A stretch of DNA of 38,882 bases from the IMG/VR virus record IMGVR_UViG_3300028027_002229, positions 1-38,882 of that record, one strand, 5' to 3'. A program made the translations under genes and the position numbers. Shown here in pieces: positions 1 to 38,882 of this stretch. The notes under the pieces were generated by a model, which made no database searches, was not told the origin of the DNA, and saw only the letters and a list, made by a program, of their open reading frames with translations. This DNA is from a virus. How positions within the stretch are numbered: position 1 is the first letter of the stretch; each line of letters opens with the position of its first letter.

Positions 1-376
1 TCATTGTATCGTATCCTAATGCTTCTAATTCTTGTTTTTTCTTTAATAACGGTTTACTAGCAGCCCCTGTACCATCTACAACTATATCTTTCTTTTCAGC
101 AGACATTGTTGCGAATTTTTCTTTAGTAGCTTTTTGAGCTTGACCCATTAATTTAGCTGCTTGAGACAATTGATCTTGATTGAAATCTGCGATTTTCATG
201 CCTAAACCTGCTGCTTTCAACAGTTCCTCATAGGTGTCATCGACATTAATTACAGTCAAATTTTTCGGTATTAACTGCGCAGATACAAATGTTTTACCAG
301 AACCAGCAGGGCCCGCCATGAATATGGCTTTGGGTTTACCTTGCGCTTCTTTTAGTAAATCTAGTAACTTAATCAT
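1..376 (-). CDS. P-loop kinase / zeta-toxin-like ATPase, 3' part outside window
   Basis: Read directly from the sequence: the ATG is at 374-376 and the frame stays open to base 1, so about 125 N-terminal residues are visible and the C-terminus is missing. After a short leader (MIKLLDLLKEAQGKPKA) comes a hydrophobic strand and a Walker A loop, GPAGSGKT (residues about 22-29), then INVDD and, near residue 100, DIVVDGTGA, the second strand with an acidic residue typical of small P-loop kinases and zeta-toxin-like phosphotransferases. Phages often carry such proteins as nucleotide or polynucleotide kinases, but the substrate cannot be told here. It lies directly downstream of the TonB-dependent receptor, separated by a hairpin. 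The P-loop family is secure; the exact kinase type is not. Confidence 0.8.
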   Translation of the reverse strand, partial: MIKLLDLLKEAQGKPKAIFMAGPAGSGKTFVSAQLIPKNLTVINVDDTYEELLKAAGLGMKIADFNQDQLSQAAKLMGQAQKATKEKFATMSAEKKDIVVDGTGAASKPLLKKKQELEALGYDTM

Positions 377-388
377 ACGTGAATATAA

Positions 389-419
389 ATAGGTGACCTG
401 GACATGCCAAGCCACCTAT
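389..419 (-). other. Hairpin between the receptor gene and the kinase gene
   Basis: On the minus strand ATAGGTG pairs with CACCTAT, and inside it CTTGG pairs with CCAGG (one G-U) around a CATGT loop. It starts about 20 bases after the receptor stop codon and ends 12 bases before the kinase start. No U-run follows, so it may be an RNA-stability or processing element, or a weak terminator. Copies of the TATTTATA octamer lie at both edges of the stem. Confidence 0.55.
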
Positions 420-439
420 AAATATTAGAAAGTATAATA

Positions 440-3400
440 CTATCTACCGAAGATATAACGGATACCTAACTGAGCAGACCATACATCAAATACAGATGAA
501 TTGTATTGATATGAATCTCTAGCTAAGATAGTAGTACCATCTGTTAATCTTTGAGTTGCTAATCTAAATGTTGGAACATTTGTAACTGCATCTCTGCTTA
601 CAAAGTTCAAGATTTGAGGAGCAGTTGCTCTTTGAGATATACCGAACTTATTATCAACCATATTACCAAAGTTCAAGATATCAGCTCTGATTTGGAAAGC
701 ATTTCTCTTACCACCAATCTTAATAAACACATCTTGTGCTACTGATAAATCAAATCTATGTAAGTAAGGTAATAAACCACCATTTCTTTCAGCATATTGT
801 CCACGACGAGTTTTTAAATATTCGTCTTGATCAATAAACTTATCGAATGCTGCTTGTTGTTCAGCTTCAGTATAAACTTTAGTTCCAACTGTTAATGGTG
901 AGAATTTAATATCTGAACCTTTGTTAGGTACAAAAATCAAATCATTATTGTTTACTCTATCACCATTTAAATCACCAGCTGCGATATATGAGAATGGATT
1001 ACCTTGTTGGCCTACGTAACCTAAAGTGATTGTTGTAGCACCACCGTACTTAGAACCATACTCAATTCTGTAACCTAATAAACCTACAAATCTATTTTTA
1101 ACGAATGCATCTGCAAATGATAAATCTAAATTGTTGTTACCTGCAATTGATAATGCTGATTGCCAAGAACCACTAGCAATTGAACCTGCACTCATATAAT
1201 CTTTTGAGTTAGCAGTTGTCCAAGCGAATGAACCCCAGAAACCTTTTTGGTATGGTTTTTCTAATTTTAATGTTAATGATTCGTGGAAAGCACCATTCTT
1301 ACTTGTAAGAACAGCTGCTCTTGAAACATTATTATTTACTCTTACTGTAGCATCAGAACCACCGAAACGAGGTCTATTATCTACTCCACCTAAAGTTCCA
1401 ACTGGGGCCTTTAAGTTAGCTTCATAGTAATGAACTGCGTTAAGTGTTTTATTATACAAATATTCAGCACTTGCTACTAATCCGAAAATTGGTAACTTTT
1501 GATCAACTGCTAAATTAGTTTTCCAAACTTGTGGGAATTTATAATTTGGATCAGTTAATGCTAAATCAAATGTAGATGGTAAAGTTGGTTTTGATGGGAT
1601 GAAATATTTGTTAGGATCTGCAGTAAAGCCATATTGGGCTGCAGCAGCACCACTTACATCAATAAATCCTGTTAACACACCATTATTACCGATTTGGTTA
1701 GATAAGAACACATAAGGAGGACGACCTGTAAATAAACCAGTACCACCTCTAAATTGTGTTTTCTTTTGTCCTTTAACATCGTAGTTAAAACCTAATCTTG
1801 GTTCAAACAATACTTGTGTTTTAGGCATTACACCTGTATTCCATTTTTCACCATTTGCAAAAGTCATTGCAGTGATTGCTGGGTTTTCTAAAGCTGTGTT
1901 TTCGAAATCAATAATATTTGCTCTAACACCAAATGTTAATTTTAAATCTCTAGTTGCGTTATACTCATCTTGTAAGTATAAATCTAATCTATTTGATTTT
2001 AATGTTTGCATTGGTTCAATTGCTCCTGGTAATGCAGAATATCTGAATTGGAAACGAGCAGGTGCAAATGTAGATGGTTTACCACCATTAGCTAATGATT
2101 GATTAGCCGCAGTATAAAAATCAGCTAAGCTATTGAAAATATAAACACCATTAGATGCAGGGAAGAATAAGTTATTTGACTGATACTTTTGAAAGTTAAA
2201 ACCACCAACTAATGTATGCTTACCAGCATATTTTGTTAAGTTGTTAGTTACGTTAAAAGTATTATAATCTAACTTGTTGCCTGGAGTAAATGGATCAAAT
2301 CCAACTGATGTTAATGCAGTAGAACCTTGTAAGATATCAATTGTTGGGAACATTTGAGACATGTAACCTCTGTTCTCAATTTGCTTATCATAAGAAACAA
2401 TTAAGTTATTATACAATGTATTTGATAACTTAGAATTTAATTCTAATACAGCTGAACGAGTATTATCCTGAATAGTGTAACCACTATTTTGGAAACTCAT
2501 TGCGTTGATATTCTGTGTTCTGTTACCGAAACCTGCTGATTGTGAGTTTGAAACACCAATTTGTGCTTCAGAATTATGATGTACATAACGAGCAGTCAAC
2601 TTGTTGTTTGCATTAATATTCCAGTCAACACGTACTAAGAATTTTTTAGATGTGTTTGTATTAGAATAACCTTCAAATGGACCTGTTTCGTAATTAAACT
2701 TGTCTTTCATGAATTTAGAAAGATCAGTTAATTGTTGGAAAGTTGGTCTTGATACTTGAGAACCTGCTAATGGAGAACCTGTAGAAATCCAAGTAGTACC
2801 TGGTTCAGTTCTTTCAATTGATTCGTAATTACCAAAAATAAACAATTTGTTCTTAATAATTGGAGCGCCTAAACGGAAACCTTGTACTTTCTCATCAAAT
2901 TTAGATGGAGTAATTTTTATTCCGTTTGCATTGTTACCAACATAACGAGATGAGTTATCACGTTGTGTTTGATAAACACTACCTTCAACTTCATTTGTAC
3001 CTGATCTTGTTACAGCGTTAATACCAGCACCAGTGAAACCTGATTGACGAATGTCAAAGGGTGCTACGTTAACTTGTAATTGATCAATAGCGTCTAATGA
3101 AATAGCACTTGCTCCTGTTCTACCACCTGCTGATGCAGATGAACCTAAACCGAAGTTGTTGTTGAACTGAGAGCCATCAATTGTAAAGTTGTTCATACGA
3201 GAGTCTTGAGCACCAAATGAAGAACCATTACCGAAAGGATTGTATTTGGTAATACCTTCGATTGTTCTAGCACCTGTAATAGGAATGCTTTGTAATTCTC
3301 TACGTGTAAACTGTTGTGCTGCTCCTGTTTTTTCTTTAGAGAACAGACCAGATTTAGTACCTGTTACAACTACTTCTTTTAATGCAGTTGCTTCATTTAC

Positions 3401-3718
3401 TAATTTAAAATCTACGTTTGATGCTACACCTAATTGAGTGTTTACATCCTTTTCTTCACCTTTTCTAAATCCTACATACGAAGCATGGATTGTATATGGC
3501 CCACCTACCCTTACAGCAGGTAAAACATAAACACCATTCTTGTTTGTAACCGATTTGTACTCAGTGCCTGTTGGGGTGTGTGTTGCATGAATTACAGCAC
3601 CAACCAACACTTCTTGTTTTTCGTTTTTAACAACACCAGAAATAGTAGAAGTGGTAACTTGACCAAATCCCATTAAAACTGATACTGAAAGAAACAACGA
3701 TAAAATCGCTTTTTTCAT
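440..3718 (-). CDS. TonB-dependent outer-membrane receptor, Oar-like
   Basis: A 1092-residue outer-membrane protein. The start chosen is the ATG at 3716-3718 because it gives a classical signal peptide (MKKAILSLFLSVSVLMGFGQ); the longer frame to 3805 would run through a terminator hairpin. Domains in order: signal peptide 1-19; carboxypeptidase-regulatory-like beta-sandwich about 24-105 (TISGVV, GAVI, NKNGVYVLP); EVVVTG at the start of the plug; plug about 115-240, with NNFTIDGSQFNN and GFTGAGINAVTRSGTNEVEGSVY; then a long beta-barrel ending in IRYIFGR, an aromatic-type barrel terminus. Oar-like receptors are typical of Bacteroidota, where they take up large substrates with TonB-ExbBD energy. 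In a phage it could block or replace a receptor or raise nutrient uptake; that is inference. It is intact, with no frameshift, and sits between a nuclease gene and a kinase gene. Assembly chimerism should be excluded. Confidence 0.93.
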   Translation of the reverse strand: MKKAILSLFLSVSVLMGFGQVTTSTISGVVKNEKQEVLVGAVIHATHTPTGTEYKSVTNKNGVYVLPAVRVGGPYTIHASYVGFRKGEEKDVNTQLGVASNVDFKLVNEATALKEVVVTGTKSGLFSKEKTGAAQQFTRRELQSIPITGARTIEGITKYNPFGNGSSFGAQDSRMNNFTIDGSQFNNNFGLGSSASAGGRTGASAISLDAIDQLQVNVAPFDIRQSGFTGAGINAVTRSGTNEVEGSVYQTQRDNSSRYVGNNANGIKITPSKFDEKVQGFRLGAPIIKNKLFIFGNYESIERTEPGTTWISTGSPLAGSQVSRPTFQQLTDLSKFMKDKFNYETGPFEGYSNTNTSKKFLVRVDWNINANNKLTARYVHHNSEAQIGVSNSQSAGFGNRTQNINAMSFQNSGYTIQDNTRSAVLELNSKLSNTLYNNLIVSYDKQIENRGYMSQMFPTIDILQGSTALTSVGFDPFTPGNKLDYNTFNVTNNLTKYAGKHTLVGGFNFQKYQSNNLFFPASNGVYIFNSLADFYTAANQSLANGGKPSTFAPARFQFRYSALPGAIEPMQTLKSNRLDLYLQDEYNATRDLKLTFGVRANIIDFENTALENPAITAMTFANGEKWNTGVMPKTQVLFEPRLGFNYDVKGQKKTQFRGGTGLFTGRPPYVFLSNQIGNNGVLTGFIDVSGAAAAQYGFTADPNKYFIPSKPTLPSTFDLALTDPNYKFPQVWKTNLAVDQKLPIFGLVASAEYLYNKTLNAVHYYEANLKAPVGTLGGVDNRPRFGGSDATVRVNNNVSRAAVLTSKNGAFHESLTLKLEKPYQKGFWGSFAWTTANSKDYMSAGSIASGSWQSALSIAGNNNLDLSFADAFVKNRFVGLLGYRIEYGSKYGGATTITLGYVGQQGNPFSYIAAGDLNGDRVNNNDLIFVPNKGSDIKFSPLTVGTKVYTEAEQQAAFDKFIDQDEYLKTRRGQYAERNGGLLPYLHRFDLSVAQDVFIKIGGKRNAFQIRADILNFGNMVDNKFGISQRATAPQILNFVSRDAVTNVPTFRLATQRLTDGTTILARDSYQYNSSVFDVWSAQLGIRYIFGR

Positions 3719-3736
3719 CTGTGTTTGTTTTTGGTT

Positions 3737-3767
3737 AAAAAAAAGAGCGGAGACAATGTCCCCGCTC
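3737..3767 (-). terminator. Strong intrinsic terminator in the receptor leader
   Basis: On the minus strand GAGCGGGGAC pairs with GTCTCCGCTC (ten pairs, one G-U) around a three-base loop and is followed by eight T. It lies only 18 bases upstream of the receptor ATG, which leaves no room for a promoter between the two. It would stop transcripts from the primase/nuclease genes and may act as an attenuator for the receptor. Confidence 0.85.
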
Positions 3768-3839
3768 AAAGCGTTATATATATTTGTATATAATTGTTGT
3801 AACAATATGAAAATTTTTGGTTTTCAAGCTATAAATATG

Positions 3840-4622
3840 TTAAGAAATCTTGACAGATGTAGGTAATAATTCAGTCATCGGCTTAAAGTCAGGGTTTTCT
3901 AAAGTATATATTTCGTATATATTTTTAAACATTTTAAAATTCTTTTCAATATCATTTACGAATTTTAATTCCCAACCTTTACCTTGAATTTTACCACCTT
4001 TGCCTTCTCCACGTGTATTTGCTTTAACCCATAAAATACCTGTGTGAGTTACTTTCTCATCATGTGTTTCGTTCCATGCTGTAGCATAAGCCGCTAACTG
4101 TAAGTCATAGCTAGTATGTAATGAATTTGATGTTTTTAAATCCAATAACCAAATGTTTTCAAACATTCTAACTACTAAATCCGCTGTACCAGCATATTTG
4201 TGTTCGTCTGAAAATAAGTGGTATTCGGTTGCTATTAATTCTGGTTTATGTGTATTCCAAAAATCAGCAAAGCGTAAAATCATTCTCCAAACATCTAAGT
4301 TATACTTAGCGTTTCCGAATTCATCTATCCAAGTAATTTCTTTACCATTTAAAAAATCATCTACAGCATTGTGTACTTGAGTACCTTCGCCTGCTGCTTT
4401 AGATGCGATAATATCGCTATTATGTCCTACATCTTTTAACCAAGAATGGAAAAATTGATTTTTAGGAAAATAATTTAAAACCGACGTTACTGAAGGATAA
4501 TAATTACCTTCTCGTCTGTAAAATCTACTGTCTAAAACATTAACTTGCTTATCCCCTTCAGCGTATTCAACGATACGTTTGATTTTAGGGTCTTTGATAA
4601 TGTTTACGTTTTTTTCGATCAT
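3840..4622 (-). CDS. RecB/Cas4-like PD-(D/E)XK nuclease
   Basis: 260 residues. The motif order fits the RecB-type PD-(D/E)XK fold: GEGTQVHNAVDDF with the conserved His at about 84; a Glu at about 133 in IATEYHLFSD; GTADLV with Asp 148; LLDLKTS with Asp 161 and Lys 163; and QLAAY with Gln 175 and Tyr 179, the motif IV helix. Such stand-alone nucleases are common in phages and act as single-strand exonucleases in recombination or DNA processing. The start overlaps the end of the primase gene by four bases (ATGA), so the two are translationally coupled and probably both serve DNA replication. No iron-sulfur cysteine cluster is seen, so it is not a typical Cas4. Confidence 0.85.
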   Translation of the reverse strand: MIEKNVNIIKDPKIKRIVEYAEGDKQVNVLDSRFYRREGNYYPSVTSVLNYFPKNQFFHSWLKDVGHNSDIIASKAAGEGTQVHNAVDDFLNGKEITWIDEFGNAKYNLDVWRMILRFADFWNTHKPELIATEYHLFSDEHKYAGTADLVVRMFENIWLLDLKTSNSLHTSYDLQLAAYATAWNETHDEKVTHTGILWVKANTRGEGKGGKIQGKGWELKFVNDIEKNFKMFKNIYEIYTLENPDFKPMTELLPTSVKIS

Positions 4623-5566
4623 ATGTTTTGTAATTTTTTCTCAAGCAAACTTTGAAAAGTCAAAGGTTCTGTATGCTCAAGAGTATTTAAAAATGCCTCA
4701 AACCCGATTTCGTTTGCATCTTTACCTTCTAATTCTACCATATAAACTTCCTTACCATACGACATTAATTTTTCAGCATGTTTAAGGGCATCTTTTTTAG
4801 CATCATTATCTAGTGCAATGTAAATTCTATCAACGCTTGATTTAACTAGTTTTTCCATTAGTTTGTTATGTAACACTTTACCTAATAATGGAATAACGTT
4901 TCGTTTAATAGTGATTGCATCAAACATACCTTCACAAAGTATGATTGGTGCATCCCAGTTTATATATAATTCTAAACCTATAACTTCTTTAGATGCTACA
5001 GGAGGATTTTTGTATTTGCGATCTGAATCTTTGTAAGCACGAGCTACAAAATAATTCAAAATGCCGTTTGCATCGTATGAGGGTATAATTACTCGTCCAA
5101 CGTACGAACCTTCTTTACAGAAACCAATATTGTATTTCAAAATATCATCCATAGTTACGCCTCGTTTCTTTAAAAATCGTAAAGCGTGTTTAGATTCAAT
5201 TTGAGCTATTCTATCAGTAACGAACGTAGAATGGTCGTTAAATGCTATAAATTCAGCGGGTAAAGCGAGTGCCTCAGTAGATACAATGTCTTCCACATTT
5301 GTAGGCTGAATGAGCAGATTTAGGTCAGTAAATTTGTCTGGTGTTGCTTTTGCTTGCTTAAATAGGGTACGTATGGTTTTACCCTTAGTATCACACACCC
5401 AACAATGCCAAAAATTTTCCTTCTTAGCTGTGGTACGTAATGATACTTCTAGTTTGTTCTTATGATGAGAACAGAACGGACACTTAAAAGCATAGTTACC
5501 TTTGCTTGTTGGTGTTCCTTTACCTAAAACAGATTCTACTAATACTAGTAGAGCAGCATTTTCCAT
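4619..5566 (-). CDS. DNA primase (zinc finger plus Toprim)
   Basis: 315 residues. An N-terminal zinc ribbon is visible: CPFC (Cys 29, 32) and HCWVC (Cys 55, 58), the type that reads template trinucleotides. The central part holds VGRVIIPSYDANG. The Toprim fold follows: IILCEGMFDAIT with the catalytic Glu 212, then IYIALDNDAKKDA with Asp 253 and Asp 255, then GKDANEIG. It makes RNA primers for lagging-strand synthesis. Its length is close to T4 gp61 (about 340), and no helicase domain is attached. It is coupled to the nuclease gene downstream. The family call is firm; equivalence with T4 gene 61 is inferred. Confidence 0.9.
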   Translation of the reverse strand: MENAALLVLVESVLGKGTPTSKGNYAFKCPFCSHHKNKLEVSLRTTAKKENFWHCWVCDTKGKTIRTLFKQAKATPDKFTDLNLLIQPTNVEDIVSTEALALPAEFIAFNDHSTFVTDRIAQIESKHALRFLKKRGVTMDDILKYNIGFCKEGSYVGRVIIPSYDANGILNYFVARAYKDSDRKYKNPPVASKEVIGLELYINWDAPIILCEGMFDAITIKRNVIPLLGKVLHNKLMEKLVKSSVDRIYIALDNDAKKDALKHAEKLMSYGKEVYMVELEGKDANEIGFEAFLNTLEHTEPLTFQSLLEKKLQNI

Positions 5567-5584
5567 AACCTTAAATATAAGATT

Positions 5585-6040
5585 TTACTCTGCCGAAATC
5601 AAATCTTTTCTATAAAATTTACCTAGTATATTATCGTTCATGTATCTATCGTCTTCTAGAACGTTGTGTTGAAATAAACATTTAGTTTCCCAATATGTTA
5701 ATTCCTTTTTATTTCTGCATAACATTAATACGTAACGTTTCAGTTCGTTCTTTGGTAATGACTTTATCTCAGTATTAGAACCGTAGTAAGTTTTCCAATC
5801 GCTTTCTTTAACTACTGTTTTTTTAGATGGTCTTTTACCTCTAGTAACAGGAATTTCAGCTAATTCTTTCTTACCTAATTTTTTATTAGTGGTGTGCAAG
5901 AATGCTTTTTTACCAATGTATGCACGTCCTGTTTTAAGATGACATGTCATATAAACATACCCGTAGTATTCAGTAAAATCAAATGTAGAATCGTTAATCA
6001 TATCCTCTACCTCAGTAGCAGGACCTAAAACTTGAAACAT
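5585..6040 (-). CDS. GIY-YIG endonuclease-like protein
   Basis: 151 residues. YYGYVYMTCHLKTGRAYIGKK carries the GIY-like (GYVY) and YIG signatures at the right spacing. A basic stretch follows, then ESDWKTYYGSN and a helix with YWETKCLF whose Glu fits the catalytic acidic residue. Many T4-like phages of aquatic bacteria carry a protein of this kind; some relatives (the Seg family) are homing endonucleases and others appear resident. Here it lies next to the repeated domain that borders the glycosylation cassette, so a role in moving DNA is possible but unproven. Confidence 0.7.
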   Translation of the reverse strand: MFQVLGPATEVEDMINDSTFDFTEYYGYVYMTCHLKTGRAYIGKKAFLHTTNKKLGKKELAEIPVTRGKRPSKKTVVKESDWKTYYGSNTEIKSLPKNELKRYVLMLCRNKKELTYWETKCLFQHNVLEDDRYMNDNILGKFYRKDLISAE

Positions 6041-6055
6041 AACTATTATTTATTT

Positions 6056-6379
6056 TTAAGTATCGTATTTAACTACGAATGTCATATCAGTATAAGGTGA
6101 CATTAGTATAGGTTTACCAAATTTAGCTACTGCTAATAATTCGTTATTATCATTATACAAACCTATTGATGTAGCATAAGGTGTAAAAAATGAACCTGAA
6201 GGTAGAGCAGAACCAGTAGCAAAATCTTTCAACGAACCACTTTGATAATTACTTACTAAAGTAGGGTTATATGATAAATTAAATTCAGTATTTTGAACAA
6301 CACAACGTACTTCGTTTTCATAAACGAAATGTTCATTTTTAAATGATAATTGAAAGGGTCCTGTGTGTGTTACTGGCAT
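6056..6379 (-). CDS. Small virion-associated protein sharing its C-terminus with the 15416-16396 product
   Basis: 107 residues. The C-terminal third (LYNDNNELLAVAKFGKP, then a beta-rich tail ending VVKYDT) closely matches the end of the 326-residue protein at 15416-16396 (MYNDNNELLAVAKLSKP ... RVKLDY). The DNA at 6121-6170 and 15481-15530 agrees at about 45 of 50 positions, so the copy is recent or kept similar by recombination. The N-terminal part is shorter and different. It is probably a fibre or neck component like its relative, or an accessory subunit; a truncated duplicate is also possible. Its stop lies 15 bases from the start of the GIY-YIG gene. Confidence 0.65.
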   Translation of the reverse strand: MPVTHTGPFQLSFKNEHFVYENEVRCVVQNTEFNLSYNPTLVSNYQSGSLKDFATGSALPSGSFFTPYATSIGLYNDNNELLAVAKFGKPILMSPYTDMTFVVKYDT

Positions 6380-6391
6380 AGTTTAAATTTA

Positions 6392-7153
6392 TTAAACAGG
6401 TCTTCTACTACCTAAGAATGTATTAACTAAATAAGTATTACCAATAGTTGCTACTGTATTGTTTGTTCGTTTAGGAGTATTTAAAAGTGTTTCAACATAT
6501 GGAGTAGATCCATCTGGTGTTCCATTAACATATAAATTTAATTGAGCAACATCCGTAGCAAACTGTCTAGTTTGTAATATAGTTTGAACAAAAAACTGAA
6601 CTCCACTAGGTATAAAAATAGTTGTTGAGGTGCCTGTTGAAGATAAGGTACCAAGAAGTTGAGTCGTATCGGCTCTATATATTTGAGTAACACCAGAGTT
6701 TCCAGAGTCAATTGTTAATGTTACAGTAATGCCTACTAATGGAGTTGATGGTGTGATAGTTTGTGTAGGCGTAGATGCAGGTGTTGATGTTGGTGTTACT
6801 GCAGGTGTGCTTGCAGGTGTGCCTGAAGGTGTGATTGTTTGTGTTGGTGTTGGTGATGCATTAAATGTAGTCGATGGGGTAACTGTTGGTGTTTGAGTTG
6901 GTGTTGAAGATGGAGATGGTGTGATTAATATATCAACATCTTTTTGATAAGAACTACATGCTGGGTTGATGTTTCTAAGGGTAACAGTTTTAGTGGCTTC
7001 GGGTACTGTAATGAATATAGTTGAATATAATTCATTTAAAGTTAAAGGACCTTCACGGAATACAAGGGCATTATTTGTATCACGATAATACAAATTATAA
7101 GGACCCGGACCCGTTCCTGTTAACATTCTCACATATGCATCAATATCTGCCAA
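6392..7153 (-). CDS. Virion protein with a Thr/Pro-rich mucin-like segment (small copy)
   Basis: 253 residues, apparently starting at a TTG (7151-7153); an ATG ten codons in (MLTGTGPGPYN) is the alternative. Layout: an N-terminal beta-sandwich-like domain (about 1-78, with LTGTGPGPYNLYYRD and VTLRNINPACSSYQ); a Thr/Pro/Ser-rich segment at about 79-138 (6740-6919) made of TPTQ, TPAS and TITPS units; and a C-terminal beta domain (about 139-253) ending in GSRRPV. It has the same kind of Thr/Pro segment as the 788-residue protein at 13043-15409, which lies on the other side of the sugar-transfer genes. A surface fibre or decoration protein is likely. The segment is a plausible target of the neighbouring glycosyltransferases (inference). 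Confidence 0.65.
   Translation of the reverse strand: MADIDAYVRMLTGTGPGPYNLYYRDTNNALVFREGPLTLNELYSTIFITVPEATKTVTLRNINPACSSYQKDVDILITPSPSSTPTQTPTVTPSTTFNASPTPTQTITPSGTPASTPAVTPTSTPASTPTQTITPSTPLVGITVTLTIDSGNSGVTQIYRADTTQLLGTLSSTGTSTTIFIPSGVQFFVQTILQTRQFATDVAQLNLYVNGTPDGSTPYVETLLNTPKRTNNTVATIGNTYLVNTFLGSRRPV
6740..6919 (-). repeat. Thr/Pro-rich low-complexity coding repeat
   Basis: Degenerate short repeats encode TP-containing units (TPTQ, TPSG, TPAS). On the plus strand they appear as GGTGTT/GATG runs resembling those of 13781-14431, so the two loci can recombine. Confidence 0.8.
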
Positions 7154-7177
7154 TTGTATATATTTTTATATAAATAT

Positions 7178-8851
7178 TTAATTTTCACGTCTTTCTTCAG
7201 CCTTATAAAATTCAAACCTATTGTGTTCTGTTGGGGTAGCCAACAATATACCCGGATAAATATTACTTTTTAATGTTTCTTGATAGATATAACTCATCCA
7301 TGTTTGTTCATAAGGATACGCCCAGGTTGTATTGATAAATAATTTTTTATTTCCTTCACGAGATACTACTTGAGGCCAATTACAGTAATAAATCTCACCA
7401 GTAGCATAAGGTACATTTCTATAAGATTTTATATGCTTATAATTAGTAAAAGGTGAGGCATCTTGGTTTGATGTATCCTTAACAGGCTTTTCAGGAAATA
7501 GTTCAGCACGGATATTAGCGGGAACATTATGCCAAGCCCATTGTTTTGTATTATCTCCATAAAATTCAGTGAAATTCCATTTTAAAAAATCAAAATTTTC
7601 ATCCCACATTATTTGTAACATAATATTATAAAAATCTTTAATTTTTCTTCTAAATCCATTTCTACAAAACTCATCTCCGCCTAAATAGAAAAACATATCA
7701 TCTTCAAAAAAGAAATGATAATCAAAATCATTTTTATCGGCATGTTCTGCTATGAACTGTCTTCCACCACAAATACCTAAATTGTCTTTTTTAATTTCTT
7801 CAAACCCATATTTATCACACAACATTGAATATGCAATATCAGTATCTCTATCTAACGAATTGTTTAATAAAAATTTCTTAGGTTTAGTTAAAAAATTATT
7901 ATCATATTCTTTAAAAGATATGCAAAGTTTTTCAAACTGATCTGGTGAATTGTATGTTATAACATATAAAGCAACATTATTGGTATTGTGTTGGTTTATT
8001 TTAATCTTATTAGATTGTATTTTTGCTTGTATGTTATTATTTTTTAAATTTTCAAAAAATCTAAACAACAAACCATCCATTTCAATGTCATAATATTGGA
8101 AAAATTCTGGGTGTTTATAAAGAAGAATTGTAAATAAAGATTCTTCAGTACCCATAAATCCTGCAGATAGAGTATCTACTAATATTGAGTAGTATAGTTC
8201 ATTTATTTTACCAATAATTCCTTTTGGTCCACCGAATATCCCTCCTCTACAAACTTTATCTACTTCATCACCAGCATAATGGCACATAGAACTATAAGTA
8301 AATCCATGTATTTCAACTTTACCATCATATGGAAAAGCTACAAAACTAAATTTATTAAAATGTTCGTCTAATTTATCTAAAACTTTATCACTCCAAAAAT
8401 ATCCTTCACTTACAGTATTTGTTAAAGCACCGTCAACCCAAACTAAATGTGTTGAATTAAAAGGATCTATAATAGCAGCATCATTAAGCAAAAACATTTT
8501 AGACATTACAATTGGATTGTACATTTCAAGTTTTGCTTGAGTGCTTTCAGGTAACCATGAAGGTGATTGATTGTACCATTCAGGTTTAGTTCTTATTTCT
8601 TGAATTTTATTAAATATAAATTCATTTGATCTAAACCAATCTAATTCTCTAACTAGAACAACAGTATTAGATTTATCTCGTCTTTCCCATACCCAATCTT
8701 CATATTGGCTTTCAATAAAGATTATAAAATTGGTTGGTGTCTTTAATAACTTTTCTAAATTGTTAAGATAATGTTGAAATGATCTTGACCACCCTTCAGA
8801 TAAAGAATCCCTTTTAATATCCCAAATTCCCGTAACTACTGTAACAGACAT
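7178..8851 (-). CDS. Two-domain glycosyltransferase (HtrL/YibB-like plus GT-A)
   Basis: 557 residues, apparently a fusion. Residues 1 to about 270 resemble the HtrL/YibB (WlaTC-like) family: MSVTVVTGIWDI at the N-terminus, HLVWVDGAL with the acidic metal site at about 136-143, and CRGGIFGGPKG at about 201-211. The same pattern occurs in the separate 297-residue protein at 9481-10374. Residues about 291-557 look like a GT-A transferase: VALYVITYNSPDQFEKL, a Leu/Asn-rich strand, and FFFEDDMFF at about 380-388 as the DxD-type metal site. It probably transfers two sugars, or one domain places the other. The acceptor is unknown; it is the last gene of the cassette, followed by the small Thr/Pro-rich gene. 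Confidence 0.7.
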   Translation of the reverse strand: MSVTVVTGIWDIKRDSLSEGWSRSFQHYLNNLEKLLKTPTNFIIFIESQYEDWVWERRDKSNTVVLVRELDWFRSNEFIFNKIQEIRTKPEWYNQSPSWLPESTQAKLEMYNPIVMSKMFLLNDAAIIDPFNSTHLVWVDGALTNTVSEGYFWSDKVLDKLDEHFNKFSFVAFPYDGKVEIHGFTYSSMCHYAGDEVDKVCRGGIFGGPKGIIGKINELYYSILVDTLSAGFMGTEESLFTILLYKHPEFFQYYDIEMDGLLFRFFENLKNNNIQAKIQSNKIKINQHNTNNVALYVITYNSPDQFEKLCISFKEYDNNFLTKPKKFLLNNSLDRDTDIAYSMLCDKYGFEEIKKDNLGICGGRQFIAEHADKNDFDYHFFFEDDMFFYLGGDEFCRNGFRRKIKDFYNIMLQIMWDENFDFLKWNFTEFYGDNTKQWAWHNVPANIRAELFPEKPVKDTSNQDASPFTNYKHIKSYRNVPYATGEIYYCNWPQVVSREGNKKLFINTTWAYPYEQTWMSYIYQETLKSNIYPGILLATPTEHNRFEFYKAEERREN

Positions 8852-8855
8852 AATT

Positions 8856-9494
8856 TTAGTTTTTTTTCTTACATACCCAAACTACTTTATCAAACATATT
8901 TTTATGAAATGAAATAAGATTATTTTTTATACAGGCTTCTTCAATATCAGCATCCGAAATTTCATGCCAATTCCAAATATTTAAGTTTATTTTTTCTTCA
9001 AATACTTGGTGGTTTTCAGCATAATCATGAGCCATTATATAATCTCCTGATTTTATAAATTTAGACAGTAGGTTAAATTCTTTAATTTTATCACCACCAT
9101 CACAAAGTACTAAAGTTGTTCCTTCATCGCCAATAAAGTTTTGTATTTCTTCTTTAACTTCACTATAATTGTTTAAAAATATATCTTCAATCCTAACATC
9201 AATCCCCTGTTGTCTCATAACATTATAAGATTCTCCTCTGTCACAAATATCATAAGATAATATTTTACAATCAATTTCTAACTTTTTGCAAGCATAATTT
9301 AAAAAAGAAGTAAACCCACCTAAAGCAGTACCTATTTCTAAAATACGTTTAGGTTTAATTTCATCTAAAAAATAATAAAATGCTTCAAAAGCATTGTGGT
9401 TTTGTTGAGCAGCCCATTCATCATTGTATACTGATAAGCTGTCGTTTTCTGCTAGATTACTATATCTTGTAATCTTTTTTTCATATGGTATCAT
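8856..9494 (-). CDS. Class I SAM-dependent methyltransferase (CmcI-like)
   Basis: 212 residues. RILEIGTALGGFTSFL (about 50-65) is the SAM-binding Gly-rich loop. ILSYDICDRG is the second strand, with its acidic residue, and LVLCDGGDKIKEFNLLSKFIKSGDYIMAHDY resembles the post-motif region of the cephalosporin hydroxylase/rhamnosyl O-methyltransferase (CmcI) group. In a sugar cassette it most likely O-methylates a sugar. Its 5' end overlaps the end of the upstream gene by 14 bases, so the genes are co-translated. The substrate is not visible. Confidence 0.65.
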   Translation of the reverse strand: MIPYEKKITRYSNLAENDSLSVYNDEWAAQQNHNAFEAFYYFLDEIKPKRILEIGTALGGFTSFLNYACKKLEIDCKILSYDICDRGESYNVMRQQGIDVRIEDIFLNNYSEVKEEIQNFIGDEGTTLVLCDGGDKIKEFNLLSKFIKSGDYIMAHDYAENHQVFEEKINLNIWNWHEISDADIEEACIKNNLISFHKNMFDKVVWVCKKKN

Positions 9495-10374
9495 TGTAAT
9501 ATATTTCTTCTAGTAATTTATAAAAAGATTTGTTAGTATTTAAGTATTCATTAACATCTCTCCCACCAATGTGTTCAGATTTAGTATTATTTTCATGAGT
9601 CCATATATCAAACCATTTAGTAGTAAATAAATCTTTATGGTTATAATACAGAACAGTTAATATATTTTCTTCATACCACATTTCTCCACAATCATCTGCT
9701 GTTCTGATTGAGTAATCATAACACATGTTATAAAAATTTTCAATTAGTGATGATTTACCACCAAAAAAGCCTCCTATAACGTGCCACTTATAATCATACT
9801 GTTCATTAAACATTTGAAGAGGTTCTTGAGACCAAGCATTTGTTAGATTATCCTTAATAACTAAAAATATTTTATCATCTGATATATTAACTAAGTTGTT
9901 TATAAAAGAATTAGTAAAAATATCTGAATAGTAATAGTCGGGTAACAACCATCTTTCACCTCTACACTCTAACCATTTATCTGGTATTAGGGCGACATGA
10001 GATAATCCAGCATCAAACCAATAAACATAATCACAGTCTTTAGATTGTTGGTATAACCAATGGAATTTTAAATATTGTATTTCAACACATCTATCTGATG
10101 CTTTAGATTCTTCGTAGTTTTTATATTTTTGAATTAAAGATTGAAATGGTGAATCAGTAAGAGAATGAGGTATGATTTCTAAATCAGAATACTCTTTAAA
10201 TTCTTCTTTTAGATCATTATATTCTTCTGGAGATGTGTATAAAACAAAATGGGCATCATTCATTTTCATTAATGAATGGAGCGAAAATATATAATGCTCA
10301 TTCCTATTAAGTCTTCCTCCATATTCAGAACCATACAAATTATTATATATGGCTGTAACTATCTTAATTTTCAC
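9481..10374 (-). CDS. HtrL/YibB-family glycosyltransferase-like protein
   Basis: 297 residues. It shows the HtrL/YibB pattern: MKIKIVTAIYNNLYG at the start, a central YWFDAGLSH (about 118-126) with the acidic metal-binding position, and HVIGGFFGGKSSLIENF near residue 210. Members of this family include capsular and lipooligosaccharide sugar transferases. It is a paralogue of the N-terminal half of the 557-residue protein at 7178-8851. It overlaps both neighbours (14 bases and 11 bases), which marks it as part of one operon. The sugar and the acceptor are unknown. Confidence 0.65.
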   Translation of the reverse strand: MKIKIVTAIYNNLYGSEYGGRLNRNEHYIFSLHSLMKMNDAHFVLYTSPEEYNDLKEEFKEYSDLEIIPHSLTDSPFQSLIQKYKNYEESKASDRCVEIQYLKFHWLYQQSKDCDYVYWFDAGLSHVALIPDKWLECRGERWLLPDYYYSDIFTNSFINNLVNISDDKIFLVIKDNLTNAWSQEPLQMFNEQYDYKWHVIGGFFGGKSSLIENFYNMCYDYSIRTADDCGEMWYEENILTVLYYNHKDLFTTKWFDIWTHENNTKSEHIGGRDVNEYLNTNKSFYKLLEEIYYNDTI

Positions 10375-11089
10375 TTAAAATGCTTTTATAGTTAATATCA
10401 TTATTATTTCTGATTTCAATAACATTATCTTGTTCCATATACAATGTAGGTAATTTTATTGGTGTATAAACATTCCAATTATACGATTGGGTAAGAAAAT
10501 TATTATAAAACCCACCTGAAACATCTGATTGATTATTTAACTGACAACAGAGTGGTAAGATGGTGCTATAACTTTGATATTTTGGGTAAATGTGTTCAGA
10601 TAAAAATTCATCAATAGCATATAATGGATTATACTTATCGATTTCATCATACATATCTTTTGTATAAACCATAAATCCTGTACCAAATATACCTCGATGG
10701 ATTTTTTCATCTTTAGGTGGGAGGTGGGTGAGATCTAATAATAAGTTTGATATACTTGAAATATTTAAAGGTCTATGAATAGACATATTTAAATTCAAGA
10801 TTTTATAGTCAATTGTTTTTAAAATATTTTCTAAATCAGCTAATAAAGATTTAGCATAAGGCATAAAAAATATATCATCTTCCATGACAATAACTTTATC
10901 TAAATTTTGTTCTTTTGCCTTTTTAATTATTTCAATATGTGATAAAGCACAACCTTCATGAGAATCTTTTTCAATCCCCTCAAAAATCTCAAAATCAAAC
11001 CCCATATAATTCATTTCTTTTATTATATGTTCTAATCTATTAGGTCTTTTTTTTAGATTTATTATATATTTTTTAGTATTACTGAGCAT
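10364..11089 (-). CDS. Glycosyltransferase family 25
   Basis: 241 residues. Family 25 hallmarks are in order: YIINLKKRPNRLEHI at about 8-22, FEIFEGIEKDSHEGCALSHIEII with the conserved GCALSH, then VIVMEDDIFF at about 67-75 (EDD metal site), and GTGFMVYTKDMYDEI. Family 25 enzymes usually add galactose or glucose to lipooligosaccharide or to proteins such as collagen. It belongs to the cassette of six sugar and methyl transferases. The low GC is like its neighbours, so there is no sign of very recent transfer. Confidence 0.82.
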   Translation of the reverse strand: MLSNTKKYIINLKKRPNRLEHIIKEMNYMGFDFEIFEGIEKDSHEGCALSHIEIIKKAKEQNLDKVIVMEDDIFFMPYAKSLLADLENILKTIDYKILNLNMSIHRPLNISSISNLLLDLTHLPPKDEKIHRGIFGTGFMVYTKDMYDEIDKYNPLYAIDEFLSEHIYPKYQSYSTILPLCCQLNNQSDVSGGFYNNFLTQSYNWNVYTPIKLPTLYMEQDNVIEIRNNNDINYKSILSEN

Positions 11090-11108
11090 TTATAAATTGT
11101 TTTTTGTT

Positions 11109-11723
11109 TTAATCTTTTAACTGCCAGTTTTCAAATTTAAATTCAAATTTGTATGTTAAAAAATGAGTAAGATTAAGAGCATCAATTATTTTATTGTATC
11201 TTTCTTTCCAATTATCTACCGAATTTTCATGAAATTGAATTTGAATATTTTTAAATTTTGTTAATATTCCTTTATCTATCATGTATTCTAATAAATAATA
11301 TTCGGCACCCTCAATATTCATTTTTAATAAATCTACTTCATGTATATTTTCATCAGCCATATAACTATCAATAGGAATCATTTCAATATATGAATTTTCA
11401 TTTTTAACCTGTCCCCATGCCATATAAATTGATGAAGCATCTCCAGCTACATAAAAATTCACAGTATCATTTTTATCACCTAAAACTTTACGATAGAGTT
11501 TTACTTTATTTAAATCTTTTAATTCCTGATGGCAAATATCATATAGGTAATCTATTGGTTCAAACGTATGTATATTACATTTATATCTATTATATATTTG
11601 TTTAGAAAAGAGGCCATGATAACCACCTAAATCAAATACTATTGAGTCTTGATTTAAGGGATAATCATATCTCAAATCTTCATCCCACCAATCTTCTTTA
11701 ACACCAAATCTTGGTCTGTCCAT
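11109..11723 (-). CDS. FkbM-family methyltransferase
   Basis: 204 residues. DSIVFDLGGYHGLFSKQI (about 26-43) is the SAM loop, IHTFEPIDYLYDIC is the second strand, and LLKMNIEGAEYYLLEYM is the FkbM signature (N/D-x-E-G-A-E). FkbM enzymes O-methylate sugar or polyketide hydroxyls. The upstream region contains a T4-late-like TATAAATA on the coding strand (seen as TATTTATA at about 11735). It lies between the GT25 gene and the GlcNAc-transferase-like gene and probably finishes the glycan by methylation. Confidence 0.78.
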   Translation of the reverse strand: MDRPRFGVKEDWWDEDLRYDYPLNQDSIVFDLGGYHGLFSKQIYNRYKCNIHTFEPIDYLYDICHQELKDLNKVKLYRKVLGDKNDTVNFYVAGDASSIYMAWGQVKNENSYIEMIPIDSYMADENIHEVDLLKMNIEGAEYYLLEYMIDKGILTKFKNIQIQFHENSVDNWKERYNKIIDALNLTHFLTYKFEFKFENWQLKD

Positions 11724-11738
11724 AATCTTTTTTTTTAT

Positions 11739-12989
11739 TTATAAGTTTCCTTCTATTTTGTCACACCATCCTTGAGATGTAGAATAAGGCCATACTACCC
11801 ATTTTACTGGTTTTTGGTGAGTTGGAAATTCTCTCCATACTTTTCCATAACCATCAGGATCATTTTTAATCTTTTTTATTTCATCAGATTGGGCATCTTG
11901 TCTATAAATAGTTTCTCCTTGTTCATTTTCAAAAGCAACACACCAAAAATCGTAATCATCTAAAGGTACTTTTTTATAATCAATATCAATACAATGTTTA
12001 AATATTGATAAAAATGAAATTTCATAATCAAGAGGAGATACAATAACTGGATTAGGTGCTATATTATTATCCCTAGTGTATTGTTGAACTGATCTATCTC
12101 TAAACCTAATACCAGCATATGCTTCATATTGGAATAAGGTTCGTTCGGTACCAAAATCATAAGGTCCAAATTCAATATCACATCTACATTCTCCATCTAC
12201 AGCAAATAAAGCTCTATTGCGTTTATGGCAATGATTATTTCTATTTATCCACTCTTTATCATCATCCCATTGTTTAGTTCTACCTTTACGAGTGTATTCA
12301 TGCCAAGCAATTACTTTATGGGGATGAAATAAATCATAACCCCAAGTATAAGAACGAACGGCTAATGAGATTTCCTCACCGTGGAAATAATATTCAGGAT
12401 CGTAAGGTACCTCAGTACACCATTGACCTAAAGTAAAGATAAAATGTGCTGATAGAAATCTAGATGGAATTGGGGATTTTAATTTTTTCCAATTAGGGAT
12501 AGTTGCAGGTAGAAAAAATATAGCTCCTTCAGGAATAAATCTATCAAAAGTCATCCACCAAGGTTCCATCACACGTAATTCAGGATCATTGTCTGGGTCA
12601 AATGAAGGGATATAAGAGGTTAGCAATGGTTTTTTATGTCCTTTCTTTTGTAATTGCTTAATCATTTTGATACACTCAGTATCCCACCCTTCAATAAAGC
12701 GATGATGTGAATCTAGTTGTAGATAATATTCTTCTCCACTATAATGTTGATGACATTGGTTACGAGCCCAACATGCACCTTTAGAATCACTATGGATGAT
12801 GTCGATAATTTTAAAACGAGCATCATTTTTAAATTCATCTAAAGTATCCCAAGTATCTTCTTCAGCATGTTGCCATGCTATACCAAATACTAAGTCTTCA
12901 GGATGATCAGCCTTGTCAATGCAATCGCGTAGTGTAGGTAATAATTGTGGATCTCTATAACTAGCTATAGAAATATAAATTTTTGGCAT
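11739..12989 (-). CDS. GlcNAc-transferase-like glycosyltransferase (Skp1-type)
   Basis: 416 residues. IYISIASYRDPQLLPTLRDCI at the N-terminus, GACWARNQCHQHYSGEEYYLQLDSHHRFIEGWD (metal site DSH at about 93-95), YFHGEEISLAVRSYTWGYDLF and the following WHEY match the bacterial and eukaryotic GlcNAc-transferase family whose founder modifies hydroxyproline in Skp1. The family also contains bacterial and phage proteins of unknown acceptor. It is the first gene of the cassette and comes just after the large Thr/Pro-rich virion protein, which makes a protein acceptor attractive. That link is inference. Confidence 0.78.
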   Translation of the reverse strand: MPKIYISIASYRDPQLLPTLRDCIDKADHPEDLVFGIAWQHAEEDTWDTLDEFKNDARFKIIDIIHSDSKGACWARNQCHQHYSGEEYYLQLDSHHRFIEGWDTECIKMIKQLQKKGHKKPLLTSYIPSFDPDNDPELRVMEPWWMTFDRFIPEGAIFFLPATIPNWKKLKSPIPSRFLSAHFIFTLGQWCTEVPYDPEYYFHGEEISLAVRSYTWGYDLFHPHKVIAWHEYTRKGRTKQWDDDKEWINRNNHCHKRNRALFAVDGECRCDIEFGPYDFGTERTLFQYEAYAGIRFRDRSVQQYTRDNNIAPNPVIVSPLDYEISFLSIFKHCIDIDYKKVPLDDYDFWCVAFENEQGETIYRQDAQSDEIKKIKNDPDGYGKVWREFPTHQKPVKWVVWPYSTSQGWCDKIEGNL

Positions 12990-13042
12990 AACGGTAATAT
13001 AACTAAATTTTATTTAAGTTCCAAATCTATTAAAACTATTTT

Positions 13043-15409
13043 TTAAGGTTGAGGTTCTAGCGGTTCTTCTCCACCACCACCACCAGTGTAACAAATACCA
13101 ATAGCAGAAACTCTATAAGTTTCAGCATAATCTGGGTGTTGTTCTAAGTAATATGTGTTGTATCCATCAGAATAAACATTGTATAAACCAATATTTCCAT
13201 CACTTGTTCCACCATCTACACCAAATACTGCTGAACCAACTGATAATGTAGCATCAGGAGATTTTAGTATTGTGTTATAAGCACCAGCACATGCTTGTGT
13301 GTAGCCACCGCCACCACCATCATAGGATAAAGTATGACTGTATACTGTTTGTTCTGTATAAGAAACAAAGGTCCAAATCTTAAGTGGTCTAGTTCCTATT
13401 ACAACTGAAGTATCAGCAAATGTTTGAGTATCATTAGCATTATATGGTACAACATTAGTGAATATATCTTCCATAGCACCATCTGCATAGTATACCCAAG
13501 TGTATACGTTAACAGTAGCAAATAATGGACTAACTCTTAATCCAGCACCTGCAAGTCCTTTAAAGCTTCTTATTGAGAATGTTTGACCTTTATAAAGAGG
13601 GCCTAAATAAGATCCAACACCACCAGCATAAGCATCATGACTAGCTTGACTATATGTTACAAAACCAGGAGTTCCAAAGTATACGTAATCATCACTACCG
13701 TTTTTCTCAAAACGCAAGTTATTATCATAGAAGTGATAACCAGTATTAACTTCAATCACATTAAACTGCATCGAAATCACCTGTGGTGTTGATGTTGGTG
13801 ATGGTGTTACTGCAGGTGTTGATGCCGGTGTTGATGCCGGTGTTGAAGCAGGAGTAGATGCTGGTGTTGATGCCGGTGTTGATGCCGGTGTTGATGCCGG
13901 TGTTGATGCTGGAGTAGCTGTATTTGAAGGTGTAACTGCCGGTGTTGATGCCGGTGTTGAAGGTGGAGTAGCTGTATTTGAAGGTGTAACTGCAGGGGTT
14001 GAAGCAGGAGTAGCTGTATTTGAAGGTGTAATTGGTGGTGTTTTTGAAGGTGTAACTGCAGGAGTACCTGTTTGTGATGGTGTAACAGGTGGTGTATTAG
14101 AAGGTGTAACAGGTGGTGTTGATGACAGTGTCACTGCAGGAGTACCTGTTTGTGTACGCGTAACTGCAGGAGTACCTGTTTGTGTTCGTGTTAGAGTTTG
14201 TGTTGGTGTTTGAGTTTGTGTTAATGTATTAGTTATTGTTTGTGTAATAGTATTAGTTGGTGTTAATGTATTAGTTGGTGTTTGAGTAATTGTTTGAGTT
14301 GGTGTTATTGTATTAGTTGGTGTTAATGTATTAGTTGGTGTTTGAGTAGTAGTTGGTGTCTGAGTAAGTGTTGAAGTTACAGTTGGTGTTACAGTAGAAG
14401 TATTTGTTGGAGTTGGAGTTGGTGTAGGTGGGATGAATACTACTTCATAACTAAAATCACAATCTCCTGGTTCAACATTAAATCTAATTGTTGCTTTATT
14501 ACTTTCAACAACGACATCATTATTTATTAAGGCATCTACAGTATAATAAGCTTCATAAACGCCTTCAGAAAAAAACTTAATATTGTCTGTAGTTACAGTT
14601 CCTTCTATAATAGCTGATCTAGAACTTATAGAAGTAGTTGCATACATTCTAGGTACATTATTTCCATTTAATTCTATAATACTCAACTGTTCAATACTAC
14701 CTGATATTATTGCAGAGCCTGTAAGTATAATTCCAGGTCGAGCTATATCATTAGCTAAAACACTTGCACTTCCCGTTTTAGAATAATCACTTGCCTTAAC
14801 ATTAATTATATCGGCAACAGCTAATGGAGGTAAAGGAAACATTCCTTGATAGTCTTGGTTAGTAATAACTGCTAGCCCTTGAGGATAAAATATATTTCCA
14901 ATATGAATACTTCCTGTATCAAATAAGTTACCATTACCATCATCAGTTATATAATAAGCAGAAGATGATAAAACAAAGTTGTAAGGTAAAACCTTACTAC
15001 CGTAGACGTCTTGATTAACAGCTAATACACGAATACCAGCATTAGATGCTGTTGGAAAATCTAAAATTATATTTGGATTTTCATCATAAACAAAATATGA
15101 TGCTGTATTATAATTTTGAGAAGCAGATTCATATAAAAATGAATTTGCAAGAGAAGATGTATCTAAAAAAGAACCACTAAATTGGTGGTAAAATAAATGA
15201 TTAATTTGATCATAAACTAAACGTTCATATTGACCCTCAGTTACAGGATCCATTGTAAAGTCAAAACTACCTGTTACATTAGTTCCTTTGTAAATAGTTA
15301 TATATTCTGAGGAAGTTGGATAACAAGAAGTAATTAAGTCCCATTGCTTATTAGCTGCATAAGCAACGTGCGTAACGTCTGATTTGTTTAGTTGTTTGAA
15401 TGATGACAT
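13043..15409 (-). CDS. Large virion/fibre protein with a Thr/Pro-rich mucin-like stalk
   Basis: 788 residues. Residues 1-326 form a beta-rich N-terminal part (MSSFKQLNKSDVTHVAYAANKQW, SGSFLDTSSLANSFLYESAS, VLANDIARPGI). Residues 327-543 are almost only Thr, Pro, Ser, Ala, Asn, Gln and Val, beginning PPTPTPTPTNT and ending in a perfect TPAS repeat. Residues 544-788 form a C-terminal beta domain rich in Tyr and Gly, ending in GGGGEEPLEPQP. The build suggests a virion attachment domain, a stiff extended stalk and a distal binding domain. It lies between tail genes and the sugar-transfer cassette, and the stalk has well over 80 Thr/Ser that could carry sugars. No known family is recognised beyond the general type. 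Confidence 0.7.
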   Translation of the reverse strand: MSSFKQLNKSDVTHVAYAANKQWDLITSCYPTSSEYITIYKGTNVTGSFDFTMDPVTEGQYERLVYDQINHLFYHQFSGSFLDTSSLANSFLYESASQNYNTASYFVYDENPNIILDFPTASNAGIRVLAVNQDVYGSKVLPYNFVLSSSAYYITDDGNGNLFDTGSIHIGNIFYPQGLAVITNQDYQGMFPLPPLAVADIINVKASDYSKTGSASVLANDIARPGIILTGSAIISGSIEQLSIIELNGNNVPRMYATTSISSRSAIIEGTVTTDNIKFFSEGVYEAYYTVDALINNDVVVESNKATIRFNVEPGDCDFSYEVVFIPPTPTPTPTNTSTVTPTVTSTLTQTPTTTQTPTNTLTPTNTITPTQTITQTPTNTLTPTNTITQTITNTLTQTQTPTQTLTRTQTGTPAVTRTQTGTPAVTLSSTPPVTPSNTPPVTPSQTGTPAVTPSKTPPITPSNTATPASTPAVTPSNTATPPSTPASTPAVTPSNTATPASTPASTPASTPASTPASTPASTPASTPASTPAVTPSPTSTPQVISMQFNVIEVNTGYHFYDNNLRFEKNGSDDYVYFGTPGFVTYSQASHDAYAGGVGSYLGPLYKGQTFSIRSFKGLAGAGLRVSPLFATVNVYTWVYYADGAMEDIFTNVVPYNANDTQTFADTSVVIGTRPLKIWTFVSYTEQTVYSHTLSYDGGGGGYTQACAGAYNTILKSPDATLSVGSAVFGVDGGTSDGNIGLYNVYSDGYNTYYLEQHPDYAETYRVSAIGICYTGGGGGEEPLEPQP
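13781..14431 (-). repeat. Thr/Pro stalk repeat with a 12-base tandem array
   Basis: About 650 bases of degenerate repeats encode the stalk. At 13811-13918 the unit is an almost exact 12-mer (plus strand TGATGCCGGTGT) encoding TPAS, in about eight or nine copies. Units further right are TPTN/TITP-type and more diverged. The array keeps the reading frame when units are lost or gained. Confidence 0.9.
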
Positions 15410-15415
15410 ACATGA

Positions 15416-16396
15416 TTAGTAATCTAACTTCACTCTGATTAATGCTTCTTTAGTAAAATCTTTTACTAATGGTTTTGATAATTTAGCTACAGCTAATAAT
15501 TCGTTATTATCGTTATACATACCTACTGTTGTAATATATGTTTGAGGATTATTAATCAATGTTGTATATAATAAATTACCATTTTCATCTATTACTGATG
15601 GGTTAGTAGTATAATTATATTCATTATTTTTAATACGTGTAAAGAAATAACGTGCTGAAATAGTTTCAGATGATTTCATTTGGAAATTAGAACCAGAAAC
15701 TAATGCTCTCCAAATATTCAAATTGTTATAAACTGTTGTAGTTGAATTACTATAAGCAATTCCTGGTGTTAAACTTCCTGTTAATGCGTTAGCATCTAAA
15801 ACAATAATATCTAAATCTGGGAAGAACAAACCATAATATTTGTTTGGAGTTCCTGATGTAAAGTAAGAACCATTACTTCCACTAATGATATTATAATATC
15901 TATTTTCACCAATAAAACGAGTTAAATTTGTAGTACCGCTATCATCTGTGTATCTAAATGAACCACTAGCACCTGCTAAAGTCATATTTAAAGAACCAGG
16001 TAATAAAGATTCTTTATAACGAGCTCTAGAAACGTTAATAACATAAATAGCATTTGATGTAGTTGAACCATTATCAAAGCTAAAATTTGTTGTTTCAGTA
16101 CCGTAAACTAAATTTCTATATTGACCATACACAACACGAGATGGAGAATACCCAACTACAGCACTGTTAATAGGAGCTGAACCTGATCCACTTACATGTC
16201 CAAATTGTAAACTAAATTGAACTGAAGCTGATGTTGAAGTGTTAAAATTACTATCAAAAATATCTACATAGTACTCTGTGTAGTTACTAGATGTAAAAAA
16301 TGTATTTAATGTGTAGTTATCTCCACTCCATAAACCACGCACTACTGTTTCGGCGCTTACTACTGAATCGTCTGTATTATATCTTGTAAATGACAT
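15416..16396 (-). CDS. Virion structural protein with a C-terminal YNDNNELLAVAK domain
   Basis: 326 residues. Beta-rich, with many Ser/Thr/Gly/Tyr; the start is MSFTRYNTDDSVVSAETVVRG. The C-terminus (TVGMYNDNNELLAVAKLSKPLV ... RVKLDY) is shared with the small protein at 6056-6379. Proteins with this tail occur near the baseplate and fibre genes of aquatic T4-like phages and are usually called structural. It lies six bases from the fibre gene, inside the late operon. The exact position in the virion is unknown. Confidence 0.7.
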   Translation of the reverse strand: MSFTRYNTDDSVVSAETVVRGLWSGDNYTLNTFFTSSNYTEYYVDIFDSNFNTSTSASVQFSLQFGHVSGSGSAPINSAVVGYSPSRVVYGQYRNLVYGTETTNFSFDNGSTTSNAIYVINVSRARYKESLLPGSLNMTLAGASGSFRYTDDSGTTNLTRFIGENRYYNIISGSNGSYFTSGTPNKYYGLFFPDLDIIVLDANALTGSLTPGIAYSNSTTTVYNNLNIWRALVSGSNFQMKSSETISARYFFTRIKNNEYNYTTNPSVIDENGNLLYTTLINNPQTYITTVGMYNDNNELLAVAKLSKPLVKDFTKEALIRVKLDY

Positions 16397-16409
16397 TGTT
16401 TATATTATT

Positions 16410-17075
16410 TTAAACTGTGGCTACTTTTTGAATGTTTAATGGTATAGTAATTCTAGCACCACTATCTCTACCAATCACGGTAAGTGTAGTTGTTAAGGTA
16501 GACAAACTAGTTCCAAATAAAGTATTGATTGTAGTACCTGTTATTGTAAATGAAGTACCAATTTGGCTTGACGATAACACGGCACCTGAAGTTGTATTTA
16601 AATCTGTAATTCCTGGTGTTGTTACTGTGATACCTGTTCCTGCAAATGAAGATAATAATCTTGAATCAGAAACAGTTACAATATATCCGTTTGCTTCAAA
16701 TGTACTTGTAGCACCTAAGTAATTAAGTGTTTGTGGAGTAATTGTTAATGAAGCACCTTGACGTAAAGTAATGCTGCTATATCCAACATTAATAACTGGT
16801 AAACGTGATGTACCACGAGGTAATGTTACTAGCTTGTAACGCATAATTTGTGAATCGTCTGGGTATGCTTCAATTACAGGCATGTTTTCAATTGCTTCAC
16901 CGTAATAAGCAGATCCTGATGGATGATTTGGATTGTATAAAGTATAATCAATCTCATCGTCAGCTAATGAAAATTGCGTAATTTGAAATGAACCATCATT
17001 ACGAGCCAACAATTCACGGCCCTTAGTGGTTAATATTGCATCTACTGTTACGAATGTAGGATTTAAAATTGCCAT
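16410..17075 (-). CDS. Conserved virion structural protein
   Basis: 221 residues. The N-terminal 75 residues (ILTTKGRELLARNDGSFQITQFSLADDEIDYTLYNPNHPSGSAYYGEAIENMPVIEA) look like a conserved phage tail-associated domain: a helix, then a domain with an acidic DDEIDY loop. The second half is a Thr-rich beta domain (residues about 105-221) with repeated TSGAVLSSS/TITGTTI-like strands. It follows the 1562-residue tail protein in the late operon. A baseplate or fibre-connector role is inferred from position. A TATTTATA octamer lies 21 bases before its ATG. Confidence 0.65.
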   Translation of the reverse strand: MAILNPTFVTVDAILTTKGRELLARNDGSFQITQFSLADDEIDYTLYNPNHPSGSAYYGEAIENMPVIEAYPDDSQIMRYKLVTLPRGTSRLPVINVGYSSITLRQGASLTITPQTLNYLGATSTFEANGYIVTVSDSRLLSSFAGTGITVTTPGITDLNTTSGAVLSSSQIGTSFTITGTTINTLFGTSLSTLTTTLTVIGRDSGARITIPLNIQKVATV

Positions 17076-17121
17076 AGTTCTTTATGTTGTATATATTATA
17101 AATATATTGATTTGTTAAATT

Positions 17122-20100
17122 TTATATTGCGTTTCCGCTACTTAATAATTTTTGTTTTACTTGTCTTGCAATTGTATCAATATTTTTCAATACTTCTGGT
17201 GATAAGTTATCAGGTATTACAAACCCATATGATGTTTGTCCGTCTTCTTTATCAAAAGATAAGTTAATATTAGTTTCATCTGGTATTTTAGATAGTAATA
17301 ATAGTTTATTTATTGTATTATTAGTATAAGAAGATACCGATAAAGTACTTGCCAAATTTGGTGAAACTTTTAATTCCAAAATTGATGAATTCTTAATAGC
17401 TGATACTATATTAAGTTCTTGTACTTGTGTATTGTTATTATAATAAAGAAGAAGCACATCTCCAACCTTAGGTGTAAAAGTATAGTCTATGTTTCCATAA
17501 GTTGGGTGTAAATCAGCGGAGCTAGTTTGGGATAAATACAAATAATCTTTAAAACTAGATAAACTTTCATTTAAATATAATGTATCAGTACCATTAGAAG
17601 ATGATATAAACGGAGCAGCAGAGCTAGTAGCAAACGGATTTATACCTGTAGTTGCTGTAGAAATTGTATTTTTTAATCCTGTATATGGTGTTCTATCCCC
17701 GGTGTTAAGTAAAGATGCTGTATAGGATCCTGTAGATATTGATTGTGCTAATCTAAAAAATATTTTGTCTCCAGGATTAAAGTTAGTATAAGAACTAGTT
17801 ACATTAAAATCAAGTACTGAGGATAAATTTCCTAAAGATGATGTGAATGTTTTTGTTTGAGAAGCTAACGTTGTACTACCAGATATTATGCTAAAAGTAT
17901 AAGAAGCACTTTGTGGAAAAGAACCAAACTGAATATTAACACCAAAGTTTGCTGAGAAATCCATAGTAATATTCTGTGATGCTGAATAGAAAGGGAAACT
18001 TCCAGTAACACCTAAGTTATAGTAAATACGACCATCGTACGTACCATCAATATTATTAAAGGCATTATATACAAACCCACCACTAGGAGCATACTGATTA
18101 GTTGATCCCCCATTTATAAATCCATTATTATTATTACTACGGAATAAAATTGAAGTACCTACTCCAATATATTGAAAATATAATTTTGTAGAACCTGTAC
18201 TATAGTATAATGTTGGATAGTAAGAATACCCACTATCAAATACAGATTTAGGACCATCTGTTTTTTTCTGATCACTATATTGTTGGTTATCAAATAAAGC
18301 AACAGTTGGATTTGAACCTAATTTAAATGTATTTTGAACTTCAGACCAATTGCTATCTATACTTGAAGTTGGTGTTTGACTTAATTCAGTTAAACTACCA
18401 CTTTCATCTACTAGGTATTTTAGAGCAACTAAGTTACGACTATTAAAGAATGAACTACTTACAACTTGAGTAAACAAACCAAATTTTCTAACATATCTAT
18501 CAATTGCTGCTGATTTACCATATGATTGATCTCCATCAGTGTATGTATTATATTTGGCGCTATACGTTTTAGAACCACTATAACGTGGTAGTATGTATGA
18601 AGATAACGATAAATAAGAATCTTGTAATGAAGATGTTACTAATAGAGGGAAAGATCCACTTCCAATAATTTGAGAACTACCTGATATTTCTAAAGTTTTT
18701 CTTGATGTTGAATACAAACTAGTAGATACATTATTTAACATTACGTTAAAATCTGAATGTATAAAATCATTATAATCAGGCATTTTTGGTTTTGTATTGC
18801 CTGGTAATGTTCCATAAGTACCTACTGTATATAACAATCCTGAAGCTGATACACTTGAGGATATGTTTTGTAATGAACTGCTATAAGGTGCTAAAGATCT
18901 ACTAAAGTTTAAAGCAACTGAAATGTTTTGAATTGTGTTTTCAGCTGTTGAGCCTGTTGGTACATATATTATATTAGATGTATTAGTTAAATTAGAAGCT
19001 GTTACTACAAATGTTATATTGTTTGTGCTAAGAGATTGTGTAGATGCAGAAGAAGTAAATGAAGCTGTTACTTCTGGAATAAAAATATTAGCTAAGCTAG
19101 CACTAGTTTCATATATAAATTTATATCCAAATACAGGAAAAGGATTTGATGATGAGACTTGTGGTTGAAAAGCATTTGATGATGTATATTGTAAATTACC
19201 TAACCATGGGTTTTTATTACTTGCTACAAAATAATCATCATATACATTGATTTCAGATCCAGGAATTTCTCCATTTATATAAGATACTTTACTTCCAGAT
19301 AAATCATAATAGAATGGATCATATACAGATTTAAAAACAGGAGCCACAACGCTACCATCTTTTTCTAATTCATTATTAGCAGTAGGTTGTGCATAAGACC
19401 ATTTATTTCTCTCTAAAACAGGAGAATTAATAGTAACACCTGTTGAAAGACTAGTTCTTGCAGGAACATAATCTTCTAACATTTTAAACATTGAATTATC
19501 GAAGAACTGAATTAAGCGAATAAACCCATTATAATCTAAAAGTGAACCTGTAAATCCAGCATATGAACCAGTGCCATCAACAAAATAAATTTTTCGTTGA
19601 GCATTTAAATCTTCATAAGAACCACTATATAATTGTTGAGGATTACCTATATAATCATCTATTGACCAATTAGTATTAACAGATGAAATAGATTTAGAAA
19701 CATATGTATCTAACTGTGTTTGAGGAGAAAAAGATATATCAACATAATGTTCATCTGCTGTTCTAAAATTAGATGAGGCAGTGGTATATTGTAATATACT
19801 TGTATAAGGTGATAAAACACTTCCAAAAGTACCAGCTACACTTGCAGTAACATTATCAATAATTCTAACTTTATCATTATTATAACCTGCTAATAATCCT
19901 TCAGTTGTAGAACCACCAAATTCTTTTACATTTAAAATACTACTTGTTAATGCACTACCAGTAGGGGTATAATAAGTAGAACCTGAAATTGTGTAGTGAT
20001 CTTGGTTTGGTATACCGAATGTAGATAATAATGTTCTTAAACCAGCAACTGTACCTTTACGTTGTAATAATAGAGGTAAGTTATGGTAAATGCGTTTGTA

Positions 20101-21810
20101 TGATTCTGCTAAAATATCTTTTTTAGATATGTTATTTATATAACTACCTGTAGCAGAAAAATCATTTAATGATCCACTATATGAAGCACTACCTGTATTA
20201 GCACCTAATAAATAATTGGCAATGCTTTGATTACCAAAACTATTAAATACACTCACTCCTAAAGATTGTAACATGTTATATACAAGATCTTTAGAAATAC
20301 CAATCTCTAAATTATTATTAGCTAAATTTATTTCAGGAATTGTTTTTATATATATCCATATATTGTCAAAAAACTGACCCATCATATTTAAGAAGGTTAC
20401 ATAATTTGCATTATCTGGATCATCTATTACATAGCCTGGTACTGAATATTTAAAGTAATCAACATTATTTAGGTCATAGTTTTCAGCATTTAGAGATGAG
20501 GATGCATACCAAATACCTGCTGTTGATGATGTTGTGGATAATAAAACATATGGTTTATAACTTCCTGATTTAGGGTAGGGGGTAATTCCATATTGAGTTG
20601 TTGAAACTAAACTACCTGATTCAAAATATAAATAATTTTCAAACCCATCAAAATTAGAAATAATACTATTAATACTAGCAGAATATGTGTTTATTTCTGC
20701 TTGTAAACTGCTAGAAAAACTACCTGAAAAACTACCACTTATTAAGTTATAAGTTGGGTATTGAGCTATAAGATTATTATAGTTTTCAATTTGTTGTACT
20801 TTAGTATAGAAATTTTGTACACGTGATAAAGCAGATCCAAACGTTACAAAACTACCAAACCCACTTTCACCACTTCCGTTCCCACCATAATTTATATTAA
20901 TATCAATACTTTGAGAATTATTTAATTTAAATAATCCTTCTTGATCATTTGCAAACTGGTTTTCATAAGGTCCATCTGTTGAATTTAGACCAAATCTTGA
21001 TATATTGCTAAAATTAGGTCCTCTTAATGTACTACCTGTTGGTGCAGATAATATAGCATCAAGATTGATATCAAAAACATATGGTGTTGAAATTTCTTCT
21101 ACTACCCATAATGATGATTTTTCAGTAATAGAATCATCTAAAGTATTATATAATTTAAATAATATTTCATATCCAGTATCAACTCTATTTAAAACAACAT
21201 TAGTAACAAGTTCTTGTATATTATTACTAAAATTTAAAAGGAATGGATCGAAAATAGAAGATGTAGTATAAGATTCTATTAAAGCAAGAGAACCTGTTTC
21301 AATTTGATCATTAGTTAAAACAACAGATCCAACTCTAATTTCCGTTCTATCAGGAGAAATTTCTTTAATGAATAATTCTGCTGATGGGTAGCTTGAAATT
21401 TTGTTTTTAAATATATTATATTGAACCTTAAACTCACCTGATGAATAACCTAAATTTTGTAAATCTTGTACAGGATCAATTTCAATAACAGGATATGTTG
21501 AAGAAGTTGTGCTTAAATTAGATACAGTACCTACTTGTTCACCTGTAGCAGTTTGATTTGTTATATTTAAATCTGGAGTTATTCCTGGATTTAAAGATTC
21601 ATCTGTGGGTAACTTATAGCTACGGTAATTATAATTATCTTCTAAGGGATTGTTTGTAATATCATAAACATGATATTCTATATAATCATTAAAAGGGTCA
21701 AAATTCTTTTTAATATTTAAAGAAGTAATTAACCTTAAGTCATCTGTTTCATAACGTGAAACTTGACTTGTACTTAGAATACTACCTACTATTTTAATAT
21801 TATCTGCCAT
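17122..21810 (-). CDS. Very large tail/baseplate structural protein
   Basis: 1562 residues, the largest gene here. The N-terminus (MADNIKIVGSILSTSQVSRYETDDLRLI) is followed by beta domains; FDPFNDYIEYHVYDI resembles tail proteins of aquatic T4-like phages. Around residues 480-620 comes a helical tail-assembly section with VYNMLQSLGVSVFNS, ESYKRIYHNLPLLLQRKGTVAGLRTLLSTFGIP; this RIYHNLP...KGT..GLR pattern resembles phage tail protein I-like domains that sit at the baseplate wedge. The rest is Ser/Thr/Gly/Tyr-rich beta structure, with many SGS motifs. Its place after gp25 and gp6 would fit a gp7-like wedge or a short-fibre scaffold, but no residue pattern proves that equivalence. Confidence 0.75.
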   Translation of the reverse strand: MADNIKIVGSILSTSQVSRYETDDLRLITSLNIKKNFDPFNDYIEYHVYDITNNPLEDNYNYRSYKLPTDESLNPGITPDLNITNQTATGEQVGTVSNLSTTSSTYPVIEIDPVQDLQNLGYSSGEFKVQYNIFKNKISSYPSAELFIKEISPDRTEIRVGSVVLTNDQIETGSLALIESYTTSSIFDPFLLNFSNNIQELVTNVVLNRVDTGYEILFKLYNTLDDSITEKSSLWVVEEISTPYVFDINLDAILSAPTGSTLRGPNFSNISRFGLNSTDGPYENQFANDQEGLFKLNNSQSIDININYGGNGSGESGFGSFVTFGSALSRVQNFYTKVQQIENYNNLIAQYPTYNLISGSFSGSFSSSLQAEINTYSASINSIISNFDGFENYLYFESGSLVSTTQYGITPYPKSGSYKPYVLLSTTSSTAGIWYASSSLNAENYDLNNVDYFKYSVPGYVIDDPDNANYVTFLNMMGQFFDNIWIYIKTIPEINLANNNLEIGISKDLVYNMLQSLGVSVFNSFGNQSIANYLLGANTGSASYSGSLNDFSATGSYINNISKKDILAESYKRIYHNLPLLLQRKGTVAGLRTLLSTFGIPNQDHYTISGSTYYTPTGSALTSSILNVKEFGGSTTEGLLAGYNNDKVRIIDNVTASVAGTFGSVLSPYTSILQYTTASSNFRTADEHYVDISFSPQTQLDTYVSKSISSVNTNWSIDDYIGNPQQLYSGSYEDLNAQRKIYFVDGTGSYAGFTGSLLDYNGFIRLIQFFDNSMFKMLEDYVPARTSLSTGVTINSPVLERNKWSYAQPTANNELEKDGSVVAPVFKSVYDPFYYDLSGSKVSYINGEIPGSEINVYDDYFVASNKNPWLGNLQYTSSNAFQPQVSSSNPFPVFGYKFIYETSASLANIFIPEVTASFTSSASTQSLSTNNITFVVTASNLTNTSNIIYVPTGSTAENTIQNISVALNFSRSLAPYSSSLQNISSSVSASGLLYTVGTYGTLPGNTKPKMPDYNDFIHSDFNVMLNNVSTSLYSTSRKTLEISGSSQIIGSGSFPLLVTSSLQDSYLSLSSYILPRYSGSKTYSAKYNTYTDGDQSYGKSAAIDRYVRKFGLFTQVVSSSFFNSRNLVALKYLVDESGSLTELSQTPTSSIDSNWSEVQNTFKLGSNPTVALFDNQQYSDQKKTDGPKSVFDSGYSYYPTLYYSTGSTKLYFQYIGVGTSILFRSNNNNGFINGGSTNQYAPSGGFVYNAFNNIDGTYDGRIYYNLGVTGSFPFYSASQNITMDFSANFGVNIQFGSFPQSASYTFSIISGSTTLASQTKTFTSSLGNLSSVLDFNVTSSYTNFNPGDKIFFRLAQSISTGSYTASLLNTGDRTPYTGLKNTISTATTGINPFATSSAAPFISSSNGTDTLYLNESLSSFKDYLYLSQTSSADLHPTYGNIDYTFTPKVGDVLLLYYNNNTQVQELNIVSAIKNSSILELKVSPNLASTLSVSSYTNNTINKLLLLSKIPDETNINLSFDKEDGQTSYGFVIPDNLSPEVLKNIDTIARQVKQKLLSSGNAI

Positions 21811-21814
21811 TATC

Positions 21815-22162
21815 TTATTGCTGTTGAGAACCCTGTCTTGCAGCGTTCACTGTGGTTTGTATTTCTACTAATTGTTGTCTTAATGAAGTAATTTCATCTA
21901 ATAATGCTTGAATATCTGTATCATCTATTCTTACTTCTAAAGTACCTGCTATTCTTTCTAACAATTGTCTTAAAATATCTTCTGGTAGAAGATCATATAA
22001 AGAATTAAACAAGGCTAAAAAATCTTCTATTGTAAAAGATGGTGTAGCAGCATCCTGTGTATCTACCTGAACGGCAGGAGGTAATTGGCTAAATTGCCTA
22101 TTAACTACTTTATCGAAAGCATCTTTATCAAATACTGTTTTCTCTAATGGTATACGAGACAT
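21815..22162 (-). CDS. Small coiled-coil structural protein
   Basis: 115 residues. The N-terminal part (PLEKTVFDKDAFDKVVNRQFSQLPP) is followed by FTIEDFLALFNSLYDLLPEDILRQLLERIAG and then a heptad-like helix, DIQALLDEITSLRQQLVEIQTTVNAA, ending in QGSQQQ. It overlaps the upstream gene by one base (TAATG). A linker or assembly role in the tail is inferred from the operon only. No family is recognised. Confidence 0.65.
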   Translation of the reverse strand: MSRIPLEKTVFDKDAFDKVVNRQFSQLPPAVQVDTQDAATPSFTIEDFLALFNSLYDLLPEDILRQLLERIAGTLEVRIDDTDIQALLDEITSLRQQLVEIQTTVNAARQGSQQQ

Positions 22163-23271
22163 TATCTTATAACTTTAAAATAGTAATTATTATCAGATAT
22201 AACTGTTTCACCGTTAGCTAACACAGTTTTAAATAATAATTTATAATAACGTTCAGGTTCTAACCCATTCATATAAACGTCAAAATAACTACCACTAGCA
22301 TCATAGCTAATTTTAGTATAGTTTGTGTCGTAATCTACGACAATTTCTTCGGTATCCAAGTCCTTTATTGACCAATATGAAGAAGTAGGTAAAGCTTTGT
22401 TATCTAAATAAAGTGAAGTTGTTTGAAATCTTCTAGTTGGAAATTGATCTCTAACATTTACTCTAAAACGTTGTACTGAATCTTGTTGATATTCATTTTT
22501 GTTATTGCCTAAGGTAGCTACAAATAAACTTGAACTAACTATAGCTATTGAACCGGTGTAATATGATGAATCATCCCATCTAATTTCTAAACATGGAGGA
22601 TAAATTGTATGAGTATTTCCTGAGAAGTATTTTGTTTCGAATTTAGACTGAGATGTAAATTCTATAGATGAACTATGTTTTAGAATAAAACCATAATTAG
22701 GTAGTGAACCACTATTCCAAGCTTTTACAGCATTAGATACTTTTAACTCAATATCCTTAGAAGTTAAATGTGTAAATGATTGAGAAGCTTCATATATAGA
22801 TCCTGAATACCATAAACCACCACCTGCGGTTGCACTACTACTACTTACATAAGAACCTGTTGTACCTGCAGGAAATGATCCATTAGTAAACCATCTACTG
22901 CCACTATCTTGATCTATGTATTTCCAACTTGCACCATCTGTAGTGATTGGGGAATTACCTAATCGACCGGTACCCATATTCCAATCAGAAGCTAATGGGT
23001 GTGAATGTAAAGTATAGTTTAAAGGTATGGATGAAGCGTTAGCTAAATATAACTTCAAATATACATCAAAATTATTATTACCTACTTTGCTAGTAAGTAT
23101 TTCGTTTATTTGAGCAGAAGGGAATTTAATAATAGCACGTGATACTTCATCAGTATCGTTAATAGAATAATAAGAGCTAATCTCTAATATTTCGTCTAAC
23201 CCCGTATTAACTGTTGGATAGAATGAATATAAAGTAGCACTCTTTTCAGGGAATATTTTATAAATTGCCAT
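22162..23271 (-). CDS. DNRLRE/CBM-like virion protein
   Basis: 369 residues. The first 235 residues fit the DNRLRE/CBM96-like beta-sandwich: FPEKSATLYSFYPTVNTGLDEILEISSYY, then RAIIKFPSAQI, DVYLKLYLANASSIPLNYTLHSHPLASDWNMGTG, TSKDIELKVSNAVKAWNSGSLPNYGFILKHSSS, and LEIRWDDSSY. The rest is a second beta domain. Such domains bind carbohydrates or form stalks on cell surfaces; in phages they occur in tail fibres. It starts after an intergenic stretch with a perfect dyad (TAGTAATTACTA) and a TATTTATA octamer, so it may head its own transcript. Confidence 0.72.
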   Translation of the reverse strand: MAIYKIFPEKSATLYSFYPTVNTGLDEILEISSYYSINDTDEVSRAIIKFPSAQINEILTSKVGNNNFDVYLKLYLANASSIPLNYTLHSHPLASDWNMGTGRLGNSPITTDGASWKYIDQDSGSRWFTNGSFPAGTTGSYVSSSSATAGGGLWYSGSIYEASQSFTHLTSKDIELKVSNAVKAWNSGSLPNYGFILKHSSSIEFTSQSKFETKYFSGNTHTIYPPCLEIRWDDSSYYTGSIAIVSSSLFVATLGNNKNEYQQDSVQRFRVNVRDQFPTRRFQTTSLYLDNKALPTSSYWSIKDLDTEEIVVDYDTNYTKISYDASGSYFDVYMNGLEPERYYKLLFKTVLANGETVISDNNYYFKVIR

Positions 23272-23274
23272 AGT

Positions 23275-23286
23275 TAGTAATTACTA
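23275..23286. promoter_or_regulatory. Perfect dyad TAGTAATTACTA before the DNRLRE gene
   Basis: A 12-base perfect palindrome just upstream of the ATG at 23271. With its flanks (TGTAGTAATTACTAAC, minus strand) it resembles the inverted repeat at 36311-36326 (TGTAGTAACTACTACA, minus strand), matching at 13 of 16 positions. It may be an operator; chance is possible in AT-rich DNA. Confidence 0.35.
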
Positions 23287-23315
23287 CATATAAATATGTT
23301 AACTACCAAACTATT

Positions 23316-24161
23316 TTATGCCAATAAATGATAATATTCTTTAAAGTGTTTAATTCTATCAGCAAGACCAATAGTACCACCATTAACTCTTTTAGTAATA
23401 GATGTTACCACGGCATCAGTAGCACCACCATCTGCCATTTTATGTAAATTGTTCTTAGTAAAGAACCATGCTGCTGATAATAATGCATATTGAGATGCTA
23501 CTAAATCAGGATTAATTGTCATATCTACACCAATTGATTTACCAAACGCTGTATAGTTATCTTTACCAGTTAACTGGATATAACCACGGCCTCTAAATTT
23601 ATATCCATCACCGCTTGCTTCAGAACCATTACCCATTCTATTAGAGTAAACTTTGTTAGCAATTTTTTGTGGGTTTCTATTATAAGGGGCAGCTGCGGCT
23701 TCTGTTGGAAAATATTTTTTAAAGATACCATTTAAACCTTTTGCAGAATAATTTAGGTTTTCTTGTGTTAAACGAAAACCACCTGATTCATGACCACATT
23801 GAGCTAAGAAATGAGCTAGACGTAAAGGTGTATTAATACCAAATTTAGCTGCAGTATCAGGAATCATTGCTATTACAGCATCAGGAATATGACCTTTTAA
23901 TTTATCTAACTTTAAACCACCTATATTAGCTACAGGAGAAGGTTGTGGAGTAGTTACTGCTGGGGCTGTTGTAGTAGTACTTTCCATGATTTTGTTCCAT
24001 GTACCATCACCTACAATACCATCAGGAGTTAAACCGTTTTTTAATTGAAATGCTTTAACTGCTTCTTCTGTTTTAGGACCAAAATTACCAATAGGATCAA
24101 TACCTAATTTAGTTTGTAATTGTTTTACTTGTTCGTTATTATCACCTTTCTTTAACAACAT
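23316..24161 (-). CDS. Endolysin: peptidoglycan-binding domain plus GH19
   Basis: 281 residues. Residues 1-60 are a peptidoglycan-binding type 1 repeat (LLKKGDNNEQVKQLQTKLG, GNFGPKTEEAVKAFQ, DGIVGDGTWNKIM). A TTTTAPAVTTPQPSP linker (61-77) follows, then a family-19 glycoside hydrolase fold from about 95 to 281: LAHFLAQCGHESGGF with the catalytic Glu 125, NYSAKGL, YKFRGRGYIQLTGKDNY, and AAWFFTKNNL. GH19 lysozyme/chitinase domains cleave the peptidoglycan sugar backbone. There is no signal peptide, so release needs a holin or it acts from the tail; its place between gp6 and tail genes allows either a virion-borne or a lysis role. Confidence 0.9.
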   Translation of the reverse strand: MLLKKGDNNEQVKQLQTKLGIDPIGNFGPKTEEAVKAFQLKNGLTPDGIVGDGTWNKIMESTTTTAPAVTTPQPSPVANIGGLKLDKLKGHIPDAVIAMIPDTAAKFGINTPLRLAHFLAQCGHESGGFRLTQENLNYSAKGLNGIFKKYFPTEAAAAPYNRNPQKIANKVYSNRMGNGSEASGDGYKFRGRGYIQLTGKDNYTAFGKSIGVDMTINPDLVASQYALLSAAWFFTKNNLHKMADGGATDAVVTSITKRVNGGTIGLADRIKHFKEYYHLLA

Positions 24162-24178
24162 ACTTTTAATTTTTATTT

Positions 24179-25999
24179 TTAATAAGTTACAACTCTACCT
24201 TGAATATCTGTATCAGGATATCTAACTTCAAAAATTGAAGGATCTGCTGATGGATATATATTGCCATTTCTAGTAGCCCCTGAAATATCATATCCTAAAG
24301 TAGAATAAGTAACTCCAGTAATATCTTGTTTATTTACTACTTCTAGCTTAACTACAGATTGTACTCCTTTTGTTTGTAAGAGAGTAATCATAATTTCTGA
24401 TAGTATAATTGGTTGATTTATTTGCCAATTGTCTGTATTGAAATAGTTTTTTAAAGCATTAGAACAATCTTGTAATACAAGTTGGTTATTAAATCCACCT
24501 ACTATAGTAATATCAAAATTAATTCCTATATTGATATAAAAAGCATCTTTAATATTAATAGCATCAGTAACCATTCTATATTCATTCAAATAAGTAGCTA
24601 AGTTTTGTTTTAAAGTAGTTGTAGCTGCAATTAAATTTTTATTTGAATTATAGGCTAAAATATACATATCTAATGCTAATGGATTAGAAACTGCTGTTGG
24701 TGCTGTTGTAGATTGAGGGTTAATACTTAAATCTTGACTAACATATACTTTAGATATACTACCATAATCTGAAGGTAGTGATAATGCTCTTACAATATAA
24801 TCATTTTTAGTTACAGCACGTAATTGAGATGAATGGGCGTATAAAGCATTATTTCTAATTTCTTCTATCTCATCAGCACTTCTACCACCTGAAGATGGTG
24901 TTGGATTTGTAGATACTACACTATTTTTAACAGTATCATCTATAATTCCTGATTTAAAATAAACTCCTGAAATATCAATATTTGTTAAATCATTAGCAGG
25001 TACGTTTGAAGTTATACCTCCACCTGTTAAATAACGTACTGTTAAAGTTGTATTTGAAGGAGCTAATCCATATTCTTGAGTATAAAATATAGATGTTTGA
25101 TTATAATTATCTAATAGGTTTGATATACCAGGTACTAAACCTAATTGAATATTGTCTGGGGTTGGAATTATATTATCATCAGATTTATCAGAAACTCCAG
25201 CTCCAAATTCTAATTGCAAGCTATTATCAGATAATAATCTTGAAACAAATCTACGTGGAGTACGTTTTAATTTTAATAAATAAGGAACTTGATCTGAATT
25301 ATAGGTTGGGTTAGCTATTCTATCATAAATTGTAGATTGAGCTAAATATGGAACCTCATACCACAAGTTACCATCACTATCTGTTACATCTAAAATTTGT
25401 AAAATGTTAGAATCAGTAACATTAACTGTAGAAAATTTAGTTGGATTACTAAAAGAAAAAGTAGTGGATTTAATTTCAGCTGATATAACAGGTACTGATT
25501 TTTTTACTAGAAAATTACTTGTATCATAAAAGGTAATAGTAGCGTTTGTAATATCACTAAAATCTACTTGTTCAGTAGTTAGAAATTTAGTTCCTGTAGA
25601 TACTGATGTTAATGTAGTATTTGTGGGGATAATTAATCCATAATTAGTATCAGGAACAACAGCATTATTTATTACTGTAGAAGGCATTAATTGAAAAATA
25701 TCAACTGTAGTAGAAGAAGCATATGATGCTTTAGGTCTATAACCCAAAACATAAGACATAGCATATAAATTTTCTTTTTCTTTAGCGTATAATAAATAGT
25801 TTTCTTGTACTTGATTATCAAGATAGAATGACATTACATCACCAACATATGAAGCCATTTCAATAAACATAGCTCCAGGGTTAGCATCTGAAAAGTCATT
25901 GTATGCTGTTGGGAAATATGTTTTAGCATAATTTATTAAATTAGCTTTAAATGTGCTAAAATCTTTATTTAAATATGATATATTCTTATCTTGGGTCAT
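24179..25999 (-). CDS. Baseplate wedge protein, gp6-like
   Basis: 606 residues (T4 gp6 has 660). The N-terminus is characteristic: NISYLNKDFSTFKANLINYAKTYFPTAYNDF, NPGAMFIEMASYVGDVMSFYLDNQVQENYLLYAKEKENLYAMSYVLGYRPKAS. Further on are PRRFVSRLLSDNSLQLEFGAGVSD and the region from about 390 (SAVTKNDYIVRALSLPSDYGSISKVYVSQD) shared with baseplate J-like proteins. It forms the ring that joins wedges in the baseplate. It is followed, in T4-like order, by the structural cluster, and its start overlaps the end of gp25 almost exactly (26002/25999). Confidence 0.88.
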   Translation of the reverse strand: MTQDKNISYLNKDFSTFKANLINYAKTYFPTAYNDFSDANPGAMFIEMASYVGDVMSFYLDNQVQENYLLYAKEKENLYAMSYVLGYRPKASYASSTTVDIFQLMPSTVINNAVVPDTNYGLIIPTNTTLTSVSTGTKFLTTEQVDFSDITNATITFYDTSNFLVKKSVPVISAEIKSTTFSFSNPTKFSTVNVTDSNILQILDVTDSDGNLWYEVPYLAQSTIYDRIANPTYNSDQVPYLLKLKRTPRRFVSRLLSDNSLQLEFGAGVSDKSDDNIIPTPDNIQLGLVPGISNLLDNYNQTSIFYTQEYGLAPSNTTLTVRYLTGGGITSNVPANDLTNIDISGVYFKSGIIDDTVKNSVVSTNPTPSSGGRSADEIEEIRNNALYAHSSQLRAVTKNDYIVRALSLPSDYGSISKVYVSQDLSINPQSTTAPTAVSNPLALDMYILAYNSNKNLIAATTTLKQNLATYLNEYRMVTDAINIKDAFYINIGINFDITIVGGFNNQLVLQDCSNALKNYFNTDNWQINQPIILSEIMITLLQTKGVQSVVKLEVVNKQDITGVTYSTLGYDISGATRNGNIYPSADPSIFEVRYPDTDIQGRVVTY

Positions 26000-26001
26000 T
26001 A

Positions 26002-26412
26002 TTATATAAATTGTACAGTTACTTGATCGGGTTCGTTTGAAATTCTTAAACGATAATTTATAGTTACACTTAAAGTATTATAATCAAAATCATTTTTAAT
26101 ATCTATATTACCTAATTCTACTTCAGGAATAAAAATACTAATAGCGTCTATTATCTTAATTCTTAATAACTCTGTACTATCATTGGTCATATTTTCAAAT
26201 AATGATTTTCTTAAATCCGCTCCAAATTCAGGATTCATTATTCTTTCGCCTTTATCTGTTAGTAATAAATTAATCAAATTAGATTTAATTTGTTCTTTAG
26301 TACTATATGTTTTATTAAATACGCCTTTAGCATTAAAGGGTAATGATACCCCAATTACAATATTCTTTTGTAAATCTAGTGGATTTACTCGTATCGTTTG
26401 AGGTATTGGCAT
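26002..26412 (-). CDS. Baseplate wedge protein, gp25/GPW-like
   Basis: 136 residues, the normal size for the GPW/gp25 family. The signature is NLINLLLTDKGERIMNPEFGADLRKSLFENMT, which contains the conserved E-R-x-x-x-P-E-F-G-x-x-L pattern. The family resembles lysozyme-like folds without proven enzyme activity and forms the first wedge layer on the tail tube. It is directly followed by the gp6 gene, as in T4-like phages. Confidence 0.93.
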   Translation of the reverse strand: MPIPQTIRVNPLDLQKNIVIGVSLPFNAKGVFNKTYSTKEQIKSNLINLLLTDKGERIMNPEFGADLRKSLFENMTNDSTELLRIKIIDAISIFIPEVELGNIDIKNDFDYNTLSVTINYRLRISNEPDQVTVQFI

Positions 26413-26413
26413 A

Positions 26414-26755
26414 TTATCCTAAATTACTTAATCCTGCTTTATCTTGAGCAGTCATGTTATTAGCAGCATCTGCTATAAAAGCAGCAAATGGGTTACCACC
26501 TGTAGCATCTACTTGTAATCCACCTTGTTGTGGAACTTGATCATAACCTAACATAGATCCCATTTTACTTGCTAATTGAGCGCGTAAAGCAGGGTTAGGT
26601 GCTACATCATTACTTGTAAACGACATTGTACGATTCTCACGTAATGCTTTTTTCTCTTGTTTAGCCATGTGCTCTTCAAGAATGTATGGTAATTCTTCAT
26701 GAATAGCATCGATTACGGCTTCTTTAATTAATCTTTTAAATGCTTTTGTGTTCAT
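26414..26755 (-). CDS. Small phage structural-region protein
   Basis: 113 residues from the ATG at 26753-26755. The longer frame (to 26794) would overlap the preceding gene and contain the TATTTATA octamer, so the inner start is preferred. The N-terminus is helical and basic/acidic (MNTKAFKRLIKEAVIDAIHEELPYILEEHMAKQEKKALREN). The rest is SFTSNDVAPNPALRAQLASKMGSMLGY and a Gly/Ala/Asn-rich tail. Helical proteins of this type lie next to gp25 in aquatic T4-like phages. The role is unknown. Confidence 0.65.
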   Translation of the reverse strand: MNTKAFKRLIKEAVIDAIHEELPYILEEHMAKQEKKALRENRTMSFTSNDVAPNPALRAQLASKMGSMLGYDQVPQQGGLQVDATGGNPFAAFIADAANNMTAQDKAGLSNLG

Positions 26756-26768
26756 AATTATAAATATT

Positions 26769-28262
26769 TTATCCTTGTAAATTTTGATTATCAATTTGTA
26801 ATTTCAATTGACTTATCAGTTGTTGTGGGTCTAATGTAAATGAATAATCACTTTTTAATTGTTCTAAACCTTTAGTATTAACGGCTACAGCATAATGGCG
26901 TTTATTTCCTTTAACTACAAATTTAGGATCATCTTCTTTTTTAAGAACAAATGTAAATCCTTTATAACTTCCAATTATATTACTATTATTAACAGGAAGA
27001 ACTTTGTTAACAAGACCATTTAATGTTGATAAAGAGGAATTATCAAGAGTATCTTGTAACGAAGTTGTACTTACTTCTGGGTTTTGTTTTGCTAATAAAT
27101 TTAATAGTGTTGGTGAATTACGTAATCTATCAGCATATTCACTATCAGATTCATCTGATCTACGATTAATATCAGATATTGGATTTTCGCTAGATAATGT
27201 AATTTGTGTTATATAATCAAACAATGCATTATCATCTAATAAGTCTAATGTTTTATCTTCAATTTTTTGATTAATTTCACGTAATTGTCTTTTTAAATCT
27301 TCTAATATAGCAATAGCAGAAGTTAACATAGGTATTAATATAGAAACTGTTATACCTATACCGTCACGAATTTCTTTAGCATTAGCCCATTTAATAGTTG
27401 CTGGTTTTGCTAGAACACCTAAAGGAGAAGGTACAGGTATTATATTTAAGATTGCTGTTAATACTCCAAATATTGTTAATATAACGTTTAATGTGTTTAA
27501 TACCGTTAATATAGCTTTAATTCTACTTTCTTGTCTATTTATAGTACTAATAGCTCCATTTCTAGCTACTCTAGCTTGGTTTAATTGAGGTAATGTTACT
27601 GCATTATCAATAATTTCATTTGTTTTATCTACTAATTCTTGAAGTTCAGCACTATTAGCTATAACTTTAATTAATTCTCCTGTTAATAAAGATGCTGTTA
27701 TTTGTACTAAACCCTTAAATACATTTTTTAATAACTGTTGGACTTTTTCAGATTTATATAACTGTTTTAAAGTTTCTCTATTTAGTTTTTTCCCAGCTAC
27801 TTTTCCTTTAAATTCAACGTATTCTGTTTTAATTTTAATAAAAGGATCTAGTAAGATTTTTTGTAATCTATCTTTTAATCCTTTTAAATTTTTATCAATT
27901 ATTAATTTTTCTCTTTCATAACTAAAATTTTCTAAAGCAACAGCAGCTTGGTATTCTTCATCTGATAGAGTAGGAGGAGTTTCAATTACACGTCCAAAAT
28001 CATATGTTGTTGTACCTATATTTTGTTTAGATAATTCAAGTAATTTTTGGATATGTTTTTTTTCAAATTCAATTTTTCTTAAAATTGTTTTTTGAATTTC
28101 ATCTTTTAATTTTTGAACAATACCTAAGGCAGCATTTATAACCTGTTTTTTAGCATTGTCTAATAATTGATCTCCAAAGGATTGTGGATTTTGAATTTGT
28201 GATAACGTATTTGTTATACCACTAGGGACTAAAGATGATATGTTCGATTGTAAATCAGCCAT
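26769..28262 (-). CDS. Helical structural protein of the baseplate region
   Basis: 497 residues. Long helices dominate: LLDNAKKQVINAALGIVQKLKDEIQKTILRKIEFEKKHIQKLLELSKQN, EREKLIIDKNLKGLKDRLQKILL. A hydrophobic stretch, KAILTVLNTLNVILTIFGVLTAILNIIPVPSP (about 250-281), looks membrane-insertable or like a tape-measure core. The C-terminus (YKGFTFVLKKEDDPKFVVKGNKRHYAVAVNTKG) is beta. Overlap with the gp5-like gene is one base (TAATG). Neighbours suggest a baseplate hub or tail-tip part; no family is identified. Confidence 0.65.
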   Translation of the reverse strand: MADLQSNISSLVPSGITNTLSQIQNPQSFGDQLLDNAKKQVINAALGIVQKLKDEIQKTILRKIEFEKKHIQKLLELSKQNIGTTTYDFGRVIETPPTLSDEEYQAAVALENFSYEREKLIIDKNLKGLKDRLQKILLDPFIKIKTEYVEFKGKVAGKKLNRETLKQLYKSEKVQQLLKNVFKGLVQITASLLTGELIKVIANSAELQELVDKTNEIIDNAVTLPQLNQARVARNGAISTINRQESRIKAILTVLNTLNVILTIFGVLTAILNIIPVPSPLGVLAKPATIKWANAKEIRDGIGITVSILIPMLTSAIAILEDLKRQLREINQKIEDKTLDLLDDNALFDYITQITLSSENPISDINRRSDESDSEYADRLRNSPTLLNLLAKQNPEVSTTSLQDTLDNSSLSTLNGLVNKVLPVNNSNIIGSYKGFTFVLKKEDDPKFVVKGNKRHYAVAVNTKGLEQLKSDYSFTLDPQQLISQLKLQIDNQNLQG

Positions 28263-29482
28263 TATATTGTAAAGGTTGTATTTGATTTTAAAGTTTCAAT
28301 CTTATCATAAAGTGGTTTTAATTGGGCTTGTAAAGCCTCAGCTGATCCTTGAACTTTAGCTAAAGGACTACCACTAGCATTTGTAGATGTTGCTGTAAGT
28401 GAAAGTGCAAATGCATCTAGTGCTGATATTAAAGATAATAAAAAGTCACCAGTTTTTCCACCTAATAATAAAGGTTCAGATGCTGGAGAATTATCAGAAC
28501 GGGTTCCTAGGATAATTTTAGGATTAGGGCCTTTAGGAACAGCATCTCCTTTAACATTGATATAAACTCTTCCACCATTTAAATTGATATAGTTATTTGT
28601 ACTAATTTCAATATTAGTAGAAGCAAATATCATTACTTCATCAAATTTAGAGTTTAATATAACTCTTCCAGCAGTTAATATAGCTTGAGAATTTGAATAA
28701 TCTCCTACACTTTCAGGAAGAGTAATTGGATTTAAAGGATCTTTAACTTCTACTTTTAAAGGTATAATTTGATTAGATGTTAAATAAAGTGAAGAATCAT
28801 CTTCATTAATTTGTTCAATATAAAAATCTTTATTCTTATCGTATTTGTGACCATTAGAAATAATAGTAATAGGATATCCTTCAGTTCCAATATCAGACCA
28901 TTCATTTCTATTCGAAGCTACTCTTACAGTAGTTCCAAAACGAATTGAATTTCCTTTTCTGCCCTGTATTATATGATCACCTTCATAATTTAAAATATTT
29001 CTTATATTAGCATCTTCTATAAAAGTTTTACCTAAAGGAGCTTTTGCATTTGATGTTTGAGAGTTAACTTGACTATCACTCCACAAATTTATAGCATTAA
29101 CATAATATTTTTCGGGTGCTGATTCAACTAACTGAGAGGCTGGAGATGGCAATTCAATTATATAAATTAATTCTCCTAATAATGGATAATAACAAAATTG
29201 AGGGAATAAGGGTTTAGCTATATCACATCTATCTAAATAATCATCAGTGATCTTAGGATCAATATTTTTTGATTTATTATAATCTAAATAAAATACAGTT
29301 CCAGGTGAATTATATCCACCCACCTTTTCAAATTGTTTAGGGGTTGGAGTATTATTAGTAGTAACAACACCCATTACCTTACCTACTTGAAGAGAAGGGG
29401 TTTGTAAAACAGAAGAAACTACTGATGATTTGCTAGTTCCTGCAGTTTGATTACTTATACCTGTTCGTATTGATAAAGACAT
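28262..29482 (-). CDS. gp5-like baseplate hub protein
   Basis: 406 residues. After a Ser/Thr-rich start (VVSSVLQTPSLQVGKVMGVVTTNN), the part with PLLGELIYIIELPSPASQ resembles the OB-fold region of gp5-like hub proteins in aquatic T4-like phages. GDHIIQGRKGNSIRFGTTV and YPITIISNGHK follow, then SSLYLTSNQIIPL, and near residue 290 DEVMIFASTNIEISTNNYINLNGGRVYINV, a beta-helix-like needle pattern. The C-terminal part has helices. No lysozyme domain is seen, so cell wall cutting would fall to the GH19 protein. Assignment is by pattern and position. Confidence 0.6.
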   Translation of the reverse strand: MSLSIRTGISNQTAGTSKSSVVSSVLQTPSLQVGKVMGVVTTNNTPTPKQFEKVGGYNSPGTVFYLDYNKSKNIDPKITDDYLDRCDIAKPLFPQFCYYPLLGELIYIIELPSPASQLVESAPEKYYVNAINLWSDSQVNSQTSNAKAPLGKTFIEDANIRNILNYEGDHIIQGRKGNSIRFGTTVRVASNRNEWSDIGTEGYPITIISNGHKYDKNKDFYIEQINEDDSSLYLTSNQIIPLKVEVKDPLNPITLPESVGDYSNSQAILTAGRVILNSKFDEVMIFASTNIEISTNNYINLNGGRVYINVKGDAVPKGPNPKIILGTRSDNSPASEPLLLGGKTGDFLLSLISALDAFALSLTATSTNASGSPLAKVQGSAEALQAQLKPLYDKIETLKSNTTFTI

Positions 29483-29880
29483 TACTTAGTAGTTTCGTAT
29501 TGTATTTGTTGTTTTTGAGGAGATTGTTCTAATAACTTCTTACCTTCTTCCTCTATTGCTTTTTGTTCTTCTAATAAAGCAGTTATTTCATCCATATTAA
29601 TTAAATCTTGCCCTGAATTAGCATTAATAGTTGCTGCACGTTGTGCGATAGCGGCCATTTTAATTAATTGTTCATTATTTTTTACATTAACATCAATTAA
29701 ATCTTTAACAGTAGGCATTAACATTACCGCGGAACCCGCGTTAGATGTTGCCATAGGCTTCATAGTATCAATAAATTCACCAATCTGTTTGTCAATATCT
29801 TTATTATTCTTATGTATTTTCTTAAATAAATCCGATAAAGACATACCGTCAAATACGGTTACATCGTCAAAATTAGCCAT
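29482..29880 (-). CDS. Conserved phage helical protein near the baseplate hub
   Basis: 132 residues. MANFDDVTVFDGMSLSDLFKKIHKNNKDIDKQI is a start often seen in aquatic T4-like phages, followed by a Met/Ala-rich helix (LMPTVKDLIDVNVKNNEQLIKMAAIAQRAATI) and an acidic helix (EEQKAIEEEGKKLLEQSPQKQQ). It begins the structural run just after the late sigma factor gene and overlaps the gp5-like gene by one base. A chaperone or hub-assembly role is inferred from position only. A TATTTATA octamer lies 14 bases before its ATG. Confidence 0.7.
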   Translation of the reverse strand: MANFDDVTVFDGMSLSDLFKKIHKNNKDIDKQIGEFIDTMKPMATSNAGSAVMLMPTVKDLIDVNVKNNEQLIKMAAIAQRAATINANSGQDLINMDEITALLEEQKAIEEEGKKLLEQSPQKQQIQYETTK

Positions 29881-29909
29881 AAAATGCGTTTACGTATAAA
29901 TATAAGTAA

Positions 29910-30692
29910 TTAAATCTTTATATACCCATGCTCATAATATTCATTATATAGTCGAACACGCAGTGTGTCTAACTTTTTAATAATTTTAGTAATCTGAGGG
30001 GTTGATACATCTGTCATTTCACGAATGTAAATGTATAATGCTTTTTTATTAAATATTTCTAGTGTTTCACGTTTGCGAAATAATTCAATAATAGCATCTG
30101 CTGTCTGAGCATCATGTTGTTTGGGAAATAATGTATGGATGTGTTTATCGATATACATTATATACTGGTTGATGAATAAATTTGGAGAGTGCATTTCATC
30201 AATAGCATCCATAGACTCATATAGTTGGGTTTTATCCTCATCTATGTCTTCTACATCAGCTTTTTCTTGTAATTTCTTGTAGTTATTCTCATTATAAACA
30301 ATAAGGTAACGTTTAGCAATAGTACCAAAGTAACTAAATGCCTTACCCTTTTCAGCCTTATATAAGTGTAATTTTTCAAGCAAAAAAGTAATAACTTCAT
30401 GCTTTAGTTCTTCAATTGTATCCGTATCGGTATAATAGAACTTAAATGTATGGATAATATTTTCTGCTAATTTATAAAAACCGTATTTAATACGATCATT
30501 ATAAATGCGATTACGCTCAGCCATATCCTCAGTAATAAGATACTCTACAATAGCATCCTCAGTATCTTGAGTAAAATAAATTCTTGGTTCTTTTGGTTTA
30601 CGTTTACGAGGTTTACCGCGTTTAGTTAACGCTATAGTTTCGTCATCATCACCGAATATATCGTAATCGTAATCTTCTTCATAGTATGCCAT
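29910..30692 (-). CDS. Late-transcription sigma factor, gp55-like
   Basis: 260 residues. An acidic start (MAYYEEDYDYDIFGDDDE) and a basic patch (KRGKPRKRKPKEPR) precede the helical core. GFYKLAENIIHTFKFYY and ELKHEVITFLLEKLHLYKAEKGKAFSYFGTIAKRYLI (about 94-131) form the sigma-region-2-like segment that reads the -10 element in T4 gp55. The C-terminal half has helices (IREMTDVSTPQITKIIKKLDTLRVRLYNEYY). It directs host RNA polymerase to late promoters. It sits right before the structural genes it would switch on. The TATAAATA-like octamers in this window would be its natural targets, but their orientation is unexpected (see findings). Confidence 0.82.
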   Translation of the reverse strand: MAYYEEDYDYDIFGDDDETIALTKRGKPRKRKPKEPRIYFTQDTEDAIVEYLITEDMAERNRIYNDRIKYGFYKLAENIIHTFKFYYTDTDTIEELKHEVITFLLEKLHLYKAEKGKAFSYFGTIAKRYLIVYNENNYKKLQEKADVEDIDEDKTQLYESMDAIDEMHSPNLFINQYIMYIDKHIHTLFPKQHDAQTADAIIELFRKRETLEIFNKKALYIYIREMTDVSTPQITKIIKKLDTLRVRLYNEYYEHGYIKI

Positions 30693-30745
30693 CTGTTGTC
30701 TTATTTTTAATAGACATGATACGAAAAGAAAGGAACGTAACCAAA

Positions 30746-31024
30746 CTAGTTTCTATAAGTGTTAAACTGATTTAATTGGGTTTGTATTTCTTTTAAATTT
30801 CTAAAAAATACACCAACTTCATCGTCTGCCTCCATAGCACCAGCTATTTCCATTTCTCTTAAAGTTTCATCAGAATTTTGAATTACAATACTAATTGCAT
30901 TAATATATTCTTGTTGTTGAGTAGCAATTTTTTCTAAAGCACTGTTTCTACGAAACAATAAATAAAATCCAATTAATATAACTTCAAATAGATGGATACC
31001 AAGTACCCATAAAAAAATTGTCAT
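30746..31024 (-). CDS. Small membrane-anchored protein
   Basis: 92 residues. One clear transmembrane segment at the N-terminus (FLWVLGIHLFEVILIGFYLLF, about 4-24) is followed by an Arg-rich cytoplasmic-type flank and a long amphipathic, probably coiled-coil helix (SALEKIATQQQEYINAISIVIQ, EMEIAGAMEADDEVGVFFRNLKEIQTQLNQF). Its start and the preceding stop are eight bases apart. No family is recognised; a spanin-like or membrane-tether role cannot be shown. Confidence 0.7.
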   Translation of the reverse strand: MTIFLWVLGIHLFEVILIGFYLLFRRNSALEKIATQQQEYINAISIVIQNSDETLREMEIAGAMEADDEVGVFFRNLKEIQTQLNQFNTYRN

Positions 31025-31032
31025 AGTAAATA

Positions 31033-31236
31033 TTATTGACGTGGAGCAAATTGTTGTTCAAAATCATCAGGTTCAACAGCGATAATTTCACGAATGCCTT
31101 CAATAGCATCTTTTGTTTTTTCGATAGCCTCATTAACTTGTTCTTGTGTACCTCCTCTATTAACTAAAACGTCAATACGGTTTACAGCAGTACCTAAAGT
31201 CATTAATCTGTCTAATACGTTATTTTTGTATCTCAT
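31033..31236 (-). CDS. Small conserved phage protein
   Basis: 67 residues, mostly helical: MRYKNNVLDRLMTLGTAVNRIDVLVNRGG, then EQVNEAIEKTKDAIEGIREIIAVEPDDFEQQF. The RYKNNVLDRL start is one I associate with small proteins of aquatic T4-like phages, function unknown. It is directly upstream of the membrane protein gene and probably shares its transcript. An ATATTTATA sequence lies 14 bases upstream of its start. Confidence 0.65.
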   Translation of the reverse strand: MRYKNNVLDRLMTLGTAVNRIDVLVNRGGTQEQVNEAIEKTKDAIEGIREIIAVEPDDFEQQFAPRQ

Positions 31237-31373
31237 AGTATATGTTTATATATAAATATATGTGTTTTTCCGTTCCCGCTGTTCCTGCTACCCTTTACGT
31301 TTTTTCCATCCAACCCGTTCAAACCAAACGTAGGTGGAAGTTACGAAAGATTTTTTATATTTCCAAAGAAGAA

Positions 31374-31392
31374 GAGTAACTTTTGGTTACTC
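31374..31392 (-). terminator. Stem-loop across the stop codon of the 85-residue gene
   Basis: GAGTAAC pairs with GTTACTC around CAAAA, and TTCTTCTTT follows on the minus strand. The stop codon is in the left arm. A weak intrinsic terminator is likely. Confidence 0.5.
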
Positions 31393-31644
31393 TTTATTTC
31401 TAAATGATTTTAATTCTTCTCGAATCATTGCTTTAAGTTGCTCTTTGACCTGATTAATTTTAGGTGATTGACTTAAAATAGTATCTATGGTTTTAATTGC
31501 AATTGGGTCACTAACAGTAAATTCAAACGTGTCGTCTAACTTATCATTTTTAATATCAAAGCTATCCACTTTTACCCCAACGCGCTCAAGTTTATTAATT
31601 AACGCTGCTTTGTCTTCTAACTTTATTTTGTAATGTTTTGTCAT
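31387..31644 (-). CDS. Hypothetical protein with an alpha/beta fold
   Basis: 85 residues: MTKHYKIKLEDKAALINKLERVGVKVDSFDIKNDKLDDTFEFTVSDP, a strand-helix-strand layout, then IAIKTIDTILSQSPKINQVKEQLKAMIREELKSF, two helices. There is no recognised family. The ATG follows an ATATTTATA octamer by only three bases, so its mRNA start must lie further upstream. Confidence 0.6.
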   Translation of the reverse strand: MTKHYKIKLEDKAALINKLERVGVKVDSFDIKNDKLDDTFEFTVSDPIAIKTIDTILSQSPKINQVKEQLKAMIREELKSFRNKE

Positions 31645-31720
31645 ACCTATAAATATTAACCTTTAAATTTCCTGCTCAAGTTGCTTGTACCTCCACTAAT
31701 CCTACTCTTATACGTATATA

Positions 31721-31984
31721 CTAGAAATCCAAGTTTTTTAGGTCCTCAAACCAACTGTTATCGGTCTTATTATCAAATCTTATACCAACACCGTCAACAT
31801 ATTTACGCATATATGTGGGAGCTTGATCACTAAGCAAGCGATAATAAGTAATAACATCCCATTTTGGGTCGAGTGGATCGGGGTGAGAAGTATAATAATT
31901 AGATTTCTGACACACGAAAGGATCGGTATTATCGACCATCTCATATAATCCAGTATTTAATTCATCGGATGTAATACGTTTCAT
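31721..31984 (-). CDS. Hypothetical protein
   Basis: 87 residues: MKRITSDELNTGLYEMVDNTDPFVCQKSNYYTSHPDPLDPKWDVITYYRLL, then APTYMRKYVDGVGIRFDNKTDNSWFEDLKNLDF. Many aromatic and acidic residues and one Cys. No family is recognised. A promoter-like AT-rich element at 31987-32020 (ATAAAATAAATAAG before the ATG) lies upstream, as for other small genes to the right. Confidence 0.55.
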   Translation of the reverse strand: MKRITSDELNTGLYEMVDNTDPFVCQKSNYYTSHPDPLDPKWDVITYYRLLSDQAPTYMRKYVDGVGIRFDNKTDNSWFEDLKNLDF

Positions 31985-32039
31985 AACTTATTTATTTATT
32001 TTATGCTGGGAAATATAGGTAAGAGTCGTGCCGTAACCG

Positions 32040-32219
32040 CTATTCCATCGACCCCGATATATGATCGTGTATTTGTTGTACAACACCTTGTTGTAGTACG
32101 GCGGCATCCCATTCCTCTAATGTCATTCCGTGTTGTTTAGCTGTTTCCTCACGTAATTGACGCGCGTATATTTCAAATGCTTCTTTAGTTAATAATATTT
32201 CACCGGTGTATTTTTTCAT
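32040..32219 (-). CDS. Hypothetical small helical protein
   Basis: 59 residues from the ATG at 32217-32219 (MKKYTGEILLTKEAFEIYARQLREETAKQHGMTLEEWDAAVLQQGVVQQIHDHISG). The longer frame would need a GTG start at 32261 and overlap another possible frame, so the inner ATG is preferred. A single beta start and then helices; no known family. Confidence 0.5.
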   Translation of the reverse strand: MKKYTGEILLTKEAFEIYARQLREETAKQHGMTLEEWDAAVLQQGVVQQIHDHISGSME

Positions 32220-32220
32220 T

Positions 32221-32361
32221 TTAGCAATATGTTTTGTATTTTTTAGTAGTTCCACTCGCACGACGTAAACAAATCAAACAACACTGGTTGTTTTTAATGA
32301 TCTTGCGCACGTTAAATAATTTGTTCGTTCGTCTGTCTATTATCGTTTTATCCGTCCTCAT
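32221..32361 (-). CDS. Possible small basic Cys-rich protein
   Basis: 46 residues read by hand: a basic N-terminus (MRTDKTIIDRRTNKLF), then NNQCCLICLRRASG and a C-terminal Cys. It starts with ATG nine bases after an ATATTTATA octamer and stops one base before the next gene. The four Cys suggest metal binding, but the spacing is not a known finger. It could be a leader region and not a gene. Confidence 0.35.
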   Translation of the reverse strand: MRTDKTIIDRRTNKLFNVRKIIKNNQCCLICLRRASGTTKKYKTYC

Positions 32362-32370
32362 AGTAGTAAA

Positions 32371-32536
32371 TATAAATATATACTTTTGCCGACGCAAAAA
32401 GGTGTATTAAAAGAGATTTTGGGGCTTTACAAAGGTGGTGCAAAAGGGGTTAAATGGAAACGCGGATATGCGTATATACTGTCGGGGCGTAGAGATCGTA
32501 TTTCTGTTGAGAATACACCGGGTGCGTTCTTTTTTT
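32371..32536 (+). ncRNA. Candidate plus-strand RNA with promoter and terminator
   Basis: The only plus-strand unit suspected here. A TATAAATA (T4-late type) at 32371-32378 is followed about 130 bases later by a hairpin (AGAAT and GTTCT with CAC and GTG, one mismatch, loop CGG) at about 32510-32530 and seven T. Inside, GGTGTATT at 32401-32408 can pair perfectly with AATACACC at 32512-32519, which would exclude the terminator hairpin, a switch-like layout. GC is higher than around it. The same octamer occurs upstream of minus-strand genes in the same orientation, which weakens the promoter claim. A TTG-started frame of 95 codons also covers it. Confidence 0.35.
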
Positions 32537-32607
32537 GTGCGCGCCGTCGATGGACCGCAATTGGCATGGGATCAGACCGCGCACGCCCCGCTATCGATCC
32601 GCTAGCA

Positions 32608-32638
32608 ACGACAAACTTTCGTCTGTCGTCACTTTTTT
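32608..32638 (+). terminator. Possible plus-strand terminator
   Basis: ACGACA pairs with TGTCGT around a ten-base loop and is followed by CAC and six T on the plus strand. It would end plus-strand transcription of the 32371 region before the minus-strand gene at 32649. Confidence 0.4.
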
Positions 32639-32648
32639 GTACAACGCG

Positions 32649-32747
32649 CTACTCGTGCATATTTTTTGTATGATCGTACTCTAGCACGATAATCTTAATT
32701 ACACTGTAAATACCGATGAATATCAATGTTAATAGTAATGTTTGCAT
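32649..32747 (-). CDS. Membrane micropeptide
   Basis: 32 residues read by hand: MQTLLLTLIFIGIYSVIKIIV then LEYDHTKNMHE. One transmembrane helix with an acidic/basic tail. The ATG is ten bases after the stop of the EF-hand gene, as expected for the last gene of that small operon. Too short for a family; coding status rests on position and the clean hydrophobic helix. Confidence 0.45.
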   Translation of the reverse strand: MQTLLLTLIFIGIYSVIKIIVLEYDHTKNMHE

Positions 32748-32757
32748 ATACTGGTTA

Positions 32758-32970
32758 TTATTTATTTAATTTTACCTCGTCCATCATACGTTTGTATTCA
32801 GCAGGTGATTCATCACCGTAGCCGCCTTCATTATTATTGTCTTCACCCATACCTAATTCATTCAGTATCTCAATCGCCTCGGCTTTACTTACCCACCCAT
32901 TACCATCTACATCTACTAGGTTGCCTACATAGTACATGTCATTCATGTTCATTAATTCGTTTACGTTCAT
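32758..32970 (-). CDS. EF-hand (calcium-binding) small protein
   Basis: 70 residues. DVDGNGWVSKAE (about 20-31) is a textbook EF-hand loop: Asp 1, Asp 3, Asn 5, Trp 7, Ser 9, Glu 12, flanked by helices (VNELMNMNDMYYVGNLV and AIEILNELGMG). Only one loop is seen, so dimerisation or a dockerin-like use is possible. An acidic stretch (GEDNNNEGGYGDESPAEY) follows. No signal peptide. EF-hands are unusual in phages; role unknown. It lies in a small operon between a 53-residue gene and a membrane micropeptide. Confidence 0.75.
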   Translation of the reverse strand: MNVNELMNMNDMYYVGNLVDVDGNGWVSKAEAIEILNELGMGEDNNNEGGYGDESPAEYKRMMDEVKLNK

Positions 32971-32972
32971 AT

Positions 32973-33134
32973 TTAATTGTTTAATTGTGTTATTAATTTA
33001 TTACCTGCGTCTTGACTAGCCACGGGTATCATTTTATTGTTTCCCAACACATACCATCCATCGTATCGTTCTTCTAAACGTAATGGACCACTTAAATCGA
33101 ATGACTCACCGTCTGTAAATGTTAATTTGCTCAT
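32973..33134 (-). CDS. Hypothetical small protein
   Basis: 53 residues read by hand: MSKLTFTDGESFDLSGPLRLEERYDGWYVLGNNKMIPVASQDAGNKLITQLNN. A beta-type pattern (LTFTDG, YDGWYVLGNNKMIPV) suggests a small beta-barrel. It ends two bases before the EF-hand ATG. Clean frame and tight spacing support it; no known family. Confidence 0.55.
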   Translation of the reverse strand: MSKLTFTDGESFDLSGPLRLEERYDGWYVLGNNKMIPVASQDAGNKLITQLNN

Positions 33135-33138
33135 ATTA

Positions 33139-33246
33139 TTAATTGTTTATTTTATCATCTACTATTATCATTAGTAATGCTATAGCGAATGATATTATTG
33201 TTGCTACTACTAATACACCTAATACTGCTAATAATTTTATTATCAT
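33139..33246 (-). CDS. Single-pass membrane micropeptide
   Basis: 35 residues read by hand: MIIKLLAVLGVLVVATIISFAIALLMIIVDDKINN. Almost all is one transmembrane helix, then an acidic-basic tail. The stop lies four bases from the next ATG, and the start follows the repeated promoter-like motif by a short AT-rich spacer. First gene of the operon with the EF-hand gene. Confidence 0.55.
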   Translation of the reverse strand: MIIKLLAVLGVLVVATIISFAIALLMIIVDDKINN

Positions 33247-33250
33247 ATCT

Positions 33251-33279
33251 TATTATTTTTATACCGTGAATATACGATC
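33251..33279 (-). promoter_or_regulatory. Repeated early promoter-like motif (33246 gene)
   Basis: Minus strand: CGTATATTCACGG then TATAAAAATAATAAG, ending 11 bases after TATAAA at the ATG. One of about ten copies of the same element. Confidence 0.55.
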
Positions 33280-33293
33280 ATGGCTATGCCATG
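33279..33293 (-). terminator. Stem-loop CATGGC/GCCATG after the 93-residue gene
   Basis: Perfect six-pair stem with a three-base loop, directly before the promoter-like motif of the next gene. No U-run, so a boundary stem-loop or weak terminator. Confidence 0.45.
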
Positions 33294-33298
33294 ACACG

Positions 33299-33580
33299 TT
33301 ATAGCTTACTAATGTATAGATCACTATAATGTTTAATTATTGGAGCCATGTGTTGGTCAATCGCTTCAGCGTCCGCTTTGGTTTTATCACTGGACCAGTT
33401 CAACACACATGTCTCATAGTAACTGCGATGCCAAGTGATCGTATCGTCTATGGTTGTGTACTCGTGTGGGACGAATGATACGGTACCATCACCCTCGTCA
33501 TCGTGTACTTCATATCCCATTGACTCAGCAAACGCGTACGCTGCTTTATTAATTGCGCTTTTAATTTCTTTCTTGTTCAT
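33299..33580 (-). CDS. Hypothetical protein
   Basis: 93 residues from the ATG at 33578-33580; the upstream extension is in the promoter-like motif and so unlikely. The N-terminus is helical (MNKKEIKSAINKAAYAFAESMGYEV), followed by HDDEGDGTVSFVPHEY, WHRSYYETCVLNWSS and helices (TKADAEAIDQHMAPIIKHYSDLYISKL). There is no recognised family. It precedes the 35-residue membrane gene, separated by a stem-loop and a new promoter-like motif. Confidence 0.6.
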   Translation of the reverse strand: MNKKEIKSAINKAAYAFAESMGYEVHDDEGDGTVSFVPHEYTTIDDTITWHRSYYETCVLNWSSDKTKADAEAIDQHMAPIIKHYSDLYISKL

Positions 33581-33583
33581 ATT

Positions 33584-33610
33584 ATTAATTTTATACCGTG
33601 AATATATGAG
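33584..33610 (-). promoter_or_regulatory. Repeated early promoter-like motif (33580 gene)
   Basis: Minus strand: CTCATATATTCACGG then TATAAAATTAATAAT and ATG; nine bases from TATAAA to the start. It decides the start at 33580. Confidence 0.55.
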
Positions 33611-33625
33611 TGGGGTTTTGCCCCA
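33611..33625 (-). terminator. Stem-loop TGGGG/CCCCA after the 44-residue gene
   Basis: TGGGG pairs with CCCCA around a five-base loop. It lies between the stop at 33632 and the next promoter-like motif. There is no U-run. Confidence 0.4.
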
Positions 33626-33631
33626 CCCCAT

Positions 33632-33766
33632 CTACCTGAACTGATCGCTTAGGCTATCCAGCAGGCTACCCAGATCCTGCATCTCGTTTTCACCCTCGTA
33701 CTTGAGTTTGTATGCGTACTCGAGGTTCTCTAGTAACGCTTTAATCACATCATCTACTGTATTCAT
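33632..33766 (-). CDS. Hypothetical micro-protein
   Basis: 44 residues from the inner ATG at 33764-33766 (MNTVDDVIKALLENLEYAYKLKYEGENEMQDLGSLLDSLSDQFR). The frame is open further up to 33856, but that part contains a stem-loop and the repeated promoter-like motif, so it is leader sequence. Helical, acidic; no family. Confidence 0.5.
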   Translation of the reverse strand: MNTVDDVIKALLENLEYAYKLKYEGENEMQDLGSLLDSLSDQFR

Positions 33767-33769
33767 ATC

Positions 33770-33795
33770 GTTTAATTTTATACCGTCAATGTACG
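33770..33795 (-). promoter_or_regulatory. Repeated early promoter-like motif (33766 gene)
   Basis: Minus strand: CGTACATTGACGG then TATAAAATTAAACG, ten bases from TATAAA to the ATG. It overlaps the upstream extension of the frame. Confidence 0.6.
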
Positions 33796-33813
33796 ACTGG
33801 TACCGTGCCAGTC
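33795..33813 (-). terminator. Stem-loop GACTGG/CCAGTC
   Basis: A six-pair stem with a seven-base loop, abutting the promoter-like motif. It repeats the order stem-loop, motif, gene. Confidence 0.45.
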
Positions 33814-33876
33814 CAGACAGCAATTGAGCCGGGTAGAAACCCAGCTCGCTCACCATTAAAAATTAAAAGTATGAAC

Positions 33877-34272
33877 CTAATTTAGAGCTATATTGCTCAA
33901 TATTTCTATTGGGGTGCCTCCTGAGTAATTATATCTATAGCATTCCCATTCAAATTCGTCATTATAAACGTACACGTAATCTACTCCATAATCATTCACT
34001 GCATCCTCTATAAGTGTACTTCCATCCATGTCTCTGGCTTCAACCATACCATACGGTTCATTTCGATCGCGGTGGTAAGCTGAGCATTTAGCTGGTGTTT
34101 CCCCCAGTGTACTTAGGTCCCCTAGCTCCAATAACCCTAATATTGCTGCGGGCGTATTGTAGTTTTCCACTAGCAACTTACCATTATGCTCTGGGTAACC
34201 ATCCCAGTGGCAATAAATTGTTTTCACTATGTTGTCGTTCAACTTAATTCCGATTAAAGATCTTGTAGCCAT
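33877..34272 (-). CDS. Conserved phage hypothetical protein
   Basis: 131 residues from the ATG at 34270-34272. The first part (ATRSLIGIKLNDNIVKTIYCHWDGYPEHNGKLLVENY) has the YCHWDGYPEHNG signature I associate with a widespread small phage/prophage protein of unknown function. LGLLELGDLSTLGETP, an acidic YHRDRNEPYG and a Tyr-rich C-terminus follow. The 22-residue upstream extension is dropped because the motif lies there. Probably an early accessory gene. Confidence 0.72.
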   Translation of the reverse strand: MATRSLIGIKLNDNIVKTIYCHWDGYPEHNGKLLVENYNTPAAILGLLELGDLSTLGETPAKCSAYHRDRNEPYGMVEARDMDGSTLIEDAVNDYGVDYVYVYNDEFEWECYRYNYSGGTPIEILSNIALN

Positions 34273-34280
34273 AATTTTAA

Positions 34281-34306
34281 TTTTAATTTTATAACGTAAA
34301 TGTAGG
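34281..34306 (-). promoter_or_regulatory. Repeated early promoter-like motif (34272 gene)
   Basis: Minus strand: CCTACATTTACGT then TATAAAATTAAAATTAAAATT and ATG; spacing 15, longer than in other copies. Confidence 0.5.
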
Positions 34307-34315
34307 AACGATTGT

Positions 34316-34543
34316 TTAGCCTTCCAAATGAACATTCTGCTTTACTCCATGCAGACTACTCACTCTCAACTCACGCATCCAGACAAACTGGTCTGCTGGA
34401 CGGTCACTAGGGACGTATGTGTGCTTAGGTTGTTCAACACCGTACTCCAAGTTGATCGGTTCGCCCATTTGCGTACGCATACCAAATATGAACGTTAATA
34501 AAAAACTCAAAATTGTCTCTTTAATATAAAATACTTTACTCAT
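34316..34543 (-). CDS. Hypothetical protein with a hydrophobic N-terminus
   Basis: 75 residues. MSKVFYIKETILSFLLTFIFGMRTQMG has a short hydrophobic helix that could anchor it; then EPINLEYGVEQPKHTYVPSDRPADQFVWMRELRVSSLHG and a His-rich end. There is no recognised family. Its ATG comes about 18 bases after the U-run of a terminator, as in the receptor gene, with no full promoter motif between. Confidence 0.5.
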   Translation of the reverse strand: MSKVFYIKETILSFLLTFIFGMRTQMGEPINLEYGVEQPKHTYVPSDRPADQFVWMRELRVSSLHGVKQNVHLEG

Positions 34544-34560
34544 AACTTTAATTTAATAAT

Positions 34561-34601
34561 AAAAAAATGGACCCCATTCCACACCAACAGGTCTGGGGTC
34601 C
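34561..34601 (-). terminator. Intrinsic terminator after the AT-hook gene
   Basis: GGACCCCA pairs with TGGGGTCC across a 17-base loop, followed on the minus strand by A and seven T. It lies between the stop at 34619 and the next start at 34543. Confidence 0.75.
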
Positions 34602-34618
34602 GGGCTACTCCTAACCCA

Positions 34619-34861
34619 CTAAGCCATCACTGGCTCAGATTTAGTTTTTTTCGGTGCGCCACGCTTGATCTCAATACCCGCAGCGATCTTAGCTGCCTTC
34701 GCGGCTAGCTTAGCTTGGCGAGCACTTGTCTGGCTAGCTGGACGACCTCTACCAATTGATAAACCTTGAGCTGCTCTTTGAGCACGCGCATCTAATCTTG
34801 CTTGACGAGCTGATCCAGCTACTACTGGACGACCTCTTTTACCTGTTTTTACTTCTGACAT
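34619..34861 (-). CDS. AT-hook-like basic DNA-binding protein (small)
   Basis: 80 residues. Three hook-like motifs are seen: KRGRP (8-12), GRGRP (37-41) and KRGAP (66-70), separated by Ala/Arg/Lys helices (ARQARLDARAQRAA, ARQAKLAAKAAKIAA). RGRP cores insert in the minor groove of AT-rich DNA. It has the same pattern as the C-terminus of the 217-residue protein at 35437-36090. In an AT-rich phage it may compact or mark phage DNA, or counter a host nucleoid protein. The function is inferred. Confidence 0.65.
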   Translation of the reverse strand: MSEVKTGKRGRPVVAGSARQARLDARAQRAAQGLSIGRGRPASQTSARQAKLAAKAAKIAAGIEIKRGAPKKTKSEPVMA

Positions 34862-34879
34862 AACTGTTTGTTTTTTTAT

Positions 34880-34903
34880 TTTAATTATTATATACTAAAT
34901 TTC
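34880..34903 (-). promoter_or_regulatory. Promoter-like motif (34861 gene)
   Basis: Minus strand: CGAAATTTAG then TATATAATAATTAAAA; 30 bases from the core to the ATG. A diverged copy. The upstream GGCAGAGTTTTGT is shared with the 35124 copy. Confidence 0.45.
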
Positions 34904-34923
34904 GGGACAAAACTCTGCCTAAA

Positions 34924-35124
34924 CTAATTGGCATTCACTTTAGCCAGACAAGCTGGACAACCCGCTTCCTTCACTCCCTCAATGGACGCCCAGTTGCTGG
35001 ACAACATTGGTGTACCACAAAGCGTTACTGCATCTCCAGACTGAGCGATGTGTACTGTATTTGTCCATACTACTCCTTTATTACCAAAAAGGTACTGATT
35101 TGAATTTAATTTTGTTTGATTCAT
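34924..35124 (-). CDS. Hypothetical protein with a CPAC motif
   Basis: 66 residues: MNQTKLNSNQYLFGNKGVVWTNTVHIAQSGDAVTLCGTPMLSSNWASIEGVKEAGCPACLAKVNAN. Cys at LCGTP and CPAC, and the His in NTVHIAQ, could form a zinc ribbon-like site (inference). No family is recognised. A GGCAGAGTTTTGT element follows its stop, leading into the next gene's promoter-like motif. Confidence 0.55.
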   Translation of the reverse strand: MNQTKLNSNQYLFGNKGVVWTNTVHIAQSGDAVTLCGTPMLSSNWASIEGVKEAGCPACLAKVNAN

Positions 35125-35130
35125 ATGTTT

Positions 35131-35153
35131 TTAATTTTATAATGTGAAGATCG
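35131..35153 (-). promoter_or_regulatory. Repeated early promoter-like motif (35124 gene)
   Basis: Minus strand: CGATCTTCACAT then TATAAAATTAAAAACAT and ATG; 11 bases after TATAAA. TTTTG lies 15 bases before the core. Confidence 0.6.
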
Positions 35154-35167
35154 GAACAAAACTCTGC

Positions 35168-35380
35168 CTAAAAAACAGAGCTTTTAAACGCCTTAGCCAT
35201 TGAATCTGATCCGTATCTTATTCCAGCGTGGAACATACTTAAAACATCTATCTGACCATCCATCTCAAGCGTAACCAAATCTTGTTCTTCATTATATAGA
35301 GCTACAGTAACTCTGTCTGCACCAAATTCTCCAACGATGTAAGGAACTCTATCCTTACTAATACACAATTCTATTTTCAT
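35168..35380 (-). CDS. Hypothetical small protein
   Basis: 70 residues: MKIELCISKDRVPYIVGEFGADRVTVALYNEEQDLVTLEMDGQIDVLSMFHAGIRYGSDSMAKAFKSSVF. Beta strands, then helices. No recognised family. It keeps the ATG after the repeated motif and ends three bases inside the GGCAGAGTTTTGT region. Confidence 0.55.
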   Translation of the reverse strand: MKIELCISKDRVPYIVGEFGADRVTVALYNEEQDLVTLEMDGQIDVLSMFHAGIRYGSDSMAKAFKSSVF

Positions 35381-35384
35381 AACT

Positions 35385-35411
35385 TATTAATTTTATACCA
35401 TAAATGTACGC
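35385..35411 (-). promoter_or_regulatory. Repeated early promoter-like motif (35380 gene)
   Basis: Minus strand: GCGTACATTTATGG then TATAAAATTAATAAGTT and ATG; 11 bases after TATAAA; TTTTG 15 bases before the core. Confidence 0.6.
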
Positions 35412-35436
35412 ACAAAACAGTGCCACACAAAAAAAC

Positions 35437-36090
35437 CTAGCGTGTTGCTTTAGGTCTACCCCTGCGTCCGCCTGATCTGGCTCTGGTAGCTGCTCTGGCT
35501 GCGGTCTTAGCTGCCACTTGAGCTGTGGACAAAGCCGGGCGCCCGCGTTTACCTCCACTAGTGGTCTTTACCGTCTGGGGCTTCGCGGTGGAAGAAGCTG
35601 GACGACCCCTCCTTCCCCCTGAACGCTGGGCGCGTAAAACCTTCTCCGCCTCGCGTGCTGCTTTCACTGCTGGATCAATAGCTGGTCTACCCCTGCGGGC
35701 ACCCTCCACCTTCTCCTTCGGTGGTTTACTACCGCGTTTGAGTTGGCGGTCGCGTTTAGCTGCTTCCTTCTCGGCGCGGCGAGCCATCTTATCCATTGTC
35801 TTCTTATGCTTGATGAGATGTGGGTGTAAAATAACCTGATCGAGATCGTAGTTGCGTACACCAGCTCCACCGTCGCGTACCTCAAAACCGCCGTTAGGGA
35901 AATATTTGTTTTCGCCTGGTTCCCACTTGCGTATTAGATGGAACCACAAATTCTTTTCGTAAAAAAATGGTGCAGGAAGAACCCTGTCGCCTGGATTAAT
36001 TGTGGCTAAAACATCTTCCACATCGGTGTAGGCCATGTATGTGCCTAACTTTGCACCACCCACAATAAAATCTTTTTCAATAACTTTCAT
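35437..36090 (-). CDS. AT-hook-like basic protein with an N-terminal domain
   Basis: 217 residues. Residues 1-95 are a compact beta-rich domain (MKVIEKDFIVGGAKLGTYMAY, INPGDRVLPAPFFYEKNLWFHLIRKWEPGENKYFPNGGFEV). Residues about 95-130 are a very basic helix (HKKTMDKMARRAEKEAAKRDRQLKRG). The C-terminal tail has four hook-like motifs: RRGRP 132-136, RRGRP 160-164, KRGRP 181-185, RRGRP 209-213, each with Gly/Ala/Ser-rich spacers. It is likely a DNA-bridging or nucleoid-shaping protein. GC is higher than neighbours because of Arg/Gly/Pro codons, so base composition is not proof of transfer. It is the first gene after the 430-base control region. Confidence 0.68.
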   Translation of the reverse strand: MKVIEKDFIVGGAKLGTYMAYTDVEDVLATINPGDRVLPAPFFYEKNLWFHLIRKWEPGENKYFPNGGFEVRDGGAGVRNYDLDQVILHPHLIKHKKTMDKMARRAEKEAAKRDRQLKRGSKPPKEKVEGARRGRPAIDPAVKAAREAEKVLRAQRSGGRRGRPASSTAKPQTVKTTSGGKRGRPALSTAQVAAKTAARAATRARSGGRRGRPKATR

Positions 36091-36095
36091 AACTT

Positions 36096-36117
36096 TTTAA
36101 TTATACATAAATCTAAT
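36096..36117 (-). promoter_or_regulatory. Promoter-like motif (36090 gene)
   Basis: Minus strand: TTAGATTTATG then TATAATTAAAAAGTT and ATG; nine bases from TATAAT to the start. Confidence 0.5.
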
Positions 36118-36523
36118 AAAAAAACTTTGCCAAACAAAACATTACTAAAACAAAAAAACAAAAGCAAATTGGTAGAAAGGTACGAACAAATTTTGACTAA
36201 ACCAAATAAGATCTTTACTACACAATTTAGTATCCAGAAAAAAATACCTTTGTTCGCTCACAGCAACAGAAAAATTTCCTGTTTCGCAACAAAAAAGCGC
36301 TACTAATTGCTGTAGTAGTTACTACAAAATGTAGGTATATACTGTCGACAAAGAAGTGTTTGGAGTGGCGCAGGAAAAAAATGTGGGTTCACCACACACC
36401 ATACCACATACCATTCGTGTAGTTCACATACGATCGCTACTAAGCGGTGTAGTGACTACAAAACTACTACATGTTTACTACACGCTTGAGTAGTTTGACA
36501 TACGTTATTCGTATAGTGGCAAG
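36118..36523. promoter_or_regulatory. Intergenic control region with GTAGT/ACTAC inverted repeats
   Basis: About 400 bases without a credible gene. It holds TGTAGTA/TACTACA at 36311-36326, TGTAGT/ACTACA at 36448-36460, and further ACTACTACA, ACTACAC and GAGTAGT elements up to 36495. On the minus strand TTTG, then a 20-base spacer, then TACCTTTC (around 36175-36210) fits the Bacteroidota -33/-7 promoter (TTTG, TAnnTTTG) with one mismatch at the end. A 13-mer GTATATACTGTCG at 36335-36347 also occurs at 32472-32484. It could be an early promoter/operator region or a replication origin. Confidence 0.5.
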
Positions 36524-36575
36524 CAAAAAAAGTCGCGTTATTTGCGCATTTAAGCGCAAAAAAACGCGTTACTTT
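36524..36575 (-). terminator. Strong nested-hairpin terminator of the rightmost operon
   Basis: Minus strand: AAAGT pairs with ACTTT, AACGCG with CGCGTT, and inside TTTGCGC with GCGCAAA around a six-base loop; it ends in seven T. It closes the operon whose last gene stops at 36624. Confidence 0.8.
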
Positions 36576-36623
36576 AATTACATTAGACTATGTATGTTAC
36601 AAAAAGTTGGCTAATACACCGCC

Positions 36624-36785
36624 TTAATCCAACGACTCATACGCCATCTTCCACACCATACCAAACATACCCAGTGCCAACAAAACACCTACTACCGTTG
36701 GGAATTTAGTACTCAACCAAGTAACCATAACGATTACCCCAAAATACGCTATTACGATTAGCAACGATTTCATTAATTTATTCAT
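36624..36785 (-). CDS. Two-helix membrane micro-protein
   Basis: 53 residues read by hand. KSLLIVIAYFGVIVMVTWL and FPTVVGVLLALGMFGMVW are two transmembrane helices, joined by a short STK loop; the tail is KMAYESLD. Holin-like size and layout, but there is no proof. The start is one base after the 36787 stop, and a terminator follows its own stop. Confidence 0.6.
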   Translation of the reverse strand: MNKLMKSLLIVIAYFGVIVMVTWLSTKFPTVVGVLLALGMFGMVWKMAYESLD

Positions 36786-36786
36786 C

Positions 36787-37206
36787 TTACTTATTATTTT
36801 TCGTTTGTTTCGGCTTATAGTACTTACGTTTACTACGTTTCTTCTCTCCCACCGTATGTTTAGCTGGATTATTATTATTCACTCGTTCCCCGTAGTCATT
36901 AAATTCATTCTCGTCCACGTCCGTGTAATGTTCTCCCGTGTTACCATTTTGACCAATGATATCCATTCGTTCTTCATCCCAACTTGCCGCGTCGTGTCCT
37001 CTGCAAGGCGCTACCTTTTCATTGTATTGTGCTGCTGCTTCCTTTAACGCGTCGTTTGGTTCCGGCCATTCTAATTGATCATCATCGTAGGCATGTAATG
37101 CGGCGATTAGTTCGTCTAACTTCTCATTGATCAACGTTATTTTAACGTCTATGTCGAACATTTTATCGCTAATGCGATCTAATGATTCAAATAATTCTTT
37201 AGTCAT
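36787..37206 (-). CDS. Hypothetical acidic/basic protein
   Basis: 139 residues. N-terminal coiled-coil helix (MTKELFESLDRISDKMFDIDVKITLINEKLDELIAALHAYDDD), then an Asp/Glu/Asn-rich middle (PCRGHDAASWDEERMDIIGQNGNTGEHY) and a Lys/Arg tail (GEKKRSKRKYYKPKQTKNNK), perhaps nucleic-acid binding. No known family. It lies in the rightmost operon, four bases from the lipoprotein gene. Confidence 0.6.
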   Translation of the reverse strand: MTKELFESLDRISDKMFDIDVKITLINEKLDELIAALHAYDDDQLEWPEPNDALKEAAAQYNEKVAPCRGHDAASWDEERMDIIGQNGNTGEHYTDVDENEFNDYGERVNNNNPAKHTVGEKKRSKRKYYKPKQTKNNK

Positions 37207-37210
37207 TTTA

Positions 37211-37465
37211 TTAATTTACTTTGCTGTATATTCCAAATTCTGGTACTACCATGTCTTGTGCTTTATGATCCGCATCATAATAGTCAACTATATATTGAAG
37301 ATCTGATACCCATACATGACTAACTACCGCTCGTGTACTATCCGGTTTCAACCATACCACGTCGCCCTGCTTATATTTAGGCGGTGTTTGTTTTTTTGGT
37401 TTACAATCGCTACACGCCATTGCTAATAAGGCAATGATTAGAAATGCTGCTGCTACTATTCTCAT
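37211..37465 (-). CDS. Small lipoprotein with an SH3-like domain
   Basis: 84 residues. MRIVAAAFLIIALLAMACSDCKPKK is a lipoprotein signal with the lipid-anchored Cys at 18 (AMAC). KYKQGDVVWLKPDSTRAVVSHVWVSDLQYIVDYYD looks like an SH3/KOW-type beta-barrel. Likely placed in the inner or outer membrane. Phage lipoproteins such as T5 Llp block a receptor against a second phage; that role is only a hypothesis here. The gene sits between a membrane micropeptide and an acidic/basic gene. Confidence 0.72.
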   Translation of the reverse strand: MRIVAAAFLIIALLAMACSDCKPKKQTPPKYKQGDVVWLKPDSTRAVVSHVWVSDLQYIVDYYDADHKAQDMVVPEFGIYSKVN

Positions 37466-37466
37466 A

Positions 37467-37628
37467 TTATTTCGTTTTATTACGTTCTACAATATATCTG
37501 TGAGTGAAGAATATTGCGAATAATGGTGTTATAATCCACTGATATGTTTCTACACGTTCTATTTGTGTAAAGTACAATCCAAACATCAATGCGTTTAGTA
37601 TTGCTAATGTTAATGAGAAATATTTCAT
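37467..37628 (-). CDS. Membrane micro-protein
   Basis: 53 residues read by hand. MKYFSLTLAILNALMFGLYF is one membrane helix, then TQIERVETY, then QWIITPLFAIFFTHRYIV a second, and a basic tail (ERNKTK). It overlaps the previous stop by four bases and ends one base before the lipoprotein ATG, so it is coupled to both. Confidence 0.6.
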   Translation of the reverse strand: MKYFSLTLAILNALMFGLYFTQIERVETYQWIITPLFAIFFTHRYIVERNKTK

Positions 37629-37822
37629 AATTTTGTTTTTACTATTTTAAAATTAAATGTTAACCACCCTAATAATGCTAATGATATAGCTAACCACCAA
37701 TACCACTCTCTATCTTCCATAATCATACCTAATGATCGCTGTAACACGTATGTAAATGTTGGTATGATCCAAATATTAATTGTTGTTAATGGCTGTGCGA
37801 AGCTGCGTTTAATTAGTTTCAT
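37625..37822 (-). CDS. Membrane micro-protein
   Basis: 65 residues. KLIKRSFAQPLTTINIWIIPTFTYVLQRSLG and EWYWWLAISLALLGWLTFNF form two hydrophobic segments around MIMEDRE. The N-terminus is basic. It overlaps the upstream gene by 14 bases and the downstream gene by four. No family. Confidence 0.6.
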   Translation of the reverse strand: MKLIKRSFAQPLTTINIWIIPTFTYVLQRSLGMIMEDREWYWWLAISLALLGWLTFNFKIVKTKL

Positions 37823-38165
37823 TTATCTCAATTTTTGTTATTATCGTTTTATCAATTGGGAAATGTGCTAATATTATTCTCTCTCTACACCCATGTCCAT
37901 CCATTTTATAATTGTAGAAGTAATATGTTCCACTACCACTATAATCGAAACTTCTCGCCTCAATAGTGTATGGTAATACTTTACCACCACTCACCACATC
38001 AAGGTAATACTTTCTCATTGGGTATTCCTTTTCCATTCGCTCTTGTTCTTTTAATCGCTCTGATAACTCGTAATTATTGCGTTTAATTCGTTCTAAATCA
38101 TCAAGTTGCTCTAACGCTTCAAGTGACTTAGCCATTGGGAAGAATATGTCTTTTAATTTACTCAT
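37809..38165 (-). CDS. Hypothetical protein
   Basis: 118 residues. An N-terminal helix with coiled-coil character (FFPMAKSLEALEQLDDLERIKRNNYELSERLKEQERMEKEY) is followed by a beta-rich domain (RKYYLDVVSGGKVLPYTIEARSFDYSGSGTYYFYNYKMDGHGCRERIILAHFPIDKTIITKIEINE). No recognised family. It is two bases away from its upstream neighbour. Confidence 0.6.
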   Translation of the reverse strand: MSKLKDIFFPMAKSLEALEQLDDLERIKRNNYELSERLKEQERMEKEYPMRKYYLDVVSGGKVLPYTIEARSFDYSGSGTYYFYNYKMDGHGCRERIILAHFPIDKTIITKIEINETN

Positions 38166-38167
38166 TA

Positions 38168-38344
38168 TTACGCTTTATGTTGTTTAACTAATGTTCTTAA
38201 TAATTTAATAGCGTCGCTATAGGCACTACGTTCACCCTCATTACGTCCTGCATAGTATGTGTTTGGATCTTGTCCGCTGTTTACTTTAGGTAATTTGCTG
38301 CTTAATGTTTTAATTACTGCCTCTATATCGCTTACTGGAATCAT
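38168..38344 (-). CDS. Hypothetical small helical protein
   Basis: 58 residues read by hand: MIPVSDIEAVIKTLSSKLPKVNSG, then NTYYAGRNEGERSAYSDAIKLLRTLVKQHKA. The start is directly after the 38345 stop and is preceded by a good copy of the promoter-like motif, so it can be made from its own transcript as well as from the operon. Confidence 0.6.
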   Translation of the reverse strand: MIPVSDIEAVIKTLSSKLPKVNSGQDPNTYYAGRNEGERSAYSDAIKLLRTLVKQHKA

Positions 38345-38539
38345 TTACATTTTATTTATAACGTCAATGTACGACGGCTGCTTTGCCTTGATTACTGCAA
38401 CCCCATTAATAGCTGTGATGAATTCTTCTATGGTCTGACCTACACCGCTTGGCGTTTTAAACCATATTACTCCATCATTATTATTAATGACTGGATATGT
38501 TCCGGTTCGTAATGTTATTACATCGCCTACTTTAATCAT
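38345..38539 (-). CDS. Small SH3-like hypothetical protein
   Basis: 64 residues. MIKVGDVITLRTGTYPVINNNDGVIWFKTPSGVGQTIEEFITAINGVAVIKAK is a small beta-barrel-like layout. The last residues (PSYIDVINKM) are encoded by the promoter-like motif of the next gene, so the C-terminus overlaps regulatory sequence. The start follows the previous stop directly. Confidence 0.6.
   Translation of the reverse strand: MIKVGDVITLRTGTYPVINNNDGVIWFKTPSGVGQTIEEFITAINGVAVIKAKQPSYIDVINKM
38351..38374 (-). promoter_or_regulatory. Repeated early promoter-like motif (38344 gene)
   Basis: Minus strand: CGTACATTGACGT then TATAAATAAAATGTAA and ATG; ten bases after TATAAA. The core is also a T4-late-like TATAAATA in the correct orientation. 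Confidence 0.55.
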
Positions 38540-38632
38540 CTATCTACGTTTTAATCGTTTAACTACATTCTTATTCTTAACTCTAATGTTTAAGAGTTGC
38601 CATCCTAATCTTGATATTGTTACATATTTCAT
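38540..38632 (-). CDS. Basic micropeptide
   Basis: 30 residues read by hand: MKYVTISRLGWQLLNIRV, then KNKNVVKRLKRR. The stop directly touches the next ATG (TAGATG). Short, so coding is likely only because of tight packing in the operon. Confidence 0.4.
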   Translation of the reverse strand: MKYVTISRLGWQLLNIRVKNKNVVKRLKRR

Positions 38633-38701
38633 CGTATATACGGATATTGGTAGGTGGTGTGCGAACCGGCCCTTTTAAAGCTGAATTTTAGGGTGCTATT
38701 T

Positions 38702-38882
38702 TTAGTCTACTTTGATTACTGCTTGGTTAGATACATTCTTACCGTGCTGTACATTATAGTTAAGGATAGTAGGCATTGCATCGTTACTGTCTTTAGGATA
38801 CATTATCCAAATAGAATTTTCACCGTCTGCTGGTACTACTTTCATTAGCTTATAAGTCTTACCGTGTATGACTATAAAGTCG
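38702..38882 (-). CDS. Hypothetical protein, 5' part outside window
   Basis: About 59 C-terminal residues, frame open at the window edge: DFIVIHGKTYKLMKVVP, then ADGENSIWIMYPKDSNDAMPTILNYNV, and SNQAVIKVD at the end. A beta-rich pattern. The visible start could be an inner Met, so the true length is unknown. The stop is followed by about 70 bases before the next small gene. Confidence 0.6.
   Translation of the reverse strand, partial: DFIVIHGKTYKLMKVVPADGENSIWIMYPKDSNDAMPTILNYNVQHGKNVSNQAVIKVD

Follow-up and report, generated by a model that had tools for sequence, protein, structure and literature searches.

Modular exchange of tail-fibre parts is known from the gp37/gp38 adhesins of T-even phages, and phage glycosyltransferases commonly modify DNA or the host O-antigen. 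Host-recognition modules are also exchanged in Alteromonas phages A5 and V22 (PMC10579305), and glycosyltransferases acting on DNA or host O-antigen have been described (PMC12619734). Virion glycosylation has been reported for the mycobacteriophages Che8, Corndog and Myrna (Freeman et al. 2023, as cited in PMC12363180 and PMC12619734), and glycoproteins for the jumbo phage XacN1 (PMC5852040). Outside phages, T. cruzi TcOGNT1 starts O-glycosylation by forming GlcNAc-alpha-O-Thr in mucin-like proteins (PMC9472816), and a Dictyostelium enzyme transfers GlcNAc onto hydroxyproline of Skp1 (PMC8724618). Virion glycosylation and modular tail-fibre exchange are thus each already known; our search of the open-access literature found no paper describing a locus such as the one analysed here.

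The locus and its viral context

The window, the whole 38,882-nucleotide stretch that was analysed (IMG/VR record IMGVR_UViG_3300028027_002229; 32% GC), encodes T4-type baseplate, endolysin, primase and exonuclease genes and an outer-membrane-receptor gene at 440-3805. GenBank phages contained no near-identical DNA. Of the relatives, which occur on sequences of up to 183 kb, Flavobacterium phage immuto (Immutovirus, 160 kb) is the nearest in culture. The virus is one of a T4-like group that probably infects Bacteroidota (Bacteroidetes), a host assignment suggested by the relationship to immuto and by the receptor gene. A first scan found P1, the leading gene of the locus, at 60% identity or more in 80 viral loci, and a second scan added loci to give 79 unique loci complete from P1 to the endonuclease gene SegE. 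No relative of P1 turned up in a prophage and host search across roughly 85,000 species genomes of bacteria and archaea, and the phages therefore look virulent.

The sequence-only reading had described a glycosylation cassette of six glycosyl- or methyltransferase genes bracketed by two pairs of virion genes, and its open reading frames and gene order were borne out. The features of the locus are as follows, with coordinates in the window.

15416..16396, minus strand: P1 (LONG), 326 aa, conserved virion-type protein, in 80 viral loci at 60% identity or more
15641-16396, minus strand: body of P1
15419-15640, minus strand: C-terminal "tail" domain of P1
14837..15409, minus strand: P2N, start of the 788-aa fibre; P2 HMM columns 1-213 match residues 1-191 (E 2.4e-66)
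14420..14836, minus strand: middle domain of the fibre, Ig-like/beta-rich by eye, common to related split loci
13775..14419, minus strand: Thr/Pro-rich stalk, predicted O-glycosylation substrate and tip-exchange joint; T/S/P up to 0.75 per 60 aa
13043..13774, minus strand: exchangeable fibre tip, 243 aa plus stop, probable receptor-binding domain
11739..12989, minus strand: GlcNAc transferase, PF11397 (E 2.1e-69), conserved first gene of the module
11109..11723, minus strand: FkbM-type methyltransferase, PF05050 (E 8.8e-10), exchangeable inner gene, absent in L004
10364..11089, minus strand: glycosyltransferase family 25, PF01755 (E 1.3e-16), exchangeable inner gene, absent in L004
9481..10374, minus strand: GTx, probable glycosyltransferase, exchangeable inner gene, relatives in the XacN1/RAS14 cluster
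8856..9494, minus strand: sugar O-methyltransferase-like protein (RMNT_CmcI/FtsJ), PF04989 (E 8.6e-8), exchangeable inner gene
7178..8851, minus strand: HtrL_YibB with C-terminal GT-like part, PF09612 (E 2.2e-13), conserved last gene of the module
6392..7153, minus strand: second Thr/Pro fibre, 253 aa (anchor 6926-7153, stalk 6740-6925, tip 6395-6739)
6056..6379, minus strand: SHORT, 107 aa, C-part of P2 with its own start; P2 HMM columns 216-312 (E 2.6e-50)
5585..6040, minus strand: SegE-type GIY-YIG endonuclease, PF19835 (E 3.5e-24), constant right boundary of the locus

Behind P1, the 80 relatives carry either a full-length paralogue, P2, directly or a fibre protein followed by a variable cassette and SHORT; SegE lies downstream of P2 or SHORT, usually immediately. 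P1 and SHORT have only a C-terminal domain in common (the last 74 residues of P1, 37-39% identity). Intact P2 has about 310 aa (range 287-399 aa in the fused relatives), and a profile of 312 columns built from these fused copies located the two parts of the protein in every split locus, with columns 1 to about 214 in the fibre gene and about 215 to 312 in SHORT. In the window, residues 1-191 of the 788-aa protein are the N-part of P2 (P2N) and the 107-aa protein is the C-part (P2C) of the same P2. The division of one profile between the fibre start and SHORT, together with the tree of C-terminal domains, therefore identifies the locus as a P2 cut once, with the cassette inside.

In that tree all P1 tails form one clade and the SHORT and P2 tails the other, each on a strongly supported branch (value 99). 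Identity between the P1 tail and the SHORT or P2 tail was 0.372 within a genome and 0.376 between genomes; since the former does not exceed the latter, neither recent duplication nor gene conversion has left a trace. By these sequence comparisons, the P1 and P2 tails are ancient paralogous domains found across the relatives, which overturns the earlier expectation of a datable duplication of virion genes. The segments 6121-6170 and 15481-15530, which the sequence-only reading had matched at about 45 of 50 positions, indeed agree at exactly 45 of 50 in the same direction; the near-identical 50 bp corresponds to a conserved LYNDNNELLAVAK motif. The other presumed pair, the two Thr/Pro-rich proteins, match through low-complexity repeats only: no homology was found beyond the repeats, the non-repeat domains belong to different families, and the non-repeat parts of the second fibre match only a small-fibre family with its own anchor.

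Structure prediction returned a P1 model of mean pLDDT 68, with a confident body and a low-confidence C-terminal domain from residue 253, and a P2 model of mean pLDDT 54. Foldseek found no solved relative of the P1 fold in the PDB and, in BFVD, only uncharacterised phage relatives. Because no solved relative is available and the C-part models are of low confidence, the gene neighbourhood and the annotation of immuto were used to place P1 and P2, and these point to virion-type, tail-associated proteins.

Exchange at the split site and within the cassette

The 79 complete loci divide into 40 split and 39 fused, with one P2C copy in each. Inserts in the split loci range from 231 to 8,940 bp and the fused loci have none, in agreement with the earlier description of a replaceable module. 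On the P1 tree the state changes between split and fused about 12 times, at least four of which are forced by strongly supported branches; on the P2N tree it changes three times, and five fused P2 proteins are nested within a split clade. The contrast between the two trees fits joint movement of P2N and cassette across P1 backgrounds, followed by renewed loss. One pair of relatives exposes an empty site: split locus L069 holds 3.3 kb where fused locus L065 has 29 bp, with identities of about 81% from P1 through P2N and, past the site, of 92% in P2C and 95% in SegE. The difference in identity between the two flanks points to a recombination junction close to the site; a duplication of the target or insertion site was sought in this pair and none was seen. 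Overall, comparison of these sequences shows that P2 is split at one point, that the state changes recurrently, and that the DNA between the parts is replaced as cassettes or smaller modules.

Smaller exchanges are evident when the window is compared with two close relatives. Relative L003 is 88-96% identical to the window across P1, P2N, the fibre's middle domain, each of the six enzymes, the second fibre and SHORT, and its repetitive stalk aligns at 74%, whereas the first-fibre tip of 243 aa shows zero similarity; the match stops where the Thr/Pro stalk ends and restarts just past the stop codon. Relative L004 carries the tip of the window at 88% identity and has other genes in place of FkbM, GT25, GTx and the methyltransferase. 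Between the window and L004, the tip has the lowest dS of the genes compared (0.27, versus 0.40 for P1 and 0.46-1.2 for the rest, with most flanking genes at 0.50-0.99) and the highest dN/dS (0.41). Since L003 lacks the tip and L004 has it beside other enzymes, tips and inner enzymes swap independently. Among these three loci, tips of differing origin sit on conserved bases, the pattern that characterizes modular tail-fibre exchange. From the positions at which similarity breaks off, the joints for these swaps appear to be the repeats of the stalk and the two conserved enzyme genes, GlcNAc and HtrL.

Stalks and their putative cognate enzymes

Five of the six presumed transferases match Pfam families above cutoff, as proposed; the sixth, GTx (9481-10374), has no confident Pfam match, and its relatives are 286-288-aa proteins of a gene cluster in phages XacN1 and RAS14 (25-27% identity, E about 3e-23). 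The first enzyme of the module scored 235 bits against a curated cutoff of 21 and is a member of PF11397, which we take to correspond to GT60. Its D93-S94-H95 is invariant in 21 PF11397 sequences, jumbo phages included, and presumably represents the D-X-H catalytic motif conserved in the PF11397/GT60 family. A search of PDB sequences gave no meaningful match. Family membership makes this gene product a probable initiating peptide GlcNAc-transferase. Cassettes of other relatives encode GT2, GT6, GT34, GT-sugar, hexapeptide acyltransferase and several methyltransferase genes. The window, in encoding glycosyltransferases, has one genomic trait expected of a phage virion-glycosylation system.

The distribution of these enzymes relative to the stalks suggests a possible substrate. 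Defining a stalk as a 60-residue stretch with at least 60% Thr/Ser/Pro, and using glycosyltransferase probes taken from the cassettes themselves, we detected glycosyltransferase genes in 22 of 38 loci with a stalk and in none of 46 without one. In 16 of the stalk loci the sequence covered has no such gene; most of these are the loci with the highest Pro density (TPTPTP). When 61 representatives of gene clusters from loci without a stalk were scanned with Pfam, which glycosyltransferase families unknown to Pfam would escape, one GT2 was found, apparently that of L128, whose fibre reaches 0.58, just under the stalk cutoff. The association is clustered by ancestry; on supported branches only, it leaves three to four concordant and no discordant independent pairs, too few for significance. 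Loci L089 and L090 provide a natural control: P2 is fused, the stalk lies in a homologue of 17122-21810 (another virion-type protein), and the GlcNAc-to-HtrL cluster stands behind SegE; stalk and enzymes have moved together.

Stalk composition also distinguishes two enzyme sets. The GlcNAc set occurs only with Thr/Pro stalks (Pro 0.13-0.26, 10 loci) and a second set, led by the protein family c17, only with Pro-poor Thr/Ser stalks (Pro 0-0.11, 12 loci); the Pro ranges do not overlap, and the locus counts are uncorrected for ancestry. Neither Pfam, at permissive E-values, nor PDB sequences yielded a meaningful family for c17. In the unrelated jumbo phages XacN1 and RAS14, GlcNAc, carbamoyltransferase, GTx-like and HtrL genes form one cluster that adjoins a giant protein with a Thr/Pro stretch, and Pro-Thr repeat sites number 31 in XacN1 and 11 in RAS14 versus 0 for a reversed-pattern control. 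PF11397 homologues are present in XacN1 (48% identity), CM1 and RAS14, and the HtrL-type protein is 41% identical over 100% to those of XacN1, RAS14 and CM1. Taken together, the coupling to stalks, the matched enzyme sets, the jumbo-phage clusters and the XacN1 glycoproteins make sugar-coating, here of the fibre, the best-supported function of the cassette, as the sequence-only reading had suspected.

Interpretation and comparison with known systems

We consider it probable that P2 houses an exchangeable fibre cassette for host recognition, with a stalk O-glycosylated by the cassette's own enzymes; the glycosylation part is deduced from the genes and their distribution. In split P2, P2N forms the base of a fibre composed of P2N, a beta domain, a Thr/Ser/Pro stalk and a variable tip, and would anchor it on the virion. 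SHORT, as P2C, would keep a structural role by supplying the missing P2 domain in trans, as a subunit of its own, and the tip would bind the host. Exchange may proceed by ordinary homologous recombination between co-infecting phages, with joints in the conserved flanks (P1/P2N on one side, P2C/SegE/primase on the other), the repetitive stalk and the conserved first and last enzymes. The PF11397 enzyme is predicted to place the first GlcNAc onto stalk Thr (or Ser), which the variable inner enzymes, together with the one of HtrL type, would extend and methylate; the c17-led set could do likewise for Pro-poor Thr/Ser stalks. Candidate roles for the glycan are stiffening, protease protection, masking from host surface defences and tuning of attachment.

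Two alternatives concern how the split arose. The sequence-only reading proposed that a recently duplicated pair of flanking genes allows recombination between the tail repeats of about 50 bp to delete or swap the whole cassette in one step, and the direct orientation of the repeats, 9.36 kb apart, and similar matches of 48-71 bp in relatives are in keeping with it. The tails, however, belong to separate ancient clades with no excess of identity within genomes, and the predicted product, a P1-P2C hybrid with a single tail, occurs in none of the 79 complete loci. In the alternative state P2N is instead intact and joined to P2C, an arrangement that recombination between the tails cannot yield, and the breakpoints observed fall elsewhere: where P2N meets P2C, where the Thr/Pro stalk ends, and at the GlcNAc and HtrL genes. 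We therefore reject this mechanism as very improbable; of the outcomes that the earlier reading had named as speaking against it, lack of homology was found for the Thr/Pro pair, whereas lack of cassette variation was not. Still less credence, indeed hardly any, attaches to the notion that split P2 is a degenerating gene and SHORT its functionless remnant. That only the C-terminal third is left as a separate reading frame might suggest decay, but SHORT is kept in all 40 complete split loci under purifying selection (dN/dS 0.07-0.16), most copies have a conserved new start (MP..xHTGSF), and a TATTTATA motif lies upstream of 22 of the 75 SHORT genes but of none of the 139 fibre or P2 genes.

The remaining alternatives concern what the enzymes act on and how the cassette spreads. 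The enzymes might act on the host surface, for superinfection exclusion, or on the DNA of the phage, joined to fibres through host-range selection only; this would match the usual targets of phage glycosyltransferases and the resemblance of HtrL and GT25 to LPS enzymes. We judge it unlikely, given that the enzymes were detected in none of the 46 stalk-less loci, though all need host recognition, that the enzyme set co-varies with Pro-containing or Pro-poor stalk sequence, that stalk and enzymes relocate jointly in L089 and L090, and that the family of the lead enzyme has known members modifying protein Thr or hydroxyproline. Rather more doubtful is the idea that the SegE-type GIY-YIG protein is a free-standing homing enzyme that spreads the cassette by cutting cassette-less genomes. 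Its SegE_GIY-YIG domain directly adjoins the cassette, and in the L069/L065 pair the SegE side is 92-95% identical versus 80-81% on the other side, yet SegE stands at the same place in fused and split loci rather than only with the cassette and therefore neither marks nor travels with it; the site also shows no duplication.

Beyond the glycosylated fibre cassette favoured above, we tentatively entertain a broader reading, to which we give somewhat less than an even chance: a substrate-matched mobile fibre-glycosylation system in which at least two distinct enzyme sets travel with their own stalk type into split P2, into another virion gene and, in parallel, into unrelated jumbo phages. On this view c17 would be a peptide O-glycosyltransferase family not described before, and the P2 protein would work either as a single chain or as a pair of chains surrounding an exchangeable, glycosylated fibre. 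Should the proposed reading be true, recombination would let a phage lineage alter, as linked modules, the tip, the length and the sugar coat of the fibre that contacts its host, and sequence would suffice to predict enzyme and substrate jointly. The loci would offer stalk-glycosyltransferase pairs assembled by nature and a candidate mucin-type O-glycosylation pathway in phages, fused and split natural pairs would test how well a structural protein tolerates being cut in two, and the purpose of phage virion glycans would become directly testable.

Among cultured phages, immuto (locus L083) shares with the window the order P1, P2 and SegE; it differs in its fused P2, in the annotated tail fiber and tail spikes between P2 and SegE, and in that no glycosyltransferase cluster was found within the 25-kb stretch examined. 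The characterised GT60/PF11397 enzymes (PMC9472816, PMC8724618) belong to the same Pfam family as the window enzyme, which lies far above the cutoff; the latter, in contrast, is phage-borne, clustered with HtrL-type and methyl- or carbamoyltransferases, and of predicted activity. The mycobacteriophages and XacN1 resemble the window in that phage-encoded glycosyltransferases are proposed or shown to glycosylate virion proteins. The mycobacteriophage substrates are capsid and tail tube proteins, whereas the predicted substrate here is the repeat stalk of an exchangeable fibre, with enzymes encoded beside it and matched in type to the stalk. Like the T-even phages and A5/V22, these viruses swap receptor-binding parts by recombination between conserved flanks; unlike in those phages, the module splits a conserved paralogous gene at a fixed point, leaves the C-part standing as a gene of its own and carries in enzymes for glycosylation. 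What is new is that both processes are physically united within one split virion-type gene, in a form that matches the chemistry of the stalk, and that the enzyme cluster recurs in phages unrelated to this group.

Candidate promoters and repeats

Across the window and related loci, the 8-mer TATTTATA lies at most 45 bp upstream of 294 of 1281 genes (23%). It precedes 22 of the 75 genes for SHORT, the C-terminal part (107 aa in the window) of the split virion-type paralogue P2, and a single one of 139 genes for P1, a virion-type protein (326 aa in the window); none of 139 fibre or fused-P2 genes carries it within 45 bp. We regard TATTTATA as a candidate promoter motif of the window phage and its relatives, with examples in the window upstream of the following genes:

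440-3805
6392-7153
16410-17075
22162-23271

The short intergenic stretch at 12990-13042, before the GlcNAc transferase gene of the cassette, resembles a Bacteroidetes TTTG...TAnnTT promoter and is kept in L003 and L004, in the former even though the end of the preceding gene differs. This promoter-like character suggests that the cassette enzymes may be transcribed separately. Dispersed repeats of 29-55 bp (TTTTATACCGTGAATATACGA...TGCC; at least six copies) lie among small genes at 33247-38387 and are possibly early promoters.

Outer-membrane protein gene and kinase fragment

440-3805, minus strand: TonB-dependent-receptor-type outer-membrane beta-barrel protein, 1121 aa, complete (PF25183 and PF13620)
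2-415, minus strand: partial Zeta-toxin-like P-loop kinase, lying at the end of the contig

The N-domain of the phage-encoded 440-3805 protein is a carboxypeptidase-regulatory domain. At least five loci (L022, L026, L029, L074 and L075) have a homologue after the exonuclease gene, and only two GenBank phage records match the protein, one match spanning 97% of it. The product could replace or mask the host receptor. A protein similar to the kinase fragment occurs in L039.

Fibre arrangements and putative glycan enzymes in relatives and jumbo phages

In Microcystis phage Mel-JY01 (L084:10859-19805), P1/P2-type domains occur in five tandem genes, two of which (954 and 718 aa) apparently contain large in-frame inserts, the same theme as the split P2 in unsplit form. 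In the split locus L022 / L125:6348-7977, a frameshift breaks the fibre gene into 117- and 451-aa ORFs, possibly reflecting phase variation or a sequencing error.

L024:12545-13504, with 13 relatives in alignment A5: c17 family, ~319 aa
L090:12870-14495, L159 (XacN1 216551-223508 cluster) and L160 (RAS14): carbamoyltransferase (PF16861/PF02543)

Among the loci scored, c17, which leads the second enzyme set, is restricted to those with Pro-poor Thr/Ser stalks. Its alignment contains an invariant DxD, and searches of Pfam and PDB found no relative, making c17 a candidate new glycosyltransferase family. The carbamoyltransferase of L090, a relative of the window, is 47% identical to the enzyme of the jumbo-phage cluster, and this shared gene suggests transfer of the glycan cluster between very different phages.
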